Virus record (IMG/VR): IMGVR_UViG_3300038722_000002
Span: 19,540 to 83,539 of that record
From: a virus
Strand: one strand, 5' to 3'
Length of the DNA: 64,000 bases
Made by a program: the position numbers and the translations under genes. Shown here piece by piece: positions 1 through 64,000 of the stretch. The notes beneath the pieces were generated by a model. It had not been told where the DNA came from, ran no database searches, and saw only the letters and a list, made by a program, of their open reading frames with translations. Position 1 is the stretch's first letter, and the number at the start of each line of letters is the position of its first letter.

Positions 1-502
1 CTGATGCCTCCCCGAACACCATAGAGCCGCCTTGATCGTCTACAGCTAGTAATCCCCTCACCCCTACGGGGTTAAGTAGTTCTACTGTGGTTGCGGTTGT
101 GTTATCAACAACACCTCCTGTTAAGGTGATCGACATAGCAGGCTGATGTTCCCATAGCTTTACTGCGTCATATCCTGAGATAACTGATACTGCGCTCATA
201 ACACCATCAGGTGTACCGTCACAGGAATCTATGACAGATCTGGCTAATATCGCAGCCCTATACTTATCATCATCTCTCCCTTCTCTCAGCTCCCCTACAA
301 GACGACCTAAGATGTCAAGTTGCTCGCCTACGGCTTCATATATGCCACGTTCGGTTAGGAGTTGCCACCGTTGGTCTTCCGATACCTGAATTGTCTCCAA
401 TATCGATTGTATGACACCTATTACTTTCTCTTTATCCTTCCATTGGTATAAGAGGTTTGCTAATCCTTGAGCAATTAAATCTTTCTTTAAAGGCTCGGAC
501 AT
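1..502 (-). CDS. Tail/baseplate protein, DUF2612-like (partial)
   Basis: The reading frame opens with ATG at 502 and runs off the left window edge, so only the first 167 residues or so are visible. The N-terminal part has the pattern of the DUF2612 tail-protein family: a helical start, then a stretch on time spent in a given topology (GEQLDILGRLVGE) followed by RAAILAR. It lies directly after the baseplate J gene, where contractile phages place the protein that links baseplate wedge to tail fibres. The role in baseplate/fibre attachment is inferred from family and position. Confidence 0.7.
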   Translation of the reverse strand, partial: MSEPLKKDLIAQGLANLLYQWKDKEKVIGVIQSILETIQVSEDQRWQLLTERGIYEAVGEQLDILGRLVGELREGRDDDKYRAAILARSVIDSCDGTPDGVMSAVSVISGYDAVKLWEHQPAMSITLTGGVVDNTTATTVELLNPVGVRGLLAVDDQGGSMVFGEAS

Positions 503-503
503 A

Positions 504-1952
504 TTACGGCCCCACTGGATAAACGTCTTGGGTTGACCCTGAAGCTATCTCTGTAGAGCTAATCTCTATGACATCCCCTGACCACATTCCTCCGTCAGGA
601 GCATCACCTGAATTAGCCAAGGTTTGCATCTCTATGATAATATCCTCTAGCCCCGCTACATTACTGTAAATAGGGCCAATCATACGTTTAGGGATAACAT
701 CTACACCTACACCTAACGAGTTCAAATGATCAGCAACAACTTGTTTGATAGTTACCTCTCCACCACTTAGGTCGAAGCTCTCTTCGTCGTAGTATGTGTA
801 TGTGACCTGTACCGCTACATTGACACTCGTTGGACGTGTGAAGTAGACTGTCCGTTGCTGCCCATTGGGACGAGTTATGATGACCATAGTGTTACCTACA
901 ATCTTGATACCCGTTGGTTTGGTTTCCCATAGAACCGTAGCAATCTCTGTGTTGTCACCACCTGATACGATAGGCTCATAGGACTTAGGAGGACGACCAT
1001 CCACTTCAACACTCTCATCGTTCTCTACAAGGAAGGAGTCTGTGACACCTGCTATAGCTGATAAAGCTGCTTCAATAGACTCAACGGTAGCTGTACCCGA
1101 CAATGCGCGTGTGTTGATGATGCGGTTACGGAAGACTTCATCTGACTCTGTAAGATTGCCTGTGGTGAGAACTAATGGGTTAGTCACAGCAACTACAGTA
1201 GAAGGGACACCGACAACGATTTGTGTAATCGTATTAGCAGGTGCTAGTATGACACCAGCCTCTTCTGCCTCTATGTATATCTCCGCATCTACACTATCTA
1301 CGCCAATGTATGTGATACTTGACACAGCTATTGTATTTACGGTAGAGGTTTCGATAACTAATTCAATGTCGTCTACAATAGTTGCCGTATAAGGAACACC
1401 ACTGTCAGCATCTATCTCCGCCTTCAAACCTGTGATGATTTCTAACGCTGTAGCATCTACATCAGAGGTATACTCATATACCGTCCCGTTGACATCGATA
1501 GTGTACAGCTCAGAGTTATACAGGTTCTTAACTGTCATTACAGCTTTAAGACACGTTAAGGATGAGAGTGTGTTATTGGTAACACTAAGATACCGATCAG
1601 AAGTGATAGGGTTAGCGAATATAGCCCCCGATGGAACTACAACACCGTTGCCTGCTGTAACACGTAAAAACCCCTGTGTCTTTCTTTCTTCAATCCTACG
1701 GTAGCCTAGTAGCGCACCTAAGTCATCTAGGTTCTTACCTTCTGCTTTCAGTAGGTTGAAAGCATCGTATACTGCCTGATCTAATTCTTCTCCGTCAGCA
1801 ATAGCTTCTGCTATGATCTGAATAAACTGACCAAGGAGTGTATCATCAGATGTGTCAATCGAAGCGTCTACGTTAGCTTTTAAGTTGTTAATTAAGTCTT
1901 CAAGTATTTCTGGGTAGCGTCTAATGACCAACCCGTCAGCCGTTAAAGCCAT
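504..1952 (-). CDS. Baseplate J-like wedge protein
   Basis: This 482-residue protein fits the baseplate J / gp47 / JayE family. It has an N-terminal helical region with DTLLGQFIQI and AIADGEELDQAVYDAFNL, a central region with SESDEVFRNRI-type residues (TESDEVFRNRI, about residue 270), and the typical GTATVESIEAALSAIAGV segment. Members form the wedge of contractile-tail baseplates. It is tightly packed between the gp46-like gene and the DUF2612 gene, the usual baseplate order. Confidence 0.9.
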   Translation of the reverse strand: MALTADGLVIRRYPEILEDLINNLKANVDASIDTSDDTLLGQFIQIIAEAIADGEELDQAVYDAFNLLKAEGKNLDDLGALLGYRRIEERKTQGFLRVTAGNGVVVPSGAIFANPITSDRYLSVTNNTLSSLTCLKAVMTVKNLYNSELYTIDVNGTVYEYTSDVDATALEIITGLKAEIDADSGVPYTATIVDDIELVIETSTVNTIAVSSITYIGVDSVDAEIYIEAEEAGVILAPANTITQIVVGVPSTVVAVTNPLVLTTGNLTESDEVFRNRIINTRALSGTATVESIEAALSAIAGVTDSFLVENDESVEVDGRPPKSYEPIVSGGDNTEIATVLWETKPTGIKIVGNTMVIITRPNGQQRTVYFTRPTSVNVAVQVTYTYYDEESFDLSGGEVTIKQVVADHLNSLGVGVDVIPKRMIGPIYSNVAGLEDIIIEMQTLANSGDAPDGGMWSGDVIEISSTEIASGSTQDVYPVGP

Positions 1953-1963
1953 GCTCTCTCCTG

Positions 1964-2353
1964 TTAAAATTCAATAGGTAGGTCTTGGAAGGGGATAATC
2001 TCACCACTCTCTGTACTCGCTGTAAACGAGATTGAGAGCTGACGTGTGTTCATATCTAAGGTTGAGGTGTAATCTAAGAGTTTGACAATATGCTCTCTGC
2101 CGACTATCACACTCTTTATCTCAGCATCTACGATACGCTTATCAACTTTACCTAGTATCTGAAGACCGTTATTATCATTCTTCAAGTAAGGTGTTCCGAA
2201 CAGGATATTAAACTTCCATTCGCCCCTGAAAGCCCGTAGAGCTATCTCTACTTGTTGCCTACATAACTCTTCTATTGATTGTGTCTTTCGTATAATATTG
2301 TTAGTTAAATCTAAATCCCCTGTTTTGGGATCTATATAAAAGTCCAAGGACAT
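1964..2353 (-). CDS. Baseplate wedge protein, gp25/gp46-like (DUF2634/XkdS type)
   Basis: The protein opens with DFYIDPKTGDLDLTNNI and has the Q.....L..F.GEW.F....G.PY pattern of small baseplate wedge proteins of the GPW/gp25, Mu gp46 and XkdS families. It is about 130 residues, the family size. The ATG at 2353 has AGG five bases upstream and is preferred to the GTG two codons earlier. It would join the sheath-proximal wedge and be adjacent to baseplate J in the particle as in the operon. Confidence 0.82.
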   Translation of the reverse strand: MSLDFYIDPKTGDLDLTNNIIRKTQSIEELCRQQVEIALRAFRGEWKFNILFGTPYLKNDNNGLQILGKVDKRIVDAEIKSVIVGREHIVKLLDYTSTLDMNTRQLSISFTASTESGEIIPFQDLPIEF

Positions 2354-2451
2354 ATTCACCTAATGCCTCTGAGGGCGTCTGTATGCCCCGTAGAGGGCGT
2401 TTAAGAGTTGAGTAGTACAATGACCTTAGTTTACAATAGGAGCGCTTGTAG

Positions 2452-2724
2452 CTACCCTGACGTGGCGTTAGAGCTACCTGATGATATACTATGTCCACAA
2501 GAGGTAGCGTCACCTTGTCTAGCCACTGCTATGCCGCCTGCAAAGACTGTAGAGGACGCTCCTGTAATCTTTGAGGATGCGTGAGGGCCAGAACCGTGTG
2601 CGGCTATGCTATCCCCCTTAACCGCTACATTGGAACCATTACACTTGACAGTGGATTGTCCTGCGCCTGTGATTACACCACCACCTGCTTTATCCACTCC
2701 AACTCTAGCCAGTGCATTTCCCAT
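2452..2724 (-). CDS. PAAR-repeat tail spike tip protein
   Basis: This 90-residue, glycine-rich protein has the PAAR signature: repeats with paired His/Cys positions (KGDSIAAHGSGPH, ARQGDATSCGHSI). PAAR proteins cap the central spike of contractile injection machines and bind a metal through His/Cys side chains. It sits just downstream of the spike gene in the same operon. About 90 bases separate it from the next gene and show no convincing coding content. Confidence 0.88.
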   Translation of the reverse strand: MGNALARVGVDKAGGGVITGAGQSTVKCNGSNVAVKGDSIAAHGSGPHASSKITGASSTVFAGGIAVARQGDATSCGHSISSGSSNATSG

Positions 2725-2733
2725 ACAACACCT

Positions 2734-3363
2734 CTAGTTTAAGTTGACTGTGGAGCCTGTAATGTTAACAGCACCTACCGCAGCTATATTAATATCACCA
2801 GCAGAGTTTAGATTGAGGTTGCCGTTAGAATTGATAGTGGTTGTGCCCGTAACCGTTAAGTTGGCATCACCAGCTACCTGTCCCTCGATGTCCCCGTTAT
2901 TTTTAAATTGATAACTAGACCCTGCGAATTTAAGTTCTACGTGATCTGGGTTAGGTGTTGCGTTGTTTTTATCTGTCCCAAACCCTGTTATGACAAAGGC
3001 ATCAGTAATATTATGTGAGCGTGAAGTATTAGGTATGTTGCTCGTTTTACCGTCACTAGAAGCCCACTTATCTATATCCCGTTGTGAGAAAATGGCTAAC
3101 ACCACATCATCCTTTGCTACAGGCATTGTGAGCCATGCACCACCACCACCTAACATGTGAACTGGGACTTCGAATACGCTTTGTGCAGGAAGGGATTTAC
3201 CATCCTCGTACAACCTGTCAATTGTCACAGATATATCCACCACCTGTCTTGTCTCATAATTCTCCGTAGATGTTATGACTGCTGGGAGGGCGGTGTAGAT
3301 TGAGTCCCTTGCGAATGCTTTAGCAATCCGTTGAACACTCTCTTGGAAATTAAAATCAAGCAT
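2734..3363 (-). CDS. Baseplate central spike, Gp138 N-terminal domain-like
   Basis: Residues 1-130 match the Gp138/Mu gp45-type OB-fold layout: an N-terminal helix, a conserved VPVHMLGGGGAWLTMPVAKDD stretch (the FP/GG region), then DVVLAIFSQRDID. The C-terminal part (about 145-209) is rich in Asn/Gly/Ser beta repeats (TTTINSNGNLNLN, GDINI) typical of a trimeric beta-helix needle. It overlaps the hub gene start by a few bases and precedes the PAAR tip gene, so a tail spike role is well supported by context. Confidence 0.85.
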   Translation of the reverse strand: MLDFNFQESVQRIAKAFARDSIYTALPAVITSTENYETRQVVDISVTIDRLYEDGKSLPAQSVFEVPVHMLGGGGAWLTMPVAKDDVVLAIFSQRDIDKWASSDGKTSNIPNTSRSHNITDAFVITGFGTDKNNATPNPDHVELKFAGSSYQFKNNGDIEGQVAGDANLTVTGTTTINSNGNLNLNSAGDINIAAVGAVNITGSTVNLN

Positions 3364-4312
3364 TGAGGTTATGTCTCCTGAGAGAGATCTCAGTGTCCCA
3401 AGTATCTCCTTCCGTATCTAATCTATGTGTTATACCGAAGGGCTGGTATGTGCCGTTGTAATCTATTCTATCCACCACTTCGATGAACCTGTCCAGATTG
3501 ATACGTCCGTCTAGGAACGTAACCAATGTAACACCCTCTGTAGCTGCCGTATCTTGATCAGGAGTGCTGTTATTGTCACTAACTGGTTGCAACTGGCCTT
3601 TTATATTATCTGGGCCTATGCGTACCACACTGGCAAACGAAGGTGCTTCTTTAGGTTCTATGTGTATCGTACCTAAACTGAGGTAAACTCTGTAATCTAC
3701 TGCTACAGCAACTTCAGATAGTTTAGGTAAGAGAAACCCTTCGTATGTATGTCCTTTAGGGAGTTGTTGTTGAAGCCTTTTAGCCCCCTCTAAGGATGTA
3801 TCTATAGGCTTGACAGGGATCTTAAACTCTTTCGCGGTATCAATAATCTGATTAAATACTTGCAGGTATGTGCTCTTAGGAGGAAGAGAACCCCCTATCC
3901 TTAAATTAATAGTCGAATGAGCTGAGTCTGCACAAACTATCTCAGTTATCAGGTCAGCCCCATCTCTGCGGGTAAAGGTATTCCCTACTTGTCCCGTGAA
4001 GATTAAACTCAAGCTTTCCTGTGTGGCATACCCTGCGTACAAGAAGACACTAAACCCTTGTTGTATCTTAGCCTTAGTGTCTTTAGATAGATTATATAAA
4101 GATATCGTACAAGGACTTGAGGCACCACTTCCATTCTCCTTAGAGGAAGTAATGGTTGCTGCCATTCGCACACTATTTATCTTAATTGCAGACTGTGTAA
4201 CCTCACTAGGGTTGGCTACAAGAGGGTTGGTTGTGTTGTAGACTTTCGTCTCTAAAGGTTCTCTTGAGTCCCCTATCAGGAGTTCATACTTTCTACCGAA
4301 TAGTGTTGTCAA
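3356..4312 (-). CDS. Baseplate hub protein
   Basis: A 318-residue protein whose N-terminal half shows the hub pattern seen in gp27/gpD-like proteins: a strand-rich start, then SPCTISLYNLSKDTKAKIQQG and FLYAGYATQESLSLIFTGQV. The position between the plug and spike genes is that of the hub in contractile phages. Its start overlaps the plug gene by four bases (ATGA), consistent with coupled translation. Assignment rests on pattern and synteny rather than on a catalytic motif. Confidence 0.75.
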   Translation of the reverse strand: MTTLFGRKYELLIGDSREPLETKVYNTTNPLVANPSEVTQSAIKINSVRMAATITSSKENGSGASSPCTISLYNLSKDTKAKIQQGFSVFLYAGYATQESLSLIFTGQVGNTFTRRDGADLITEIVCADSAHSTINLRIGGSLPPKSTYLQVFNQIIDTAKEFKIPVKPIDTSLEGAKRLQQQLPKGHTYEGFLLPKLSEVAVAVDYRVYLSLGTIHIEPKEAPSFASVVRIGPDNIKGQLQPVSDNNSTPDQDTAATEGVTLVTFLDGRINLDRFIEVVDRIDYNGTYQPFGITHRLDTEGDTWDTEISLRRHNLNA

Positions 4313-4662
4313 GTCACACCTCTTTCCTCAAGCTCCTGTTTACTCCAATAGAGTAAGGAATAATCTTTGTCTATACCGAAGTTATCGAACCCCAAAGGTC
4401 TATTACTGTTATTGTTACGGACAACTTCTAATTCACCCTCAAAGCCATCCAAGATGTAACCCTCTAGCAACCTCTGCGGTTCAAATATCTTGATACCACC
4501 TATAATCAATACTCCGAAAGCATTGTACAGGGAGATACGCCACCGTCCTTCACCTGCGTTATCCCTTTGGTTATAGGAGTAGTCTATCTTGTAAGGCGTC
4601 TGGGCTAATGGCACAGAGTCTAGCTGGCTCGCTACCAAAGGGATGTTTAATTGAACTGGCAT
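4309..4662 (-). CDS. Baseplate plug-like protein
   Basis: The protein has 117 residues and resembles the small baseplate plug proteins found between the Dit-like and hub genes (Pam3 gp18-like): an N-terminal NIPL..SQ segment, then YSYNQRDNAGEGRWRISLYNAFGVLIIGGIKI, and a C-terminal GFDNFGIDKDYSLLYWS. These proteins close the tail tube at the baseplate. No catalytic residues are expected. The assignment is by sequence pattern and order. Confidence 0.65.
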   Translation of the reverse strand: MPVQLNIPLVASQLDSVPLAQTPYKIDYSYNQRDNAGEGRWRISLYNAFGVLIIGGIKIFEPQRLLEGYILDGFEGELEVVRNNNSNRPLGFDNFGIDKDYSLLYWSKQELEERGVT

Positions 4663-4672
4663 TTCTATTCGC

Positions 4673-5383
4673 CTATGTGAGAGGTACTTGACTACTAATA
4701 CTACTAGATATTGAATCCCTATCTATGACAGGGAACTTCCTATCTATGGGAGTATACCCGCCTTGCGAATCAGGGGGCGCTGGTTGAGACGAGCGACTAA
4801 GCGTAGTGTTTTCACGTTCTTGTTTTTCCTGAGCCGTCTTCTTGAAAGTAGCACCAGCAACCTTGACAGTTGCCTCTGTAGCCTCCGTACCGAACCTAAC
4901 TTGCTTGGCTTGGAAAGAAACCTTGTAGGCTTTAACTGTCCTATCTCTAGCAGTCATAACACCGTGTGTGCTGTCCTGTGTGACAGAGAATCTTTCAAAT
5001 AAGCAATTCTCCATTACATTGAACGAACCTAACGCACCGCTATCATCTACACCTACATCACCTGTGATTAATGTTATAGGTTGTCCGACTTCCCACAACT
5101 TCTGAAGAATGTATAAGTATTCTCCTGTCGTTTTAATGGAACCAGACCCCGCACCTACATCTGTGATTACACCATCAAAGGTGGCTGTCTGGTTTCCTGT
5201 GAAGTAATGATCAGCTAGTGACTTATTATTAACACTAGAACCTTCAACTATATTATCAGTTATGGTTGCTGGTGCTGTGCGGGTAATATTCCTTGTAGCG
5301 TTCATTACGAGGGTTTCTCTTGGCGCGCCCTCGCTCGTCTCCCTAAAAGGGTCTGTATACGATATAAAAAATAAATTAGCCAT
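4673..5383 (-). CDS. Dit-like/baseplate tail protein
   Basis: A 236-residue protein directly downstream of the tape measure gene. The first 170 residues look like a compact beta-rich domain with a YILQKLWEVGQPITLIT segment typical of the Dit-like N-terminal domain that interfaces with tail tube and hub. Residues 175-236 are low-complexity (QEKQERENTTLSRSSQPAPP) and probably flexible. Position between tape measure and plug supports a tail-baseplate connector. Confidence 0.6.
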   Translation of the reverse strand: MANLFFISYTDPFRETSEGAPRETLVMNATRNITRTAPATITDNIVEGSSVNNKSLADHYFTGNQTATFDGVITDVGAGSGSIKTTGEYLYILQKLWEVGQPITLITGDVGVDDSGALGSFNVMENCLFERFSVTQDSTHGVMTARDRTVKAYKVSFQAKQVRFGTEATEATVKVAGATFKKTAQEKQERENTTLSRSSQPAPPDSQGGYTPIDRKFPVIDRDSISSSISSQVPLT

Positions 5384-5394
5384 AAAGATCCATA

Positions 5395-7107
5395 TTAAGA
5401 AGAAGGTATGAACTGTGCCTGCGACGATAGATAACCTCCAACAGCCTGAGCAGCTTCTTGTGAGTTACTTGCCTTAACAGTGATGGGAGCTTGTATATTG
5501 TTGATCACAGTTGTCTTATTGCTCGTTGTAGAGGCATTGTTAGATTGTTGAGTGGCTTTATTAGCACCACCACTTGATGACAACCCTATCGCTGCTGAAC
5601 CTGCAACACCTACAGCCGCCAAAGCCCAACCTAACGGGCCTGCTGCTGCGAGGAAAGACAACATTGCCACCCTAGCTGCGAGGAACGCAGAACGTAACCC
5701 TGTCACCATTGTAGTAGCGAAGCCTGCTTTGGCTCCTATTCCCATCAACCCTGTAACTACAGACAATTGAGCAGCGGCAAATTTACCTAACCATAGAGTT
5801 GCGAGTAACGTGGTTATTAACCCCAACCCTCCTCCTGTAAACCCTAGTTTTTCTAATACAGGGTCAAGTATACCAACAAGTGTGAGGAACGCTTTGACTA
5901 TCGCTCCGATAGTACCTACAACTAAAATCAACGGAGGAAGTAGTCCTTGGATTATCTGAGACAAGGCGTTAAATAAATCTGTAACTACTGTATTACCACC
6001 TAACTTCTTAAAGAGAATAGCGATGTCCAAGAAGGAGTTCTGGAACCTAGACTGTTCGGCTCCGAGAGTTTTCATACCCTCTTCAAGTGCTCCACCAGCT
6101 CTCGCTGCTATCTTAAGTTGCTTGGCGAATTTAGGTAAGAAGTCCTTAGAACCAACCTCACCTTTCTTCAACATTTTACCTAATTCATCAGTGGTGACAC
6201 CCATAGCTTCGGCTGCGTTTACGAATGCACCGTAGAGTCTATCACCTAACTGACCACGTAATTCTTCAGCCTGTACTGAACCTTTAGACGCTATCTGACT
6301 AAATGCTCGCATAACACCATCTGTGTCTTCCACAGATAGACCAAACGCAGTAGATGCCTCCATAGCAGCACTAAAGACTTCTTTGATTTCATTAGCCTCA
6401 AATCCTGCTGCGCGCATCGACGTACCTATTTGTTGGAAACCTTTAGCTGACGCTAGAGCATTCCTACCTAATTCATCCGACATATCCCTAACATACTGGA
6501 AATCTATCGCAGCTTGTTCAGCACTACCTGATGCAGCCAACATCGAAGCGTTAACACTATCTAACTTCTTAGACATGTTAAAGAACGAACGTCCAGCTTC
6601 AATGACAGCGAACACTGAGACATAACTTCTGGCTAGATTGTTAATCGAAGATGAGAGTCCTTTAGCAACCAACCCTTGTTCTTTAAACTTCTTAGTGAGT
6701 TGTGAAGTACTCTCCCTTGCTCTTACCATACCTCTTCGTAATTCTGCGAAGTGGTGGGGAGATGTCGCCTTCTCCACTGCCGATTTAAGCTGATTAACTT
6801 TTGCAATTTGTGCCTGATATTCAGCAGTTGTCTTAGGGAGAGACGATTCAATCTTGCGTTGAATAACACCTATGTTTGTTAGTGTATTGTATCGCTTGGT
6901 CTCTAAAGTAGCTAGTTTCCTAACTTGTTGTTCTTCTTTACTTCCCCCTGTAGATTTAGGGCCAACAGGAGAGTTACCTCCTGCCCCCATTCCCATCCCA
7001 TATTTCCCTAGTTTCTTCAGCCTACGTTCTATCTTATTGATAGCCTTTTCAGCTTTAGATGTATCTAGTCCGAGGTCTAACGTAAAGTCATTACTATTCT
7101 CAGCCAT
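5395..7107 (-). CDS. Tail tape measure protein
   Basis: A 570-residue protein with an N-terminal coiled-coil (residues 12-150), then the conserved tape measure N-terminal domain: ARSYVSVFAVIEAGR, then repeated Ala-rich helices and SKGSVQAEELRGQLGDRLYGAF followed by AEAMGVTTDELGKMLKKGEVGS. A long hydrophobic segment lies at about 385-510. It sets tail length and is ejected with DNA. It follows the frameshifted chaperone pair, the canonical order. It is short for a tape measure, suggesting a tail under 100 nm if the usual proportion holds. Confidence 0.92.
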   Translation of the reverse strand: MAENSNDFTLDLGLDTSKAEKAINKIERRLKKLGKYGMGMGAGGNSPVGPKSTGGSKEEQQVRKLATLETKRYNTLTNIGVIQRKIESSLPKTTAEYQAQIAKVNQLKSAVEKATSPHHFAELRRGMVRARESTSQLTKKFKEQGLVAKGLSSSINNLARSYVSVFAVIEAGRSFFNMSKKLDSVNASMLAASGSAEQAAIDFQYVRDMSDELGRNALASAKGFQQIGTSMRAAGFEANEIKEVFSAAMEASTAFGLSVEDTDGVMRAFSQIASKGSVQAEELRGQLGDRLYGAFVNAAEAMGVTTDELGKMLKKGEVGSKDFLPKFAKQLKIAARAGGALEEGMKTLGAEQSRFQNSFLDIAILFKKLGGNTVVTDLFNALSQIIQGLLPPLILVVGTIGAIVKAFLTLVGILDPVLEKLGFTGGGLGLITTLLATLWLGKFAAAQLSVVTGLMGIGAKAGFATTMVTGLRSAFLAARVAMLSFLAAAGPLGWALAAVGVAGSAAIGLSSSGGANKATQQSNNASTTSNKTTVINNIQAPITVKASNSQEAAQAVGGYLSSQAQFIPSS

Positions 7108-7108
7108 T

Positions 7109-7863
7109 CTATGCCCCAGATGTAAGCTGTTTTAATTTATCATCCATATTACGTGCAACATCTATAGCTTCTAATGCGTCTACGTAAGACTTAATTGCCA
7201 TAACTCCTTCAAAGGAGTAATCGTACATTAATGCTTGCATATTCTTCTCAGGACAATGAGGAGAGGATATTAAGTTTAAGAAGAACCAATCAAAACTACC
7301 TAGAGGACATTTCTGTTCTATTAAGCTTTTTGTTCTAAGGACGTGGTGTCCTGTGTCTCCGTCTCCATAGTCGAGTGACCCAGAGTACGGAGATTCAAAC
7401 CCTTGTCCTTGAGCCACTTCGTAAAAGACTTCTGGTATGTCTCTTGAAGGACAAACACCAACACCTCAATAAACTCATCAAACTCACGAAAATCTTCTGT
7501 TAAGTTTACAGGCTCACCATCTAATGTAGCTGTCTCGAATAACGAATTGATGATCTCAGGTAAGTCTTCTTCTTTAATTCGATTACACAAAAGTACAACT
7601 GCTTCTGTGATAACCATTTTATCTTCAAAGCTGGTTTCTGGGTCATTATCAAACACAGATGCGATAGTTGGCCCCACAATTGAGATCAACTTAGAGAAGG
7701 ACATTAACGTAGGTAACGCTCCCATTTTACGGAACTTAAACTCTACCTCTTTTCCTTCTTCACCGATATACATTTTACGATAACCACGGCGGTATTCTAC
7801 TGCTTCTTCTTTACTCAAAATCTTGTCTCCTGAAACAAAAATGGAGGACAGGTCATAGCCCAT
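7109..7863 (-). CDS. Tail assembly chaperone GT, made by -1 frameshift
   Basis: The frame 7109-7333 on the minus strand is open past the G stop and lies -1 relative to it. The ATG at 7417 has no clear ribosome binding site and lies inside gene G, so independent initiation is unlikely. A slip on the A run at 7327-7331 changes Gln-Lys-Ala-stop into Lys-Ser-Leu-Ile and adds about 71 residues. This is the standard arrangement of tail chaperones directly upstream of tape measure genes (known for lambda G/GT and many myoviruses). Frameshifting itself is inferred. Confidence 0.72.
7321..7863 (-). CDS. Tail assembly chaperone G-like (short product)
   Basis: A 180-residue protein between the tube gene and the tape measure gene. 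It has no catalytic motifs but contains FRKMGALPTLMSFSKLISIVG and helices typical of chaperones that coat the tape measure. Its frame ends with Leu-Glu-Gln-Lys-Ala then TAA at 7321-7323, immediately after an A run on the minus strand. The downstream overlapping frame makes it the short form of a G/GT pair. Confidence 0.75.
   Translation of the reverse strand: MGYDLSSIFVSGDKILSKEEAVEYRRGYRKMYIGEEGKEVEFKFRKMGALPTLMSFSKLISIVGPTIASVFDNDPETSFEDKMVITEAVVLLCNRIKEEDLPEIINSLFETATLDGEPVNLTEDFREFDEFIEVLVFVLQETYQKSFTKWLKDKGLNLRTLGHSTMETETQDTTSLEQKA
7327..7333 (-). promoter_or_regulatory. Candidate -1 frameshift site
   Basis: On the minus strand the bases read A-CAA-AAA in the frame of gene G, followed by GCT TAA. 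A Lys tRNA can re-pair with AAA one base back, moving the ribosome into the GT frame just before the stop codon. The heptamer is not a perfect X-XXY-YYZ, so efficiency is uncertain. Confidence 0.55.
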
Positions 7864-7882
7864 CCTCTCAATTATATTTTAA

Positions 7883-8401
7883 TTAAAAGCTAGGTAAGCC
7901 TATCTGATCTAAGATCGTTGATACGGCAGAACTAACCTGTGCTAGAGCTGTAGCATCCTCGCTACTGAACTCATCAACACCAAGGAACGGCATATAATCA
8001 ACGTGGAAAACCCATACTCGTGTACTACCAGTGGCAGAGCTACCCAAGCCTTGTTCTGGTGTTACTTTAATTGAACACTTCTTAGCGAGACACACAATAG
8101 AACCTGAAGGGTCTGCCACAGCCATAGAGAACTCAGCTAAGATGCCTGATGCGTCCTGTGCCTGTAGAATTGCAGATAACACTTTATGTGTCTGTGAGTT
8201 CTGTTGCAACGAGAGTGTCGCCAAACCTGTTTTATCAGGGATGATAGACTTAGCAATGTCGCTTGTGTGTGCGCCAACTTCAACGTCCAACACATCTGAG
8301 TTACGTTGCAGAGTAATGAAGTTATCAGGAGCTAATCCTGTTACATTCTGTCCAGCAATCGCAATCGAAACATTATTGGAGCTATATGTACTTAAAGCCA
8401 T
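7883..8401 (-). CDS. Tail tube protein (DUF3277-like)
   Basis: A 172-residue protein immediately downstream of the sheath gene, as tube genes are in contractile phages. It starts with STYSSNNVSIAIAG and contains DVEVGAHTSDIAKSIIPDKTGLATLSL, matching the pattern of DUF3277/KPP10-type tube proteins. It would polymerise into the inner tube beneath the sheath. Few charged patches and many beta strands fit this role. Confidence 0.82.
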   Translation of the reverse strand: MALSTYSSNNVSIAIAGQNVTGLAPDNFITLQRNSDVLDVEVGAHTSDIAKSIIPDKTGLATLSLQQNSQTHKVLSAILQAQDASGILAEFSMAVADPSGSIVCLAKKCSIKVTPEQGLGSSATGSTRVWVFHVDYMPFLGVDEFSSEDATALAQVSSAVSTILDQIGLPSF

Positions 8402-8432
8402 TTTATTTATATACCTTTATATTGTGTTACGA

Positions 8433-9791
8433 TTAAGCGTCTGGAGCGTCAAGAGTTAGACGACCACTTGTAACAACCGATTCGATTGCACCAGCAAGAT
8501 AACCTGTGAACTCGATGTACAGAATACGAGATGCTTTAGTAGCAAACGCAATCTCATTTGAGTCAGGAGCTTTGATAATGTAAGGCTTATCAGCTTGTAG
8601 AATATTAGGAGAACCTTCCACTGTTACATACTGATCTAATGTGTTCTGCAACACGCTAACCATCTCATTGATACCTACGCGGTCGTAGGAAACTTTCAAA
8701 GAATTGATTAGTTTATTCTGATACGCTTCGGTGATACGAGCTTCTAGGAAATCCTTAGAGCGAATCACATCAATGTATTCACCGCCAGCAGTCTTACATA
8801 CACGAGTGATGGTCATACCACCAACATCTTCAGTGTAAGTTGCGTTACGGTCAGCTACATAACCTTTCTGCGTAGTACTCAGGCTCTTACCTGTTGCAGG
8901 ATCTTTAGCGTCTGTGAAACCAACAACACGTTGGTTAGCCCAAGTGATTGTACCTGCCTGATATGGAGCACCTTTGGCAACAAAACCACACTCAAACAAT
9001 GCATCGTTGTCGTGATAGAATGCACCAGCCGTTTGAATATAACCAAGGTCTTGTAGTTTAGCTAGAGTGTCTGTCGCTTCAATAGGGTCTGAGATTGCTG
9101 TAAGAGCATCGGCTTCTTGTACGGCAACAAAGTATAACTTCTTACGGGCTTCAACATCAGCCGCCATGTCAAGAATGAACTCTTGAGTTTTGTCGTGTGC
9201 TGTAACCAAATAGAAGTCGTTGTTCTCTTCTGTGATCTCTTGCATTACGGTGGCGGCATTCTCTGTCGCAGTAACAACAACAGGAATATTCTCACTTACA
9301 TTACTAACAACATAGTCATCTGTAGCTGTAGCAGGAGCCACTGAGAAGCTACCTGTGTCGTCAGAGATCAATACACCAGTAACACTGCCTAATGCGGCTA
9401 CAAGAGCCGTAGCAAGCTCTGCTGACGTTTCTGTACCAGTTGCAGTGATAACTTCAGCATCTACTTTAACGAGGTCTGTGCCTGTGATAGAGATGGTGTA
9501 GGTTTGTCCGATTGCTGTAGCAGCATCAGGAGTATATGAAGCGGTATCAACCTTGCGGCGACCAATCATTACTGTTGCAGGTTGTGGGTTCTGTCCGAAC
9601 ATCGCTTCGACAGCGGTACGTTCTGGACTACCTACAGGTAGATCGCCTTGTGCGCCTTCTAAGTCCACATACGAACGTACACGTTCAGGGAAATGACGGT
9701 GAGCGCCGATGAAAATAGGGATACCAAAACCAGCTTGTTTTACAGCTTGGGTTTGGAGAGTAATTGTTGTTCGTGCTAGAGGGGTATACAT
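8433..9791 (-). CDS. Tail sheath protein (DUF3383)
   Basis: A 452-residue protein with the DUF3383 layout: N-terminal LQTQAVKQAGFGIPIFIGAH, a central domain with repeated Thr/Ala-rich strands (about 105-200), then the conserved C-terminal region containing DRNATYTEDVGGMTITR and the segment after about 385 (YIIKAP, RILYIEFTGYLAGAI). DUF3383 proteins are the contractile sheath of KPP10/PB1-like and Felix O1-like phages. Its neighbour downstream is the tube gene. The upstream neighbour is a homing endonuclease gene rather than the tail terminator, an insertion. Confidence 0.88.
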   Translation of the reverse strand: MYTPLARTTITLQTQAVKQAGFGIPIFIGAHRHFPERVRSYVDLEGAQGDLPVGSPERTAVEAMFGQNPQPATVMIGRRKVDTASYTPDAATAIGQTYTISITGTDLVKVDAEVITATGTETSAELATALVAALGSVTGVLISDDTGSFSVAPATATDDYVVSNVSENIPVVVTATENAATVMQEITEENNDFYLVTAHDKTQEFILDMAADVEARKKLYFVAVQEADALTAISDPIEATDTLAKLQDLGYIQTAGAFYHDNDALFECGFVAKGAPYQAGTITWANQRVVGFTDAKDPATGKSLSTTQKGYVADRNATYTEDVGGMTITRVCKTAGGEYIDVIRSKDFLEARITEAYQNKLINSLKVSYDRVGINEMVSVLQNTLDQYVTVEGSPNILQADKPYIIKAPDSNEIAFATKASRILYIEFTGYLAGAIESVVTSGRLTLDAPDA

Positions 9792-9808
9792 TTCTGGTGT
9801 ATTCTCCG

Positions 9809-10768
9809 TTAGTTAAATAGCATATTGATAAATAAATTTAAATCTTCTTCTTTGAATGTTTCCGTAAACCCATCTGGAAACACCTCCTTGCTCACGTAAG
9901 AACCTATCCGTTTCTTAATGTAAGACTCTTTAGTGCTGCACTCAGATCCTCTTGGAAAATACAAAGTCATAAGTAATTCACTATTTCCAGAAAAACTCTT
10001 CAGTTGATGTTCAATCCTGTCCTTAGGTTGATTATTGGTGATTCCATACTTATAAAATACATCACCTTCATTCGGGGATAATCTATGAAGGTAGAGATGT
10101 GCGGGTTCTTCTGGTCTAAACCCTCTTTTACTGCAAGATGAACATCTTTGTTTTTCTTTATTTCTAAGATGATGTAACAATTCGGTGGTTATCTCACCAC
10201 AGTGTTCGTGCTTAGATTCCACGACCACGCGGTTAGTATCATTGCGCCAATAAGATATGAGAGTCCTGTCTTTGCTTTCCAACACCTCAATGATTTGCGA
10301 CTCAGTGTAAGTCCCTATATATCCCGAGCATTCCGTACATCCAGAGGAACCACTAAGTATGTTACCTACGTTAGCTGATATTCGATGTCCTTGTGGACAC
10401 CTTAAACGCCACTTACTAGAAGTCGGTGTCGTCTTAGGTGCCTCTATAACCTGAAACCCTTTCTGTGCTAACCTGTCAGTTAATTGTTTTGTTTTGAATT
10501 TTGCACAACCACAAGACTTAGTATTACCTGAAGTTAACGATCTACTCATTACTACAAAATAATTTCCAGCACACAATCCCTGACATCTAACTAGAACGTA
10601 ATTACGCTTATCACGTCTTGATCTTCCTTCAGAAGATATGACATCCAGTGTCCCGTATCGCAAACCCTGTACATCATTTTGCTTCTTGGATATATCTAGA
10701 TTGTAATAGGATGAGTAATAATTCCTCGCCTCTTCCTCCGTAGAAAAGCATTCTCTTCTAGCCTTCAT
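9809..10768 (-). CDS. Homing endonuclease, GIY-YIG-like with zinc-finger repeats
   Basis: A 319-residue protein with an N-terminal treble-clef motif (VLVRCQGLCAGN...SLTSGNTKSCGC, about 53-90), a second Cys pair region (RLRCPQGH, CTEC, about 122-147), a third (CSSCSKRG, about 212), and a C-terminal domain from about 225 with HLYLHRL, FYKYGITNN, an Arg in DRIEHQL and a late Glu (DGFTETF). The last domain fits the GIY-YIG/MUG113-like nuclease pattern. It interrupts the neck-sheath gene order without damaging either neighbour, as free-standing homing genes do. Confidence 0.72.
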   Translation of the reverse strand: MKARRECFSTEEEARNYYSSYYNLDISKKQNDVQGLRYGTLDVISSEGRSRRDKRNYVLVRCQGLCAGNYFVVMSRSLTSGNTKSCGCAKFKTKQLTDRLAQKGFQVIEAPKTTPTSSKWRLRCPQGHRISANVGNILSGSSGCTECSGYIGTYTESQIIEVLESKDRTLISYWRNDTNRVVVESKHEHCGEITTELLHHLRNKEKQRCSSCSKRGFRPEEPAHLYLHRLSPNEGDVFYKYGITNNQPKDRIEHQLKSFSGNSELLMTLYFPRGSECSTKESYIKKRIGSYVSKEVFPDGFTETFKEEDLNLFINMLFN

Positions 10769-10782
10769 GCTTTTATTATCCT

Positions 10783-11361
10783 CTAAGGAGTTGTTACAAC
10801 TATATCAATGGGAATAGGATTAGGGTCATCCTCCCCTTCTTTCAATTCACCATCTATATCTACGGTATCAATGAAGCCATCTGACTCCACATCCACGTAA
10901 CGGTCATTTACATTAACCACTAAGCTGAATGAACTTGATTCTACCCATTTATCAGCCAACTTCTGAGGGAGGCTGATAACAGGGTTTGTATTAACTATTA
11001 AAACTTCTACTTCTGTTTCAATAGAATTTCTTACACGTTCTAATCTGAAATACGTTTCTAAGTCGTGTGCTATCTTTACAGCATCGTTGTATCCATACAC
11101 AGTATAATTAAGCAGAAGCTCATAATGTGTTTCGTACATCTTGTTGCCGTTTAGGTCTATTCCTTCATTGAACAACCAACCTGCTTCCTGACGTGTCTGT
11201 AATAAATCTAAGACCACGTAAGGGTAATCTGGTTTAGCAGGTTTCTGCCTTGCTCGTATGACCGAAGGATGTGTCCCATCGATGAGAGATAGTTGATCTC
11301 CTACCCCGTCTGCTGCCACACGAATAAACTTACCAAGGATTGCATCGTAATCTATTGCCAC
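10783..11361 (-). CDS. Tail terminator/completion protein (neck)
   Basis: A 192-residue protein in the neck gene cluster. It begins IDYDAILGKFIRVAADG and contains a P-YPYVVLDLLQT element with repeated beta strands, a pattern shared with LIC_12616-like neck proteins and gpU-type terminators. A terminator caps the tube and joins it to the head. Start abuts the previous gene (1-base overlap). Function is inferred from position and fold-like pattern. Confidence 0.6.
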   Translation of the reverse strand: MAIDYDAILGKFIRVAADGVGDQLSLIDGTHPSVIRARQKPAKPDYPYVVLDLLQTRQEAGWLFNEGIDLNGNKMYETHYELLLNYTVYGYNDAVKIAHDLETYFRLERVRNSIETEVEVLIVNTNPVISLPQKLADKWVESSSFSLVVNVNDRYVDVESDGFIDTVDIDGELKEGEDDPNPIPIDIVVTTP

Positions 11362-11747
11362 TACACAACCTCCTGATCTCGTCTAATGAAGATGGCTTTG
11401 ACGTTATCCGTAATTAGTCCATATCCACCCCAATACTCAACGTAAAAACACTCATAGACTCTTCCACGGTACTCTGTGGTATCAGCCCTTCCCTTACCGA
11501 ACTGATCGGCAGTCTGTAGGATGTTAGCCTCATCTGTGTATATAACGATTGTATCGTTGGACGTTACACCTTCAGGAAGTTCTATCTGATTCTTACCGTT
11601 CCTAAAAGGTTGAACACTACATTTAATATCAAAGGTCGTTCCCACAACTTCAACTGAATACTGACCAGTATTAGGGTCGTACTGTGAGTCACTTGAATCG
11701 TATCGTGTGATAGTCTGTGTGTGTGTTTGCATTAACAATAATGACAT
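11361..11747 (-). CDS. Head closure/stopper-like protein
   Basis: A 128-residue, strand-rich protein placed between the HK97 gp10-like gene and the tail terminator. It contains an RYDSSDSQYDPNTGQY segment and a C-terminal KAIFIRRD, in line with small head-tail joining proteins. It shares one base with each neighbour, suggesting coupled translation. No specific motif was recognised, so the role is by context. Confidence 0.5.
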   Translation of the reverse strand: MSLLLMQTHTQTITRYDSSDSQYDPNTGQYSVEVVGTTFDIKCSVQPFRNGKNQIELPEGVTSNDTIVIYTDEANILQTADQFGKGRADTTEYRGRVYECFYVEYWGGYGLITDNVKAIFIRRDQEVV

Positions 11748-12241
11748 TAAGGTTTCACCACATTATCTACACTTGTTTTATATGCGTAAGCTGCTTTCAA
11801 TGCACCTGTATCTTCAAGAGGAGCATCAAACCCCTTCTCTTTGATTGTACTTCTGGCGTTAGGAGTTAAGGCTGAACTATTACCGAACAACTCTTTACCA
11901 CTATCTCTCACTGCCTGCCCTATCTTATCCAAGAACATTCCCATAGCTCCCACACGTTGTTGACTCTGTTTCCAGTTGACCAACTCTTTACGTACATCCA
12001 ATGTATTGATTGAACGCTTGGCGTTGTGAGCAACGATGGTATTAACTGGACGGGGTGGAATGTTTCTTTCAGGGTTTCCGAAGTGGTGATAAGCTAATAA
12101 TTCAGGGAAGCTCATACCACTGTAGTGTGTACCTTGTGACGCAAAACAGCCTACTTCTACTTTCTGTTCATCTAACTGCTTAAGATCGTTAAGAAGTTGC
12201 TGTAACTTCTGACTTCTCTTTTTTAGGCTTACTTTTAACAT
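11747..12241 (-). CDS. Head-tail joining/tail completion protein, HK97 gp10-like
   Basis: A 164-residue protein with an N-terminal coiled coil and the signature Y-H-HFGNPERNIPPRP of neck proteins that contain the G-IP-RPF motif, followed near the C-terminus by APLEDTGALKAA, the usual PL-DTG-L motif. Such proteins help complete the tail or connect it to the head. The start overlaps a small lysine-rich frame (12189-12323). Confidence 0.7.
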   Translation of the reverse strand: MLKVSLKKRSQKLQQLLNDLKQLDEQKVEVGCFASQGTHYSGMSFPELLAYHHFGNPERNIPPRPVNTIVAHNAKRSINTLDVRKELVNWKQSQQRVGAMGMFLDKIGQAVRDSGKELFGNSSALTPNARSTIKEKGFDAPLEDTGALKAAYAYKTSVDNVVKP

Positions 12242-12323
12242 TACGTTTAGCCTTTGGTTTTACTTTACTTTCTTCTTGCTCCAAGACAACTCCGTCTTTG
12301 GATACTTTACGTTTGATAATCAA
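12189..12323 (-). CDS. Small lysine-rich protein, TTG start
   Basis: A 44-residue frame starting at TTG 12323, whose first bases overlap the TGA of the gene above (TTGA). GGAG lies seven bases upstream. It runs into the start of the next gene and overlaps it by 53 bases. About one third of its residues are Lys. No family was recognised. The TTGA junction occurs elsewhere in this window, which raises the chance that it is translated, but it could also be a chance frame. Confidence 0.42.
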   Translation of the reverse strand: MIIKRKVSKDGVVLEQEESKVKPKAKRNVKSKPKKEKSEVTATS

Positions 12324-12733
12324 TATTCATCTCCGCAGCAAGGGTTAATATCAGGAGGACAAGAAGTTGTAATCTTAATACCACCTTTAGCCTTCAATCC
12401 GTAATATCCAAAGATAGGACAAATATCACGTAATGAATCTATGTAGTCATCCCACCCTTGTTTAGCTGAACTACCATCGAAGTACGATACTTCAACTTCA
12501 TCGGTGCGTTGTTTTTGGATACCACCTGTTGCTGCGCCTACATTAGCAGCATTTACACCAGCAAGACTTCGTAATGATTTACAAAGCACTTCTGCGTAAT
12601 TAGAGTCATCGTCACCTACGTCAGCAATAATGTACTCATTAATATTTAACATCTGTGCGTCGGATAAACTATTACTTGGCGGGAGCCAGAGTTTATCGTC
12701 AGCTAATAGTTTATCTCTATCTATTGCTGCCAT
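12320..12733 (-). CDS. Head completion/connector protein, unknown family
   Basis: A 137-residue protein directly downstream of the major capsid gene, the usual place for the head-tail adaptor. It begins with a helical segment (DKLLADDKLWL), and the C-terminus is Cys-rich (TSCPPDINPCC). No catalytic motif. The adaptor role is inferred from position only. Confidence 0.5.
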   Translation of the reverse strand: MAAIDRDKLLADDKLWLPPSNSLSDAQMLNINEYIIADVGDDDSNYAEVLCKSLRSLAGVNAANVGAATGGIQKQRTDEVEVSYFDGSSAKQGWDDYIDSLRDICPIFGYYGLKAKGGIKITTSCPPDINPCCGDEY

Positions 12734-12801
12734 TTATGTTTTACCTAATGTTATCCTTTATTATTAACGTCTAAGTTATCCACCTAAAAGTTAATAATAA
12801 A

Positions 12802-12821
12802 GGAGCTGCGTTAACAGCTCC
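12802..12821 (-). terminator. Rho-independent terminator after the major capsid gene
   Basis: On the minus strand a perfect 7-bp stem (GGAGCTG/CAGCTCC, six-base loop) lies 14 bases after the capsid stop and is followed by TTTATTATT. It would let the capsid gene be transcribed more than the neck genes downstream. Confidence 0.75.
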
Positions 12822-12834
12822 TAAACAACTAATA

Positions 12835-13938
12835 TTAGTCTGAGGTAGTCAGAGCAATAATTAGTTTAGGGTTGATGTTCATAAAGAGCTTATTAGACTC
12901 TTGTGCAACATGAACACCAGTACGGTTAGAGACTTTACTCTGAGTGTACATAGGCAATGCAGTGGTGTTTACATTCTCACGGTCTTGAGCAGGAGCAAAA
13001 GCACGTTTAAACAATACATCACAACCTACAGGTACAACGTAAGCATCTGCGTCTGCAATCAACTTAGTGCCTTTGATTGAGGCGGTGTAACGGATGTAAC
13101 GGAAACCGTCATGTGAATCGAAGTATTGATACTGGAAGATACCAGAACCGCTACCGAAGTTGTCACGCGGAACTTCCATAGATGCTAGATCCAATGGGCC
13201 ACGAATGTCACGTGCCAAGCCTTCTTGCTTCTCAATATCGAAACGAGAATTATAGAAGTCTTTACCACACAAGATAACAGGACGGGTCATAGAACCACCT
13301 ACGTTATCCAACTCTTCGTGTAGCTGGTCGTAGATTGCCGCGAACTCACTAATGTGATCGTTAGCTGAACCCAAAGTCATATCGATCTTAGCGGGACGAG
13401 TTGTACCGTAGATGTCATTGTAGTAGTCGTAAGTTGCGTTAGGGCCACCAGCTTCATAGTTAGTGTCACCAGTAAGCAAACTAGCGAAACCTAGCTCGTC
13501 ATCCAAGTCCCAAGCCTTACGAGATTTCTTCAACATCTGAGCAATTACATACTCTTCTGTCATCAATTCGTTTGTGCCAGCCTGACGCTTGTTTGCGTAA
13601 TCTTTAGGAGCTACATTGTAGCTAAGACCACGTGAACCTACGGTGTAGATCAACTGGCGACCTTTGTCTTTACTTAGACGATCACCATAGGCTTCAAAAG
13701 TTTTACCGTTAGGAAGCTGTAGAGTTTCCTGTAGGTCATCATACTTGATGGTGTTGGTTTCTAGGTAAACGTCATCAGTTGAGTTACCGAACAAGGCAGT
13801 CAACAGCATAGGTTTAGATTCGAAACGCTCAACTACACTTAGTTCAACATTCTCCATCTCGAAAGCATTATCAAGAGAAGCCGACAGTGCTTTGTTCATA
13901 CCAGCTAGGGATTGTTCTTCATTAATCTTAATAGTCAT
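12835..13938 (-). CDS. Major capsid protein (gpE-like)
   Basis: A 367-residue protein of the phage capsid E family: an N-terminal helix region, then ALFGNSTDDVYLETNTIKYDD, a central RPAKIDMTLGSANDH and the typical YIAQMLKK-type helix and late PVGCDVLFKRAFAPAQD segment. It follows the decoration gene and is ended by a strong terminator, as expected for the most abundant virion protein. Confidence 0.9.
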   Translation of the reverse strand: MTIKINEEQSLAGMNKALSASLDNAFEMENVELSVVERFESKPMLLTALFGNSTDDVYLETNTIKYDDLQETLQLPNGKTFEAYGDRLSKDKGRQLIYTVGSRGLSYNVAPKDYANKRQAGTNELMTEEYVIAQMLKKSRKAWDLDDELGFASLLTGDTNYEAGGPNATYDYYNDIYGTTRPAKIDMTLGSANDHISEFAAIYDQLHEELDNVGGSMTRPVILCGKDFYNSRFDIEKQEGLARDIRGPLDLASMEVPRDNFGSGSGIFQYQYFDSHDGFRYIRYTASIKGTKLIADADAYVVPVGCDVLFKRAFAPAQDRENVNTTALPMYTQSKVSNRTGVHVAQESNKLFMNINPKLIIALTTSD

Positions 13939-13957
13939 TTTATTATTAAATCCTTAT

Positions 13958-14440
13958 TTACAGGTAAGAGGCTTCAGCAGCTACGGCATCAGCGGTAGTG
14001 GTGATACGTTGTTCTTCAAGCTGAGTCAAGAACAGAGCTTGTGCAGGTGCAGCGGCGCTACCCCAAACCATACCCTCATTTTTAATGATTGCATCACCAC
14101 GATATAGAACAGTCATGGTTACGTCACCAGCAGAAAGATCAGTATCGGCTTTATTGAAACCTAGACCATTGGCTGTACCAACTACGATAGCGATAGCAGC
14201 ATCACCTTTCAGTGGTGAAGTACCAGTAGCCATAGCAGCACCGATATCTTGTGCAACGTAAACCTCGAAACGAGAGTTCGCATTAGACCAGATAACAGGA
14301 ACACCGATTGCTGGGATAGTTGCACTACCACCTACTGTTACAGATGCGTAGTTGAAATTAGTTTTAGTGTCTTCTTCAAAAGACATCACGCCAGCAATTA
14401 GGTCTGACAAGTAAGCGCGTTCAGTAGCGTTAACAGGCAT
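13958..14440 (-). CDS. Head decoration protein
   Basis: A 160-residue Ala/Gly/Thr-rich protein immediately upstream of the major capsid gene, matching the gpD-like decoration gene position in capsid E phages. It contains GSATIPAIGVPVIWSNANSRFEVY and a Pro/Ala rich DIGAAMATGTSPLKGDAAIAIV strand region. It would bind the expanded capsid surface. Confidence 0.75.
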   Translation of the reverse strand: MPVNATERAYLSDLIAGVMSFEEDTKTNFNYASVTVGGSATIPAIGVPVIWSNANSRFEVYVAQDIGAAMATGTSPLKGDAAIAIVVGTANGLGFNKADTDLSAGDVTMTVLYRGDAIIKNEGMVWGSAAAPAQALFLTQLEEQRITTTADAVAAEASYL

Positions 14441-14455
14441 TATGTATAACTCCGA

Positions 14456-15157
14456 TTATTTAGATTGTGGGGCGAAGGCAGCAATGCGATCACTTAGAGA
14501 TTTCTCAATCTCCACTTCTGCTTCTACTGATTCACCAGCTTCTTCAGATAATTCTTTAACTAGGGGATTCTCAGGAGATACACTCTTCTGTGCTTTCTCT
14601 AGTTCAGCAGCAGCAACTTCACCAGCTTCAGCTAGGGCTACTTCGCCTTGTGCGATCAAAGCATCAAAGGCTTTTAGTAGAACGTCTTGTCCTTCTTCAA
14701 CAGAAGCTAGAACAACACTAAGCTCAGTCTCAAGTTCTTTCTCAAAAGAATACGCTGAAAGAGTTGCAGCAGCGTTAGCGGTTTTTAGTTGCTTCTCAAG
14801 GGCAACAATACGAGCCTCTTGTGCAGCCATGATTTCATCAGACATGTTTTTGTCATTTCCTTTAGTAATAGTAGGGGTTTCTACCTCAGCAGCCTCGTCA
14901 GTATTAACATCTGAGGTAGAGGATTTAGTACATTCTTCCATAGATTTATCTACTTCAGAAATATCGTAACCAACGCTCTCTAACAGGGAACGCTGTTTTA
15001 ATGAAAGAGTTTTACCTTCCTCTAACGACTTCAGGAGGATAGGGTTATTCATAAGCGAACATGCCCCACCTGCACTAACGTCTGTCAAAGCTAAATGCGC
15101 TTTGTCGAAGTCAAAACTAATCTTTGTTAGCTTTCTTTTCACTGTCTTACTCATCAA
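14456..15157 (-). CDS. Head scaffold protein
   Basis: A 233-residue, Glu/Ala-rich protein with a long predicted coiled coil (about 105-185) between the protease and decoration genes, which is where scaffold proteins are coded. Internal methionines at about residue 105 (NDKNMSDEIMAAQ) raise the possibility of a shorter scaffold form. It overlaps the protease end by 11 bases. Confidence 0.7.
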   Translation of the reverse strand: MMSKTVKRKLTKISFDFDKAHLALTDVSAGGACSLMNNPILLKSLEEGKTLSLKQRSLLESVGYDISEVDKSMEECTKSSTSDVNTDEAAEVETPTITKGNDKNMSDEIMAAQEARIVALEKQLKTANAAATLSAYSFEKELETELSVVLASVEEGQDVLLKAFDALIAQGEVALAEAGEVAAAELEKAQKSVSPENPLVKELSEEAGESVEAEVEIEKSLSDRIAAFAPQSK

Positions 15158-15854
15158 CTTCTTCCCAAGTAGCTACAGCACCAATTGATACACCCATAAA
15201 TTCTCCTTGCTTACGGAGATCCCATGCGTCTTTATTAACGTATTGAACTTCTACCAAAGGCATACCTTTCTTGACTTCAGTTTCTCCTATCATGCAATCA
15301 CACTCGTTAACCCAAGCGCGAACAGGAGTAAAATCTTCCGTCATTACCTTATGGAAATAATTACCTGACATGGTGCCTTCTTCACAAGCCTTGTTGAAGC
15401 TCTTAACCATGTCATAACACACTTCAGGAGACGCATACGTATCTCCAACCCCATCTACATCACCTATTGCAATGTATAGAGGTTCAATGGCAATCATTTT
15501 CTCATCTTCAAACTGCTTAACGATAGGCATCAAAGCCTCGCCTTTCTCACTGTCACCGAACTTAGATACGATTGATTCCAGAGCTTTAACTAATGTAGAA
15601 GTAGTTTGATACTCAGTGGTCGATACTACAACCTCAGCTTCATCACCTAGCTCTACATCTACACCATTCATTGTGTAAGACGTTCGGAACATTTCATAAT
15701 GCCCGTCTCCTACACTACCATCCCAGTAGACATAACTTTCATCGTAATCTGTTAGGTAGGGGTATCCGTGAGAGTTACTAAACTTCTTAGAGATTGCACG
15801 ATTGAGTAATCGGTGCTTATCCTTCTCAGTAGCCTTGTTCAAAATTGCTGTCAT
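15147..15854 (-). CDS. Prohead protease, XkdF-like serine protease
   Basis: A 235-residue protein with the XkdF protease pattern: a central GNYFHKVMTEDF (conserved His), then VRAWVNECDCMIGE, and the C-terminal MGVSIGAVATWEE (candidate nucleophile Ser). Such proteases clear the scaffold during prohead maturation. It lies between portal and scaffold genes. Confidence 0.82.
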   Translation of the reverse strand: MTAILNKATEKDKHRLLNRAISKKFSNSHGYPYLTDYDESYVYWDGSVGDGHYEMFRTSYTMNGVDVELGDEAEVVVSTTEYQTTSTLVKALESIVSKFGDSEKGEALMPIVKQFEDEKMIAIEPLYIAIGDVDGVGDTYASPEVCYDMVKSFNKACEEGTMSGNYFHKVMTEDFTPVRAWVNECDCMIGETEVKKGMPLVEVQYVNKDAWDLRKQGEFMGVSIGAVATWEEVDE

Positions 15855-15863
15855 ATAACCTTC

Positions 15864-17468
15864 TTATAAGTTCTTCTTAATAAACATTGGAGCACCTGTT
15901 GTTGTATTAACCACTACAAGCTCATCTTCGGTTTCATAATCCACCTCGAATGACTCCATTGATTTATTCTCAGAGTTTGTACTTGAGGCTGCACCACCTG
16001 ACTGTGTATCACCTGTACCACTAGAGCCTTTGGATTCCCCAGCGCGTGACTGAATATTCATCTCTTTACGTTCAACTAGGTGTTCTTCTAAACCGTCTAA
16101 AGACCATCCAGCCGATGTGTACAGATCAGCTATTGCGGCATCCGTAAGCAATTCCACAGAACCACCACGTTGCAATACCTTAGATAATGTATCGTGGTCT
16201 GGTTTACTAGGGTCATCTGGAACAAATACTGGCATCTGATCGTAAGGGAGGTAAATATCATTGGCAGCTAAGAGACGAGGAATGAGTTGTGTGTTAATCA
16301 CATCAACTTTCCAGTCGATACAGCGTCTAATGAAGTAATCATGTGTGGTCATCTGACTACCAGCTAAGGCGTTAGACCCATGACCATTCTGTCCGAGCAG
16401 CAAGAACCCTGTACCAAAAACATTGTAAATAGATTTACGTTTCTGGTTAATAATATCCTCTGTACGATACTGTGTACCGCCACCTTGAATACCTTTTAGT
16501 TCCAAGTCGTATAAATACTTCTTACTATATTCATCTACATCTGAAGTTAGAACTATGTGAGTTGACTTACCTGCCTGCAATCGACTTGCATCTGACTGTA
16601 GAGCGGCATACTCTTTAGCTTCTTCAGGATAACGTGTTGGATCGTTAGCTCGTTCTATCAGCTCCGAAGGAACCCTAACAACAACTAAACCACCGAAATC
16701 TTTACTGACACCAACCACTTCATAATGCTCAACCAACTTCTTCTCTGTCAATGCGTCATAACACATGTTCAACGGAGAGTTACCTTGAGGGTTATTAAAT
16801 GTTGGGTTGTGCCTGAAATGCAACATCTGTTGTGTACTAATAAAAGGATACTTATTATTATCTAAATAAGATGAACCCGATATATCAGTCAGCGGTATGT
16901 TGCTGCTGAAATCTGAGTACCCTTTTTCTCTTGCTTGTACAAGATTAGGTTTCTGTACGAAGCCCTTCAGGTCACGATTATGTTTATCCCACACCCAACC
17001 GTATAATGATTTAGGATCACGTGGAGCCAGTTTCTTGAGAGTGTAAGCACCTTTATATTCACCGTACTTAGCTTTCTCTAAAACTATATTCTCTATGGCA
17101 AACCCATAAGTCAAATCAGTGGCAGCGTTATTCATCGCCTCCATCCAAGTGCCGTAGCCCATGTTCCTAATACAATAGTTTAAGAACTTAGCCATTTGCT
17201 TACTTAGATTGGAATCTTTAGCAACTACCTGTCCTCCGTTCAACGCTGCTACCACTTGAATATTGGTAGTATCAACACTGTTACCAACAGCATCGTCTAA
17301 CATCATATTCTCATACGTGCAGAAGCGTCGAGGGAGCTTTAAGTCATCCTTTTTTAAATCTTGGATGAACCTAGAAGAAGTTACGATACCTGATTGACCT
17401 TTCTCGTTTGTTAGAGGCCGTGTCACCGTCTTAGGTGTACTTTCAGCCTTATCTAAACTTTCGGTCAT
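15864..17468 (-). CDS. Portal protein
   Basis: A 534-residue protein downstream of terL and upstream of the protease. It has portal-like segments NMMLDDAVGNSVDTTNIQ, ATDLTYGFAIENIVLE and RHNPTFNNPQGNSPL, followed by a helical stem region and RNVFGTGFLLLGQ-type residues. The C-terminal 60 residues are Ser/Gly-rich. It would form the dodecameric DNA channel at one capsid vertex. Confidence 0.88.
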   Translation of the reverse strand: MTESLDKAESTPKTVTRPLTNEKGQSGIVTSSRFIQDLKKDDLKLPRRFCTYENMMLDDAVGNSVDTTNIQVVAALNGGQVVAKDSNLSKQMAKFLNYCIRNMGYGTWMEAMNNAATDLTYGFAIENIVLEKAKYGEYKGAYTLKKLAPRDPKSLYGWVWDKHNRDLKGFVQKPNLVQAREKGYSDFSSNIPLTDISGSSYLDNNKYPFISTQQMLHFRHNPTFNNPQGNSPLNMCYDALTEKKLVEHYEVVGVSKDFGGLVVVRVPSELIERANDPTRYPEEAKEYAALQSDASRLQAGKSTHIVLTSDVDEYSKKYLYDLELKGIQGGGTQYRTEDIINQKRKSIYNVFGTGFLLLGQNGHGSNALAGSQMTTHDYFIRRCIDWKVDVINTQLIPRLLAANDIYLPYDQMPVFVPDDPSKPDHDTLSKVLQRGGSVELLTDAAIADLYTSAGWSLDGLEEHLVERKEMNIQSRAGESKGSSGTGDTQSGGAASSTNSENKSMESFEVDYETEDELVVVNTTTGAPMFIKKNL

Positions 17469-17476
17469 GTATCACC

Positions 17477-17800
17477 TTATTTCTTTGTGGTGGTCTTCTT
17501 AGAGGACTTAGGTTTATCTTTCTTCTTAGGAGTCTCTTTAACTTCCACCTCTTCAGTAGGAACAGGAGCCTCTTTCTCTTTAACAAACGTCAGGGTGTCT
17601 TCTAGCTCTCGGTACAATACTGCACGACCAGAATTACCTTTGAAGTTACGCATAGACGCATCAGCACGTTTGTTGTTATCAGCTATACGCCAACCATCAA
17701 CAATAGCCTCTTGTAAGCGTAGGAAGAACTCTTTCTCCCACTTCATACCTGTACCTTTGGTGTTGATCACCTTACGTTCTAGTTCTTTTTCTACGGTCAC
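17477..17800 (-). CDS. Unknown protein between terL and portal
   Basis: A 107-residue protein, with an N-terminal amphipathic helical part (EKEFFLRLQEAIVDGWRIA) and a Pro/Lys/Thr-rich tail from residue 75 (ETPKKKDKPKSSKKTTTKK). Its start sits next to the terL stop. No family recognised. The basic tail could bind nucleic acid or a packaging component. Confidence 0.75.
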   Translation of the reverse strand: MTVEKELERKVINTKGTGMKWEKEFFLRLQEAIVDGWRIADNNKRADASMRNFKGNSGRAVLYRELEDTLTFVKEKEAPVPTEEVEVKETPKKKDKPKSSKKTTTKK

Positions 17801-19423
17801 TTAGGACTCCTTGTATTTAGGTGTTTCTTGTAAGGTGGCTGTGTAACTGTCTATGACGTTAGCCGCTCTTGATTCGTTTTGTTGTTGATTTCTTGTTACT
17901 ATGTTTACTGTCCTACCTGAACACGCTGCGGCAAACGCCATACTCATAGCATCCACCCAATCATCTTTACGTGCGCTATTACTTTTCTTTTCAGGGTCAA
18001 AGGCTTCAAGTTCAGAATACAGGGCGTTCAGGGTAGGTTTATCAAACGTACTTTCAACTATGTGTACTAAACCTAATGAACACGCCTGACAGAAGGGTTG
18101 GAATGCAACCAACTTCTTATTAGGTGTATTATGTGCAGACTTATCTTCCTTAACCTTCAGTCCTTCCTCTTGGAAACGACCTAACGTATAGTAATGATCT
18201 GTCGCAGCACCACCTGTATCTTTTGTAAATACCCAAGTGGTGTCGTCGCCGTCATGGTGGGCTTGTCGGATAAGCATGGAGTCTCTAGCCCCTGCTAATT
18301 TCCGCATCCTCCCATGAACCCTTTCCTTAGCATCTAATTTAAGCTGCTGAACGTCTGTATAGTCGTCTAGGTAGTCACCTATTAACCAATACTCTCCATT
18401 CCTATCCTTAGCTATCTTAGGGGATGTGGCTGTGAAGTCTGGTTGGGCGTAAACCTCACTAGGTTCACTATACCCCTTATCCGTTCCTCTGTACCACTTG
18501 AGATCAGGAGGTATATCTGCCAAGGAGCTAACCTTCTCTCCTGCTTCTCCTCTTAACCAATGTCGTTGCCATAACGACTGACTACGTGGACGAGAGTACC
18601 AGTTACCCCACAATTGAGTATCACGTTCATGGTCTGGTAGGTTATTCAACTCCGATAGGTACACAGGGTTCGCTTTCAAACCTAATGGGTTATCGAATAT
18701 ATTAAAGAAGAAGTATGTGAACTTCTTCGGACGTATGTAAATCGTTTCATCCGAGTTAGGTATATCAACCCACAAACACTCAGGGTAGTTCTCTTGAAAC
18801 CACTCTTCCGATGGGCCGAAGATGAACTCACCTTCTTTTACTATGAACCACCTAATGTCCCCTCGTTTGTCGGGGTCTGGTGAACCATCCTCTTTCAAGT
18901 AGTATTCTACTAGAGGTAGGCACCAGCTATCAGGGTTAGGGTTGAGTGTCCCGACACAAAAGGAGTTCATATCTGCCTCTGAACGCAGACATGTCATCAA
19001 GAAGGTTACTTGGCTCTTAGAGAACTGATCGATTTCATCGAATCCTATAAGTGAGTAGCCTTTACCTCGGTGTGAACTCTTGTCGTCCTCGTAGAACATG
19101 TGACGATAGAATTGCTTTGCTCCCGAAGGCCACACCCAAGCCTTATCTGAAATCTTAGGTTGTGCGCCGAAGAGGGGATATTGGTTTTCACCTTTCTCCC
19201 ACAGGCCGTTAGCACCCATAATTTCATCGTATTGTCTTCGGAAGAATATCCCCCTGAAACTCTTATCCTCTGCAAAGCAGCAGGGGATCATACTAAGTAT
19301 TTCTGACTTGCCACCGAATCGTGCGCCACCCCATAACATGAAGTCCACATCACCGATCATACTGAAAGCTAACTCTTGATTACCTTCTTGGGGGCGTACA
19401 TCTTGCCACGTCTCATATCCCAT
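17801..19423 (-). CDS. terL: Terminase large subunit
   Basis: A 540-residue DNA packaging motor. Walker A is GGARFGGKS (residues 32-40), Walker B with the catalytic Glu is about 125-131 (SLIGFDE), and a motif-III-like stretch follows (MTCLRSEADMNSF). The C-terminal nuclease half has RGTDKGYS (about 313-320) and DDWVDAMSMAFAAA (about 495-508) with acidic residues. The ATG at 19423 has no good Shine-Dalgarno sequence and an in-frame stop lies just upstream, which is unusual for this operon. Confidence 0.92.
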   Translation of the reverse strand: MGYETWQDVRPQEGNQELAFSMIGDVDFMLWGGARFGGKSEILSMIPCCFAEDKSFRGIFFRRQYDEIMGANGLWEKGENQYPLFGAQPKISDKAWVWPSGAKQFYRHMFYEDDKSSHRGKGYSLIGFDEIDQFSKSQVTFLMTCLRSEADMNSFCVGTLNPNPDSWCLPLVEYYLKEDGSPDPDKRGDIRWFIVKEGEFIFGPSEEWFQENYPECLWVDIPNSDETIYIRPKKFTYFFFNIFDNPLGLKANPVYLSELNNLPDHERDTQLWGNWYSRPRSQSLWQRHWLRGEAGEKVSSLADIPPDLKWYRGTDKGYSEPSEVYAQPDFTATSPKIAKDRNGEYWLIGDYLDDYTDVQQLKLDAKERVHGRMRKLAGARDSMLIRQAHHDGDDTTWVFTKDTGGAATDHYYTLGRFQEEGLKVKEDKSAHNTPNKKLVAFQPFCQACSLGLVHIVESTFDKPTLNALYSELEAFDPEKKSNSARKDDWVDAMSMAFAAACSGRTVNIVTRNQQQNESRAANVIDSYTATLQETPKYKES

Positions 19424-19528
19424 GCTTTAAACCAACAGGACAATAACCTCTCACAGTACTGTCTATCTCAAAATGTTAATAGATATAGGACACTGCTTAG
19501 GTGAGAGATAGGCCATACAATATGACAA

Positions 19529-19770
19529 CTAAACAGTGTTACAGCAGAAGATGATGAACTCATCTCCACCACCATTCCAAGCTAAGGAGTGTGGATGATC
19601 AAGACCACGGTTACTTAGAACGCCTATAAGGAGGTTGTTACACATGATGTATAACGAATTTGTGTCAACGCTGCCACTTCGCCTGCACGTTGAAATCTCT
19701 GTCTCTCATCACTGTACACCACCTTGCTAGGAGAGGGAGCAGGGGGTGGTGTAGGGAGTAGTTTAGACAG
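19529..19770 (-). pseudogene. Frameshifted reading frame upstream of terL
   Basis: Two minus-strand frames abut in this otherwise gene-free gap (19424-19801). The first (19770-19624) reads LSKLLPTPPPAPSPSKVVY then SDERQRFQRAGEVAALTQIR and ends at TAG; the second, -1 relative to it (from 19645 to 19529), reads CNNLLIGVLSNRGLDHPHS then LAWNGGGDEFIIFCCNTV and ends at TAG. Together they look protein-like, but there is no ATG and no Shine-Dalgarno for the first part. It may be a decayed gene, or one read by frameshifting. Confidence 0.35.
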
Positions 19771-19801
19771 CCTCGTCTCTGAACTGAGGGTGTTTAGTCC
19801 T

Positions 19802-20386
19802 CTACTTCACGTCTGCCTTGGCTTTAGCCTTGGAAGCAGATTTGAAATCTAAGTTCTTATGTAATTGTTTATCTGTAAGAGGAGCTTTAGGCTTCATCTT
19901 CTTACCAGCAAAACTAGCTAGGCTCAACACGGGAGCTGATTGAGTATCACTGGTCTTCTTATTTTCCAACTCCTTCTCTTTCTGGTCTATCTTAGCCAGT
20001 GTGTTAGAGTTGAAGAATCTGACTACTTCGAGTTTTGAAGTCTCTTTAACTTCTTTACTGTTGAGGAACCAGACCAGTGTATCAAGCGCCTCTGCCGAGT
20101 GGCGTAGAATCTTCGCTTTATACGCATCAGGAGCCTCCACCTTGCCCTCTAGGATCTTTCTATGTGTCTCTAGTAGTTGTATAGCTATTTTACGCTTAGC
20201 TGACTCTGAGCCTTTCCTGAGCAACGTCACCATGACATCAGCAGCCTTTAGGCTATACTTGTCCGTCACAGCGTCCCAGTTGTTAATAGCCCTACTCTTG
20301 TTCTTTGAACCTTTCTTACGTCCCGCTGAGATACGGGGGTCTCCTTTTACAAAGCGTCCATTGTTAGGAGCTTTCTTCTTAGTCAT
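19802..20386 (-). CDS. Terminase small subunit-like protein (DUF5681-like)
   Basis: A 194-residue protein, read from the second of two adjacent ATGs because AGGAG lies five bases before it. The N-terminus NGRFVKGDPRISAGRKKGSKNK has the DUF5681 pattern (G-F-KG-S-N-GRPKG-KN) seen in small terminase-like proteins. The rest is helical and Lys-rich. Placement before terL supports a DNA recognition role in packaging. Confidence 0.65.
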   Translation of the reverse strand: MTKKKAPNNGRFVKGDPRISAGRKKGSKNKSRAINNWDAVTDKYSLKAADVMVTLLRKGSESAKRKIAIQLLETHRKILEGKVEAPDAYKAKILRHSAEALDTLVWFLNSKEVKETSKLEVVRFFNSNTLAKIDQKEKELENKKTSDTQSAPVLSLASFAGKKMKPKAPLTDKQLHKNLDFKSASKAKAKADVK

Positions 20387-20404
20387 CATTGCTCCTATTA
20401 GGAT

Positions 20405-20560
20405 CTACTCTTCTGAATCTAAGTTAATATCATCAGGAAATTCTTCTGCACCCAAGACAGCGATATGACATTCTTCACAAACTTCGTCGTCTATCTGGAC
20501 AACTTGCTTAAATGGTAATCTAATATCCAAGGAGCATTCACGACAATGTTTGTGTGACAT
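20405..20560 (-). CDS. Small zinc-ribbon protein
   Basis: A 51-residue protein with two C-x2-C/H pairs (HCRECS at 5-10 and CEECH at 33-37) and an acidic C-terminus. AGAGGTG lies five bases before its ATG. It is the first gene of the minus-strand late operon after the promoter at 20665-20695. The function is unknown; a regulatory role is possible. Confidence 0.7.
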   Translation of the reverse strand: MSHKHCRECSLDIRLPFKQVVQIDDEVCEECHIAVLGAEEFPDDINLDSEE

Positions 20561-20664
20561 TATCACCTCTGTGAGTGTTAGTTGTTATTTAGGGGTTGAC
20601 ACGTCCGAAAGGACATGAGATACTTCTGTTTACTGGGGAGTTTATTTCCTCCCTCTATAATATG

Positions 20665-20695
20665 TATTCTGCTACTAACTTTTGCCATTTGTCAA
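20665..20695 (-). promoter_or_regulatory. Candidate phage promoter for the late operon
   Basis: The minus strand has TTGACA, a 17-base spacer and GCAGAATA. The same arrangement recurs at 21034-21064 and 51603-51633 on the plus strand, and all three face operons. This copy faces the terminase-to-tail operon. Confidence 0.65.
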
Positions 20696-20732
20696 GTAAT
20701 TTTTAACATTTTTTACAAAAAAAGGGAAATTA

Positions 20733-21044
20733 ATGAAAAATATGAAGAATTTACCTCCTATTCCACATGAATCTGAGGTCAAACAGGCGTTTTATGGACA
20801 CATCCAAGAGACTCTATCCAGTGGGTCGTTGAATATTCCTGATGTTGGACTGCAAGAAATCACATCATTTAGCGGAGGACACATCGGTTATAACAGCCCT
20901 ATTAGCATCCTAAAGAGTGAAAATACAGACCTTCTCCTCTATTCTGTCGGGGGTATCGGCACACTAGATGTCTATAATAACTACTCTGAAAGGCAAGAAA
21001 TGAATGTATTTGTCCGTAAAGCTAAGAAAGTGCTTGACAAATAG
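20733..21044 (+). CDS. Unknown small protein
   Basis: A 103-residue protein beginning MKNMKNLPPIPHESEVKQAF. It has no recognised family. AAAGGGAAA precedes the ATG. It lies between the divergent promoters at 20.69 and 21.03 kb, and the second promoter overlaps its stop codon. The stretch from 20561 to 20732 holds only the late promoter and small hairpins. Confidence 0.6.
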   Translation: MKNMKNLPPIPHESEVKQAFYGHIQETLSSGSLNIPDVGLQEITSFSGGHIGYNSPISILKSENTDLLLYSVGGIGTLDVYNNYSERQEMNVFVRKAKKVLDK

Positions 21045-21064
21045 ATTAAATTAGTAGCAGAATA
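21034..21064 (+). promoter_or_regulatory. Candidate phage promoter
   Basis: TTGACA, 17 bases, GCAGAATA, overlapping the end of the preceding gene. It shares nearly the whole element, including TTAGTA before GCAGAATA, with the late-operon copy. It would drive the structured leader and the HNH gene. Confidence 0.62.
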
Positions 21065-21620
21065 GGAATTAGAGTAATACAGAAGGTGTGGTTGTAAGAC
21101 TACACCTGTACAAAATACATCACAATATACATTCCACCTGAGTGTGTATTCTAATGTATTTATACATAGAGGCGTTTCGGCAAGGTTTCCCTCGCGTGGT
21201 AGCAAAAGCAAAACCCGACATATTGGTATATATGGAGCTGTAATGGATGACAGCGTTGAAGTGTAGTATCAAGAGTATACAATAACAAATCCTAGCTCTG
21301 ACGTCCTCTGTCAACTGGGTAGGTGGAAATGGAACAAGGCCCGATCACTAAACATACCGAATACCCTAAGATAGTCGTAGGTATGTTTACTCACTAGGGT
21401 TAAGTAGTGGGAGAATGCGTGTACCAAGGGGCAGGTCACGATAACGCAGAACCGATGACGTTATAGAGTAAACTCTTTATTTGGAATAAGTAATAATGAA
21501 AGTGACCAGTTAGGTCATATTACTTATATTGTACTTTACTAGGTACAATGGTTATATCTTTCAAGCAGTTATATATTATTAGAATATAATTGTTAGGATA
21601 GACCACCGAATAGAGAGGGC
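21065..21620 (+). ncRNA. Structured non-coding leader
   Basis: About 560 bases without a credible gene follow the promoter. Several strong hairpins are visible: a perfect 10-bp stem TAAACATACC/GGTATGTTTA (21349-21358 with 21380-21389), a 9-bp stem TAAGTAATA/TATTACTTA (21487-21495 with 21518-21526) enclosing TGACC/GGTCA, and AGGTGT/ACACCT near 21083-21106. The loop of the first hairpin (ACCCTA) can also pair with AGGGT downstream, a possible pseudoknot. It may be a small RNA or a 5' leader; the boundaries are guesses. Confidence 0.4.
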
Positions 21621-21654
21621 CTAGTTGCATCTGAAACTTGAGAATGGAGAGAAT

Positions 21655-22458
21655 ATGGGTGATTTACTACTGAAATTTAATGTACTAAAAGAGATAGAAG
21701 GGAGTGATGAAAACTCCTTCCAGCAGTTCGCTAATGATATGGCTTTGAAATACGGTATATTAGGAACTACTAATACAGTGATAGATTCGCTGTGGACTAA
21801 GAAGCGGCTGAACGTGAAAGACTACTTGCCTCCTAAGAAGAAGAAACGTAAGAAGCAGGAGAGACGTGGCTACCACTACAGTCCTAACGCAGACCTAGAG
21901 TGGTTATCCTTGAGACGTGATGTGATTAAGGTATTAGGAACTCGGTGTCTTTGCTGTAGAAAGAAACCAAAGAAGACTAAAGACCTACACGTTGACCACG
22001 TTCTACCAAGGAGTAGACATCCACACCTAACGTATGACATAATGAACCTTCAAGTGTTGTGTAAGACGTGTAACTACGATAAGTCAGATATACACGCAAC
22101 GGATTACAGGACAGACGAACAACGAGAGAGGTTATTGATTATGAAGGGTGTTAGAGGTAATTGTGTTGTGAGTGAGGATATGGTAGATGATGTGTATGAT
22201 GTACTAGGGGATATCCCCACTGAATACCTACAGGAGCTACACAGCTTACTTGAGAAGACGAAGAACAGTAAAGTAATGCTAGAGGTAGAGAATGATAAAC
22301 TATGCTCTGTAGTGTACCTGATAAGCTCTAAGGGCAGACATGTCGCCCACTGTAGTAAGAATAAGATAGTTGTCCGTGAGTATCGCAACTGGAGCAACGA
22401 CAACCGAGAGTTTAAGAATATAACCAAGGAGTTGTTGATTAAATGCAGGAAAGATTAG
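21655..22458 (+). CDS. HNH homing endonuclease
   Basis: A 267-residue protein with a basic linker (PPKKKKRKKQERRG, about 75-90) and a central HNH domain: CLCC (about 103-106), HVDHVLPRSRHP (catalytic His region, about 118-129), NLQVLCKTCNYDKSD (about 139-153). The Cys pairs bind zinc. The ATG at 21655 has GGAG five bases upstream and is preferred to a TTG at 21625. It sits among non-coding structured sequence, suggesting a mobile insertion. Confidence 0.82.
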   Translation: MGDLLLKFNVLKEIEGSDENSFQQFANDMALKYGILGTTNTVIDSLWTKKRLNVKDYLPPKKKKRKKQERRGYHYSPNADLEWLSLRRDVIKVLGTRCLCCRKKPKKTKDLHVDHVLPRSRHPHLTYDIMNLQVLCKTCNYDKSDIHATDYRTDEQRERLLIMKGVRGNCVVSEDMVDDVYDVLGDIPTEYLQELHSLLEKTKNSKVMLEVENDKLCSVVYLISSKGRHVAHCSKNKIVVREYRNWSNDNREFKNITKELLIKCRKD

Positions 22459-22661
22459 AAGAGTTTATAAATAAGTTAAAAGAAAGGTTGACGGCAGAAT
22501 GGGGAGACACTATAATCGTCACCAAGATACAGGCAAGAGGATATGGCCCTACAATGAATGTGATACAAATTAAGAATAAAGGACTTGCAGAAACATACGG
22601 AGTGTGGGAGACTAGAACAACTGGAGGGGGTAGCTTAGTGCAGTGGTGCTACTTCACATAA
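22443..22661 (+). CDS. Unknown small protein
   Basis: A 72-residue protein overlapping the end of the HNH gene by 16 bases. It begins with an amphipathic helix (ERLEEFINKLKERLTAEW) and ends with GGSLVQWCYF. No family recognised. The overlap suggests co-translation with the endonuclease. Confidence 0.6.
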   Translation: MQERLEEFINKLKERLTAEWGDTIIVTKIQARGYGPTMNVIQIKNKGLAETYGVWETRTTGGGSLVQWCYFT

Positions 22662-22668
22662 GATTAAC

Positions 22669-22707
22669 GGGTAGCTAGGAATTTGGAGGTTAAAATCCTC
22701 CCTGCCC
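22669..22707 (+). other. Acceptor-plus-T-arm-like hairpin
   Basis: GGGTAG (22669-22674) pairs with CTGCCC (22702-22707), enclosing a perfect 5-bp stem GGAGG/CCTCC with the seven-base loop TTAAAAT directly stacked on it. This is the geometry of a tRNA acceptor stem plus T arm, with D and anticodon arms missing. It may be a tRNA remnant or a processing signal. Confidence 0.35.
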
Positions 22708-22911
22708 TAACCTACGAGCTGTGTGACTACAGCTAGTACAGCCCTGTACGATGAGAAGTAAGTTGTGGTGACTTGCATGGGAGGCCGCGTAAGGTGGGCT
22801 GAAAACACCTCAGTCTTGTACAATGACTTAAAACTTAGGGGTGGAGCTTCGGTGTAGAAATCTTTGAGAGGTGTATCCAGTTGCTAGTCTGGTTAAAATT
22901 AGCACGAATTA

Positions 22912-23032
22912 CGGGGTGTAGCTTAAAAGGTAGAGCAGTTGGGCCAGCCGCCGCTAACTAGTATCGCGCAAAGGCGTTGACTAGTATCGGAAAGGGCGCT
23001 AATCAGTACGGTCTCGATAACCGTCACCCCGT
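22912..23032 (+). tRNA. Degenerate or interrupted tRNA-like gene
   Basis: CGGGGTG (22912-22918) pairs perfectly with CACCCCG (23025-23031). U8/A9 and a canonical D arm (GCTT-AAAAGGTA-GAGC) follow, and a perfect T arm (ACGGT-CTCGATA-ACCGT, 23008-23024) abuts the acceptor strand. Between D and T arms there are about 70 bases instead of 21-22, made largely of three tandem 22-23-base repeats (starting 22952, 22975, 22997). No normal anticodon loop is evident, and no CCA is encoded. It may be a decayed tRNA or a tRNA-like RNA. Confidence 0.45.
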
Positions 23033-23051
23033 CTTAGTTAAGGAGAGATGT

Positions 23052-23327
23052 GTGTATTTTAAAAAGAAACCAGACAGGCGTGTAGGGGATCTGTATTGGG
23101 AACAGTTATCTATGTGGGATAGATCACCTACTGATGCAGTTGACATGTACAGCGAAGATGGGTTTCACTTCGAGCTTAGGTTAATTACAGAGGTGAGGAG
23201 TGCTACGGGTTGGAGTAATAGGTTTGTGATGTGGGATGAGTTAACATCTGAGCAGATAGAGGGGCTTGTACCTCAAGAAGGACACAACTGGTCACGGATA
23301 ATGGGGAACGTAGAGGACTTTAGTTAA
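23052..23327 (+). CDS. Unknown small protein, GTG start
   Basis: The frame is open from within the tRNA-like sequence, but AGGAGAG just before GTG 23052 marks a better start, giving 91 residues (YFKKKPDRRVGDLYWEQL onward). No family recognised. It is the first gene of a run of small plus-strand genes. Confidence 0.55.
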   Translation: MYFKKKPDRRVGDLYWEQLSMWDRSPTDAVDMYSEDGFHFELRLITEVRSATGWSNRFVMWDELTSEQIEGLVPQEGHNWSRIMGNVEDFS

Positions 23328-23552
23328 ATGACAAAACTGATAAAACCACACGAGGCGTGGAAAGAGGTTGTCCACACCGCTAGGGATAATATCGATAACC
23401 TTAACGACTTCAAGGAAGATACAGCAATCGTATGGGCTGACAAGGAGTTGCAGAACTATAAGAGGGCTATGATGGCCTTGGCTACAAGGAGTAACTCACA
23501 GGATGATCTATCCTTGATAGACACAATGGTAAGACGGGCGGAGGCACAATGA
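23328..23552 (+). CDS. Unknown small helical protein
   Basis: A 74-residue, largely helical protein (HEAWKEVVHTARDNIDNLND). It starts right after the stop of the gene before and overlaps the next by four bases (ATGA). Function unknown. Confidence 0.6.
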   Translation: MTKLIKPHEAWKEVVHTARDNIDNLNDFKEDTAIVWADKELQNYKRAMMALATRSNSQDDLSLIDTMVRRAEAQ

Positions 23553-23725
23553 GCGCACTAAGAACTAAAGAAGTAGTCCCCCTAGTAGAAGAAGCTCACA
23601 ACCGAGGACTATCACTATCAAGGTCTAATGACCTAGATACACATTCCTACTTACTAATTGGACTCTTTGAAATAATCTCTGAGATGAGGGATGAGATCGA
23701 TTTACTACAGGAGAAATCAAAATGA
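23549..23725 (+). CDS. Unknown small protein
   Basis: A 58-residue frame linked to its neighbours by ATGA overlaps at both ends. It contains THSYLLIGLFEIISEMRDEI, an amphipathic helix. Function unknown; the chained overlaps support translation. Confidence 0.55.
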   Translation: MSALRTKEVVPLVEEAHNRGLSLSRSNDLDTHSYLLIGLFEIISEMRDEIDLLQEKSK

Positions 23726-23916
23726 CATATTTCACAATGAGCACATTCAGATCGAAGGAAGACCTGTACAAAGCCAAGGCAGAGTACCTAGAGAGCGCCC
23801 TCAAGCAGATCGTTGATGCACACCAGCTTGATGACTCCGTGTGGAAGGAGGATGATTTGTGGTGTACTGATCAATCGGAAGGGGAGTATCCCTTAGTGTG
23901 GGGTGAGTTGAAATGA
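23722..23916 (+). CDS. Unknown small protein
   Basis: A 64-residue protein, GGAG-preceded and overlapping the previous gene by four bases. It has a helical EDLYKAKAEYLESALKQIVD segment resembling a short coiled coil. Function unknown. Confidence 0.6.
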   Translation: MTYFTMSTFRSKEDLYKAKAEYLESALKQIVDAHQLDDSVWKEDDLWCTDQSEGEYPLVWGELK

Positions 23917-23996
23917 GTAGTGACAATACACATAAGGTGCTTGCAAGAGAGACACCAACTATGTATAATGACCCCTTGGGTTGTTTAACTAAATGA
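23913..23996 (+). CDS. Possible micro-protein
   Basis: A 27-residue frame overlapping the previous stop by four bases (ATGA). It ends with PTMYNDPLGCLTK. Short, and supported mainly by the overlap pattern. Confidence 0.38.
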   Translation: MSSDNTHKVLARETPTMYNDPLGCLTK

Positions 23997-23997
23997 C

Positions 23998-24034
23998 GGC
24001 AAAGTAAAAAGTTTCCGAGGCTTCCCTCTTTGCC
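23998..24034 (+). promoter_or_regulatory. Hairpin before the nucleotide-metabolism genes
   Basis: GGCAAAG (23998-24004) pairs perfectly with CTTTGCC (24028-24034) around 23 bases. There is no T run, so it is not a normal terminator. It sits 25 bases before the gene at 24060 and may be an RNA processing or regulatory element. Confidence 0.4.
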
Positions 24035-24059
24035 AGAAGACTACACATAAGGAGAACAA

Positions 24060-24215
24060 ATGATATCAGAAGTAACAATCTCAACTGAGAAACTAGAATA
24101 TTTATATCAACGAGATCAATTACTATCAGCACTAGAAGCAGCAGGTGTAGATAATTGGGAAGGATATGACTGTGTAATAGAATCACTACTACAACAATGG
24201 AGAGAAGAAGTTTGA
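24060..24215 (+). CDS. Unknown small acidic protein
   Basis: A 51-residue protein with AAGGAG six bases before ATG. It is helical (TEKLEYLYQRDQLLSALEAAG) and ends VIESLLQQWREEV. Its TGA overlaps the TTG start of the redoxin gene. Function unknown. Confidence 0.6.
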   Translation: MISEVTISTEKLEYLYQRDQLLSALEAAGVDNWEGYDCVIESLLQQWREEV

Positions 24216-24487
24216 TTGAAGAACAACAAGATATGTTTAAGAAAGAAGTAACAGTGTTCACAAGTGGTTGGTGTACTAACTGTAAGCCCGTCAAGCACTA
24301 TCTAAGCCTCTTAGAACAAGAAGGGGTGGTAAGTGTAGAGTATGCCGATGTAGACGCTCTAACGGCCTCTCAGCAGTCTCTAAAAGAACAACACAATATA
24401 CTGAGTATTCCAGTAGTCGTCTATGGAGATAAGACACTGATTGGAAGTAAGACTAAGCAAGAGATTATGACTTTTCTGGAGGTTTAA
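24212..24487 (+). CDS. Thioredoxin-fold protein, glutaredoxin/NrdH-like
   Basis: A protein of about 91 residues with a CTNC redox motif in VTVFTSGWCTNCKPVKHYL and a cis-Pro loop (SIPVVVYGD), the glutaredoxin/thioredoxin pattern. The TTG start at 24212 overlaps the previous stop (TTGA) and has GGAGAG upstream; ATG 24197 lacks a ribosome binding site. Its stop overlaps nrdA, so it likely re-reduces the ribonucleotide reductase. Confidence 0.82.
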   Translation: MIEEQQDMFKKEVTVFTSGWCTNCKPVKHYLSLLEQEGVVSVEYADVDALTASQQSLKEQHNILSIPVVVYGDKTLIGSKTKQEIMTFLEV

Positions 24488-26280
24488 TGACTATAGAAGA
24501 ATATAACGGTATCACTATTGATTATTCAAGAGATGCCGACCTTCCCGAACAAGGCAAGGTGATGTTGACAAAGAAAGGGTTTTACAAGAAAGACTATGAG
24601 GACTCCCCACAACAGGGATTCGCCAGAGCAGCTAACTGTTTCAGCTTCGGGGATAAAGCATTTGCACAACGAATGTACGATTACATGAGTAAGTTGTGGT
24701 TTACCAACGCTAGTCCCGTACTATCTAACGCAATAGACTTCACATGGCCTGAGAATCTAAGCTTTGACGAGGCTGCTGAGTGGTTGGAAGGTAATATTAC
24801 ACCTGATGGACTACCTATCTCCTGCTTCCTTCCAGATATTCCTGACACTAAGGAGGGGCTTGTATCGACGGCAGCGGAGGTTAAGTGGTTATCTATGATG
24901 GGTGGTGGTGTAGGTGTGTATGCAGGAATGCGCTCACCTGACGAGAAGTCCACTGGTGTAATGGCACACATGAAAGAATATGATGCTATCGCCTTAGCCT
25001 ATAAGCAGACTGAATCACGGCGGGGGAGTATCGCAGCATATTTAGATATAGATCATCCTGAGATCATATCCTTCCTAGAGATGCGTAATCCTGTAGGAGG
25101 GGAGATTAATAAGAAATGCTTCAACCTTAACAATGGTGTCAATATTCCAGACTCCTTCATGGAAGCCGTAATAGCAGGAGATACTTACCCACTTATTGAT
25201 CCTAAACATGGGGACACAGGTCGTGAGTTAGATGCGCGTGAAGTATGGGAGAAGCTGCTGGAGCTGCGTAAGGAGACAGGTGAGCCGTATATCATGTGGA
25301 AGGATACAGTTAACCGTATGCTACCTGAGTGGATCACACGTCCTTTGTATAAGGTTAAGCAAAGTAATTTATGTAGTGAAATAACCTTAATGACATCTAA
25401 GAAGCGAACAGCGGTATGTTGCCTTAGTTCTCTGAATCTTGAGAAATATGAAGAGTGGAAAGACACAACTATCGTGGAAGACTTGATTCGTTACTTAGAT
25501 AATGTTTTAGAGTATTTTATCCGCTTGGCACCACCTGAACTACATAGGGCTGTGAACTCAGCTAAGAAAGAGAGAGCTATAGGACTAGGTACACTAGGGT
25601 TTCATGCTTATTTACAAAGCAAGATGATCTCGTATCAGTCGGGTGGATTGAACAGTGCATCGCATGAGAATCACAGGTTATTTAACCTTATCAAGACGCG
25701 AGCAATTGCAGGGTCTAGGCAGTTAGCCAAGGAACGCGGAGAGGCAAGGGACGTAGAGGGTTCAGGTATGCGTAATAGTCATCTATTAGCCGTAGCACCT
25801 AACGCAAGCTCTAGTAGTATTGCAGGGACAAGTCCGAGTATCGAGCTATGGTCAGCCAACGCATTTAATGCTCAAGGACGTGCGGGTAGTTTCCTGATCA
25901 AGAATAAGTATCTTGAAAAATACCTAGAAGGTGTAGGTAAGAACACCAAGGAGGTATGGAGTAGCATTATCGCCAATGAAGGAAGTGTGTACCACTTAGA
26001 TTTCATCCCAGATGATGTTAAAGAAGTGTTTGCTACGTCCAAAGAAGTTGATCCTATGTGGGTTATCGAACACGCAGGTATACGGGCACCATTAGTATGC
26101 CAAGCTGTTAGTAATAATTTAACGGTGCCTTCTAATATCACCAAACAACGGATGTCGGACATCCATATGAAGGCTTGGCGTAAAGGGGTTAAGACGTTAT
26201 ATTATTGCCGTAGTGAAGAAGCAATGAAGGCTTCCGTAGGTAGTAGTTATGAAAGTGAATGTTTAAGTTGTGAAGGGTAA
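24487..26280 (+). CDS. nrdA: Ribonucleoside-diphosphate reductase large subunit, class I
   Basis: A 597-residue catalytic subunit that reduces ribonucleotides to deoxyribonucleotides. Active-site residues are visible: Cys113 (ISCFLPD), Asn294/Cys296/Glu298 in NLCSEI, and Cys311-312 (AVCCLSSLN), with the C-terminal shuttle pair in ECLSCEG. It lacks the N-terminal ATP-cone of E. coli NrdA (761 residues), so activity may not be dATP-inhibited. It lies between the redoxin and nrdB. Confidence 0.93.
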   Translation: MTIEEYNGITIDYSRDADLPEQGKVMLTKKGFYKKDYEDSPQQGFARAANCFSFGDKAFAQRMYDYMSKLWFTNASPVLSNAIDFTWPENLSFDEAAEWLEGNITPDGLPISCFLPDIPDTKEGLVSTAAEVKWLSMMGGGVGVYAGMRSPDEKSTGVMAHMKEYDAIALAYKQTESRRGSIAAYLDIDHPEIISFLEMRNPVGGEINKKCFNLNNGVNIPDSFMEAVIAGDTYPLIDPKHGDTGRELDAREVWEKLLELRKETGEPYIMWKDTVNRMLPEWITRPLYKVKQSNLCSEITLMTSKKRTAVCCLSSLNLEKYEEWKDTTIVEDLIRYLDNVLEYFIRLAPPELHRAVNSAKKERAIGLGTLGFHAYLQSKMISYQSGGLNSASHENHRLFNLIKTRAIAGSRQLAKERGEARDVEGSGMRNSHLLAVAPNASSSSIAGTSPSIELWSANAFNAQGRAGSFLIKNKYLEKYLEGVGKNTKEVWSSIIANEGSVYHLDFIPDDVKEVFATSKEVDPMWVIEHAGIRAPLVCQAVSNNLTVPSNITKQRMSDIHMKAWRKGVKTLYYCRSEEAMKASVGSSYESECLSCEG

Positions 26281-26290
26281 GGAGAATTAA

Positions 26291-27301
26291 TTGTCAGTAT
26301 TTGAAAGATCGAAGGCGTATAAGCCTTTTAAATTCCCTAAGTTGGTTGAAGAGGAGAAGAAGCATAGGATTGATATGTATTGGCATGAGAATCAGACAGA
26401 CTTATCTGATGATTTACGTCAATATCACAGCAAAGAGGGTTTGAAGACGGAGAATGTCAGCCATGAGCGACACAAACTCCTACTAGAAAAACTACTCCCC
26501 TTGTTTACAGCATCCGATACAAGCGTCTCGGAGGGGTATGCAAAACTACTACCTCACGCAAATAATAATGAGATACGTGGGTTACTATTCACGCAAGGCG
26601 CAAGAGAGGTGACACATTATCGTGGGTACGCTCTAGCTAATGAGACTTTCGGGTTTCCTGAGTCTAGCTGGGAAGAGTTCCATGAGTACAAGGAGATGCA
26701 AGATAAAGTGGATCTCATGTTAGCCGACGTGGGGGATTTATCTAACAAGCTTAACTGGTGTAAGCAATTGGCGGTTGTATTACTAGGTGAAGGTATATCA
26801 CTGTTTGGTAGCTTCTGTCCTCTCTTGAACCTGAAACGATCAGGGCTATGTGTAGGTTTTAATGATATTAACCAGTGGAGCCTCATAGATGAAGCTCACC
26901 ACATCAGTAATAATATCTACATTCTACGACAAGCATGGTTGGAGTTATCTAACGAGGAAAGAGATGAACTATGTACTTTCATTCTTGAATGTTCTCAAAG
27001 GTATGTTGATGCAGAACACCGTTTCATTGAGTTGATCTTTGAAGATGGGCCACTGGAAGACTTAACTGAGGCGCAACTGAAAGGGTACATTACGTATTTA
27101 GGTAAGCATTGGTTACGTGAGCTAGGGTTGATCGGATCGTTGGATGTCCCTGAGAATACGATTGAATGGATGGACTGGATGCTATCAGGTGTTAAGCATG
27201 ATAACTTCTTTGAGAAGAAGGTTACATCCTACTCTCATAATGGACTACAAGGCGATGTCGATTATACAAAGTATCTAGGAGATGAACTAAATGACTATTA
27301 A
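26291..27301 (+). CDS. nrdB: Ribonucleoside-diphosphate reductase small subunit
   Basis: A 336-residue ferritin-like subunit, starting at TTG 26291 with AAGGAG upstream. Iron ligands fit class I: Asp in QTDLSDD (about 37), Glu106 and His109 with the radical Tyr113 (EVTHYRGY), then a later Glu in LLGEGISLFGS and Glu/His in DEAHH. It follows nrdA by ten bases and supplies the tyrosyl radical. Confidence 0.92.
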   Translation: MSVFERSKAYKPFKFPKLVEEEKKHRIDMYWHENQTDLSDDLRQYHSKEGLKTENVSHERHKLLLEKLLPLFTASDTSVSEGYAKLLPHANNNEIRGLLFTQGAREVTHYRGYALANETFGFPESSWEEFHEYKEMQDKVDLMLADVGDLSNKLNWCKQLAVVLLGEGISLFGSFCPLLNLKRSGLCVGFNDINQWSLIDEAHHISNNIYILRQAWLELSNEERDELCTFILECSQRYVDAEHRFIELIFEDGPLEDLTEAQLKGYITYLGKHWLRELGLIGSLDVPENTIEWMDWMLSGVKHDNFFEKKVTSYSHNGLQGDVDYTKYLGDELNDY

Positions 27302-27536
27302 GATTACACAGAAAGGCTCTACTGTTTCCTTATCAGGAGACATTAAAGTTATGAAACAAGTGATAGCTGCTTCAAGTCACATTCAAGGTGATGTATTTAA
27401 CGGGTGTGAGCTGCATTATGACGATCCACTACACCCTGATAATTGTTGCGGAACATTGGAGCAAATAATCTCAGATGTAGATGTGTCAGATAACAAAGTG
27501 GTTGTACATTGCGACTTTAAACCTACAGGGGAGTAA
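27291..27536 (+). CDS. Unknown small protein
   Basis: An 81-residue, strand-rich protein overlapping the end of nrdB by 11 bases. It contains NGCELHYDDPLHPDNCCG. No family recognised; co-expression with the reductase is likely. Confidence 0.65.
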   Translation: MTIKITQKGSTVSLSGDIKVMKQVIAASSHIQGDVFNGCELHYDDPLHPDNCCGTLEQIISDVDVSDNKVVVHCDFKPTGE

Positions 27537-27545
27537 CGAACAAGG

Positions 27546-28022
27546 ATGACATATAAGTGCTTTAACTTTGAGATCGAAGAATTAGTAAGTCAAGCAACTT
27601 ACAATTCATTTATTGACATGTTTGGTGTTGATATAGGGGAAGAGTTCATGTGGAGGTTGTTTGATGACAACTTCCTTGAAGCACTCGACGCCTTACGGGA
27701 TAAATATGGCCCTATTACAATCAACGATTGGTGTTGGGGAGGAAGTTATGACCAATCAGGACTAAGGACAACTTTCTCGCAGTATTACAGCAAAGGGAGT
27801 ATGCACAGTTGGGCATGTGCTGTGGATATGAAGTTTGGTAATTTCACAGCACCAGACATACAAAAACTATTAGAGGAGTTGACGGTAGACGATGAATATG
27901 GCGATATTATCCTTGAAGGTATTACAAGGGTGGAACGTGGCACACCTACATGGACTCATGTTGACAATAAAGATGTGTCTAAGGATACATTAGAAGAAGG
28001 TTTGTATTTCTTTAATCCATAA
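27546..28022 (+). CDS. Peptidase M15-like protein, candidate cell-wall peptidase
   Basis: A 158-residue protein with features of M15 D-Ala-D-Ala peptidases: SMHSWACAVDMKF (His87 and Asp94) and TPTWTHVD (His138), the zinc ligand pattern H-x6-D ... W-x-H. N-terminal residues have no domain recognised. It could be an endolysin or a virion peptidase. It is unusual that it sits in the nucleotide operon between nrdB and phoH. Confidence 0.68.
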   Translation: MTYKCFNFEIEELVSQATYNSFIDMFGVDIGEEFMWRLFDDNFLEALDALRDKYGPITINDWCWGGSYDQSGLRTTFSQYYSKGSMHSWACAVDMKFGNFTAPDIQKLLEELTVDDEYGDIILEGITRVERGTPTWTHVDNKDVSKDTLEEGLYFFNP

Positions 28023-28033
28023 GGAGAAGTAGT

Positions 28034-28789
28034 TTGGGAAAGCAAGATAAGCATTGTAATCAACGATCTAATAAACGTAAAGATAAACAGCGCAAAGGTG
28101 AACGTGAGATACGCGAGAAGTTTGTAGAGGAGAGGGTACATCGTGCGCCACCAATATTGGCGAAGACACAGAACCAACGTAAGTATATGCAGGTACTTCG
28201 TACAGAGAAGTTAATTGTATGTCGTGGAAGTGCGGGTGTGGGCAAGAGCTTTCTAAGTAGTGCTTTAGCAGGGGACGCCCTATTGCGCGGCGACATTAGT
28301 AAAGTGATTGTTTGCCGTCCCAATGTAGCTATGGGGGAGAGTATTGGGTATAGAAAGGGTTCTGACGAAGACAAATTATTTCCTTTTGTCCGCCCAATGC
28401 TAGATACGCTCAAGAAACGTATGGGTTCGGGTAGTTATGAAGTCGCTATAGCTAGTAAGCAGATCGAGATCCAAGCACTAGACGCCATACGAGGGATGTC
28501 TTTTGATGGTAACGTGGTAATACTGTGTGATGAGATGTCTAACTCAACACCTGCGGAAATCCGTAGTGTAGTAACTCGCCTCGGTGAGCAAGCCCAGATG
28601 GTCATTATGGGCGACCCCACACAGACAGATATACGAGGAGAGAATGGACTGGACTATATCTGTGGTCTAATAGAGAAATACGACATCCCCGATTCAGCTA
28701 TTGTAGAGTTCACTTCTGCAGATATTGTACGTTCAGGTATTGCTAAGGCGTTTGTTACAGCCTTCGAGAAGGAGGGTGTTAATGGCTAA
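28034..28789 (+). CDS. phoH: PhoH-like ATPase
   Basis: A 251-residue protein starting at TTG 28034 (AAGGAG upstream). It has Walker A GSAGVGKS (65-72), a characteristic VCRPNVAMGESIGYRKGS region and a Walker B-like VVILCDEMSN. PhoH homologues are common in myoviruses and are thought to be RNA/DNA-acting ATPases; the precise role is not known. The end overlaps the next gene. Confidence 0.9.
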   Translation: MGKQDKHCNQRSNKRKDKQRKGEREIREKFVEERVHRAPPILAKTQNQRKYMQVLRTEKLIVCRGSAGVGKSFLSSALAGDALLRGDISKVIVCRPNVAMGESIGYRKGSDEDKLFPFVRPMLDTLKKRMGSGSYEVAIASKQIEIQALDAIRGMSFDGNVVILCDEMSNSTPAEIRSVVTRLGEQAQMVIMGDPTQTDIRGENGLDYICGLIEKYDIPDSAIVEFTSADIVRSGIAKAFVTAFEKEGVNG

Positions 28790-29546
28790 GAAACTAGACA
28801 TACGTTCTGGGGATGTATTTGGGGATTATACCGTAGTCACTGAAGTACCCAAAACCCAACAGAACCAGAGGAGGTTTCTACTTCGTTGTGTTTGCGGTAC
28901 AGAGAAAGAATTGGATCTCCCCTCTTTTAAGTACAATAATAGTGGGTGTGGGTGCCGTAGCACAGATAAGATGGTAGCGTCAAAACTGAAGAGGGAGGAT
29001 TTTCATGGTATGACAGGAAGCCCCGAATACAGGTCTTGGGCACGAATCAAGAGTCGGTGCTTCAATCCTAATAGTGCTGATTTTCCTGACTACGGGGGCA
29101 GGGGTATCACTATGTCCCAAGAGTGGCGGGATAGTTTCCCCAAGTTCTACGAACACATCGGCCCCAAGCCTTCCGATGGTAAGAGATACAGTGTAGACAG
29201 GGTAGACAACACCAAAGGATATGTACCTGATAATGTCAGGTGGGCTACGGACGCACAGCAGGCACGAAACCAGAACGGGAGGTCGAAAGCAAACACTACA
29301 GGGGTTACAGGTGTTTACTGGGACACTAAAGTACACCCGACTGGCAGGGATTCTACTCGGTACGCCGTAGCGCAATGGGTATCTCTGGAGGGAGTCCGTA
29401 AGAAGAAATGCTTCTCGGTCAAAAAACTCGGAGAAGAACTAGCCTTCTTAGCAGCCTGCGAATGCCGAGATAAGCAAATGACCTTGCTAAACTTACAAGG
29501 GGCAGGTTATACTGACCAGCACCTTAACAATAGGAGTTATACATGA
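28782..29546 (+). CDS. Homing endonuclease, HNH with AP2 DNA-binding domain
   Basis: A 254-residue protein. N-terminus (about 1-65) is a treble-clef region with CVCG and GCGC, then an HNH-like core with YRSWARIKSRC, YGGRGITMSQEW, YSVDRVDNTKGY and NVRWATDAQQ (about 80-165), and an AP2-like C-terminus (TGVTGVYWDTK, RYAVAQW, FSVKKLGEELAFLAA). This architecture is typical of phage homing endonucleases. The ATG at 28782 has GGAGG upstream, giving an eight-base overlap with phoH. Confidence 0.85.
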   Translation: MAKKLDIRSGDVFGDYTVVTEVPKTQQNQRRFLLRCVCGTEKELDLPSFKYNNSGCGCRSTDKMVASKLKREDFHGMTGSPEYRSWARIKSRCFNPNSADFPDYGGRGITMSQEWRDSFPKFYEHIGPKPSDGKRYSVDRVDNTKGYVPDNVRWATDAQQARNQNGRSKANTTGVTGVYWDTKVHPTGRDSTRYAVAQWVSLEGVRKKKCFSVKKLGEELAFLAACECRDKQMTLLNLQGAGYTDQHLNNRSYT

Positions 29547-29830
29547 CAGGTGAAGTTGTAGGATTGAACGGTAAGACTTTCTCCCCAGAGGAGCAAATTA
29601 AACCTAACGAAAACTTAATCAATGTGTTAGAGTCCTACCTAGAAGATGCTAAATCGGGTAAACTACAAGGATTCATAGGTGTAGGGAGGTGGCCTGATTC
29701 ACAAAGCTACCCTCTCATCTTAGCAGGAGCGTTTGACGGAAACTCTCCGTACATCCTACTGGAAGCACTTAACGACCTAAAAGAACAAGTTAGGTTTCAG
29801 ATGCTATACCCAGAGGAGATAGGTGAATGA
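29543..29830 (+). CDS. Unknown small protein
   Basis: A 95-residue protein with a four-base overlap to the homing gene. It contains NLINVLESYLEDAKSGKLQG and GAFDGNSPYILLEAL, a pattern seen in small phage proteins of unknown role. It could be the gene originally following phoH. Confidence 0.62.
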   Translation: MTGEVVGLNGKTFSPEEQIKPNENLINVLESYLEDAKSGKLQGFIGVGRWPDSQSYPLILAGAFDGNSPYILLEALNDLKEQVRFQMLYPEEIGE

Positions 29831-29864
29831 GTTGTTTATTGAAATGTGAGGAGTAATTAAATAA

Positions 29865-30176
29865 ATGCAGTATGTAAGGGGTCAGAAGGTGAGAGTCTTA
29901 TCTGACGGGAAGATTACACTAGGAGAGATAGCATATCATCAACCCACTTGTCTCACATATAAAGTGAACATTGATGGTATGCTCGTCTCAGTCAACTACG
30001 AGGACATAATGAACGATCAGGATGAATCTGTAGCACTAGGTGTCTTGTGGGCACAAGCAAGGGACGAAGGGTGGCAAGGAATGATGTGTGATGCACAATT
30101 AGCTAAATTATTCCTAGACAAATGCGAAAAGGCTGGTATCATCACGCACACATCAAACAAAGGAGAAGAGAATTGA
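29865..30176 (+). CDS. Unknown small protein
   Basis: A 103-residue protein. The N-terminal part resembles a small SH3-like beta barrel (VRGQKVRVLSDGKITLGEIAY), followed by a helical tail. Its TGA overlaps a TTG start for the membrane gene that follows. Function unknown. Confidence 0.62.
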   Translation: MQYVRGQKVRVLSDGKITLGEIAYHQPTCLTYKVNIDGMLVSVNYEDIMNDQDESVALGVLWAQARDEGWQGMMCDAQLAKLFLDKCEKAGIITHTSNKGEEN

Positions 30177-30379
30177 TCTACATGTTACTAGGAGCTATAT
30201 ACTTCATCTTCAACATCATCTCATTATGTACATTCTACAAAGGTATATGTCAAGGAGATAATAAACTCAAGGTCTTAATCTTAACATTCGGTAGTGTGTT
30301 CTACGGTGTAGATAAACTCGTATTGGCATATTATGGGATTTCAGATTTCATTAAGAAAAAGCTTGCAAAGTCAGATTAG
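30173..30379 (+). CDS. Small membrane protein, TTG start
   Basis: A 68-residue protein with two hydrophobic segments (MLLGAIYFIFNIISLCTFYKG and VLILTFGSVFYGVDKLVLAYYG, split here by a polar loop). TTG 30173 overlaps the previous stop (TTGA) and has GGAGAAG upstream. A terminator follows directly. The membrane location is inferred from hydrophobicity. Confidence 0.6.
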   Translation: MIYMLLGAIYFIFNIISLCTFYKGICQGDNKLKVLILTFGSVFYGVDKLVLAYYGISDFIKKKLAKSD

Positions 30380-30388
30380 TCTATATAT

Positions 30389-30433
30389 AATCCCCGCATT
30401 GATTGTCGAAAGGCAGTTGTGCGGGGATTTTTA
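30389..30433 (+). terminator. Rho-independent terminator
   Basis: AATCCCCGCA (30389-30398) pairs with TGCGGGGATT (30420-30429), followed by TTTTTATT. It ends the plus operon that began near 21-23 kb, although further plus-strand genes follow and may need their own promoter. Confidence 0.85.
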
Positions 30434-30459
30434 TTGTCTGTAATATGAGGAGAGAATGA

Positions 30460-30801
30460 ATGGAATATAAGAATACACAACATCTACAAGAGATGGATTT
30501 AAAGTGCTTTATGTTGAAATTGGGATATAAGCTATACTATTTCAGAAAATCATTTGAGAATGTACATGTGTCACATTCTATGGCACCAGCGTTATCCTAT
30601 AATACAGCAGTGATGTTATATAATACATGTACTTCGTGGTTGTTCGATGATACACTGCAAGTCAAATACCCGTTCACCAAGGAGGTGTTTGCAGAAGCTA
30701 GGTACGAGCGTGTATTCTCCCGTATTTACTTGCAAGGTTGTAAAAACGGTGAGATCAAATGCACTAAACACCAACTGAGGTTCAACTATGATCAAGTATG
30801 A
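30460..30801 (+). CDS. Unknown protein
   Basis: A 113-residue protein, GGAGAGAAT-type ribosome binding site before ATG. It contains a helical LQEMDLKCFMLKLGYKLYYF region. No family recognised. It overlaps the next gene by 14 bases. Confidence 0.6.
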   Translation: MEYKNTQHLQEMDLKCFMLKLGYKLYYFRKSFENVHVSHSMAPALSYNTAVMLYNTCTSWLFDDTLQVKYPFTKEVFAEARYERVFSRIYLQGCKNGEIKCTKHQLRFNYDQV

Positions 30802-30982
30802 CCCTGTAGGCATAGAAACAGTCCGTCAATGTGCGGTGGACAGTTTAAATGAGTTCCACATGTACCGAGAAAACTACACAGAAGATACCATGTGTTCTGA
30901 ATCGTGGTTGGACTTGGGTGGTAAGTTTGTAGCCGATGGTTACTTCTATTTATTTATGAAACAGGATGCTACTTATGAATAA
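30788..30982 (+). CDS. Unknown small protein
   Basis: A 64-residue protein starting MIKYDPVGIETVRQCAVDSL. It overlaps both neighbours by a few bases. Function unknown. Confidence 0.58.
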   Translation: MIKYDPVGIETVRQCAVDSLNEFHMYRENYTEDTMCSESWLDLGGKFVADGYFYLFMKQDATYE

Positions 30983-31157
30983 GAAACAATATGTACTATA
31001 CCTTATCGACAACGCAGTAACGGATTTATTGTATTATGACCGCGAAGAGGATGCTCAGTTGGGTGTAGGGGAGATTGAACGTATGGTGAAAGAAGGTGAG
31101 ATTACTTTAGACGAGATGTACAACGCATTTATTCGCTCACTAGGAGAACAAGTATGA
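30975..31157 (+). CDS. Unknown small protein
   Basis: A 60-residue protein; ATG 30975 is chosen over ATG 30966 because AGGA lies at a good distance. It is acidic and helical (EEDAQLGVGEIERMVKEGEI). It overlaps the ligase start by four bases (ATGA). Confidence 0.58.
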   Translation: MNKKQYVLYLIDNAVTDLLYYDREEDAQLGVGEIERMVKEGEITLDEMYNAFIRSLGEQV

Positions 31158-32302
31158 CAGGTGAAACACCAATTCTATTCGGGCGTGACTCGAAAGGTAA
31201 ACTCAAGCAATGGTTGATCTATACCGAAGGAGCTGATGTCATCATCCTACACGGTCAAGTAGGTGGTAAGCAAGCTGAGTCTCGTACCACGAGTGTCGGT
31301 AAAAACATTGGACGTTCAAATGAAACATCCCCTGAACAACAAGCAGAGCTAGAAGCAAAGGCTAAGTGGAATAAACAACTCAAGAAGGACTATGCCCTAT
31401 CTATAGAGGAAATCCCTGAGTCTACCCTCCCACACCTTGCTACCAAACTACAGGATAAGGCCCATACGCTGAATTACGATGCTGGTGTTGATGTTCTCTG
31501 TAAGAAGGATGGTGTACGCATGTCTGCCTTCCTAAAGGATGGTGTAGTATTCTTCCAGAGTCGAGGTGGTGAGGAATATCCGATCATACGTGAAATAGTT
31601 GATGAATTGTGGAGAGTATATTTCAGTAAGAATGCAAACTATGTGGTCGATGGTGAAATCTATTGCCACGGTATGCACCTAGAGGATATTACCTCTGCTG
31701 TCAAGAAGCACAATGAGAACACACATAAGCTAGAGTTCCACGTGTTCGATCTTATTGATAAAACTAAGCCAGAGCAGCCTTGGTGTGAACGGTATGAACA
31801 ATACATAAGTCTATGGTTGGAAGCCCGACCTTATATATCACGGATAGCTGTCATCGCAGCACACCCAGTACGTAACTCGGATGATGTTTACACACTACAC
31901 GATGAGTTTGTAGATGATGGATATGAAGGCATTGTTCTACGTCCTCATAATGGTGTAAACTCTTTCGGGAACCGTACAGCAGACTTCATCAAGTATAAGA
32001 AGCGTAAGGATGCTGAGTTCCGTGTGGTTAAATTCACAGTCGATAAGAAGAATCGTGCTATCCCTCACTGTGAAGTTGATACAGAGGTTGGTGTCAAGAC
32101 CTTCAAAGCCCCTATGATCGGCTCAGACGAACGTATACAAGCTCTATGGCAGGAATACTTAGATAACAACTCAACACTTCCAGAACACCGTCAATGGTTG
32201 ACTTGTGAGTTTGAGAACTACTCTAAATACGGAGTCCCTGTTAAAGTTAAAGGTGCTAGTTTCCGTGACTGTGACAAAGAGACAGGTGAACCACTTGAGT
32301 AA
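31154..32302 (+). CDS. ATP-dependent DNA ligase
   Basis: A 382-residue ligase. Motif I KKDGVR lies at 117-122 with the adenylated Lys at 117. Motif III-like VVDGEIYCHG, motif IV DGYEGIVLR and motif V FIKYKKRKDAEFRVV follow. Residues 1-80 resemble a WGR-like N-terminal domain (KQWLIYTEGADV). It would seal nicks after replication and repair. It is expressed with the small genes around it. Confidence 0.92.
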   Translation: MTGETPILFGRDSKGKLKQWLIYTEGADVIILHGQVGGKQAESRTTSVGKNIGRSNETSPEQQAELEAKAKWNKQLKKDYALSIEEIPESTLPHLATKLQDKAHTLNYDAGVDVLCKKDGVRMSAFLKDGVVFFQSRGGEEYPIIREIVDELWRVYFSKNANYVVDGEIYCHGMHLEDITSAVKKHNENTHKLEFHVFDLIDKTKPEQPWCERYEQYISLWLEARPYISRIAVIAAHPVRNSDDVYTLHDEFVDDGYEGIVLRPHNGVNSFGNRTADFIKYKKRKDAEFRVVKFTVDKKNRAIPHCEVDTEVGVKTFKAPMIGSDERIQALWQEYLDNNSTLPEHRQWLTCEFENYSKYGVPVKVKGASFRDCDKETGEPLE

Positions 32303-32474
32303 CCTAATAGAAGTCAAAGGAAGGGGTTGTTATTGTCGTATATGTGACTACATTATCCCAATAGGAACAGTAGCTCTTATGGTGGAAGGACGTAAAGAAT
32401 GTTTGCGTGTATGTAAGGAGTGTGTTACTTTAGCGGCTATTGAAATTTCAAACAACGAGGAGACGGATGAATGA
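32286..32474 (+). CDS. Small zinc-finger protein
   Basis: Starting at GTG 32286 (or TTG 32295), within the end of the ligase gene, this frame gives about 62 residues with two Cys pairs: CYCRIC and VCKEC. It is a small zinc ribbon of unknown function. Its end overlaps the next gene. Confidence 0.55.
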   Translation: MNHLSNLIEVKGRGCYCRICDYIIPIGTVALMVEGRKECLRVCKECVTLAAIEISNNEETDE

Positions 32475-33028
32475 ATAAAACAAAACCACCCAAGGATAGA
32501 GAGTTTCTAGGATTAGTTAATCACAACAGTCCGTATTGGGATATATTCTTTTACGGCAGGAAGGAGGATGGTGTGCCTAAAGCTGAGTTTGTAGATAGGG
32601 GGGGTTATTCTCTATGCCCAAGCTTATCGGGTGGGAAGAGTTGCCTGTTATGGAGGATGTCTGAGGTGATTAAACTAATCATAGCAGGTGGTAGAGATTT
32701 CAATCGTGTCTTAACCCTCAAACGTGAAATGTTAAACTACGACACAACATCATTGGAAGTTGTCTGTGGTGGTGCCAAGGGAGCAGACACCTACGGTGAA
32801 CGCTGGGCTAAGAAAAATAATGTCCCTATCAAGTACTTCCTTGCAGAATGGGATAAATATGACAACGCTGCTGGGTATATCCGTAATCGACAGATGGCTG
32901 AATATGGAACACACTTACTAGCCTTCTGGGACGGAGAGAGTAGAGGAACTAAGAATATGATTGACACAGCTACAGAATTAGGTTTAAATGTGCAAATCGT
33001 AATGTATAACAACAGGAGTTTAGTATGA
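32471..33028 (+). CDS. SLOG/DUF2493-family protein with an extra N-terminal part
   Basis: A 185-residue protein. From about residue 67 it has the DUF2493 (YAcAr-like SLOG) pattern: KLIIAGGRDFN (68-78), VVCGGAKGADTYGERWA, and RNRQMAEYGTHLLAFWDG. SLOG folds bind nucleotides or nucleotide-derived signals. The first 62 residues are not part of that fold, and a candidate internal ATG (32657) exists but its GGAGG is too close to it. Role unknown; nucleotide binding is inferred. Confidence 0.75.
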   Translation: MNKTKPPKDREFLGLVNHNSPYWDIFFYGRKEDGVPKAEFVDRGGYSLCPSLSGGKSCLLWRMSEVIKLIIAGGRDFNRVLTLKREMLNYDTTSLEVVCGGAKGADTYGERWAKKNNVPIKYFLAEWDKYDNAAGYIRNRQMAEYGTHLLAFWDGESRGTKNMIDTATELGLNVQIVMYNNRSLV

Positions 33029-33486
33029 GACACACAGGACGTAAAGGGTGGCAAGCGTCATATAAAGACACATGGAGTTTAGATGCTACACTATCTCCTA
33101 TCATCCTTGCGGGTTTGATTAAGTTTAAGCAGGTTATTACCAGTGATGAGAAAAAGCACTATATTGGTGTTCCCAGTGAGCATGTTACATGGGAACCCGA
33201 CACATATTCAGAAGAGATATGGTATGAAGCATTATCTACGTGGTTAGCCGATATCGACAAGATGATATACGCATTCAGGAATATAGAGCCTGAGTATGTT
33301 GGAGGATGGAAGGATGGATCAGAACACGAGGATGATGACCTAGAAACAGGATACCGTCTGTGGCATAGGATACCATGTGATGAAGAAGCACATGCTGCAT
33401 ATCTGAAAGCAAAGACTGAACATGTAGATATGGTAAAAGAAGGACGTGAACTCTTCGCTAAACATTATGATTCCCTATGGTGGTGA
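33025..33486 (+). CDS. Conserved phage protein of unknown function
   Basis: A 153-residue protein with SLDATLSPIILAGLIKFKQV, then IWYEALSTWLADIDKMIYAF and ETGYRLWHRIP. This pattern recurs in phage genomes, but I know of no assigned function. It overlaps the DUF2493 gene by four bases. Confidence 0.7.
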   Translation: MRHTGRKGWQASYKDTWSLDATLSPIILAGLIKFKQVITSDEKKHYIGVPSEHVTWEPDTYSEEIWYEALSTWLADIDKMIYAFRNIEPEYVGGWKDGSEHEDDDLETGYRLWHRIPCDEEAHAAYLKAKTEHVDMVKEGRELFAKHYDSLWW

Positions 33487-33487
33487 T

Positions 33488-33697
33488 ATGACACCTGAAT
33501 GGTACGATAGCATCAAACTAACTATACAAGAAGGCCCTCCCACACAGGAGAAGGTGGTGTACAAGGATGTAGATAACCCCACATATGAGGAACTGCTTGA
33601 GGAGCTAGAAAGGGCTTGTACCCTAGAGGCGTATGAGCTATTATCTACACATAAGAAGATTAAGTGGGATGGGAATATATTACAGGAGCGAGATTGA
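33488..33697 (+). CDS. Unknown small protein
   Basis: Starts at ATG 33488, one base after the previous stop, to give 69 residues. It contains NPTYEELLEELERACTLEAYE, a helical acidic region. Stop shares a base with the next start. Confidence 0.58.
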   Translation: MTPEWYDSIKLTIQEGPPTQEKVVYKDVDNPTYEELLEELERACTLEAYELLSTHKKIKWDGNILQERD

Positions 33698-34038
33698 TGA
33701 TTGATACAATAGCTAGGCCCAACTATACTAAAATCCGAGAAGAAGCTTTATCTCATACGCCACCAGACAGGGAGGCTATCCGTAAATATAGCGGAATCCC
33801 CGCAGGCTGGGACAGTTTGATTCCTGAGATACAAGCCTTATGGGGTGATGATCTAATGCAAGCTAAAGAGAAGTTTGGTCAACTACGAATATCCCCATCT
33901 TTAGATGCGTGTCCTGTTACGACTGAACTACAAAACAGAGCTAGGTTTATGTGCATGGAGTGTGGTAGCCATGCAGAGTACTTCCAACAAACAGGGTGGG
34001 TTGGGCCTATATGCAAGAGGTGTATAATCAATGGATGA
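33697..34038 (+). CDS. Small zinc-binding protein
   Basis: A 113-residue protein starting at ATG 33697 (GGAG upstream). The C-terminus has CMEC and CKRC pairs. The middle GIPAGWDSLIPEIQALWGDD and KEKFGQLRIS pattern is shared by small phage proteins with a WGD-type region. Function unknown. Confidence 0.62.
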   Translation: MIDTIARPNYTKIREEALSHTPPDREAIRKYSGIPAGWDSLIPEIQALWGDDLMQAKEKFGQLRISPSLDACPVTTELQNRARFMCMECGSHAEYFQQTGWVGPICKRCIING

Positions 34039-34204
34039 ATTAATTATAACACGGTTCCTGAGAGAGAACCTAGTTGTCCGTATAAGCAAGGAATATGGGA
34101 GTTACAGTGTGCCAGATGCGTTACATATTAACATCTCGATAGGAGATGAAATAATAACAGAAGATTATATTGACATAGAGGACATAACAACTAGCTATGA
34201 TTAG
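34031..34204 (+). CDS. Unknown small protein
   Basis: A 57-residue frame overlapping the previous stop by eight bases. It is acidic and strand-rich (DALHINISIGDE). Function unknown. Confidence 0.48.
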   Translation: MDELIITRFLRENLVVRISKEYGSYSVPDALHINISIGDEIITEDYIDIEDITTSYD

Positions 34205-34218
34205 ACGGGAGACTGCAC

Positions 34219-34899
34219 ATGTTTAATTGGGGTAAAACACAGAAGAATGTATCGGAGCCTGTGGCTGAAATCATACGTCTACTAGAGGAGGAGATATCTA
34301 CACTTCATGATGTGGGGCCGTCTATCCTACGAAGATGGAACGTCTCTTATGTTGACGAGAGAAAGAGAGAGTTCTCCGTGGCAGATATTACCAAAGGGTT
34401 GTACTATACAAACCACACATCATGGTTAACCTCTCAGGAGGTTGAACAACTATTCTGTGTCTGTCATAAGTACCATGTGCTAGAACAACTACAACAAGAC
34501 ATCATCAAACGACATGATGAACTCGTAGTACAAGAGACTCTTGAGATACCTGAGATCGAAGCAGTATTAATCCGTGACATGGAACAGGCTGTGGAGTCAC
34601 AAAAGGAGAGTGATCTTTATGATTATAGGGAATATCACATTTACCTTCCCTATATAATGAAAAAGGGCTTTGCTTTTAAGCTGCACCCCGACATCACAAC
34701 CCACTCACGACACGGTATACCACTGACTCCGTACACCATAGTACATCTCAGCCTAGAGGCTAGTGGCCGTCTCCTAGAATTGACAAAACGTATGTCACAA
34801 AAGGAAGAACGAGCGTATGTTGTAAGACGACAGAAGAGAGCACAAGATGAAAGGCAGTGTATTATGGAACGATATTTTGAGGAGATAGAGAATGACTAA
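34219..34899 (+). CDS. Unknown protein with coiled-coil segments
   Basis: A 226-residue protein, with a helical N-terminal half (PVAEIIRLLEEEISTLHDVG) and a long charged helix at the end (RMSQKEERAYVVRRQKRAQD). No family recognised. It overlaps the next gene by eight bases. Confidence 0.65.
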   Translation: MFNWGKTQKNVSEPVAEIIRLLEEEISTLHDVGPSILRRWNVSYVDERKREFSVADITKGLYYTNHTSWLTSQEVEQLFCVCHKYHVLEQLQQDIIKRHDELVVQETLEIPEIEAVLIRDMEQAVESQKESDLYDYREYHIYLPYIMKKGFAFKLHPDITTHSRHGIPLTPYTIVHLSLEASGRLLELTKRMSQKEERAYVVRRQKRAQDERQCIMERYFEEIEND

Positions 34900-35218
34900 A
34901 GACGAACAAATATACGACATCATCAACAACTTTGACTTTGACAAAGTACATAAGGTTATGGTATTCTTAGATTGGAAGTGGTTACAAATGAGGGGACTAG
35001 AAACACCGTCTATCCCTCAACTCAAAGATAAGGCTTACGAGTTGCTATCAAGAGTATATGACAACACAGACTCCCTAACACCCTATAGCCTACGAACAGG
35101 AGGACTATGTGCTAGTGGAGTATACTACGAAGACACAAACGAACTAAGCTTAGAACTCATATTTGAACTAACAGGGTGGATGCATAGTGTGATACACGTA
35201 CCTACCAAAGCCCCATAG
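34892..35218 (+). CDS. Unknown protein, last of the plus-strand cluster
   Basis: A 108-residue protein with LDWKWLQMRGLETPSIPQLKD. No family recognised. It ends at the border of the long gene-free stretch. Confidence 0.62.
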   Translation: MTKDEQIYDIINNFDFDKVHKVMVFLDWKWLQMRGLETPSIPQLKDKAYELLSRVYDNTDSLTPYSLRTGGLCASGVYYEDTNELSLELIFELTGWMHSVIHVPTKAP

Positions 35219-35227
35219 CTTAGCAGC

Positions 35228-35246
35228 CCCTACAAGCCGTTTTAAG
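35228..35246 (-). repeat. Inverted copy of a dispersed repeat
   Basis: On the minus strand this is a shorter, diverged copy of the 31-base element at 37382-37412 and 40879-40909 (core CTTAAAACGGCTT). Confidence 0.5.
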
Positions 35247-36428
35247 GCACATTTCACACCACCCTATACAATCACACTAGCAAACCCCTAAACGCTCCCT
35301 ATGGACGTTCTAGGGCTGCTGTGAGGCATCCTAATATACTCTACTCTCATATATAGTACAGGAACACCTCCTCCACCTAAAGGGATAACCCCCTTATTCC
35401 CTCCCAAATATCCTCACACACAACCTCTTCCCCAATAATAGCAACACATTCCCTGTAAGGACACGCCGACACAAACCCCCTCAATATACCCCAAATATCC
35501 ACATATCTACCACTAAATTATATGTAGCACATTAATTCCCCACCAAAAATCTAATATTCCCTCCTAAAATATCCTTGACACCTACCATCACATATATGAA
35601 AATATCAAATAGCTGAGAGTAGTCTCAGGAGACAACCACACCCCCTGCCTCAAATAAAAATATCAACAACAACACAATGAGGGCATCCTCCGTTCGCCCG
35701 TTCAGGAATATCATGTTATCAATGATAGAGATAATAAGGACATGTCAGCGGCTAACCTCCCCAACATACTCCCCCAACTACCTCCTCCCCGCATATATGT
35801 GATTGTAAGATGGTAGGAGAATGGCGAAGCATTCTCATAGGTGGGACACAGGGGTAGGGTTGTACCCCTGTATACAGTATAAGGAGATAATACTCTAGGG
35901 GAGCGTATAGGCAGGCAGAATGCGGTGTGTAGACGTGTTGTGTGGTGATATTCCTAGTGCTCATTTCTAATAATAGATTCAATATTTAGCTGTTTAACAC
36001 CCTACCACACCTCCTATAGAAAGTCATTATAATTCTAAAATATCCTTAGAACCATTAGCTATATCCCCCGACAATATTCCCCCATATACCTTATATACCC
36101 CTTTTATGTTCCCCCTTATAACCTTTTGTTATACAGTTCGCATAACATAGATTATGTTAAATAGCCTATAACGATATTATTTGATGAACCATATGTTGGT
36201 ACATATAAACCATAATATGGTACATAGATATAACTAATAGTTATAACAACTTCAAGGCGCTACTACCATTGTATCATAAGAGGATATTTGAGGTAAAGTG
36301 GAGTTTTATACCTATTTGTTATATAAAATGAGGTGTTAAGTGGGAAATGGTATAAGAAAAAGGGCGATTATTGTTGACTTTGTGGGGTTTGTGGTGTTAA
36401 ACATATAGGGGGATATAATATTGTTAGG

Positions 36429-36466
36429 ATATTATCAACATATTGGGTATAATATTATCAACATAT
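36429..36466. repeat. Direct repeat ATATTATCAACATAT x2
   Basis: Two exact 15-base copies 23 bases apart (36429-36443, 36452-36466) in an AT-rich tract, the spacing of iteron-type sites. Confidence 0.6.
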
Positions 36467-36585
36467 AGTGTACATATTGGATAGAATATATATACATATC
36501 ACATAGAATATTGATAACATATACGCACTAGAATATATACCCCCAGCATATGCACCCCTGTATATTATCCCCATTACTATTATAT

Positions 36586-36601
36586 GCGTCTATATAGACG
36601 C
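36586..36601. repeat. 16-bp palindrome, first copy
   Basis: GCGTCTATATAGACGC, a perfect palindrome, repeated exactly 113 bases further at 36699. Confidence 0.75.
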
Positions 36602-36698
36602 CTACCCTCTATACACCTTTTAAGGTGTAACACAACTCACACCCCAGCACTCGCTCCCCCTAACATTGCTCCCCCTATATGGCAATACCACTATATAA

Positions 36699-36714
36699 GC
36701 GTCTATATAGACGC
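36699..36714. repeat. 16-bp palindrome, second copy
   Basis: Second exact copy of GCGTCTATATAGACGC. Two identical palindromes suggest binding sites for a dimeric protein. Confidence 0.75.
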
Positions 36715-36793
36715 ATAGTAGGGCAGGCGGCAAGGTTAGCCGCTATCATACCTCTAAACGCCTATATCTACCTATCATACCTCTCTCACTAAC

Positions 36794-36837
36794 ACAACGC
36801 CCCTAGAACGTCCTCTATTGCGTTCTAAGGGCGTTGT
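36794..36837. repeat. Long inverted repeat
   Basis: A 17-base arm (36794-36810) pairs with 36821-36837 with one mismatch and a 10-base loop. No T run follows on either strand, so it is a structural or regulatory element rather than a simple terminator. Confidence 0.55.
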
Positions 36838-36949
36838 AAGGTTGGGCTTTACGTTAGTATTAGATTGTCCCTAAACGCTCTGAATAGCTATAGGTTATAA
36901 GCGTGAGGGTTGTTAGAACTAAATGTTATATTAAATTGTAGGTGTTAAA

Positions 36950-36969
36950 AAGCCGCTTAATAGCGGCTT
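36950..36969 (-). terminator. Rho-independent terminator (minus strand)
   Basis: AAGCCGCT/AGCGGCTT forms an 8-bp stem, followed on the minus strand by TTTTTAAC. It lies 14 bases after the stop of the gene at 36984-37217. Confidence 0.75.
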
Positions 36970-36983
36970 GTGTGTGGGGGGTG

Positions 36984-37217
36984 TCATTTTGTTTTCTTGG
37001 CTTCTCTATAGTCTTCTCGCATGTCTTTAATAGTGTGTCCGATAGGGGCGATCATTGTAGCAGTGTAATAATCATAATTATCCTCTATACAAATCATGTA
37101 ATACCCCCAGTCATAAAGTGATGCTAGCACGTTGTTTACTGCCGCATTTTCCGACTGCTTAAAATCTAAGTAGAAGCAACCGCTTGAGTCCAGTGTACTG
37201 CTATATCTTGCTTTCAT
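36984..37217 (-). CDS. Unknown small protein
   Basis: A 77-residue protein with aromatic-rich YDWGYYMICIEDNYDYYTATM and a basic C-terminus. It is followed by a terminator. Function unknown. The 280 bases upstream hold a repeat copy and an ACCCTC/GAGGGT hairpin near 37314-37336. Confidence 0.6.
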   Translation of the reverse strand: MKARYSSTLDSSGCFYLDFKQSENAAVNNVLASLYDWGYYMICIEDNYDYYTATMIAPIGHTIKDMREDYREAKKTK

Positions 37218-37381
37218 AATCTTTAGTCCGTTTGGTTTGTTGCTTAACTGGTACCCATTGTACAGGAACCAACTAAGGACACAACACCTCTCTTAGAATA
37301 AAAAGGAATAGTAACCCTCTCGTTTATAACAAGAGGGTATATAGAGCGTTTAGCCTTAAAGTAATACCATCGTAAGGGGTA

Positions 37382-37412
37382 GCTCTAAACTCGCTTAAAA
37401 CGGCTTACAGGG
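37382..37412. repeat. Dispersed 31-base repeat, copy A
   Basis: Identical at 30 of 31 positions to 40879-40909. It is centred on CTTAAAACGGCTTACAGGG. Lies in the gap between 37217 and 37501. Confidence 0.7.
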
Positions 37413-37500
37413 CGTTCTAAGACTATTGGACGCATAGGTTTATAACAGCCCCTAACAATATTAACGGTACAATGTAGTTGATCATAAAAACACCCCCTCT

Positions 37501-37740
37501 TTATGCCGCTTGTAACAACTTGCGAACCATGCGCGAATCTAAGACGCGCCCTTGTGCGTTTCTATACTCAAAGCCGCCCACTATGTCGGGACGGTGGCGC
37601 ACTGCTAAGCATGGAACACCTTTAGCGTTTACCACGTGGGCTACAGTATGCTTTAGAATGGCGGTTTTACGTAGCGCGCCCCCTAGACGACAGCGAAAAT
37701 TAGGTGACGATAGAGCGGCTTTTAATGCTGTATAATTCAT
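37501..37740 (-). CDS. Unknown small basic protein
   Basis: A 79-residue basic protein (ALRKTAILKHTVAHVVNAKG). Its ATG overlaps the stop of the gene above (TAATG), which favours this strand over the antisense frame 37478-37735. Function unknown. Confidence 0.55.
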   Translation of the reverse strand: MNYTALKAALSSPNFRCRLGGALRKTAILKHTVAHVVNAKGVPCLAVRHRPDIVGGFEYRNAQGRVLDSRMVRKLLQAA

Positions 37741-37877
37741 TATTTAGTTCCTACGTTGATAGATTGTTCTAATTGAGCGGCGCGTCCTTCTAGTACGTTT
37801 ACGGCGCTTGTGGAAGCTTCAAAAGCGCCAAAAAATTGTGCTGATGCAAGTGCGATAACAGCGAGAATTGTTTTCAT
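37740..37877 (-). CDS. Small protein with a signal-like N-terminus
   Basis: A 45-residue frame starting MKTILAVIALASAQFFGAF, resembling a signal sequence or a single membrane segment. It couples to the next gene through TAATG. Function unknown. Confidence 0.48.
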   Translation of the reverse strand: MKTILAVIALASAQFFGAFEASTSAVNVLEGRAAQLEQSINVGTK

Positions 37878-37961
37878 AATGTTGGCCTTTAAAGTTTGTT
37901 TGTTAGGCGTTATTGCCTTCAGTGGTTTCTATTATACATGAGCCGCATCATCATACAAGGG

Positions 37962-38276
37962 TTATTTTGATAAATAACCTACATAATCAGAATTACACAC
38001 CCACACGCGCCCCACTTCAAGCATACCACTTGCGCCTTCTTCTTTATAAGTAGCAACTTGAACCTTATCCTTCTTATCAGGCCATTTAATAACCACACCC
38101 TTAGTTTTCCAACCAAACTGTTGATTAATGGTTATATGGCGGTCTAGGCAATATTGGGCTACTGCTTTATATATCTTGCTTTCGAGTTTACGCGTAAAAT
38201 TGCCCTTATAAGGCGTATAAATACGATTTTCGCCTACTATACTAACATATGCTTTATCTATAACTTGATTGTACAT
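37962..38276 (-). CDS. Unknown small basic protein
   Basis: A 104-residue basic protein (RKLESKIYKAVAQYCLDRHITI, then GVVIKWPDKKDKVQVATYKE). Part of a loosely spaced cluster of minus-strand genes with weak ribosome binding sites. Function unknown. Confidence 0.6.
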   Translation of the reverse strand: MYNQVIDKAYVSIVGENRIYTPYKGNFTRKLESKIYKAVAQYCLDRHITINQQFGWKTKGVVIKWPDKKDKVQVATYKEEGASGMLEVGRVWVCNSDYVGYLSK

Positions 38277-38334
38277 AATAACACTCTATTGTTGGCTTGT
38301 GCGTCTTTGCTAAGCCGATGAATAGATAATATAG

Positions 38335-38364
38335 AAGGGCTTTACTATTGTAAAGCCCTTTTTG
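38335..38364 (+). terminator. Strong hairpin, terminator-like
   Basis: An 11-bp perfect stem AAGGGCTTTAC/GTAAAGCCCTT with a four-base loop, followed by TTT on the plus strand. It separates the minus-strand genes at 37962 and 38375. On the minus strand it is followed by TTCTATATT, so it may also stop minus-strand transcription. Confidence 0.6.
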
Positions 38365-38374
38365 TAATTATTTA

Positions 38375-38944
38375 TCAATAATCTTCTAACAGCTCGCTGA
38401 TAGTGTCTAGTTGCTGTCGTGTGAACACCTTATTTAGTTTGCTGGCATTGTCACAACAAGCCTGATACAGTCTAAAGTCTTTCATGCTGTCGTTATCATA
38501 ACCAAAATTATCACACCAATCGTTGAAGCTCTCGCTTGCTGCTTGCGAATCTAACACTAGACAATAAAGTACACTCGCAGGTGTGGGAGTTACGGCGTGA
38601 ACTGATTTGGAAAAGCCGCCGCCTTTTGGGTAATAACTCTCCCCTGTTGAGTGTAAAAGTTTCCCCGCGATGCCTGTTTTAATATAAGCCTTTGCAAGGC
38701 TTCGCGAGGCATTGACCACTCTATTCCCTATGCCTGTTTTATATTCAAATTGTGAACACTCTCCAGCTTTACTAATAAAGCCAATAGACCATTTATCGCA
38801 CTCCCAGTCTGTTTTCACTTGTGGCTTGTGAATTTGGGTGTGTTTAAGGGTGAAATATTGAACGCCGATAGACGCTAGAAAAGCACCTACTTCTATATCT
38901 TGCGGGTATGGTTTGGCTAGTGCTTTAACAGTTTGGTTTAACAT
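38375..38944 (-). CDS. Unknown protein
   Basis: A 189-residue protein with KTDWECDKWSIGFISKAGECSQF and a C-terminal helix (VFTRQQLDTISELLEDY). AAGG lies before the ATG. No family recognised. Confidence 0.62.
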   Translation of the reverse strand: MLNQTVKALAKPYPQDIEVGAFLASIGVQYFTLKHTQIHKPQVKTDWECDKWSIGFISKAGECSQFEYKTGIGNRVVNASRSLAKAYIKTGIAGKLLHSTGESYYPKGGGFSKSVHAVTPTPASVLYCLVLDSQAASESFNDWCDNFGYDNDSMKDFRLYQACCDNASKLNKVFTRQQLDTISELLEDY

Positions 38945-39012
38945 GGCTTTTTACCTTATTTGTTTAGTGTGTGGGCTATTTTACAGTGTTCTGGTTTAGT
39001 GTCAAAGGTTAT

Positions 39013-39291
39013 TTAGACTATTTCACCAATAATACGCGCATAGGAGTGAATGCAGAAATAGGCACTACTAGCAAGGCTATGCTTTACAGGTTTACGGCGT
39101 TGTAGTTCGTAACACTCGACAATAGTACCACAAGAACGGCGAACACGGACAGATGCCGCCGGAACGTAGTAATTCGCCATAGTGTCCCCAAAGAACTTCA
39201 TGCTTTTACGATCAAAAAAGAAACTGTCGGCGTTACATGCTTCATGGCGGGATTTTAAAACAGATGCGGTGATACGTTCAACTTTTGGCAT
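39013..39291 (-). CDS. Unknown basic protein
   Basis: A 92-residue basic protein (KVERITASVLKSRHEACNAD, VRVRRSCGTIVECYELQRRK). Function unknown. Single-gene unit with gaps either side. Confidence 0.58.
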   Translation of the reverse strand: MPKVERITASVLKSRHEACNADSFFFDRKSMKFFGDTMANYYVPAASVRVRRSCGTIVECYELQRRKPVKHSLASSAYFCIHSYARIIGEIV

Positions 39292-39367
39292 GGTCTTTGC
39301 TCTTTAATTATAAGGCCGCATTATTGCCGCCTTTCAATAGTTGCTATATTACAGGGTTTAGAAGTTA

Positions 39368-39553
39368 TTACAAGGCTTTTTTCCACTTTGCGCCAACTTT
39401 CTTGGCTAATTCTTGTACATGATACCCGCAATTATAGCGAATACTTACATTATCCAAACCGTTTCGCGTCGCGTAGTTCTTGGCACCTCGCTCTGTTTTG
39501 CTTGTGTCGTAGTGTGTGCCGTTGATAATTGAGCCGTAAGCGTGGTGAGTCAT
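39368..39553 (-). CDS. Unknown small basic protein
   Basis: A 61-residue protein from ATG 39553 (an upstream GTG at 39592 would add 13 residues). It contains YGSIINGTHYDTSKTERGAKN and ends with a Lys-rich helix. Function unknown. Confidence 0.55.
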   Translation of the reverse strand: MTHHAYGSIINGTHYDTSKTERGAKNYATRNGLDNVSIRYNCGYHVQELAKKVGAKWKKAL

Positions 39554-39599
39554 AATTTTATTACTCTTTGAAGTTTTAGTAGGTTTAAACACTATAATC

Positions 39600-39645
39600 G
39601 AAAACTTTTATATGATCAATACTAAATTGTTATATAAAAGTTTTC
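39600..39645. repeat. AT-rich inverted repeat
   Basis: GAAAACTTTTATAT (39600-39613) is perfectly complementary to 39632-39645, a 14-bp stem with an 18-base loop. It is just downstream of the gene ending at 39659 and upstream of the next. It may be an operator or a weak terminator. Confidence 0.6.
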
Positions 39646-39658
39646 TGTTATAACTATT

Positions 39659-39919
39659 TTATAAGGTGCTTTCAAGGTAGCTTTCAAAAGCCATATACTT
39701 CTCAGCTAGTCGAGCATGGTGGTAATAGGCGGCTGTGTCGTGGCTTTGTTCCAGCGCCTCTGCTTTACATTCCTCGCTAGTACGTAGCGCCCACAGTAGA
39801 GATGCCTCAAAAGCTGCACCGCCTATATGTAGCAACTTCTTTTGGTCGCTAGTATAGCCTGCGCGTATCTCTTCAAGATCTTTAAAGAAGGTTTCATTGT
39901 CTACCTGTGAATAACTCAT
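39659..39919 (-). CDS. Unknown helical protein
   Basis: An 86-residue protein from ATG 39919, which overlaps the stop of the small gene above (TAATG). It contains FEASLLWALRTSEECKAEAL and HHARLAEKYMAFESYLES. Function unknown. Confidence 0.6.
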   Translation of the reverse strand: MSYSQVDNETFFKDLEEIRAGYTSDQKKLLHIGGAAFEASLLWALRTSEECKAEALEQSHDTAAYYHHARLAEKYMAFESYLESTL

Positions 39920-40026
39920 TATGCCACCGCTTGCCACTGTTTACCGCGTCCGTTTTTGCGATTGTTACGCGCTTGCTTTGCTTGTTTGCGTTGTGCTTTG
40001 TCTAGTCGTTTATTATTGCTTGACAT
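39919..40026 (-). CDS. Small Arg/Lys-rich protein
   Basis: A 35-residue, strongly basic protein (KRLDKAQRKQAKQARNNRKN), with AAGGA upstream and coupled to the next gene through TAATG. It may bind nucleic acid; the role is unknown. Confidence 0.5.
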   Translation of the reverse strand: MSSNNKRLDKAQRKQAKQARNNRKNGRGKQWQAVA

Positions 40027-40029
40027 AGT

Positions 40030-40290
40030 TTAAAATTCCTTTTCTGTTAGTTTTTTAGTTAGTTCAATATTACCGTTGTGCAATGTTAGCGTGTATTGTC
40101 CACCAATGTCAACACTTGACACACCCTCTTGTGTCATTTCATGCTTTATTAGGTTTAGTTTGCTAATAATACACGCCGCTTCGACTGGCTCAATACCTAG
40201 TGCCTCAAAATCAGCCTTCAAGGTTAAAGAGGTTATCTCACTAGGCTGGGCTAGTTGCGGTGTTTTCGTTTTGTTGAATAAACCAAACAT
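40030..40290 (-). CDS. Unknown small protein
   Basis: An 86-residue protein starting MFGLFNKTKTPQL; the ATG at 40290 has AGGA upstream. It contains DFEALGIEPVEAACIISKLN and DIGGQYTLTLHNGNIELTKK. Function unknown. Confidence 0.58.
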   Translation of the reverse strand: MFGLFNKTKTPQLAQPSEITSLTLKADFEALGIEPVEAACIISKLNLIKHEMTQEGVSSVDIGGQYTLTLHNGNIELTKKLTEKEF

Positions 40291-40604
40291 TTTGTTGTTT
40301 CCTGTTATTTCCATAAGGTGCCCCATTGTAAAAGCAGGGATAATCAAGAGTCAAGAGTTACTTTCAAATAATGTAAATTAATTGTCGTATGTCTTGTTTC
40401 CTTTATATGCTAATAAATATTCAAATAAATGTAAATAACGCTTGCGTTGGTCGGTGGTTGCTGTAAAATACTTAATAGCTGGCGGAAACGACAGGAGACA
40501 ATCACCGCCCCTGCGTGAAATTTAATATAACCATTTGGAATAAGGCATATAACCAAAGTGAATAAGGTTATATCCATTTGGAATATGAGAATCAGCTTCT
40601 CTAC

Positions 40605-40770
40605 AGAAAAATCGAGTTTGAAAATGAAAAAGTGCTCAAGACCAGAAATTTAATTCGAGTTGAGATATGAGATTTCGCTCAAGACCCCCGATTATGATAG
40701 AAAAATCGAGTTTGAAAATGAAAATCGTCGCAAGACCTCGGAATAATCGAGTGGGAATATGAGAATGTTG
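40605..40770. repeat. Degenerate tandem repeat array
   Basis: Four units of about 42-50 bases begin near 40609, 40652, 40702 and 40744. They share ATCGAG(T/TT)..GA.AATGA.AA and, in three units, CAAGACC. A 26-base segment is identical at 40605-40630 and 40699-40724. The stretch 40291-40921 holds no gene; just upstream are paired copies of ATTTGGAATA (about 40532, 40575). Confidence 0.6.
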
Positions 40771-40878
40771 TCTGGATTTTGGGAAAGGTAGTAGGCTCTC
40801 CACAGGAATGCCTCTGAGACAGCCTGTAAGCAACGAAGGAGAGCTTTTAAGAATGAGGGAGTATGTTAGGGTAGGGTT

Positions 40879-40909
40879 GCTCTAAACTCCCTTAAAACGG
40901 CTTACAGGG
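40879..40909. repeat. Dispersed 31-base repeat, copy B
   Basis: Differs at one base from 37382-37412. The copies bracket the cluster of small minus-strand genes. Confidence 0.7.
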
Positions 40910-40921
40910 GGGGTTGTTAAG

Positions 40922-41419
40922 CTATGGAGCTTCAGCAGGGAACGTATCAATTGTATTTAATAACCACTCTTTATGTTGCTCCCATAACTCAGCAGCTTTT
41001 TTCCCACCCCTCCATAAGACTCGTTCGAGAGTAATAGTTCTCCAATCTTCTATAGAATGATTCGCACAACCTATTTGGAGATGTGTGTGAGTGTAGGTTA
41101 TATTATATTCTGATGTTATAGATAGGTTTTTGACTTGACGTAAATTACCTACTGTTCCCTCTAAATCACACTTACTCAAGTTACACTCGCTCAAGTTAGA
41201 CCCTCTCAAGTCAGACTTACTTAAATCAGACTCACTTAAATCAGACTTACTGAAGTTACACCCTATCAAGGTAGACTCACTCAAGTTAGACTCGCTCAAA
41301 TCAAGCTCACTCAAATCGTACCCGATTAAAAATAACAGCTCTCCTTCGGGATCACCTTCTAAGTATAGCTTGTGTAATTCTAGTTTCTCTTGTAACTCTT
41401 GTTTAGTGATGGTTTTCAT
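40922..41419 (-). CDS. Pentapeptide-repeat protein
   Basis: From ATG 41419 the protein has 165 residues. About 35-80 is a run of pentapeptides of the form (D/N)L(S)xS/C (DLSESDLSKSDLRGSNLSEC), which builds a right-handed beta helix. The C-terminal region (LQIGCANHSIEDWRTITL, then EQHKEWLLNTI) is typical of phage members. Some relatives protect DNA gyrase, but this is not shown here. A TTG start at 41515 would add 32 residues. Confidence 0.78.
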   Translation of the reverse strand: MKTITKQELQEKLELHKLYLEGDPEGELLFLIGYDLSELDLSESNLSESTLIGCNFSKSDLSESDLSKSDLRGSNLSECNLSKCDLEGTVGNLRQVKNLSITSEYNITYTHTHLQIGCANHSIEDWRTITLERVLWRGGKKAAELWEQHKEWLLNTIDTFPAEAP

Positions 41420-41502
41420 TATCTTAACTATAACCCCTTGTTGTGTGTTATTGTATTGAGTGGTTCCATTATAAGGATATGAAGATAAAGTACAACCTTT
41501 AA

Positions 41503-41691
41503 TCAACGAATACAATGTTCGTGGTGTATGTCTATTAACCTATCAGCGGCTTGACCTCTGGGCCATACATTATACACCTTTCTGGACAAGTTTTTATTCT
41601 GCACTTGTACATTTAACCACCAACGACACTGTTGGTTATACTTCCGCTGTATTCCTAGTGCGTTTTCTCCACACCTTTCAGCCCACTCCAT
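41503..41691 (-). CDS. Unknown small basic protein
   Basis: A 62-residue protein with AGGAG six bases before ATG. Trp/Arg-rich (CRWWLNVQVQNKNLSRKVYN). Overlaps the upstream form of the pentapeptide gene by 13 bases. Function unknown. Confidence 0.58.
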   Translation of the reverse strand: MEWAERCGENALGIQRKYNQQCRWWLNVQVQNKNLSRKVYNVWPRGQAADRLIDIHHEHCIR

Positions 41692-41763
41692 ATTATCTCC
41701 TACCTATTGATTAATTTGTGTCAGATTATTATATAACCTCACGTTAGTAATATTAGTTCCCGT

Positions 41764-41818
41764 TAGTTGATTTAATCAAGAGGCCCATTATTTCAGAGCC
41801 TCCCTGTTAAGTCAACTA
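41764..41818 (-). terminator. Nested hairpin overlapping the nampt stop codon
   Basis: An outer stem of 12 bases (41764-41775 with 41807-41818, one mismatch) encloses GAGGC/GCCTC (41780-41784 with 41798-41802). The outer arm includes the stop codon of the nampt-like gene. It may act as a terminator or RNA-stability element. Confidence 0.5.
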
Positions 41819-43447
41819 GATTTGTGAAGCAATCTTAGCTCGAATGTCTCGGAGGGTGGTTTTATTGTACAACTTACCATCCTTGAACACTGTACGAAGC
41901 AAACCTTGCCCTTCTTGCTCAGGTGTCTGCTCCTGATATAGAGTAATAACACCTTCCTCATTATGGTCTACACGCAACAAACCTTTAGCTGACTTCTTAC
42001 CTTGATCAGTCTTAGGGTCTTTACCGAAGTCAATCTGCTCACCTTTGTCGTTCCATGCACAGGTAGCCTTGATAGCTGACCCGTGAGTGTCACGGGTGAC
42101 ATATTGGTAACTGTAGGAGCCGATGCCAAGCACTACGCTAGGAGCAAACCCCTTAGCCATCAAACGGGTGTGGATCTCTTTTTGACGCTCTAGGGTGATA
42201 CTGTCACCGTAGATAGCACCGATATGGGAGTCTAGTAGTTTGTATCCCTCTGAGGTGGTTGTGCCACCGAAGATGTCCCAGAGGGATTCTACTAGACCTT
42301 TGGCTTCTGTAGAGCTAACTTCCTCGTACTCGTTATCATACATAGTATCATAGGTGCCCCCTGAAGACACGTAGTAGAATTTATCATCAGCTTTGTTCAG
42401 GTACAGCCTTTTTCTGCCTCGTATTGTTAAGGTCTGTATGTTATCCACTGTCTCATACTCCAATCCACACAGCACGCTAACAGGGTCTCCAGAATCTGGA
42501 CGAATGACCGTGGTACCGTCACGAGCCATGATATCATCTTTCAATAGTGGTAAACCTTCCTCAACAAACTTCCAGAAGTCATAGCTGTCTGATACATGAG
42601 AAACAATCCCACTTGGAACCTCTGTGAACAACTTCTCCCGTACAAAAGCAACCTCAGCATCAAACTTACTGATGCCCCGCTCCTTCTCTAGTACCGCAAT
42701 GTAGCTTGTTGCGATTGCATGTTCTGTAGCTGGTACACTGCAACCTACCAACTCAGTCTCGCAGTCAGCACCGTAGTATATCTCAGCCAAATCAATAGCT
42801 GGAACAGTATCAGTGCCAGCAAAACCTGCTGCTAGATGACCAAAACCTGACATTGCAGCTGCTTGTGGGCCAAAACAACCTCGCATGGAGAAATCGTGAC
42901 ACATAAACGGGACAGTTGCCTCGTCTAAGCCTGTCTTACGGAAGCTCTCTACAGTTTGCTTCATGTAAGCTGTAGCTGTAGTGGCTGAAGTCTGCATAGG
43001 CCATACATACGTGCTGATGATAGTCTCTAGGAAGCCTACGAGCCAAGGGTATCCGTCTACTGTGTTGGTTACAGTAAAGCACGGTACACCGTAGGGGCAA
43101 AAAGTACCCTCTTCCATAGACTTAATCTCAATTGGAAGATAACCTAAGTCATGTAGCTCCTCAAAATGTTTCACATCGAAGTCACTGCCGAAATAGTTAT
43201 CTAATCGGCGCTTCAAGCTACGGACAGCACCTTCCTTACTCAGGTTAAAGAATGTATTATTCCACTCATTTACCATGTAGTGCATCATCATATACTGCAA
43301 ACCTACGTGGACAACACCGAAGTCCTCTGGGATGTAGGATAGTCGTCCACTCCTAGCAGTGTAATTTTCATATAGGCGCACAATATTGGTGTGCAGGAAC
43401 TTCTTGTGTGCAAATTTGTAACCGTCTGCTTTAGTGATAGCTGACAT
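41816..43447 (-). CDS. nadV: Nicotinamide phosphoribosyltransferase-like enzyme (Nampt or Namat)
   Basis: From the internal ATG at 43447 this is a 543-residue enzyme matching Nampt in its core: HDFSMRGCFGPQAAAMSGFGH (about 180-200), a PATEHAIATSY catalytic His region, VIRPDSGDPV, GGTTSEGYKLLDSHIG with YGDSIT, and DPKTDQGKKSAKG. GAGGAG lies six bases before this ATG. Nampt joins nicotinamide to PRPP; the NARP1 relative (Namat) joins it to ADP-ribose pyrophosphate to give NAD+. Sequence alone does not separate these. It is paired with a prs-like gene immediately upstream. Confidence 0.88.
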   Translation of the reverse strand: MSAITKADGYKFAHKKFLHTNIVRLYENYTARSGRLSYIPEDFGVVHVGLQYMMMHYMVNEWNNTFFNLSKEGAVRSLKRRLDNYFGSDFDVKHFEELHDLGYLPIEIKSMEEGTFCPYGVPCFTVTNTVDGYPWLVGFLETIISTYVWPMQTSATTATAYMKQTVESFRKTGLDEATVPFMCHDFSMRGCFGPQAAAMSGFGHLAAGFAGTDTVPAIDLAEIYYGADCETELVGCSVPATEHAIATSYIAVLEKERGISKFDAEVAFVREKLFTEVPSGIVSHVSDSYDFWKFVEEGLPLLKDDIMARDGTTVIRPDSGDPVSVLCGLEYETVDNIQTLTIRGRKRLYLNKADDKFYYVSSGGTYDTMYDNEYEEVSSTEAKGLVESLWDIFGGTTTSEGYKLLDSHIGAIYGDSITLERQKEIHTRLMAKGFAPSVVLGIGSYSYQYVTRDTHGSAIKATCAWNDKGEQIDFGKDPKTDQGKKSAKGLLRVDHNEEGVITLYQEQTPEQEGQGLLRTVFKDGKLYNKTTLRDIRAKIASQI

Positions 43448-43993
43448 ACTATTCTCCTCATTGGTTTTATCGTATATTCTATTAATATGCCTCAGGAAAC
43501 CTCCCTTGGTCATATCTCTCTTCATGTGGTTACAGGCACCACAGCAAGGTAGACAATTACTATAGGTATACCCTAAGTTGTTGTCAACCCGATCTACTCC
43601 GTTCATCTCTACTTTGAAAATACCCCTAGCTTTCGGTTGGCTTCCACAGTAGTTACAAGAATCTGTTATTAGTGAGATGAACTCTTCATCAGTTAATTGG
43701 TACTCGTACCCCCTACTTTTAGCGGCTTGCTTATAGCTGTTGATCTCTTTATTGTACGCTCGGAGATTTTTGGGTATTCTAGGTACACTCCTTGTGCACT
43801 TGTTGCAACACTTCTTAGGCCGCTGTCTCCGCCTGAGTTGTGAAGTAGTAATATAGCAGGTAACCCCACAACTACACAGGCACTTCCACTTTGGTGTACC
43901 ACCAATTAACTCCCTGTCACTGATCACCTTTAGTTTACCAAACATCTTCCCTGTCAAGGCATCATCCGCTAGGTGTGTTGACCCATTCTTCAT
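41816..43993 (-). CDS. In-frame HNH endonuclease-Nampt fusion reading frame
   Basis: The frame stays open from ATG 43993 through nampt, 725 codons. Its first 182 residues are an HNH homing endonuclease: a treble clef with KWKCLCSCG (about 36-44) and CCNKC, then CNYCG (about 113), VDRVDNNLGY and NCLPCCGACNHMK (about 132-157). No stop separates it from nampt. Either a 725-residue fusion is made, or the HNH part is the 5' half of a message whose nampt is started internally. Confidence 0.7.
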   Translation of the reverse strand: MKNGSTHLADDALTGKMFGKLKVISDRELIGGTPKWKCLCSCGVTCYITTSQLRRRQRPKKCCNKCTRSVPRIPKNLRAYNKEINSYKQAAKSRGYEYQLTDEEFISLITDSCNYCGSQPKARGIFKVEMNGVDRVDNNLGYTYSNCLPCCGACNHMKRDMTKGGFLRHINRIYDKTNEENSMSAITKADGYKFAHKKFLHTNIVRLYENYTARSGRLSYIPEDFGVVHVGLQYMMMHYMVNEWNNTFFNLSKEGAVRSLKRRLDNYFGSDFDVKHFEELHDLGYLPIEIKSMEEGTFCPYGVPCFTVTNTVDGYPWLVGFLETIISTYVWPMQTSATTATAYMKQTVESFRKTGLDEATVPFMCHDFSMRGCFGPQAAAMSGFGHLAAGFAGTDTVPAIDLAEIYYGADCETELVGCSVPATEHAIATSYIAVLEKERGISKFDAEVAFVREKLFTEVPSGIVSHVSDSYDFWKFVEEGLPLLKDDIMARDGTTVIRPDSGDPVSVLCGLEYETVDNIQTLTIRGRKRLYLNKADDKFYYVSSGGTYDTMYDNEYEEVSSTEAKGLVESLWDIFGGTTTSEGYKLLDSHIGAIYGDSITLERQKEIHTRLMAKGFAPSVVLGIGSYSYQYVTRDTHGSAIKATCAWNDKGEQIDFGKDPKTDQGKKSAKGLLRVDHNEEGVITLYQEQTPEQEGQGLLRTVFKDGKLYNKTTLRDIRAKIASQI
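43454..43459 (-). promoter_or_regulatory. Internal Shine-Dalgarno for nampt
   Basis: GAGGAG on the minus strand, six bases before ATG 43447, inside the HNH-nampt open frame. It lets nampt be made on its own. Confidence 0.7.
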
Positions 43994-44844
43994 AATTCAA
44001 TTATGTTTAGTTGCTTATCCAACTCTTCATCTCGGATTCGAGAGTCAGTAGTGTATATACGTGTGATACCTGCGTCAAGTAGTTCTTTCAGGCCATTTGA
44101 GAAGATGCCGTGTGTGACGTACAGGGTGATCATGCCAGCACCCTTATTCTTTAAGGCTTTAGCTAGTTCAATAAACGTACGCCCTCCAATACAAAGGTCA
44201 TCTGTAATAACACAGTGAGCGCCATTAAGCTCCTCACAGTACACAACAGTCTCTAGGATGGCCCCAGTTGCCGTACAGCGAATCTTATCAGCTCGGATGA
44301 CCTCTGATACCCCAAACTCTTTAGCGAGCTTATACGTGGTCTTAAGTGCCCCTGCGTCTGGTGAGACTAGGGTACATTCAGTGTTACGTAATGTAGTAGC
44401 TAACTCACTGTCCTGTAAGATCATGTGTCGTGGTATATTACTACAGCGGTCGATCAAAGCAGGGAGTACATCACTGTGGCAATCTGCGGTGAACACAACC
44501 GAGTAATCAAGTGAGTTGATCATCTGAGCAAACACCTTACACGCTAAAGTCTCATCAGCCTCACAGATGCGGTCTTGTTGTGCGTAGGGTGCGTAATAAA
44601 TATATAGTTCACTAACTGCGTTGGGCCATTCCTCTTTCAGCCGATGACTAACCTGCATCAACTCCATGATGTCTTCTGCATTGTGCAGTTTTGCGCATAC
44701 TTGATAGTGCTCTGGGAAATCATCAGCAAGCTCTGCGAAGGCGCTGTCTTCCCAACCCCTTATCTTGGCTTGTACCTCACCACCTGCGAAGGTGAAGTAT
44801 TTGGTGAAGAAGGTGTCCCCACGGCTTGTGTTAATCTGTATCAT
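43990..44844 (-). CDS. prs: Ribose-phosphate pyrophosphokinase-like enzyme (PRPP synthetase or Adps)
   Basis: A 284-residue protein of the PRPP synthetase fold, with YAPYAQQDR (about 84-92; usual Y-PYARQDR), DCHSD, VSPDAGALKT (usual PD-GG) and the pyrophosphate-binding loop VITDDLCIGGRTF (usual VDDI-DTGGT). It lacks the C-terminal part seen in some bacterial Prs. It makes PRPP from ribose 5-phosphate, or in NARP1 (Adps) converts ADP-ribose to its pyrophosphate. Its stop overlaps the HNH-nampt frame by four bases (ATGA), so the two are coupled. AGAGGA precedes its ATG. Confidence 0.85.
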   Translation of the reverse strand: MIQINTSRGDTFFTKYFTFAGGEVQAKIRGWEDSAFAELADDFPEHYQVCAKLHNAEDIMELMQVSHRLKEEWPNAVSELYIYYAPYAQQDRICEADETLACKVFAQMINSLDYSVVFTADCHSDVLPALIDRCSNIPRHMILQDSELATTLRNTECTLVSPDAGALKTTYKLAKEFGVSEVIRADKIRCTATGAILETVVYCEELNGAHCVITDDLCIGGRTFIELAKALKNKGAGMITLYVTHGIFSNGLKELLDAGITRIYTTDSRIRDEELDKQLNIIEL

Positions 44845-44876
44845 CTTTCTTTCCTCTCATTGTATATGCCATCATT

Positions 44877-45167
44877 TCAGTAATACCCACCGAACATCAA
44901 ACTACTATAAGCTTTCATAGTTTCGGGTTTACTAATACAACCTGACTGTAAATAACACCTAAGTTTGTGTATATCTTCTGGTTTCTTACGCCCGTAGTAG
45001 TTTACAAGACTGGAAGCCTTCATACCGCAAGGTTCACATACATAGTGTACACCAAACTTCTTCCACGCACGACTGATCTCTAGTAGTTCTCCCATCCACA
45101 CATACCCTTCATGCCTATTGTCCGCTCCACACCGTTGACAACATGAAGGGATATGTTTAGGAGACAT
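44877..45167 (-). CDS. Zinc-finger protein
   Basis: A 96-residue protein with four Cys in CCQRC and CEPC plus later Cys/His. It overlaps the next gene by 11 bases. Role unknown, possibly nucleic-acid binding. Confidence 0.6.
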   Translation of the reverse strand: MSPKHIPSCCQRCGADNRHEGYVWMGELLEISRAWKKFGVHYVCEPCGMKASSLVNYYGRKKPEDIHKLRCYLQSGCISKPETMKAYSSLMFGGYY

Positions 45168-45534
45168 CTGGGAATGTGCTCAGTACATCAGGAGATAGCT
45201 TGTTTCTTTCGGCTAATCGTAGTAATTCCCCCTTCCATTCCTCGACCTCAGTAGTGTCGTGGATAATTTGTAACTGAGCCACCAACGTCTCGTGTGTATC
45301 AGGCTGCCCATATCCAGTTACTACTTCTGGATAGGTGCTGTTCTCCATGTCAGAGGTATAATTCTTAATAAAGGGAGCGGCAGCACAACACACACTTCCT
45401 CCGTCATATTGACAATTAAAAGAGTCGTCTTTACTCCGCTCTCCCTGCTCTAGTAAGTGTGTCGCCGCAACATCAAATACTTCCTGTGCTGTCATAGTTT
45501 CTATCTTATCACCATATTCGCCTAGTTTAGCCAT
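45157..45534 (-). CDS. Unknown protein
   Basis: A 125-residue protein with MTAQEVFDVAATHLLEQGER and YDGGSVCCAAAPFI, a layout seen in phage proteins of unknown role. It overlaps both neighbours. Confidence 0.65.
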   Translation of the reverse strand: MAKLGEYGDKIETMTAQEVFDVAATHLLEQGERSKDDSFNCQYDGGSVCCAAAPFIKNYTSDMENSTYPEVVTGYGQPDTHETLVAQLQIIHDTTEVEEWKGELLRLAERNKLSPDVLSTFPDVS

Positions 45535-45769
45535 TATTATAACTCTCCTCTATTGATTCCACAGCTTCTATAACACAAGCTCTAACTTTGTCCTGTGTCG
45601 CAATGTCGAGGTCATCATACTCTAATTTAACTGAGTTACGCAACCCCTCCACCCACACATCGAGAATTTTAATATGATCATCTTCCCACAACCATACGAT
45701 GAAGGCTGTGTGTAGTGTCTCACCTATACGTATTAAGTCATCTACATGTAATCCTTGCAAGTCTAACAT
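45527..45769 (-). CDS. Unknown small acidic protein
   Basis: An 80-residue protein with IGETLHTAFIVWLWEDDHIK and DKVRACVIEAVESIEESY. GGGGAG precedes its ATG. Function unknown. Confidence 0.62.
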   Translation of the reverse strand: MLDLQGLHVDDLIRIGETLHTAFIVWLWEDDHIKILDVWVEGLRNSVKLEYDDLDIATQDKVRACVIEAVESIEESYNNG

Positions 45770-45770
45770 C

Positions 45771-45917
45771 TTAGTCTCCCCAGTAACTATAACATTGCCT
45801 ATAATGTGTTACAACCCCTTCACATTGTGTGGTTTGGGCGTAATCAAATATGAACAGGGATATGAAAATACCCGCTAGAACATAAAGTTTCAATTTAGTG
45901 CATTTATCCTTGGACAT
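45771..45917 (-). CDS. Small membrane protein
   Basis: A 48-residue frame with one hydrophobic segment (LYVLAGIFISLFIF) and a Cys-containing tail. GGGGA lies eight bases upstream. It overlaps the small membrane gene before it by 14 bases. Confidence 0.5.
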   Translation of the reverse strand: MSKDKCTKLKLYVLAGIFISLFIFDYAQTTQCEGVVTHYRQCYSYWGD

Positions 45918-46026
45918 TAGATAATCCCCACCATAAGAACATTCCCCCTCCGACTAACAATACAAGGAGGATAGCACTGACACATCCGAGGATACTCTCT
46001 AATTCTTCATCTGTTAAGTGAGCCAT
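45904..46026 (-). CDS. Small membrane protein
   Basis: A 40-residue frame with a hydrophobic helix (AILLVLLVGGGMFLWWGL) and an acidic N-terminus. Coupled to the next small gene. Function unknown. Confidence 0.5.
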   Translation of the reverse strand: MAHLTDEELESILGCVSAILLVLLVGGGMFLWWGLSNVQG

Positions 46027-46027
46027 T

Positions 46028-46321
46028 CTAGGTTCCTGCATGTTCTTCTCCTGATTTAAAGATACCAAGTGATTCTATATCATCAATCAACTCTTTACAA
46101 CCTTTTATTTCACGAGCTACATCTTCCTGCATACGTTTATTCTCGTATAGAAGGATGTCAACTTTATAACAAGCTTTTAATGTCTCAAGTTCTAGTTTGA
46201 CAGCTTCAAGTTCCTTAGTCACTAGCGACTCTATTTTCTTATTGACCTGCTCTAGCTCTGCGCTCAATTTTAAGCATTCATGCCTAAGCGCGTGATTATC
46301 CCAGTTCCTGTAATCAGTCAT
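46028..46321 (-). CDS. Unknown coiled-coil protein
   Basis: From ATG 46321, 97 residues, mostly coiled coil (AELEQVNKKIESLVTKELEA). It overlaps the previous gene. Function unknown. Confidence 0.6.
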   Translation of the reverse strand: MTDYRNWDNHALRHECLKLSAELEQVNKKIESLVTKELEAVKLELETLKACYKVDILLYENKRMQEDVAREIKGCKELIDDIESLGIFKSGEEHAGT

Positions 46322-46703
46322 TCTTTTCAAACCCCAAAGCTATAGCCCGTAATTCGAGCGGAGAAAATTTTCCCTCAACCATCCACTCATCACCATCAAT
46401 CCATTCGCAACTGTTATGGTCGCGAATTTCTGCAATGCTCAACCCGCCTCCCTCTAGCTCTTTGATCCGCTTATTAGCCTTTTCTAGCTGCTCCTTAACT
46501 TCCTCGCACTCAAACCAAGCATTGTTAGACTGATTAACCAGTTCCTGCTGAACTTCAAGTAACTCTGCTATTCTTGCGGCTTGCTTGGTTATGGTATCGT
46601 CCCTGCCCTCCAACACCCTTATCAGACCGCAATATTCATTAGTAGCCTTACACTCTGAGCCGCCATTATTTAACACTAAATTCAAAAGCGATAAATCACT
46701 CAC
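46314..46703 (-). CDS. Unknown coiled-coil protein
   Basis: A 129-residue protein with a central coiled coil (TKQAARIAELLEVQQELVNQ) and a C-terminal WIDGDEWMVEGKFSPLELRA segment. Function unknown. Confidence 0.6.
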   Translation of the reverse strand: MSDLSLLNLVLNNGGSECKATNEYCGLIRVLEGRDDTITKQAARIAELLEVQQELVNQSNNAWFECEEVKEQLEKANKRIKELEGGGLSIAEIRDHNSCEWIDGDEWMVEGKFSPLELRAIALGFEKND

Positions 46704-46936
46704 ACTTTAACTCCTTCATATATCGACCAATCTTTATTGAAATTCTCACAGGTGCGATACTGCCAAAACTCATCCCCTGAAACACCATCCAATACCCACC
46801 TAAATAGACCGTGGTAGTACACACCAGTAACGATATTACTTAAGGAGGTGCATTTGACCAACACCTCCTCGCTAGGCCGTAAGAGTCTGTGGAATGGGTC
46901 ATTATCTGTGTTAACTCTTATCTGCGGTAGGTTCAT
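46700..46936 (-). CDS. Unknown small protein
   Basis: A 78-residue protein (RVNTDNDPFHRLLRPSEEVL). Four-base overlaps on both sides point to coupled translation. Function unknown. Confidence 0.6.
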   Translation of the reverse strand: MNLPQIRVNTDNDPFHRLLRPSEEVLVKCTSLSNIVTGVYYHGLFRWVLDGVSGDEFWQYRTCENFNKDWSIYEGVKV

Positions 46937-47307
46937 GCCTTAAACTCCTTAGTTATTAACGAACTCTTGGTGACATCATAAGTATTCTTCTGCATGATGT
47001 CAACTATTTTATTCTCCTGTCCCTTACAGAACTCCCCTATAGCCTCCTCCACCATACCACGCTCTGCTTCTAACTCCGCGATCTTCTTATTGATGTCGTA
47101 TAACTTAGATGTTTTAAGCTCTCTAGCCATCTGCATAGGATGAGTGTTGAGTTGATAGTGTACACCTTGCTGAATGCCCGTGAAAGGCTCCTCTCCGTCT
47201 TCTAAGTTAGAGGTGGCATACCGTACTTCATACCCTGTTAGTACGCCTCTAGGGGTCTTGTTGGGGCGTAGGAGGATGATTCCTAGTTGGTGTTGTTGGT
47301 CTTGCAT
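46933..47307 (-). CDS. Unknown protein
   Basis: A 124-residue protein; N-terminal half strand-rich (YEVRYATSNLEDGEEPFTGI), C-terminal half helical (KLYDINKKIAELEAERGMVE). Function unknown. Confidence 0.6.
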   Translation of the reverse strand: MQDQQHQLGIILLRPNKTPRGVLTGYEVRYATSNLEDGEEPFTGIQQGVHYQLNTHPMQMARELKTSKLYDINKKIAELEAERGMVEEAIGEFCKGQENKIVDIMQKNTYDVTKSSLITKEFKA

Positions 47308-47318
47308 GTTATCTCTCC

Positions 47319-47723
47319 TTAATAACCCACACTCTGTAGGTCGGCGTATAGTAACTTAACAGTCTCTTTAAGGGAAGCCACTTCTTCAACCAAGTCTTGG
47401 TTGAGATCCTTAATAATCTCCTCCTTATTGTTATCATAGATAGCTTGGCGTAGCTCTTTGAAGTCATGTTGGTGGGTAGATGCCCCTGCCCTGTACCCCT
47501 TGAAGCCGTTCATTAACTCATTACGGTAGTTTGTCCAATGATCACTGGCTACATGGTAGCTTACATCGGAGTACAAGTCACCTAGTAGTTCATCCACCAT
47601 AGCGGTGATTCTAGGCTTGAAGCTATCCATAATACGTTGTGCTTCTGATTCACCTTCTTCTGTTAGGGTAGGATACAGTGGGTATTTCTTTGGTTTCAGG
47701 TCATTCATGTTGTGGTGACTCAT
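47319..47723 (-). CDS. Unknown helical protein
   Basis: A 134-residue protein containing SFKPRITAMVDELLGDLYSD and a C-terminal coiled coil (DLVEEVASLKETVKLLYADL). Shares its first base with the stop of the gene above. Function unknown. Confidence 0.62.
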   Translation of the reverse strand: MSHHNMNDLKPKKYPLYPTLTEEGESEAQRIMDSFKPRITAMVDELLGDLYSDVSYHVASDHWTNYRNELMNGFKGYRAGASTHQHDFKELRQAIYDNNKEEIIKDLNQDLVEEVASLKETVKLLYADLQSVGY

Positions 47724-47995
47724 TATTTAATATCCAATAAGCTTTTAATATTATCTCTCATGTCTGCCTTGCCGTTTTCGTACCCTTTAACTAAGACCTG
47801 TTGGCAGATGCTATACATGATATTCTCTGGCTTGAATACATCTACCGCCGATAAATCTACGATGATCTCTTCTTTCCCCATACTAGGGATAGCTACTCTA
47901 TGGTCTAGGTGGTGACACTCCAAGCCCATAGCCTCTATAGCTTGTATGCGTAGCTGCATCCGATTGTGTGTAAGTGGTGCGTACTTCATCTTCAT
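47723..47995 (-). CDS. Unknown small protein
   Basis: A 90-residue protein (MQLRIQAIEAMGLECHHLDH). It overlaps the SleB gene end by four bases, so it is translated after it. Function unknown. Confidence 0.62.
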   Translation of the reverse strand: MKMKYAPLTHNRMQLRIQAIEAMGLECHHLDHRVAIPSMGKEEIIVDLSAVDVFKPENIMYSICQQVLVKGYENGKADMRDNIKSLLDIK

Positions 47996-48576
47996 AATCT
48001 CTCTCCTTCCTCAAAGTAACAATGTTCCCCTACTTGGGTTCTGAACACCATATTATCATCCCATGTGGTCTTGTCAACCCAATCACACCTAACAAAATGA
48101 TCAGATTTATGTGTTATCCTTAAATGTCCATAGAAGCCCGACAGTAGCCTCTCAGCCACTTTAAAGGCTAAGTCTGATGAAGGTACATCTAACATCCTTA
48201 AATCCCCTGACGTGGCACACAGGGCCGAGAAAGCACATGCCTGTGGTCTATCTTCATCTTTAGATGGTTCCCATACAACCTCTGTGATCGTATTAGGCCA
48301 ATTCCGACTCTCCACTCTAGCCAACACCACCTCCCCGACAGCCCTCATTGCCTCTTCTGGGACTTCCTCTCCTCTCACCTCTGTATACATAACCAAGGCT
48401 AATGAATTGACATCATCGTAGGGGGAAGTATAAGGCGATTCCGGGGGCGTATAGACATACCCTGTACGTTCACCTTCCTGAGAGGATAGAATCGCTTGGT
48501 GGGTCGCATATGGAGTCTCAGAGGCTATTGCGTATATGACTGGTGACAGGAACATCAAATATAGCAATCTTACCAC
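47992..48576 (-). CDS. SleB-family cell-wall hydrolase, exported (candidate endolysin)
   Basis: A 194-residue protein starting at GTG 48576 with AGGAGG upstream. Residues 1-19 form a signal-type hydrophobic segment (RLLYLMFLSPVIYAIAS). From about 57 it has the SleB/Hydrolase_2 pattern: ALVMYTEVRGE (Glu66 the likely catalytic acid), MRAVGEVVLARVESRNWP, and CAFSAL. These enzymes cut peptidoglycan. Two small lipoprotein genes lie just upstream, forming a likely lysis cluster. Confidence 0.8.
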   Translation of the reverse strand: MVRLLYLMFLSPVIYAIASETPYATHQAILSSQEGERTGYVYTPPESPYTSPYDDVNSLALVMYTEVRGEEVPEEAMRAVGEVVLARVESRNWPNTITEVVWEPSKDEDRPQACAFSALCATSGDLRMLDVPSSDLAFKVAERLLSGFYGHLRITHKSDHFVRCDWVDKTTWDDNMVFRTQVGEHCYFEEGERL

Positions 48577-48732
48577 CTAACCTCCTTGTCTGTGCAATAG
48601 GTCATAGTATGTGATGTTCTGTTCTTCGCAGACGATAGTACCTGCGTTTAGTGTGGGTTCTGTGCTACTAACCCCTCTATGTTCACAGCCAAATAACATG
48701 GCAACTACTGCGATAACGAATATAATTTTCAT
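48577..48732 (-). CDS. Small lipoprotein
   Basis: A 51-residue frame with a lipoprotein signal MKIIFVIAVVAMLFGCEHRG (lipobox LFGC, Cys16). It abuts the SleB gene. An outer-membrane role such as Rz1-like spanin is possible but it is not Pro-rich. Confidence 0.62.
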   Translation of the reverse strand: MKIIFVIAVVAMLFGCEHRGVSSTEPTLNAGTIVCEEQNITYYDLLHRQGG

Positions 48733-48749
48733 AATCTTCCCCTCTTGGG

Positions 48750-48968
48750 TTATTTAGGCAGGAAACTATCCTCTTCTACACAATGTACCGTAAGGATTGT
48801 GGAGTTTAATGCTTGTGTAGCATTAGAGTGTACCACACCACCTCTCTCCTCACACTCTACTATGAATGCTTGAAATGTTGTAGAGTTCCCTGTTTCTACT
48901 CTAGGCTCCTTGCAGGCTATCACACTACCTGCAAGTAACATAGGAATGATTAATAAGTGAGCTTTCAT
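48750..48968 (-). CDS. Small lipoprotein
   Basis: A 72-residue protein with signal MKAHLLIIPMLLAGSVIACK (lipobox SVIAC). ATG 48968 has AGGAG six bases upstream and is chosen over ATG 48974. Two further Cys could form a disulphide. Role unknown; candidate lysis or superinfection-related lipoprotein. Confidence 0.65.
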   Translation of the reverse strand: MKAHLLIIPMLLAGSVIACKEPRVETGNSTTFQAFIVECEERGGVVHSNATQALNSTILTVHCVEEDSFLPK

Positions 48969-48977
48969 AGTCATCTC

Positions 48978-49085
48978 CTATAAGATGTATTCGTACCCTA
49001 GCCATATTACTAAGGCTACACCTATTAAGTCAACGATATTGTATACAACAACACCTATTATTACATTCCTATATGTGAGCTTCAT
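48978..49085 (-). CDS. Small membrane protein
   Basis: A 35-residue frame, GAGGAG seven bases upstream, consisting mostly of one hydrophobic helix (NVIIGVVVYNIVDLIGVALV). Next to the lysis genes, so a holin-type role is conceivable, without proof. Confidence 0.5.
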   Translation of the reverse strand: MKLTYRNVIIGVVVYNIVDLIGVALVIWLGYEYIL

Positions 49086-49089
49086 GTTG

Positions 49090-49611
49090 TTACTCCTCTA
49101 CTTCTTCTAGTCCAGATAACGCTTTCTCAAGCACTTCCTTATCATACATCTTACCGTTCAACTCTATACGCTCTTTCTTCTCTACGGGGGAAACATCAGT
49201 GATCGTATACTCAGTTTCTATCTCGTAGGAGAGGGTGTGTTCTTGAAGGTCGCTGGTAGGGTTAGGGGTGACATATGAATAAGTCAGACCACCTTTATCG
49301 TGGGTGACGATGAAATTGAAATGCGCATTCATAAATGTGCCCTTACTACAAGAAGGCCACTTATACCCCTGCTCAAATAACCAACTCTGAATAGCTCGGC
49401 TATGTTCAGGTGACTCCACTTTGAAGTACATGTTTTTGAAGGTGGACGGTGCTAATGTAAACGCCTGATCTACTAACCAACCGTCATACCCTTCCACCTG
49501 CACCCAGCCATTTTTGTTAGTTTCGGCAATAATGTACTCTTTACCCACCACTAAGATATGGTGCTCATCTTGGCGTACAACCCGATCACCTACCTTAAAT
49601 TTATTACTCAT
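49090..49611 (-). CDS. Unknown protein with SH3-like start
   Basis: A 173-residue protein. The first 50 residues look like a small beta barrel (FKVGDRVVRQDEHHILVVGK), followed by a domain with RAIQSWLFEQGYKWPSCSKG that recurs in phage proteins of unknown function. A promoter of the minus-strand family lies upstream. Confidence 0.68.
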   Translation of the reverse strand: MSNKFKVGDRVVRQDEHHILVVGKEYIIAETNKNGWVQVEGYDGWLVDQAFTLAPSTFKNMYFKVESPEHSRAIQSWLFEQGYKWPSCSKGTFMNAHFNFIVTHDKGGLTYSYVTPNPTSDLQEHTLSYEIETEYTITDVSPVEKKERIELNGKMYDKEVLEKALSGLEEVEE

Positions 49612-49644
49612 AGTTTTCTCCTCTTCGTTAATATCTATGTGTGT

Positions 49645-49673
49645 ACATTACATAAGTATTCTGCTGAAAGCAA
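49645..49673 (-). promoter_or_regulatory. Candidate promoter, minus-strand family
   Basis: TTGCTT, 17 bases, TAATGT on the minus strand, followed by the conserved ACACACAT shared with the copies at 49965 and 51536. Confidence 0.55.
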
Positions 49674-49686
49674 GGGTTTGTTTGGT

Positions 49687-49758
49687 TTATTTATAAAACT
49701 CTAAAGTTAACATAGAAGTACCTATCTCAGTCTCTACATAACCCTCAATATACCCCAT
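49687..49758 (-). CDS. Possible micro-protein
   Basis: A 23-residue frame (MGYIEGYVETEIGTSMLTLE...) with GGAGGAG six bases upstream of ATG. Very short; supported by its ribosome binding site only. Confidence 0.35.
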   Translation of the reverse strand: MGYIEGYVETEIGTSMLTLEFYK

Positions 49759-49866
49759 CTAACTCTCCTCCATGCGCATGCCATAACTAATCAGCTCACT
49801 GACCACGCCCGAAAGGTGTTCTGCTAATTGCAAAACTTCCTCCTTGCTATGGAGTGTCTCCGACAT
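49759..49866 (-). CDS. Possible small protein
   Basis: A 35-residue frame (MSETLHSKEEVLQLAEHLSG...) that adjoins the next micro-frame. It has no clear ribosome binding site. Downstream of the promoter at 49965-49993. Confidence 0.38.
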   Translation of the reverse strand: MSETLHSKEEVLQLAEHLSGVVSELISYGMRMEES

Positions 49867-49964
49867 GGTTGCGTTATCTAGGGTAGTGGCTACATCCACC
49901 CACTTCTACTTATATCCTCTTAAGTCAATATCCATCTATCTCTCCTTTCTAATTTGATGTGTGT

Positions 49965-49993
49965 ATATTACAGCGGGATTCTTGGTGTGTCAA
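49965..49993 (-). promoter_or_regulatory. Sigma70-like promoter, minus strand
   Basis: TTGACA (49988-49993), 17-base spacer, TAATAT (49965-49970), then ACACACAT. Closely similar in -35, spacer (CCAAGAA) and start region to the copy at 51536-51564. Confidence 0.72.
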
Positions 49994-50964
49994 CCTTTAT
50001 AACAACTTAATAAAAAATCATCCCAGAACTTACTATCAACCTTTTCAGGGAAGTCACTCCTATCCGCCAACACCTCAACTTCATCGATAAGTTCTTCCAG
50101 TACAGGTTGAACTTCAGTCAAGAAGTCTAAAGTACCTTGTTTCACAGCTAATAGGAAGTCTTTATTTTTGAGTGGATATGTAATTGTACCCTCCTCGTAG
50201 ATCTCCTTTAATTGATACCCCGCACGTAGGGCATGTGAAACAGCCTTCCAGTCCACTCCTTTGTTTTCCTTTGCTGCTTTGGCGCGTTCGCCGTAGGAGT
50301 TCCACTTCTCTTTGATTGATGTAAGGAACAAAGGTAACGGCATGGTTTTTTGATACTTGGAACCTAGAACAACATAGAACTCCTGTTCCGTACCGTTCTT
50401 CATCTTAGTTGTTTCATAATAACAGTGGTCATTCTCTGGCAACTTGCCCCACACATATTCAGATATTTTATCACACTTATCCCAACTATCATATTTAAGG
50501 TAGTAGTCATTACGTTGGAGTTGATTAAATACTTCCTCTAATGCTGCCATACGACTACCTTTGATACCATACTTACTAGCCTGCTTACGAGCATAACCTA
50601 GAAAAGCCTTCATATTCTTGGTGGAGAACCTCCATCGGTTCATCTGGATAAACTCCCACTCTGGACTTGCGCTTATTTGCCCTTGCATAGGACTGGCATG
50701 GAGCATGTCTAAAGCGATCATCTCCCCTTGAGTACACAATCGGATGAACTCAGGAAGAGAGTACCAATCACTATCCACATCTTCACTGGTATTCTTACTT
50801 TGGTCATTCCCCGTTGACTCACTGATTTGTTTAGGGGATATACCTAACAGCAGCTCATCTGTGCTGGGCATAAACACACCCTTATAGTCGATGTCTGATT
50901 CTGGTGTGTTCAGACCATAAAGGTGTGAGCCGTGTACGCACTGAAACAACTTCTTATATTTCAT
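49990..50964 (-). CDS. RlaP-like predicted nucleotidyltransferase
   Basis: A 324-residue protein of the polymerase-beta nucleotidyltransferase superfamily: residues 11-30 hold the GS...SD-D signature (GSHLYGLN, ESDIDYKGV) with the metal-binding Asp24 and Asp26. The rest is helical with a KASKYGIKGSRM region. RlaP-type proteins are thought to act with RNA ligases in RNA repair, but the substrate here is unknown. Confidence 0.8.
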   Translation of the reverse strand: MKYKKLFQCVHGSHLYGLNTPESDIDYKGVFMPSTDELLLGISPKQISESTGNDQSKNTSEDVDSDWYSLPEFIRLCTQGEMIALDMLHASPMQGQISASPEWEFIQMNRWRFSTKNMKAFLGYARKQASKYGIKGSRMAALEEVFNQLQRNDYYLKYDSWDKCDKISEYVWGKLPENDHCYYETTKMKNGTEQEFYVVLGSKYQKTMPLPLFLTSIKEKWNSYGERAKAAKENKGVDWKAVSHALRAGYQLKEIYEEGTITYPLKNKDFLLAVKQGTLDFLTEVQPVLEELIDEVEVLADRSDFPEKVDSKFWDDFLLSCYKG

Positions 50965-51116
50965 TATTACTCCTTAGTATAATTGAAGGGACTACAATAT
51001 GTGTATATCCCCTCTCAGGCTCCGTGTACGCCACGACACGGCATTTTAAATAGAAACCTATACAAACACCCTAATGGGGAGTATAAGCCCTTGTAGAAAC
51101 TTCATCTTGTTGTCTT

Positions 51117-51461
51117 TCATAATGTAGGTTCCTCGAACAGCTGGTTGAAATACTCTGCCGTGAAACACTCTTTAACTTCCTCCTTATATTCAGGAGTCTG
51201 ATAATAGTCACTATAGAACTCATTAGTCTCTCGGTGGCGATAGTCTGCTTGCTTCCGCTTATTATTGTGTTTATAACTCTTCTTATCTCGCTCCCACCAA
51301 GGGATAAACAAGGTGAACCACTCTTGTACCAAGCAGGAGTTATCCGTCTCGTAGTCGTACTTTAGAAACTCTATGAGAACTCGTTTCTTACCTCTCTTAA
51401 TAAGAGTAGCTCGACTACCTCTCATTCCTTTCCCGTCCTGAAATATAACTATATTTTTCAC
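51117..51461 (-). CDS. Unknown basic protein
   Basis: From GTG 51461 (GGGAG upstream) this is 114 residues: a strand-rich start (RATLIKRGKKRVLIEFLKYD) and a charged C-terminus (SYKHNNKRKQADYRHRET). Function unknown. It is the first gene of the minus-strand set, with the promoter at 51536. Confidence 0.6.
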   Translation of the reverse strand: MKNIVIFQDGKGMRGSRATLIKRGKKRVLIEFLKYDYETDNSCLVQEWFTLFIPWWERDKKSYKHNNKRKQADYRHRETNEFYSDYYQTPEYKEEVKECFTAEYFNQLFEEPTL

Positions 51462-51535
51462 AAAAACTTCTCCCGTTGCCCCAAACACATGAAAGCCTTA
51501 TGATGTACCTCGGCTCTACCTAATTTAATGTGTGT

Positions 51536-51564
51536 ACCTTACAGCTATGTTCTTGGCGTGTCAA
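51536..51564 (-). promoter_or_regulatory. Sigma70-like promoter, minus strand
   Basis: TTGACA (51559-51564), 17 bases, TAAGGT (51536-51541), then ACACACAT. Third member of the family with those at 49645 and 49965. Confidence 0.68.
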
Positions 51565-51602
51565 CCTATTTGACCAACTATTCCATTAACATACGAAAAG
51601 AC

Positions 51603-51633
51603 TTGACTTTTTATCAAAATTACTGGCAGAATA
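51603..51633 (+). promoter_or_regulatory. Candidate phage promoter, replication module
   Basis: TTGACT, 17 bases, GCAGAATA, matching the copies at 20665-20695 and 21034-21064. It faces the replication genes. Confidence 0.6.
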
Positions 51634-51639
51634 GAAGGT

Positions 51640-52200
51640 AGGATAGTGTGTTAAATATTACATCATCCTGAGAATTAGAAATAAATGAGAATATTCTGGT
51701 GTTTGTGGTGGTTGGAAACAATCATTAACGGGACGAGAGGAGTTCCAAGGTTGTCCTTCTGTATAGCTACAGTATAGGCATGTGGTAACAGTAATGTCCA
51801 CACTCTTCTCTCATACGTCTGACGTAGCGACACCTGCTTAGTCCGAACCTATCAAGACTGGGCGTAAAACGAGTTAAGCGTGACGTGTTCAATTAGGTAT
51901 GATTAGTTTATAGCTATTGCTTATTATACCACTTGAACTGTATGCAGGTCTTACACTGCTTTAAAAGTGTGAGCTATCACAGGGTCATTCCCTATATCAA
52001 TGCTCGATAATTAGAATATGTGGTTAGATATGTTTGATTAATATCTTAGATTAGCAATATCGGCTAATCTACCTCTTGTCAATAGGTTATATTATAACAC
52101 TCCAAAGTAGATTGGTTAATTAGAATAGTAATTCTATCACCCAAGGCTACTTTGTCTTGTCGTGCCTGTAAGAAAGGTAATGAATATAATAGTAAATAAA
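51640..52200 (+). ncRNA. Structured non-coding leader
   Basis: About 560 bases with no gene after the promoter. Hairpins include AGATTAGC/GCTAATCT (52048-52055 with 52063-52070), CAAAGTAG/CTACTTTG (52103-52110 with 52147-52154) and CTTACACT/AGTGTGAG near 51951-51974. It may be a stable RNA or an untranslated leader. The layout parallels the leader at 21065-21620. Confidence 0.38.
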
Positions 52201-52203
52201 ATG

Positions 52204-52238
52204 TTGACATGGAGATGTCAGACCATTATAGTGACATC
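52204..52238 (+). promoter_or_regulatory. Sigma70 promoter with overlapping inverted repeat
   Basis: TTGACA (52204-52209), 17 bases, TATAGT (52227-52232). GATGTCA (52214-52220) and TGACATC (52232-52238) form an inverted repeat spanning the spacer and -10, a likely operator. The first replication-module gene starts at 52262. Confidence 0.75.
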
Positions 52239-52261
52239 AACTTAAACAAGAGGAGAGGAAT

Positions 52262-52960
52262 ATGAGCAAGCGTAATAGTACAAGTAACATCAACCCTCAA
52301 GTAGAAATCAGTGAGGGGTGTATAGGTGGTGAGCAATATTCTCACCCTAGTTATGGGTTGATTAGGGTAAATCGGTGTCAAGGGTCACAGCAACACTTTG
52401 GGAGCGATGTAGATGCGAGTACCAGCATGAGACTAACCATCTCAGAGGCAAATGTAACCCATAACCTAGGACGTAGTTGGTATCACGACAACAAGATGGT
52501 TACTGAGGTTAATATGACGGCTGTACAATATGCTGAAATGATTTCATCCCCTAATACACAAGGGGTTCCTTGTACAATCACATACCGTAATGATATAGGA
52601 CATATTACATACCGTCCTCCTACAGATCAGATAGACATGATTGAAGCGGAGGTTAAGCAATGCTTCGATAAAGCCAAACAGAAGAATGCTGCTGTACAGG
52701 ATGAGGTGAAGGAATTATTCCAGAAGAAAAGCTTGAATAAGAATGACAAGGAGGTTATCTTGAACCTGATACGTGGACTGTCGAATGATATCACAAACAG
52801 CCTCCCTTTCTATTTAGATTCAGCCGATGAGATACTAGAGCGCAAGGTTATGGAGGCTAAGACGGAAGCGGAAGCTTATATGGAACACTTGCGTGTGCAG
52901 GTAGGGGAGTATGTTCTGAATAATCCAGATGTCTTGAAGCTTACACAGGAGAAGGTATAA
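52262..52960 (+). CDS. Conserved phage protein of unknown function
   Basis: A 232-residue protein with AGAGGAG before ATG. It starts with a Gly/Ser-rich region (HPSYGLIRVNRCQGS), a mid domain with ITYRNDIGHITYRPP and a long helical C-terminus (KNDKEVILNLIRGLSNDITN). Proteins of this layout occur near phage replication genes, but I know no function. Confidence 0.68.
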   Translation: MSKRNSTSNINPQVEISEGCIGGEQYSHPSYGLIRVNRCQGSQQHFGSDVDASTSMRLTISEANVTHNLGRSWYHDNKMVTEVNMTAVQYAEMISSPNTQGVPCTITYRNDIGHITYRPPTDQIDMIEAEVKQCFDKAKQKNAAVQDEVKELFQKKSLNKNDKEVILNLIRGLSNDITNSLPFYLDSADEILERKVMEAKTEAEAYMEHLRVQVGEYVLNNPDVLKLTQEKV

Positions 52961-53175
52961 TGTGGGACTGGGTGACGGGATTATGGATGGGAGTGCTTGT
53001 CACAGTACTGATAGGACTACATTTAAATGTAACACCTCACGAGGCTCCCATGCAAGAGCACTGTGCAATCTACTCGTCAGACCTACAAAGTTATAATGTT
53101 TATAGCTTCGAGTGTACTAATGGGGCAGAGTTCAGTAGGAAACTAATTAAGGAAAAGGGTGAGAATGTTAAGTAA
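52960..53175 (+). CDS. Small membrane protein
   Basis: A 71-residue protein with an N-terminal membrane segment (GLWMGVLVTVLIGLHLNV) and a polar C-terminal part with two Cys. It overlaps the neighbours on both sides. Function unknown. Confidence 0.6.
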   Translation: MWDWVTGLWMGVLVTVLIGLHLNVTPHEAPMQEHCAIYSSDLQSYNVYSFECTNGAEFSRKLIKEKGENVK

Positions 53176-54424
53176 ACAACAACAACACTCTGTAGATTTA
53201 CAGAAACAAGGCAAGAGTATTTCATTAATCGGTGGAGCAGGTTGTGGTAAGACACACACAATCAAACAGGTCACAACACGTAACACTGTTGTTGTGGCTC
53301 CTAGTGCAGCCGCAGCTCTGAATGTAGATGGTGTGACGGTACACTCTGCCTTTAGTTTGTCACATGGTATTCAGACAGAGAAAGACTTGAAACGTATCAC
53401 ATCAGAGATGAAGATGTTGTTTGGTGTTAATAGCCCCATTGATCGTATTGTATTCGATGAAGCATTCACCTTACCAGCTAATTTATTAGACGATGTGAGC
53501 ACGAAGCTACAGTTATTAAGGGGTAACAACCTCCCCTTCGGTGGAATCCCTGTGACGCTATCAGGTGACCCTCTACAGTGTGCTCCTTTTTGGTCATACG
53601 AAGAAGGGAAGATATTAAATAAGAAATACTTAACACCCTACATCTTCAACTCTAAGGTGTGGAAGAAACTGAAACCCGAAGTTGTTGTATTAACGGAGAT
53701 ATTCCGTAATAAGAACTATGAACAACAACAATGGTTGAACTCTATTCGGAGTAAAGACGGAGACTGGAATGAGGCTATTGATCACATCAATGAAGTGGCC
53801 TCCCATAGGGACTACAACCCTAACTCAGACTTACATCTGTGCTCACATAGAGAAAGCGCACGTAAGATGAACGCTTATTACTACGATAAGATTAAAAGTC
53901 AAGAGTATACTTATACGGCAACTATTGAAGGTAAGTATAAAGAGAGTGAATATCCAGTAGAGAAACTATTGAAGTTGAAAGTGGGTTGTCGTATAATCTT
54001 CACGGTCAATAACTATGACGAGGGTTACACCAACGGACTACAAGGGACGGTAGTTAAGTTATCTAACTCTTCTGTTGTAGTAGACGCTGATAACGGTGAA
54101 ACCTACTATGTAGTAGAGGAAGAATGGAAGAATGAGAAGCTGAGTTCTATCGGGAAGGGAGACTTCTCTAAGATCCAAGTGGGAACATTCTCTCAGTACC
54201 CTCTCCGTCTAGGTTGGGCTACCACGATACATTCGTCACAGGGCTTGACATTGGATAATCTTACTGTAGACTTCGGCATAGATGCTTTTGCTGACGGTAT
54301 GGTTTACGTGGCATTGAGTCGGTTAACATCACTGGACGGGTTGACATTAGTACGTCCCGTCCAGCATGGTGATGTGAAAGTGAGTCGTAAGGCTTTGCAA
54401 TTTATCAATAAACATTGTAAATAG
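53165..54424 (+). CDS. DNA helicase, SF1B, Dda-like
   Basis: A 419-residue helicase. Walker A GGAGCGKTH is at about 21-29, motif II VFDEAF follows at about 98, and late motifs include GWATTIHSSQGLTLD (motif V, about 350) and VYVALSRLTSLDGL (motif VI, about 382). It resembles Dda of T4, which acts at replication forks. ATG 53165 is preferred to GTG 53159. Confidence 0.88.
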   Translation: MLSKQQQHSVDLQKQGKSISLIGGAGCGKTHTIKQVTTRNTVVVAPSAAAALNVDGVTVHSAFSLSHGIQTEKDLKRITSEMKMLFGVNSPIDRIVFDEAFTLPANLLDDVSTKLQLLRGNNLPFGGIPVTLSGDPLQCAPFWSYEEGKILNKKYLTPYIFNSKVWKKLKPEVVVLTEIFRNKNYEQQQWLNSIRSKDGDWNEAIDHINEVASHRDYNPNSDLHLCSHRESARKMNAYYYDKIKSQEYTYTATIEGKYKESEYPVEKLLKLKVGCRIIFTVNNYDEGYTNGLQGTVVKLSNSSVVVDADNGETYYVVEEEWKNEKLSSIGKGDFSKIQVGTFSQYPLRLGWATTIHSSQGLTLDNLTVDFGIDAFADGMVYVALSRLTSLDGLTLVRPVQHGDVKVSRKALQFINKHCK

Positions 54425-54436
54425 GAGAACAACTAA

Positions 54437-54955
54437 ATGAATCTATCTGATTTAGGGTTAGAAGGAAAAGACTTGAATGATAAACGTGGCTTCCACTATG
54501 TAGATCCTCGTGTAGAAGATTACGATAGTGGTGATATCCACTGTAAACTTATCGAGAGTCTTCTCACAGAGGATGAATTAGCGGAAACATTCCCTAATGA
54601 ACGTGCCTGTAAAGATACACGTTATGTATACCTTGGTCATAATGACAACATTAAGGGTATCGAGTCCTTTAGTGCTGAGATGATAGAGAAGGTGCGGGAA
54701 CAGGGTTTACTAGGCTACGATTATAAAGCTGTCCGTACAGTCGTATCCGATGGTGGTGATTCGGAGTACGAAGAGTTGACCGAATGTTATGATACCGTAG
54801 TTGAGTTAGAGTTTGTAGCACGAGATTATAAAACCATGACTGCTGTAGCATATTATCAACGAGTATGGACAGAACAGCTACGTCAACGGGAATGTGACTT
54901 GAAGAACTATGAAACATACTTGGAGTGTGTTAAGATGTTCGGGATCGGAGAATAA
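54437..54955 (+). CDS. Unknown acidic protein
   Basis: A 172-residue acidic protein (NERACKDTRYVYLGHNDNIK, then ESFSAEMIEKVREQGLLGYD). GGAG lies before the ATG. No family recognised; lies between helicase and primase genes. Confidence 0.65.
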   Translation: MNLSDLGLEGKDLNDKRGFHYVDPRVEDYDSGDIHCKLIESLLTEDELAETFPNERACKDTRYVYLGHNDNIKGIESFSAEMIEKVREQGLLGYDYKAVRTVVSDGGDSEYEELTECYDTVVELEFVARDYKTMTAVAYYQRVWTEQLRQRECDLKNYETYLECVKMFGIGE

Positions 54956-54959
54956 GTAG

Positions 54960-55115
54960 ATGAAAGATGCACTTGACGATATTATAACATGGCTGCTTTG
55001 CACAAGCCTTCTAATGCAAGTCTTTATTTATGCCCAACACAAAGAGAAGATCTCGCACCTAAAGGAAGAGATTATTGTATTAGAATCCAAATTACTCAAA
55101 ACAACGGAGAAGTAA
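54960..55115 (+). CDS. Small membrane protein with coiled coil
   Basis: A 51-residue frame: one hydrophobic segment (IITWLLCTSLLMQVFIYA, about 8-25) and a charged coiled coil after it (EKISHLKEEIIVLESKLL). The layout is like an inner-membrane spanin, but the context is replication. Function unknown. Confidence 0.55.
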   Translation: MKDALDDIITWLLCTSLLMQVFIYAQHKEKISHLKEEIIVLESKLLKTTEK

Positions 55116-55118
55116 ACA

Positions 55119-56924
55119 TTGTCAGAGATCGGTAAGTTTGCGTGTATAGATTGTGATTCATCAGATGCCTTATCAGTATATGAACAAGAAGACGGAACCT
55201 ATGATGCTACTTGCTGGTCTATCTGTCAGTCTGATAAGAAAAAAGGATATAAATCTCATAACCAATTATGTAAGAGCTATCTAAAAGAGGAGCTAGGTAT
55301 TGAGGAAATCAAGCGAGGTAAGAAGTTGGTAGTTAAATCAAAACTTAAAAGTAAACTCAAGAAGAAGGACGAGAGTACTAAAGTCATAACATCAGATAAA
55401 CTCGCATGGATTCGAGATAACTCTAGTGCCAAAGGTAATAAGTTTCGAGGTATTAAAGACGAAACATTGAAGCTATTTAATATCCGTACAGCATACGATG
55501 ACGATGGAACCCCATCAGAGCGCTTCTACCCTATCTACAAGAGCGTTGACGGTAAGGTGACTATGGTTGGTTGTCATAAGCGTATCGTCGCTGGAAAGGA
55601 CTTCAGAGCCGTAGGATTGAATAGTAAGAATTGTATGCTATTCGGACAGAAAGAGGCTAAAGGGAGTAAACGTGTTGTCCTTGTTGGTGGGCAAGAGGAT
55701 GTCGCAGCAGCAACACAGATGTTCCGTGAATGGAGTAAGAATAAGGATAATGTAGCCCCTGTTGACTTTGTTAGCTCCACGGTAGGAGAGACAAGTTGTG
55801 CTGAACAGTGCCGTGCTAATTATGACTTCCTAGACTCCTACGATGAAATCCTCGTAGACATGGATAATGACGAAGCAGGGGAACGCGCTAAGGAAGCTTT
55901 ATTGGAAGTGTTGCCTGTACAGAAGACTAAGGTGATGTCCTATAACGCTAAAGATGCTAATAAGGCATTGAATGATAAGATGAAGGATGATTATATTCGT
56001 GCTATTTATAACGCGAAGAAACCTCCTGTGGTTGGTGTCCTGTCGGGTTCAGAGATATTTGATAGAATGGTCGAATCACTATCCATGCCTTTGATTCCAT
56101 TACCTCCTGAGCTGAAACCACTACAAGATAAGTTGTGCGGAGGATTACCTGTAGGGGAAATTATTAACATCCTAGCAGCATCGGGTATAGGTAAGACTTG
56201 CATTACTAATATGTTGATTAAATTCTGGATATTTAATTCACCATATAAGGTTGGGATACTTAGCCTTGAAGCAGGGGCAGGTAAATTCTTCTCACGTTTA
56301 GTGTCAGGCTATCTAAAACGTAATATTGCACAGTTTGAGACGCCTGAAGATAAAGTAGAGTTTGTTATGGAAAACAAGGAGGAGATATTTGAACTGCTTG
56401 TTAACAAAGAAGGCGACGAACGGTTTAGTTTGATTGATGATAACGGTGATTTAGATAACCTAACTGAGGCCAAAAGAACGATAGAGCGTCTTATACGTCA
56501 AGCAGGGTGTGAGGTTATTGTCATCGATCCTATACAAGACCTACTTGACTCCTTAACCACAGAAGAACAGGCTGCTTTCATAGGGTGGCAGAAGAAGCTC
56601 AAGGCAAGAGACGGTGTATCTTTCATTAACATCAACCACACACGTAAGTCAGGCGGGGGTAAGAAGTCAGGTAGTCAAGGAGGAGAACTGGTAGAAGAGG
56701 ACATGCAAGGTACGTCAGCGATATATAAATCAGGTGCCGTTAATATTATAATCAGTCGAGATAAGACAGCAGAAGATGTCGATGTCCGTAACACGACTAA
56801 TATTATGTTAGGTAAGAGTCGGGATGTAGGTGACACAGGGCCAGCAGGTCAGTTATTCTATGAGATCAAAACAGCACAGTTGCATAACAAGGAAGATTAT
56901 GACAGAGACAACAGTTCCTTTTGA
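55119..56924 (+). CDS. DNA primase-helicase
   Basis: A 601-residue protein, starting at TTG 55119 (GGAG upstream). An N-terminal zinc ribbon (Cys9, Cys12, Cys32, Cys36), a TOPRIM primase domain (VVLVGGQEDVAA, about 187; ILVDMDNDEAG, about 245) and a DnaB/gp4-type RecA helicase (LAASGIGKT, about 347; SLEAGAGK; INHTRKSGG) are in order. It unwinds and primes at the replication fork, like T7 gp4. Confidence 0.9.
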   Translation: MSEIGKFACIDCDSSDALSVYEQEDGTYDATCWSICQSDKKKGYKSHNQLCKSYLKEELGIEEIKRGKKLVVKSKLKSKLKKKDESTKVITSDKLAWIRDNSSAKGNKFRGIKDETLKLFNIRTAYDDDGTPSERFYPIYKSVDGKVTMVGCHKRIVAGKDFRAVGLNSKNCMLFGQKEAKGSKRVVLVGGQEDVAAATQMFREWSKNKDNVAPVDFVSSTVGETSCAEQCRANYDFLDSYDEILVDMDNDEAGERAKEALLEVLPVQKTKVMSYNAKDANKALNDKMKDDYIRAIYNAKKPPVVGVLSGSEIFDRMVESLSMPLIPLPPELKPLQDKLCGGLPVGEIINILAASGIGKTCITNMLIKFWIFNSPYKVGILSLEAGAGKFFSRLVSGYLKRNIAQFETPEDKVEFVMENKEEIFELLVNKEGDERFSLIDDNGDLDNLTEAKRTIERLIRQAGCEVIVIDPIQDLLDSLTTEEQAAFIGWQKKLKARDGVSFININHTRKSGGGKKSGSQGGELVEEDMQGTSAIYKSGAVNIIISRDKTAEDVDVRNTTNIMLGKSRDVGDTGPAGQLFYEIKTAQLHNKEDYDRDNSSF

Positions 56925-56976
56925 TTACAGTAAACTGAAATACGAATTAAGATGGTTGACGGGAGACTCAGAGTAA
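56899..56976 (+). CDS. Possible micro-protein overlapping the primase end
   Basis: A 25-residue frame (MTETTVPFDYSKLKYELRWL...) with AAGGA six bases upstream, overlapping the primase gene by 26 bases. Short and acidic at its end; may be chance. Confidence 0.38.
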   Translation: MTETTVPFDYSKLKYELRWLTGDSE

Positions 56977-56984
56977 GGTAGCAT
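56956..56984 (+). promoter_or_regulatory. Candidate sigma70 promoter before the polymerase gene
   Basis: TTGACG (56956-56961), 17 bases, TAGCAT (56979-56984), 44 bases before the polymerase start. Confidence 0.5.
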
Positions 56985-57027
56985 GCGTCCCGCGTAACTA
57001 ACATAGATAGGAGAGGAACTGAAGACA

Positions 57028-58716
57028 ATGGCTAAACGAAAAGAATGGATTTACGATCTCGAAACATTTCCTAACTGCTTCACATTCTGTGCTGTGTTCA
57101 GTGATGGTGGTCACATTCAGTTGTTTGAGATCAGTGATCGTAAAAATGACATAGAGGACTTGTTATCCTTTCTGCGTAAAGTGGTTGAACATGGGCACAA
57201 AATGGTGGGGTATAATAACAACGGGTTTGACTATCCTGTATTACATTACATTATAAATAAGGCTAAGCTTGCTAAGCAACGAGACTTACCTGTCAAGGTT
57301 ACAGCCAAACAGATTTACAACAAGGCTATGGAGTTCATCAACTCCCAGTCTTTTGGTGGAGGGTTCGGTAGTGCGGTTAAACCAAGTGAAGTGATTGTTC
57401 CACAGATTGATCTATTCAAGATTCATCACTTCGACAATGCAGCGCGTATGACATCTCTGAAGATGTTGGAATTTAACATGCGCTCTGACAACATCGAAGA
57501 CTTACCTTTCGATGTGGGTGTTAAGTTGAACAGTGAAGAGATAGATGTATTAATTGAATATAACAAACATGATGTTTTACAGACATATAAGTTTTATAAG
57601 CACAGTATAGGCGTGATAGAGTTCCGAGAGGATCTAACTGAGAAGTATGGCTTTGACTGCACCAACTTTAACGACACCAAGATAGGGGCTGAGTATTTCA
57701 TCAACCAACTAGAAAAAGCTGTACCTAATTGTTGTTATAGTTTCGTAAACGGTAGACGTAAAACGAACCAGACCAAGCGTGATGTGATCCACGTAAAGGA
57801 TGTGATATTTCCATATATTAAGTTTAAGCGACCAGAGTTTAATGCCATACTTGAGTGGTTTAAGAACCAAACGTTAACTGAGACAAAAGGAGTGTTCAGT
57901 GACGTATTAGAGAGCGACTTAGGTGATGTAGCACAGTACGCGAAGATGAGGAAGAAACGACAGAAGTTTAAATCCAAACCTACCGAGAGGATGATTGAAG
58001 ATTTACGTAAAGATAAACCTGCTGTGTGGGTTGAAGAAATAGAATTGAAAAGTGGAGGGGTAAGTTATTGGTGGAACTGGAACATTGTAGACGCAATGAA
58101 TGTGGTGATAGATGATTTGGAAATCGTCTTCGGTACAGGAGGTGTACATGCCGCACGACAAGGTAGATTCAAAGAAGAAGGTTCTACTGTAATTGAGTCT
58201 GTGGATGTTGCCAGTATGTATCCTAACATTGCCATTGCGAATAGAATCTACCCTGAACATCTAGGTGAAACCTTCTGTGACATCTACCAGAGCCTCTATC
58301 AGGAACGTGTAGAGATTAAATCACAAATGAAACAGTTAGATAAGAGCACTGATGAATATAAGAATTTAGATAATATCCAAGGTGCAATCAAACTTGCTCT
58401 GAATGGTACGTATGGCAACTCGAATAATAAATATAGCCCATTCTACGATCCACAGTATACAATGGCTGTGACAATCAACGGACAGTTGTCATTGTGTATG
58501 TTGGCAGATATGCTATATGAGATCGAGGGTATGAAACTCGTTATGATGAACACAGATGGTTTGGAGTTCACTGTCGATGAAAAACATGTGCCTCGTTGTA
58601 AAGAAATATACAAAGAGTGGGAAGAGATTACAGGGTTGGTGTTGGAGCGTGACACATACAATAAACTGTACATCCGAGATGTGAATAATTACATAGGAGT
58701 GTTTAATGAAGGTTAA
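57028..58716 (+). CDS. DNA polymerase, family B, N-terminal and catalytic part (split gene)
   Basis: A 562-residue protein. The 3'-5' exonuclease ExoI motif is YDLETFPNC (about 9), with later exonuclease acidic residues (YNKHDVLQTYK). Polymerase motif A is DVASMYPNI at 393, motif B is KLALNGTYGN at 455, and motif C reads NTDGLEF at 508-514 instead of the usual YxDTDS. The thumb domain is in the next frame. Both are needed for a whole enzyme of about 760 residues. Confidence 0.88.
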   Translation: MAKRKEWIYDLETFPNCFTFCAVFSDGGHIQLFEISDRKNDIEDLLSFLRKVVEHGHKMVGYNNNGFDYPVLHYIINKAKLAKQRDLPVKVTAKQIYNKAMEFINSQSFGGGFGSAVKPSEVIVPQIDLFKIHHFDNAARMTSLKMLEFNMRSDNIEDLPFDVGVKLNSEEIDVLIEYNKHDVLQTYKFYKHSIGVIEFREDLTEKYGFDCTNFNDTKIGAEYFINQLEKAVPNCCYSFVNGRRKTNQTKRDVIHVKDVIFPYIKFKRPEFNAILEWFKNQTLTETKGVFSDVLESDLGDVAQYAKMRKKRQKFKSKPTERMIEDLRKDKPAVWVEEIELKSGGVSYWWNWNIVDAMNVVIDDLEIVFGTGGVHAARQGRFKEEGSTVIESVDVASMYPNIAIANRIYPEHLGETFCDIYQSLYQERVEIKSQMKQLDKSTDEYKNLDNIQGAIKLALNGTYGNSNNKYSPFYDPQYTMAVTINGQLSLCMLADMLYEIEGMKLVMMNTDGLEFTVDEKHVPRCKEIYKEWEEITGLVLERDTYNKLYIRDVNNYIGVFNEG

Positions 58717-59302
58717 GCGTAAAGGGGCGTATGAATATGACAGTCTAGGTTGGCATCAAAACCATTCCTCACTGGTGATAGCAATGGCTGCTGAACATGA
58801 AATACTAGAACGTGGATCATGTGAAGACTTTATCAGAGCACATGATAACAAATGGGATTTCATGTTAAGAACTAAAGTTCCTCGTTCGTCACGCTTGGTA
58901 ATGGTCATGGAAGATGGGTCTGAGGTGTTGCAACAAAACATATGTAGGTATTATCCCTCTAAAGAGGGTGGTAGGTTGATCAAGATAATGCCTCCCCTAG
59001 AGAAAAAGAACACTAAATATTGGATGAATGATGAATTAGACGCTCTTGTAACCAATACAGCTACAGAACACAATAAAGCAATCAAGAAGGGTTTTGAGGA
59101 GAAGAAGATTGAGTTCCATGAAGCAATATGCAACCCACTGTTTCTACCTCTCATGGAGCGTAGGTTGTCAATAGATTCCGAATGGAATGTTAAAACTTGC
59201 AATGATATAAATGAGTTTGAATGGGACATCGACTATGACTATTACATTCAGGGAGCTAGGAAATTAATCAATGAATTAGATGATAAACACTTGACCACAT
59301 AA
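58706..59302 (+). CDS. DNA polymerase, family B, C-terminal (thumb) part
   Basis: A 198-residue protein that continues the polymerase sequence (KVKRKGAYEYD, then ALVI-type SSLVIAMAAEHEIL, KWDFMLRTKVPRSSRLV). Its ATG overlaps the previous stop by 11 bases and has AGGAG six bases upstream, so it seems to be initiated separately. The two chains would assemble into one polymerase. A frameshift is an alternative explanation. Confidence 0.78.
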   Translation: MKVKRKGAYEYDSLGWHQNHSSLVIAMAAEHEILERGSCEDFIRAHDNKWDFMLRTKVPRSSRLVMVMEDGSEVLQQNICRYYPSKEGGRLIKIMPPLEKKNTKYWMNDELDALVTNTATEHNKAIKKGFEEKKIEFHEAICNPLFLPLMERRLSIDSEWNVKTCNDINEFEWDIDYDYYIQGARKLINELDDKHLTT

Positions 59303-59318
59303 TCAATACCTGTATAAT
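59291..59318 (+). promoter_or_regulatory. Sigma70-like promoter
   Basis: TTGACC, 16 bases, TATAAT, at the end of the thumb gene. It would add expression of the SSB and exonuclease genes. Confidence 0.65.
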
Positions 59319-59347
59319 ACTTAAATCGAATAGCGGAGGAGAGAAGA

Positions 59348-59587
59348 TTGGAAAATAAAGTAGAAGAAACACTTGCAACGGTCAAACTAATCGACTATAA
59401 TGACGCAGATGTCATAGGAGGACAAAGGTTGGCTTTACCTCTAACCGATCTGGCGAGGCAATTGCAGGAAGAGGAAGATCGAGGGTTGTCAGGGTTAGTT
59501 CTATCGGACATTTCACTAACAAAGGAAGATATTATTTTTAAGTTTATAACCAAGAAGGAGAGTAAGAATGCAACCCATGAGTTGTAA
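59348..59587 (+). CDS. Unknown small acidic protein, TTG start
   Basis: A 79-residue protein (ENKVEETLATVKLIDYNDADV) starting at TTG 59348 with GGAGGAG upstream. Overlaps the next gene by 20 bases. Function unknown. Confidence 0.58.
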   Translation: MENKVEETLATVKLIDYNDADVIGGQRLALPLTDLARQLQEEEDRGLSGLVLSDISLTKEDIIFKFITKKESKNATHEL

Positions 59588-59780
59588 TATTAAGAGCCAA
59601 CTAGAACGTATCGTTGGTAGCACTACAGATGAGACTATGACATTACGTGTAGCTTACATGCAAGCGTATGATAAACGTGAGACATTCCTTGAGAAGTGTC
59701 GTAACGACGGTCTCAAAGGTAAGGCGTATAGTTCGCTAGTAGCGGCTTACGATGCACAAAACATGAAAGTTTTTAACTAA
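59568..59780 (+). CDS. Unknown small protein
   Basis: A 70-residue protein with AGGAG upstream. It contains TLRVAYMQAYDKRETFLEKC and Ala-rich helices. Function unknown. Confidence 0.58.
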   Translation: MQPMSCNIKSQLERIVGSTTDETMTLRVAYMQAYDKRETFLEKCRNDGLKGKAYSSLVAAYDAQNMKVFN

Positions 59781-59794
59781 GGAGATATACAATA

Positions 59795-60976
59795 ATGAGT
59801 AGCTTTAAACCAACAAACGGTAAGAAACAAGGTTCAGGTAACGGCCCTAAACTAGATTATGATTACATTGCAGGACAAGTTGAAGATGGTCTATCACAGG
59901 CGATTTGTTCTAACATCATCGATCTAGGTGAACACAAGCAGCCTATCCAAGTGACAAATAAGACGGGTTTCATGCTTGTCGAGGATGAAGAGGCAGCAGC
60001 GGAGATTCTAGGTATTATTCGTGACGCTTACGGAGACAAGAAGATTGACGAAGACAACCTCGATGATATTGAAGAATTGGAAGAAGGTTTTGTTCTGCAA
60101 TTTAAAGTTGTCAAGAATAAGTGGGTGTTCTCTAACTCAGAAGACGATTACACCTACTTCGAGACATTAGAAGAAGCAGAAGAAGCACTGGAAGCCGCTA
60201 AACAAATTGATAACTTCAAGTTTGTTGAGAAAGACGGAAAGGACGAGATTATTAAAATGGAAGACTGCGTTAAGCTTCCGTTCCGTACCTTCATTCCTGA
60301 TAATGCGCGTGAAGTTACATACACCTTCGATTTAGTTGAGAATGATGTAGAGTACATTAAAGGTTCAGGAGAGACAGCTCAGTACCGTCTGTACGCTTCT
60401 TCAGAGTTCAAAGGTGCAGTACGTGGTATTGTAACCCCTGATGATGGTCGTACATACTCACCAAACTCAGTGACAGCTAAGATTGCAGCGGCCTGTGGTG
60501 TCCCTGAGATTGTAGACACTGAGAGTGATGATTGTAACGATATTGGCCTCCTACTAGGACAGCCTTGTTACATTGATGTTAAGAAGAAGGATAGCTTCAT
60601 CAAGGTTGGAGCATACTCTAAACCTAAAGCTAAAGCGTTGGCAAACTTTGAAGAACTACAAGTGGAACCAGCAATCCTAACCTTCGATAATGCAACACCT
60701 GAACTATTGGATCTAGTTAAACCTAAGTATGTTTATGTAAATAAGATCAAGGCTGCTATCAATTACGAAGGTAGTCCTATGCAGGAAGCTATGGAGGCGT
60801 GGGAGGCAGGTAAGACAACCCCTACTGTTGATACTAAGACAGAGGAAGAAGCCGAGGAAGACGCTCCTGTGGACGTAGAAGAGGCTCCTAAGCCTAAGAC
60901 ACCTAAGAAGAAAGCTACAGCCAAGAAGAAGGTGGTCGAGGAAGAAGAAGAGTCTGACGACCCTTGGGGTGAATAG
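59795..60976 (+). CDS. Candidate single-stranded DNA-binding protein
   Basis: A 393-residue protein with an acidic C-terminal tail ending EEEEESDDPWGE after a Lys/Pro-rich linker (about 350-380), the feature by which SSBs recruit partners. It lies between polymerase and exonuclease genes. The core has no motif I can name, so the SSB role is inferred from tail and context. Its first residues (MSSFKPTN) match the exonuclease gene start. Confidence 0.62.
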   Translation: MSSFKPTNGKKQGSGNGPKLDYDYIAGQVEDGLSQAICSNIIDLGEHKQPIQVTNKTGFMLVEDEEAAAEILGIIRDAYGDKKIDEDNLDDIEELEEGFVLQFKVVKNKWVFSNSEDDYTYFETLEEAEEALEAAKQIDNFKFVEKDGKDEIIKMEDCVKLPFRTFIPDNAREVTYTFDLVENDVEYIKGSGETAQYRLYASSEFKGAVRGIVTPDDGRTYSPNSVTAKIAAACGVPEIVDTESDDCNDIGLLLGQPCYIDVKKKDSFIKVGAYSKPKAKALANFEELQVEPAILTFDNATPELLDLVKPKYVYVNKIKAAINYEGSPMQEAMEAWEAGKTTPTVDTKTEEEAEEDAPVDVEEAPKPKTPKKKATAKKKVVEEEEESDDPWGE

Positions 60977-60999
60977 CAATAAGTAAGATGTGAAATACA

Positions 61000-61025
61000 C
61001 CTCGTCCTTTCGGGGGCGGGGTTTT
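61000..61025 (+). terminator. Rho-independent terminator
   Basis: An 8-bp stem (CCTCGTCC with GGGCGGGG, two G-T pairs) followed by TTTTG, 24 bases after the SSB stop. It would reduce transcription into the exonuclease gene. Confidence 0.72.
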
Positions 61026-61049
61026 GTTATATAGGAGAGTTGAAACAGT

Positions 61050-62153
61050 ATGGCTAGTTTTAAACCAACAAATAAACCAGAATATGAAGATAAGTCTTTC
61101 AAGACACTCGTTAGTCAAATCAAAGAAACACACCCTGAACGTACCGCTATTGTAGACTTCGACTTAGTTACATTTAAAGCTGCGTCTGCGGCTGAGAAAC
61201 GTACAGTGTTAATTCATTGTGATGACTGGGAAGAACCTAAACCGTTTAAGAATAAGACAGAGTTTTACGGACGTGGTAAAAAGATAGGTGGATGGTTAGA
61301 ACAACACAATGAAGGTCGTAGGTTAAAAGGTTTACCACCGTACACACGTGATGATTTCACCATTGAAGATGTACAAGAGGCTCAAGATGTAGCTTCTGCG
61401 TTACATACAACTAAGATGATGGCTGTCTCCATCCTCGAAGCATTAGGTACACGTAAACACCAGTTATATATAGGTCGTGGTAATAGTTGGCGACAAGAAC
61501 GTAGCACCTTAATGAAATACAAAGGTAATCGTGATAACTCAATCAAACCTATACACTTGAGGGCAGTAGAGGAATATGCTATTGAACAACTTGGAGCCAT
61601 CGTTGTCGATAAGGAGTACCAAGGAGGGGTGTATGAGACAGATGACTGGGTTGTTATGGTTGCGAGAGGTAAACCAAACCACATTGTCGTCTCCTCAGAT
61701 AAAGATAGTCTAGGGACGGGTGTATTAACATACAACCACGATAAGCCTGAGATGGGGATCGTTGATGGAGATTGTTTAGGGGAGCTATGGTTAGACTCTA
61801 AGAAGAAGGTGAGAGGGTATGGTCGTAAGTTCCTAGCATTCCAATGTATCTGTATGGATAAAGCGGATAACTATGCAGCACACGAACATAGCGACGTTAG
61901 ATGGGGCGAAGTCACAGCCTATAATTGGTTGAAAGATTGCACCACAGATAAAGAGATATGGGAGGCTAAAGTAGCAGCATACAAACACCTATACCCTGAA
62001 CCAAAAGAGATTACAACTTGGAAAGGAGATGTGATAACTATTGATTGGTTATATGTGTTCAAAGAGATGTTTGCTATGGCGCACATGCTACGTTTTGAAG
62101 GAGATGACATAGACGTAGAACGTGTTCTTAAACATATGAAGATAGATTATTAA
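61050..62153 (+). CDS. 5'-3' exonuclease, FEN/PIN-like
   Basis: A 367-residue protein with the PIN-like nuclease pattern: AIVDFDLVTFKAA (about 28-40), MKYKGNRDNS, AVEEYAIEQLGAIVV and ETDDWVVMVAR (acidic cluster), then VVSSDKDSLG (about 211-220). Such enzymes trim RNA primers and flaps. The start region shares MASFKPTN with the SSB gene. Confidence 0.85.
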   Translation: MASFKPTNKPEYEDKSFKTLVSQIKETHPERTAIVDFDLVTFKAASAAEKRTVLIHCDDWEEPKPFKNKTEFYGRGKKIGGWLEQHNEGRRLKGLPPYTRDDFTIEDVQEAQDVASALHTTKMMAVSILEALGTRKHQLYIGRGNSWRQERSTLMKYKGNRDNSIKPIHLRAVEEYAIEQLGAIVVDKEYQGGVYETDDWVVMVARGKPNHIVVSSDKDSLGTGVLTYNHDKPEMGIVDGDCLGELWLDSKKKVRGYGRKFLAFQCICMDKADNYAAHEHSDVRWGEVTAYNWLKDCTTDKEIWEAKVAAYKHLYPEPKEITTWKGDVITIDWLYVFKEMFAMAHMLRFEGDDIDVERVLKHMKIDY

Positions 62154-62168
62154 TAGCAGTGGTGGTTT

Positions 62169-62744
62169 ATGAGTAGAAAAGAAGTATGGAAGACTTACCC
62201 TCAAATATGGAAAACTAAAGCACAATATTTCACATGGCTTCGTGGAGGTTTGCGTAAACTATGGAGCGACTACCCTGCCCGAAAGGAGTGGAAGCGGGGA
62301 CAACTCAGGAAAGTAACTCCAGAGGAACGAGCAACTAGAGTGTTTCATCCTAGTACCAAAAACGTAGGGCAGTGTGTTTTCTGTAAGGAGTGGATGGCAG
62401 GAAGTAAATTAGAATGCGATCACCTACATAGCTCACAAGGTTGTTATGATTTTGAAACAGCACAAGAGTTCTTATGGTACTGCACAAACCTAGAAGGAAA
62501 TGATTTCCAACTAGCCTGTAAGCCCTGTCATAAGATTGAATCGTACAGGGAGAAGATGGGAATATCTTTTGAAGAAGCGCGTGTAACAAAACAAGCTATA
62601 ACATGGCAGAAGGAGAGAAATCCAGAAGGGGAGATAGAGGAACTTATGGAATACGGTTACACGAAAGAGGAATGTTCTAATGGCCCTAAACGTAGAGCTT
62701 TGTACATCCAACATTTACTAAAAGAGGAAAAGAATGATTCTTAA
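62169..62744 (+). CDS. HNH endonuclease
   Basis: A 191-residue protein with a Cys4/His HNH core: CVFCKEW (about 69-75), LECDHLHSSQG (about 80-90), LACKPCHKIESYREKMG (about 117-133). The position between replication and repair genes suggests a recombination nuclease similar in role to endonuclease VII, but a homing enzyme is also possible. Confidence 0.72.
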   Translation: MSRKEVWKTYPQIWKTKAQYFTWLRGGLRKLWSDYPARKEWKRGQLRKVTPEERATRVFHPSTKNVGQCVFCKEWMAGSKLECDHLHSSQGCYDFETAQEFLWYCTNLEGNDFQLACKPCHKIESYREKMGISFEEARVTKQAITWQKERNPEGEIEELMEYGYTKEECSNGPKRRALYIQHLLKEEKNDS

Positions 62745-62955
62745 TATATTTCTAGCAATGTGGGTTGCTTGTGGTGTTTATCATACAATAAAAAAGATTG
62801 GTACTTTTAGCATGACGGAAATGAGGGAGGAACACTCTGATACCTCTATCTCAGTTGTGGTTGCAGGGGTGGTGCTAAGTGTCTTGTTAGGTCTAATGGT
62901 TAATATTCTCATAGGGCCGTTCTGCTTCTTATATAAACATACACCTGATGAATAA
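62734..62955 (+). CDS. Small membrane protein, two helices
   Basis: A 73-residue protein with hydrophobic segments (MILNIFLAMWVACGVYHTI and VVVAGVVLSVLLGLMVNILI). It overlaps both neighbours. Function unknown. Confidence 0.6.
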   Translation: MILNIFLAMWVACGVYHTIKKIGTFSMTEMREEHSDTSISVVVAGVVLSVLLGLMVNILIGPFCFLYKHTPDE

Positions 62956-63166
62956 GTGTCGTCAATGCGGACTAACTAACTCCGTCTGGGAGAAACCTCA
63001 ACATAAAATGGACTGTTCATACGGCTATGAAATGACTAGCGCGTGGACAAGGTTTCAATTATGTGAGGAGTTGGAGTCAAAAGGAGAGTTGGACTATCTA
63101 TCCTACTCTAATGCTGGGGCTAATTTGATAAAAGAGTTTAATAAGTATAATAAGGAGAGTGTATGA
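62948..63166 (+). CDS. Small zinc-binding protein
   Basis: A 72-residue protein with a CRQCG pair at the start and a later Cys (KMDCSYG). Its stop overlaps the next start (ATGA). Function unknown. Confidence 0.58.
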   Translation: MNKCRQCGLTNSVWEKPQHKMDCSYGYEMTSAWTRFQLCEELESKGELDYLSYSNAGANLIKEFNKYNKESV

Positions 63167-64000
63167 GTGTGTTACGTGATGTGAAGGTACGTGAGGAAGT
63201 TATTTTATTGGATAGTCAGGGCATGTCTTCGCGAGATATTGCTGCGATGGTAGGTTCAAGTAAGAGTAGCATAGGCGACATGCTTCGCGGTGAAACCTAT
63301 GGTGCTTGGTTGGCGGATTATAAACGGGGTATGGGGAGTGTCGAGGGTGTGACTGAAGAGGAGGAGTGTTTTGATACGGTGCCGAAAGGCTTAGATGCAA
63401 AACGTACCTTGCGGATTGATGTTGAACCAGTGCGTATTGTGACAAGTAAGAAGGTTGCTCCTAATTGTACCCATGCGTTTATTGGTGATCTCCAAGTCAA
63501 ACCAAATATTAATATGAGTTACTTGTCATGGATTGGCTCTTATCTAGCAGCGAAGAAGCCTGAGGTCATTATTAATATAGGCGACCACTTCGACTTACCT
63601 AGCCTAAGCTCGTATGATAAAGGTACGAAAGGTGCTGAGGGTAAGCGCCTAAGTGAGGATATTGAGGCAGGTATTGTCGGCATGAATCTCCTCCTACGAC
63701 CTATTGCTGATGTACAGGCTCAGGAGTTGGAGGAGTTCGGTGAAGTACGTTATAAACCTAAGATGGTTTTTACAGTGGGCAATCACGAGGAGCGTCTTAT
63801 GCGCCACATCAACTTCAACCCAGAACTGGCTGGCTTAGTTAGCTACGACGATTTTAAACTCAAGGAGAATGGCTGGGAGGTATATGACTTCTTGGAGCCT
63901 GCTATGGTGCATGGTGTGACATATATCCACTATCAACCTAACCCAATGACAGGCAAACCTTATGGAGGTAGTGCAGCTAATATTCTCGGTAAGGTTGGTG
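63163..64000 (+). CDS. Metallophosphoesterase with N-terminal HTH (partial)
   Basis: Runs off the right window edge after 279 residues. Residues 10-45 look like a helix-turn-helix (MSSRDIAAMVGSSKSSIGDM). From about 105 a calcineurin-like fold is clear: FIGDLQ (107-111), NIGDHFDLPSL (139-148), VGNHEERLMRH (about 205). Such enzymes act as phosphodiesterases or DNA repair nucleases (SbcD-like). An AAGGAG ribosome site precedes ATG 63163. Confidence 0.82.
   Translation, partial: MSVLRDVKVREEVILLDSQGMSSRDIAAMVGSSKSSIGDMLRGETYGAWLADYKRGMGSVEGVTEEEECFDTVPKGLDAKRTLRIDVEPVRIVTSKKVAPNCTHAFIGDLQVKPNINMSYLSWIGSYLAAKKPEVIINIGDHFDLPSLSSYDKGTKGAEGKRLSEDIEAGIVGMNLLLRPIADVQAQELEEFGEVRYKPKMVFTVGNHEERLMRHINFNPELAGLVSYDDFKLKENGWEVYDFLEPAMVHGVTYIHYQPNPMTGKPYGGSAANILGKVG

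Follow-up and report, generated by a model that had tools for sequence, protein, structure and literature searches.

A short non-coding stretch of a phage genome raises the question of whether the phage has lost a tRNA gene or keeps a tRNA-shaped RNA, since the acceptor, D and T arms look like those of a tRNA and the region where the anticodon arm should stand is greatly expanded. The window, by which we mean the whole 64,000-nucleotide stretch of DNA that was analysed, is part of an 83,539-base IMG/VR record. Its ribonucleotide reductase has 64.5% identity to that of a Rheinheimera Barbavirus and its terminase 50.7% identity to that of Pseudoalteromonas phage H101. The element lies between the genes for the terminase large subunit (TerL, 17801..19423, minus strand) and the ribonucleotide reductase alpha subunit (RNR, 24487..26280, plus strand), which we used as synteny anchors.

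The exact tRNA frame spans positions 22912..23031 of the plus strand (120 nt), as defined by a strict frame scan and a cloverleaf fold, with an eighth acceptor pair possible through 22911A-23032T; the observation that had been made from the letters of the DNA is thereby confirmed, coordinates included. In tRNA numbering, the element begins with C1GGGGTG7 (22912..22918), the acceptor 5' strand, all seven bases of which form Watson-Crick pairs with 23025-23031. T8, A9, the D arm G10CTT13-AAAAGGTA-G22AGC25, with four of four pairs, and A26 occupy 22919..22937 (pair probability 0.95-0.97), and the D arm carries A14, G18G19 and A21. The anticodon stem 5' strand GTTGG (22938..22942) pairs with CTAAT (22999-23003) at a probability of 0.77-0.92, all five pairs being formed and two of them being G-U. 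These strands enclose a 56-nt expanded anticodon loop (22943..22998), which is predicted to form an extended hairpin without a 7-nt U33 loop. The 3' strand CTAAT and the 4-nt variable loop CAGT (together 22999..23007) are followed by the T arm ACGGT-CTCGATA-ACCGT (23008..23024), which has 5/5 pairs and keeps T55, C56 and A58, with C54 and the pair T53-A61 being atypical. The acceptor 3' strand CACCCCG and a T at position 73 (23025..23032) are then followed by CTT. In total, all 16 frame pairs and the 8 invariant bases that we tested are intact, in agreement with the near-perfect acceptor, D and T arms described in the first-pass annotation, while the distance from base 26 to the T stem is 70 nt versus 22 in a class I tRNA.

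The best predicted fold of 22911-23032 is a cloverleaf (-44.2 kcal/mol, z = -2.18; an equally good fold in 3 of 200 shuffles), which was also found within 461 nt of context. Its frame pairs have probabilities of 0.72-1.0, its junction spacings of 2, 1 and 4 nt are canonical, and its anticodon arm is a long interrupted hairpin. To satisfy the strict frame, a sequence must have a paired acceptor and T8, carry A14, GG and A21 in its D arm and show T55-C56-A58 in its T arm. The window contains a single match, and none turned up in 1020 order-1 Markov windows; although these criteria were picked after the element had been seen, they are the standard identity features of tRNAs. It could still be argued that the stems were assembled by chance in a non-coding gap, given that looser frame scans yield about 2 false frames per shuffled genome and that generic tRNA models score the element poorly (10.6 bits with a local phage tRNA model, the 3' end being misplaced). 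The strict-frame count, together with the synteny and the words shared with real tRNAs that are described below, makes this the least credible of the explanations considered here.

The anticodon region had been described in the first-pass annotation as about 70 bases built from three repeats of 22-23 bases. The length and two of the repeats hold, and the third is weak. Unit 1 (GCCGCTAACTAGTATCGCGCAAAG) occupies 22950..22973 and unit 2 (GCGTTGACTAGTATCGGAAAGG) 22974..22995. Aligned, these two units agree at 18 of 22 bases, and a 15-base comparison of copies 1 and 2 gives 13/15. Unit 3 (GCGCTAATCAGTACGGTCTCG, 22996..23016) aligns to unit 1 at 16/19 with 7 gaps and to unit 2 at 13/21, and it does take in the 5' strand of the T stem, as had been claimed. 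The triple at 22950/22973/22995 scores 12, 11 and 10 of 15, a result reached by none of 400 dinucleotide shuffles, and Tandem Repeats Finder at score 30 reported no array at the element. Repeats 1 and 2 are clear and the third copy is marginal. Both clear units contain the self-complementary ACTAGT and would pair with each other as RNA. The stretch of unit 3 corresponds to the anticodon 3' strand, the variable loop and the T-stem 5' strand, a composition that makes slippage plausible, and we infer that this segment was duplicated in tandem in that way.

A further question is whether such an RNA could act in translation. No single internal excision of the kinds tested recreates a 7-nt loop with U33 and a purine at 37 on a 5-bp stem, and the loop ends, read by eye, gave no U33 from excisions within the loop either. 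CCA is encoded by 347 of the 586 tRNAs that we fetched, and the 3' end of the element is T-CTT, not N-CCA. Having neither a restorable U33 anticodon loop nor an encoded CCA, the element cannot decode. ARAGORN reported no tRNA at the element by default or with -i, and an intron form, whose loop is implausible, appeared only once the score was cut to 80%; Rfam at the gathering score had no match of any kind there. The identity of a tmRNA was dropped, as neither ARAGORN -m nor Rfam found one at the element. For a Y RNA-like tRNA mimic of the YrlA kind, Rfam gave no match at the element, and Pfam showed no Ro60 among the 20 larger ORFs searched.

The absence of an anticodon loop bears directly on the proposal of the first-pass annotation that the RNA may be bait for tRNA-cutting defences, a class that includes anticodon nucleases. 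Such defences are known to be countered by phage tRNAs that have an altered anticodon stem-loop and take over decoding (PMC11455837), which lends the proposal some background; those tRNAs, however, still decode and resist cleavage, and anticodon nucleases recognise the anticodon stem-loop, which the element lacks. With no anticodon loop for nucleases to cut, the proposal is weakened, and we consider it highly improbable.

Expanded anticodon regions occur in many other phage tRNAs. When IMG/VR was searched with a pattern in which 45-75 nt separate the consensus of a D arm from that of a T loop, at least 120 stretches matched. Among the matches listed, 87 of 121 show no more than one mismatch in the acceptor and T stems, and 77 of these 87 are missed by ARAGORN. 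Once the insertion is taken out, a normal anticodon arm is regained in 22 of the 73 distinct cases, compared with 1.3% in shuffles. Such restorable arms indicate that an expanded anticodon region alone does not mean decay. In one set that recurs, insertions of 40-48 nt lie near positions 28-30; they usually begin with TA and contain a hairpin and ACAGCAA. Examples are found at L218:53-173, L231:471-583, L258:957-1077 (minus strand), L261:2477-2591, L292:478-593 (minus strand), L295:14658-14774, L310:8744-8858 and L244:474-587. The insertion lies in the anticodon stem, mostly as a hairpin followed by ACAGCAA, and its removal leaves a perfect anticodon arm; the genes cover Gly, Asn, Lys, Ile, Thr and other tRNAs, and several occur per genome in L272, L289 and L297. 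These insertions look like an undescribed family of short tRNA introns, or mini-introns, judging from their sequences; we found no description of such short introns in open-access full texts, and in the loci scanned no Rfam family besides tRNA matches the expanded genes.

A second set has CTCATGGTGAAGGACCAAA in common within the anticodon arm. A module of the form CTCAYGGYGAAGGRCCAAA..GC..GGG, whose GGY/RCC pairs covary by eye, occupies this arm in frames that are mostly intact and have no anticodon (L225:2375-2473, L209:2548-2647, L236:7508-7607, L246:11690-11788 and L268:3594-3693 on the minus strand; also L257:11337-11436, L262:136-235, L264:8642-8740, L277:2560-2661 and L281:4654-4752). 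Two tRNA-Thr(UGU)-like genes with an encoded CCA (L263:2339-2438 and, on the minus strand, L285:2451-2551) each carry within the anticodon loop (TTGTTGA...GAACAA) an inserted hairpin of some 27 nt, which is similar in the two. At L204:4972-5120 and L315:2025-2173, a complete tRNA is nested in the anticodon loop of another whose acceptor, D and T arms are intact, and a permuted tmRNA (RF04321, L218:4623-4908) is encoded on a phage contig that also has a large array of tRNAs.

The insertion-bearing tRNAs provide the argument for reading the element as a functional tRNA with a removable intron, since many of them regain the 5-bp stem and the 7-nt U33 loop, and those of L218, L231, L261, L292, L295 and L310 resemble it in their intact frame, their insertion between the D and T arms and their similar total length. 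Unlike these six, which regain the U33 loop and mostly carry the hairpin and ACAGCAA, the element fails the same excision test, and neither ACAGCAA nor CTCATGGTGAAGGACCAAA occurs in it. Its insert of about 49 nt is far below the size of a group I intron, and no group I core or Rfam intron matches there. The splicing interpretation was dropped on the unsolved excision test, and we regard it as very improbable. A tmRNA also has tRNA-like ends and a longer helix in place of the anticodon arm, whereas the element is 120 nt long, has a normal D stem and gives no tmRNA match. In engineered tRNA-scaffold RNAs, a structured RNA replaces the anticodon arm of a tRNA frame; these molecules are man-made, and the likeness is limited to design.

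The origin of the element is best traced by comparing the window with a related phage contig, IMGVR_UViG_3300037575_000021 (hereafter G026). The structural genes of the two, TerL included, are collinear (window 504-19423 versus G026 7950-27813), and about 26 tRNA matches form an array in G026 at 29916-35179, at the same place between TerL and RNR where the window has the element. The RNR genes lie beyond the array in G026 and beyond the tRNA-like region in the window. In G026 and many other relatives, the tRNA arrays lie upstream of TerL, and ordinary tRNAs are present in the relatives picked by RNR, DNA polymerase and terminase. In the window, no tRNA was accepted by ARAGORN or by Rfam at the gathering score.

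The element has a neighbour. A second, more degenerate tRNA-like sequence on the plus strand (22627..22709), with the T arm GGAGG-TTAAAAT-CCTCC and without an anticodon arm, scores 22.2 bits in the Rfam tRNA search (cut-off 29), the sole match in the whole record, and 15.5 bits with the phage tRNA model. Two exact words are the longest that 22600-23060 has in common with the G026 array. One, CGGGGTGTAGCTTA, forms the first 14 nt of the element and the 5' end of the G026 tRNA-Gln; the other, AGGTTAAAATCCT, is a 13-nt T-arm word of the second tRNA-like and of the G026 tRNA-Cys. These two G026 genes are adjacent, in the same order and strand sense as in the window, and the T loop TTAAAAT occurs in 1 of the 586 distinct tRNAs examined, which is that same tRNA-Cys. 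Two words of at least 13 nt were obtained in 1 of 1000 shuffles and in none of 550 other window segments. Frame and synteny, together with these two words that recur exactly in neighbouring tRNA genes of G026, support a tRNA origin. For the gap between TerL and RNR, the best reading is a tRNA array that has eroded and is inverted relative to TerL, the orientation of the element with respect to that gene being opposite to that in G026.

Descent from tRNA-Gln specifically is the weaker part of this assignment, since the link rests on 14 nt and the T arms differ, and it is put forward as probable. The G026 tRNA-Gln(UUG) (G026:31831-31907) shares with the element those first 14 nt, the acceptor core GGGGTG/CACCCC and a location between TerL and RNR; it differs in having an ordinary 7-nt anticodon loop (TTTTGAT), an encoded CCA, another T arm and the opposite strand relative to TerL. 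Degenerate array tRNAs, such as the one at G026:34519-34626, are like the element in keeping D and T arms beside tRNA genes with the anticodon arm expanded or lost, but the acceptor stem of that example does not match, whereas the frame of the element is wholly paired.

The roughly 200 non-coding nucleotides between the two tRNA-likes (22710-22911) hold no recognisable element and may hold further relics. A third tRNA-like at about 22748-22828, seen by eye, was dropped for its 9-nt T loop and its lack of any model match. An R1 match of 17.7 bits on the minus strand (3871-3937) lies within an ORF of the structural region and is probably due to chance. Elsewhere, also on the minus strand, the window encodes an RlaP-like nucleotidyltransferase (49990-50964; PF10127, RNA repair pathway; phrog_388), and nothing links it to action on tRNA-like RNA. 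A 725-aa ORF (41816-43993, minus strand) matches nicotinamide phosphoribosyltransferase in its C-terminal part and HNH endonuclease and endonuclease VII families at residues 12-214, and is apparently a fusion or a mobile nuclease in frame. A pentapeptide-repeat ORF holds a tandem array at 41162-41317 with a 15-nt unit and a 75-nt higher period.

The main rival to loss is that the phage retains the element as a tRNA-shaped non-coding RNA, with the acceptor, D and T arms as a stable frame; RNase P would cut its 5' end, the ends would be protected and the extended hairpin would replace the anticodon arm. Alternatively, the retained form may act as punctuation for RNA processing within the leader of the next gene, a small ORF with a probable GTG start assigned at 23052 (23052..23327, plus strand), for whose protein no relatives were found. 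A promoter-like TTGACG-17-TATAAT (22488..22516, 11/12 consensus positions), one of three such sites on the plus strand of the window, could drive this leader, and the Shine-Dalgarno-like AAGGAG of the gene (23040..23045) starts 8 nt past the element. With these two sites on either side, a role in processing the leader is conceivable, RNA processing being a use that the first-pass annotation had also proposed. Matches to the start region (23033-23069) in G046 and G032 were dropped, that in G046 being a shared Shine-Dalgarno stretch. Retention gains further weight from the cloverleaf as the dominant predicted fold and from how common intact-frame tRNA-likes with expanded anticodon regions are among the listed IMG/VR matches. 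On the other hand, the z-score is modest, the neighbouring tRNA-like is clearly degenerate, the repeats resemble unconstrained duplication, and the insert has no homologue in any collection searched: neither an exact D-arm pattern in IMG/VR nor searches of phages (matches of at most 27 nt), plasmids and GTDB genomes revealed a homologue of the element.

Retention is also supported by the frame, which is wholly intact beside repeats that now differ by about 15-40%. In a simulation of neutral decay at 0.10-0.13 divergence per site per copy, the frame stayed intact in 1.5-4% of runs, a figure that assumes repeats identical at birth and neutral divergence and refers to one sequence only. An intact frame beside diverged repeats mildly favours constraint or recent change. 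Since the repeats may not have been identical at birth and a single sequence is concerned, a relic remains our leading reading, and retention, as its main rival, seems to us less likely. The more specific version, a natural tRNA-scaffold RNA in which the anticodon arm has become an extended hairpin that serves some purpose other than translation (a processing mark or a stabilised regulatory hairpin), and which belongs to a broader set of phage tRNA-likes with remodelled anticodon arms, appears to us unlikely.

We therefore favour, at a probability of roughly 0.58, the reading that the element is what is left of a tRNA-Gln gene that stood in a tRNA array, now eroded and inverted. The array at the TerL-RNR gap would have eroded and been inverted, and a tandem duplication of the segment of about 22 nt would have rewritten the anticodon half of the gene. 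A transcript, if made, should fold like a tRNA whose anticodon arm is too long; RNase P and the CCA enzyme might act on it, but it could not decode, and the element presumably has no present function. The earlier idea that slippage destroyed a tRNA thus survives in its origin, which is supported, and in its mechanism, which is plausible. An ordinary tRNA-Gln does stand at the syntenic place in G026, but a clear decay product the element is not, all its frame pairs being intact despite the divergence of the repeats. The opposite orientation relative to TerL also speaks against the relic reading, as does the lack of an intermediate form in any close relative. It is ordinary in its origin, the erosion of a tRNA array, and unusual in the clean survival of its frame.

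Beyond this locus, standard finders miss many phage tRNA genes because of insertions in the anticodon region, and phage tRNA counts, as well as arguments on codon supply, may be off by the missed genes. Taken as a relic, the element illustrates the course of erosion in a phage tRNA array, in which decoding is lost first and the outer frame last; if it is retained, it would be a natural counterpart of the engineered tRNA scaffold.

Follow-up and report, generated by a model that had tools for sequence, protein, structure and literature searches.

The window, the whole 64,000-nucleotide stretch of DNA that was analyzed, comprises bases 19540 to 83539 of an 83,539-base IMG/VR virus record. Matches to tail sheath, baseplate wedge, portal, and terminase proteins indicate a contractile-tailed phage, and no tRNA genes were found in the window. 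On the minus strand, a prs-like gene encoding a 284-residue protein (43990–44844), preceded by the Shine-Dalgarno-like sequence AGAGGAAAG, is followed by an ORF that the ORF list gives as 725 residues (41816–43993, minus strand). The two share four bases, ATGA (43990–43993), in which the prs stop codon overlaps the next start, making translational coupling likely. This arrangement had been taken in the preliminary description as an overlapping pair of prs-like and nampt-like genes, and the ORFs, their order, and the overlap are indeed real. The prs-like protein matches phrog_619 (E 3e-69), and residues 181 to 724 of the longer product match the nicotinamide phosphoribosyl transferase family phrog_448 (E 5e-174). 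However, the 725-residue ORF exceeds Namat or Nampt by about 180 residues, and its first 182 residues instead match endonuclease VII/HNH families (phrog_1035, E 1e-13; phrog_3322, E 7e-12; also phrog_3118 and phrog_374). By homology, residues 1 to 182 are an HNH/endonuclease VII-like module rather than part of a Nampt, a feature that the preliminary description had missed. Because the ORF begins with this module, it is the endonuclease, and not Namat, that shares the four bases with prs.

The endonuclease module (43448–43993, minus strand; 182 codons) retains an intact zinc-ribbon and HNH motif (GxDRxDNxxGY...NCxPCC..CNxMK), occupies an intergenic site, and overlaps the upstream gene, an overlap of the same style as that of T4 mobE with the nrdA stop (PMC2988022). 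Relatives of the module are free-standing and lie in unrelated intergenic sites, the core and zinc-ribbon being common to proteins of Acinetobacter phage Liucustia, Xanthomonas phage phiXaf18, crAss-like cr50_1, and Klebsiella phage VLCpiA1j. The HNH/endonuclease VII gene of Acinetobacter phage Liucustia_53, for instance, is 37% identical to the window module across 92% of the latter's length and shares its HNH motif and domain arrangement, but stands alone between tail-fiber and holin genes and has its own stop codon. Most of the free-standing relatives terminate no more than a few residues from position 178 of the 725-residue ORF, whereas the window module has no stop codon of its own at that point, and its frame runs through GAGGAGAATAGT into ATG TCA GCT. 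These codons encode the beginning of Namat (MSAITKADGYKF...) and align with the start sites annotated for other Namats. Upstream of this internal ATG (43447), within the endonuclease frame, lies the Shine-Dalgarno sequence GAGGAG (43454–43459, minus strand), placed as in Namat relatives, where AGGAGAAA occupies the equivalent position ahead of the ATG. Namat (41816–43447, minus strand; 543 residues), which corresponds to the C-terminal part of the 725-residue ORF, is thus most likely initiated separately at this codon. Predicted RNA structure around the Namat start was no more stable than that of shuffled sequence, a weak indication of an accessible ribosome-binding site.

Continuity between the endonuclease and Namat frames depends on a short junction. 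The neighboring frames close at this junction or near it, and of random 12-codon stretches about half are free of stop codons; the fusion may therefore have arisen by chance, and an error of one base in the sequence is possible. An assembly or sequencing artifact, or trivial read-through, would leave the NARP1 identity of the locus unaffected. We regard this explanation as unlikely, given that the endonuclease module, motifs included, is preserved as far as the junction and that neither gene shows a frame disturbance elsewhere, although a single base could decide the matter where adjoining frames close so near and a second fusion was not found. When the 725-residue protein was compared by tblastn with 50,697 phage records, none of the best 60 places spanned both parts, and compared with 133 prs-namat loci of relatives, the window alone has an in-frame case. 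One apparent candidate (L173) was set aside, as it appears to be no more than an extended open frame that overlaps prs in GC-rich DNA. An AlphaFold model of the 725-residue fusion was confident for the Namat part and poor for the endonuclease part, the latter because the endonuclease alignment rows were empty. In IMG/VR and genome contigs, no relative of the window Adps, endonuclease, or Namat was close enough to display an insert-free site.

Two readings of the flanking genes had been put forward in the preliminary description, a NARP1-type Adps-Namat pair and ordinary NAD salvage, in which a PRPP synthetase would supply PRPP and a Nampt would form NMN with no ADP-ribose chemistry. The selectivity clamp of Namat has been defined from crystal structures and carries the signature GSX-Phi-X-Phi-X-Phi-TRD (PMC12774641). 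Residues 444 to 454 of the window Namat, GSYSYQYVTRD, match this signature exactly, with Ser, Gln, and Val at Phi1, Phi2, and Phi3, all inside the published preferences (PMC12774641). The Arg of the adenine-stacking loop (R40 in SPbetaL1) is likewise Arg at the aligned window position. The window protein matches the NAD-contact residues of the solved SPbetaL1 Namat at 18 of 20 positions (the differences being A362S and F392Y), as compared with 11 to 14 of the same 20 in seven Nampts drawn from plasmids, bacteria, and NadM-bearing phages. The window Namat keeps the conserved residue at each of 83 positions where ≥95% of relatives agree. Its nearest sequence relatives are phage Namats at 49 to 60% identity, including ICP1 NrsB, and a fold search ranked the solved Namat 9w5x first (TM 0.93 over the target). 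The window protein shares the common fold and catalytic core of Nampt/NadV proteins (Xanthomonas, human, and HdNadV, 9ke8); in contrast, the Xcc and phage or plasmid Nampts lack the adenine clamp residues, and the non-clamp sequence typical of Nampt (GG-A/G-LLQ-x-x-D/N-RD) does not occur in the window protein.

Phylogenetic placement was consistent with these residues. A tree of 150 rows separated the seven Nampts as a single branch (support 100) and placed the window Namat in a 30-row clade (support 100), to which it joined phage Namats including ICP1 NrsB; a second tree under a mixture model agreed. Grouping with mammalian-type Nampt had been named in advance as evidence against a Namat, and an AU test in which HdNadV was labeled a Namat reference, as it was in the trees, rejected a union of the window Namat with the seven Nampts (p 4e-5). 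HdNadV, which was solved with NMN and nicotinamide (9ke8/9keo), lies inside the large Namat clade without the clamp residues and, unlike the window Namat, has Ala, Gln, and Arg at three clamp positions. Because HdNadV falls there, clade membership alone is no proof of the reaction, and the argument for Namat identity is carried by the clamp residues. Judged by sequence, the nampt-like half is a Namat, and its membership in the NARP1 type is supported by the defining features tested. Ordinary salvage can draw on the NCBIfam name of the second protein (nicotinate phosphoribosyltransferase, above the cut-off) and on the finding that SPbetaL1 Namat itself keeps NMN activity with PRPP (PMC12774641). 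Against salvage stand the clamp residues and the rejected grouping with Nampts, and no NMN adenylyltransferase was recognized among the part of the window ORFs that was tested.

The prs-like protein is likely a member of the Adps family. It is 46% identical to the best phage Adps partner but 23% identical to E. coli Prs, and its TIGR01251 PRPP synthetase score of 106 bits falls just below the cut-off of 113, close enough to count in favor of salvage. An AlphaFold model (pLDDT 94) shows a PRPP synthetase fold, with TM 0.78 to E. coli Prs, and a PRPP-synthetase-like gene directly upstream of namat is the expected context. The ribose-phosphate (PRPP-type) loop, DDLCIGG (residues 215–221; 44182–44202, minus strand), carries GG as do 135 of 146 relatives, whereas E. 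coli Prs has TG, with Thr at 220. The preliminary description had singled out this loop and PDAGALKT (residues 162–169) as deviant; both are present, but they are mostly typical of the family, in which the loop is normally of the DDICDGG type and PDAGALK recurs in other Adps proteins. DDLCIGG is accordingly partly family-typical, in lacking the Prs-type TGG, and partly private, because Ile replaces Asp at position 219. In the Prs tree, the window Adps was placed among phage proteins with L066 and others, although with three reference Prs in the tree an AU test did not reject a basal position next to true Prs (p 0.63). For this reason the separation of Adps from Prs rests on identity, loop, and context rather than on the tree, and the AU result counts in favor of salvage. 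Taken with the clamp, the Adps-type GG and the twofold higher identity to phage Adps make ordinary salvage very improbable.

Two active-site departures distinguish the window Adps. Within its AQQD segment (residues 88–91; 44572–44583, minus strand), Gln89 stands in place of an Arg found in all 146 relatives and in E. coli Prs; this departure had not been noticed in the preliminary description. At position 219, 135 of 146 relatives have Asp and the others Ser, Glu, Thr, or Cys, whereas the window protein has Ile. In the PRPP synthetase of Mycobacterium smegmatis, Arg104 contacts the ATP adenine and Asp234 the ribose 5-phosphate (PMC5395218), and Adps Arg89 and Asp219 correspond to these residues by our own alignment of the numbering. 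Asp to Ile requires two base changes, so that D219I is not explained by a single base error, and no sister genome close enough for checking either residue was found in IMG/VR or genome contigs. The unusual loop had earlier been taken as a sign of an altered substrate; Ile219 and Gln89, however, are private to this protein and raise doubt about Adps catalysis. They argue for reduced or altered catalysis of the first step, and rate or donor may therefore differ.

These substitutions bear on a further explanation, in which Adps is inactive through R89Q and D219I and the module is silenced or decaying, either idle or with Namat alone using host PRPP. The changes fall at the predicted contacts to ATP adenine and ribose 5-phosphate, and there is precedent in Vibrio phage ICP1, where the stop Y29* disrupts nrsB in 60 of 75 isolates and a functional NrsAB pair lowers fitness in hosts that lack an NADase (PMC11559045). 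However, the Adps frame is intact, the model folds with confidence, and His123, Asp163, Gly165, Lys187, Arg189, Asp215, Asp216, Gly220, and Gly221 are kept (a residue set derived in the present analysis rather than from a published definition). The complete conservation of Namat would be unexpected for an idle module and argues for a module under selection. Silencing thus appears doubtful, although it is considerably less remote than ordinary salvage.

The gap between prs and namat is a variable site in other phages. Among relatives, 133 distinct loci have prs just upstream of namat, in the same order as the window; the distance from the prs stop to the Namat DxYK motif is <120 bases in 76 of the 133 and greater in 57. 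Cargo in this slot includes macro domains in six related inserts (with a Pfam Macro match in the L066 insert) and a family of seven with HAD-like DFDDT motifs seen by eye, one tested member of which had no Pfam match. Endonucleases in the slot are of NUMOD4/HNH_3 type at five loci (L011, L109, L114, L148, and L142), of HNH_3 type with AP2 at L174, and of GIY-YIG type at L153, with a relative of the window type at L044. Endonucleases have therefore invaded the slot on many occasions. In Alteromonas phage PT11-V22 (MN877442), whose Namat is 58% identical to that of the window, a homing endonuclease occupies the same slot, but it belongs to the NUMOD4/HNH_3-type cluster, has its own stop codon, and is not fused. 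The Namats nearest to that of the window (L009, L017, L011, and L016) have Prs partners that are not nearest to the window Prs, which is closest to L066, and that do not form one clade (AU p 2e-11). To judge from these trees, Prs and Namat have changed partners often. The endonuclease was considered as the cause of the discordance between Prs and Namat trees and discarded, as partner reshuffling is widespread and not attributable to it.

NARP1 is a recently described counter-defense pathway that lets phages rebuild NAD. From the gene content, families, clamp residues, and reading frames observed here, we infer, with a probability of roughly 0.7, that this contractile-tailed phage carries a NARP1-type module for NAD+ reconstitution into which a homing-endonuclease gene has inserted. 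The pair proposed in the preliminary description thus holds up by the Namat clamp, ligand contacts, and tree and by the Adps-family partner upstream, though not by the Prs tree. Adps would use ATP to place pyrophosphate on ADP-ribose, and Namat would join the product to nicotinamide to form NAD+, so that the pair may undo NAD+ depletion by host defenses. A free-standing HNH homing-endonuclease gene would have inserted in the prs-namat slot, its start overlapping the prs stop and its translation coupled to that of prs. It presumably lost, or never had, a stop codon, so that its frame crosses the Namat ribosome-binding site and continues into Namat itself. Translation could accordingly yield Namat in two forms. 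Initiation at the internal GAGGAG-ATG would give free Namat, probably the predominant form, and ribosomes entering at the prs-coupled ATG would make a 725-residue endonuclease-Namat fusion. That this fusion is made and selected as a bifunctional protein, with the altered Adps using a different donor or acting as a regulatory pseudo-enzyme, is a distant prospect; if true, NARP1 would here have been rewired, with a mobile element incorporated into the NAD+-restoring enzyme.

The NARP1-type pair is reminiscent of known systems. NARP1 of Bacillus phage SPbetaL1 and related phages has the same Adps-then-Namat order, the Namat clamp and catalytic residues, and the Adps-family GG loop, and its Namat is approximately 37 to 38% identical to that of the window; the window differs in having an endonuclease gene between the two, in frame with Namat, and in Adps Gln89 and Ile219. 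NrsAB of ICP1 also shares the gene order, and NrsB, for which an NAD+-restoring role has been shown genetically (PMC11559045), is 49% identical to the window Namat. Unlike the window locus, NrsAB has no endonuclease insert, and both residues altered in the window Adps, Arg and Asp, are retained in NrsA.

A pair of the NARP1 kind is already known, and the novelty of this locus lies in an endonuclease module in frame with Namat and in the changes to Adps. The specificity of NARP1 Adps is still unexplained. Altered where ATP and ribose phosphate would be contacted, and paired with a fully conserved Namat, the window Adps is a useful natural test of the residues that Adps needs. Since the prs-namat gap has been repeatedly invaded, NARP1 loci carry cargo that is mobile or related to ADP-ribose, and automated annotation will give wrong names to the parts that are fused or inserted.

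In the window, the gene for Namat, the nampt-like partner of Adps in the two-gene NARP1 module, is closely followed downstream by a gene for a pentapeptide-repeat protein (40922-41515, minus strand; Pfam PF00805, E 8e-27). Upstream of the module and on the same, minus strand lies a gene for an RlaP-type nucleotidyltransferase of the DNA polymerase beta family, associated with RNA repair (49990-50964; E 2.6e-15).

Namat genes that appear interrupted or truncated occur in three relatives. An 846-aa Namat gene (L129:2437-4977) looks, by eye, to be split by an intein, with a Cys as first residue of the putative element and an end read as ...VCGN|TEHS, placing it at the catalytic-His motif PATEHS; Pfam matches for this gene were confined to the flanking Namat parts. 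A second locus encodes a 436-aa fusion of Adps to only the C-terminal half of Namat (L119:3935-5245), apparently the product of an in-frame deletion, in which half of the active site would be missing. In ICP1_2001_A (L010), where the record annotates Namat as two pieces, Y29* is visible at Namat codon 29; this stop codon has been reported in nrsB, the ICP1 Namat gene (PMC11559045).

Haemophilus ducreyi NadV (HdNadV; PDB 9ke8/9keo, solved with NMN) falls inside the phage Namat clade of the tree and does not carry the clamp residues associated with adenine selectivity; it may represent the return of a Namat to Nampt-type use. Six relatives (L048, L056, L058, L064, L068, and L089) form one clade, in which a clamp variant ending in SRD replaces TRD and the gene order is reversed, namat preceding prs.

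The slot between the Adps and Namat genes holds seven small proteins of one related family (L014, L053, L073, L081, L085, L088, and L138) with HAD-phosphatase-like motifs (DFDDT...LLDDRAG). Pfam returned no match for the one member tested; these proteins may be nucleotide phosphatases with a link to NARP1. Macro-domain genes also occur repeatedly in this slot (L008, L012, L042, L043, L061, and L066), and their recurrence suggests that ADP-ribose is released there for use by NARP1, as has been speculated for Pseudomonas phage Adele (PMC12846349).
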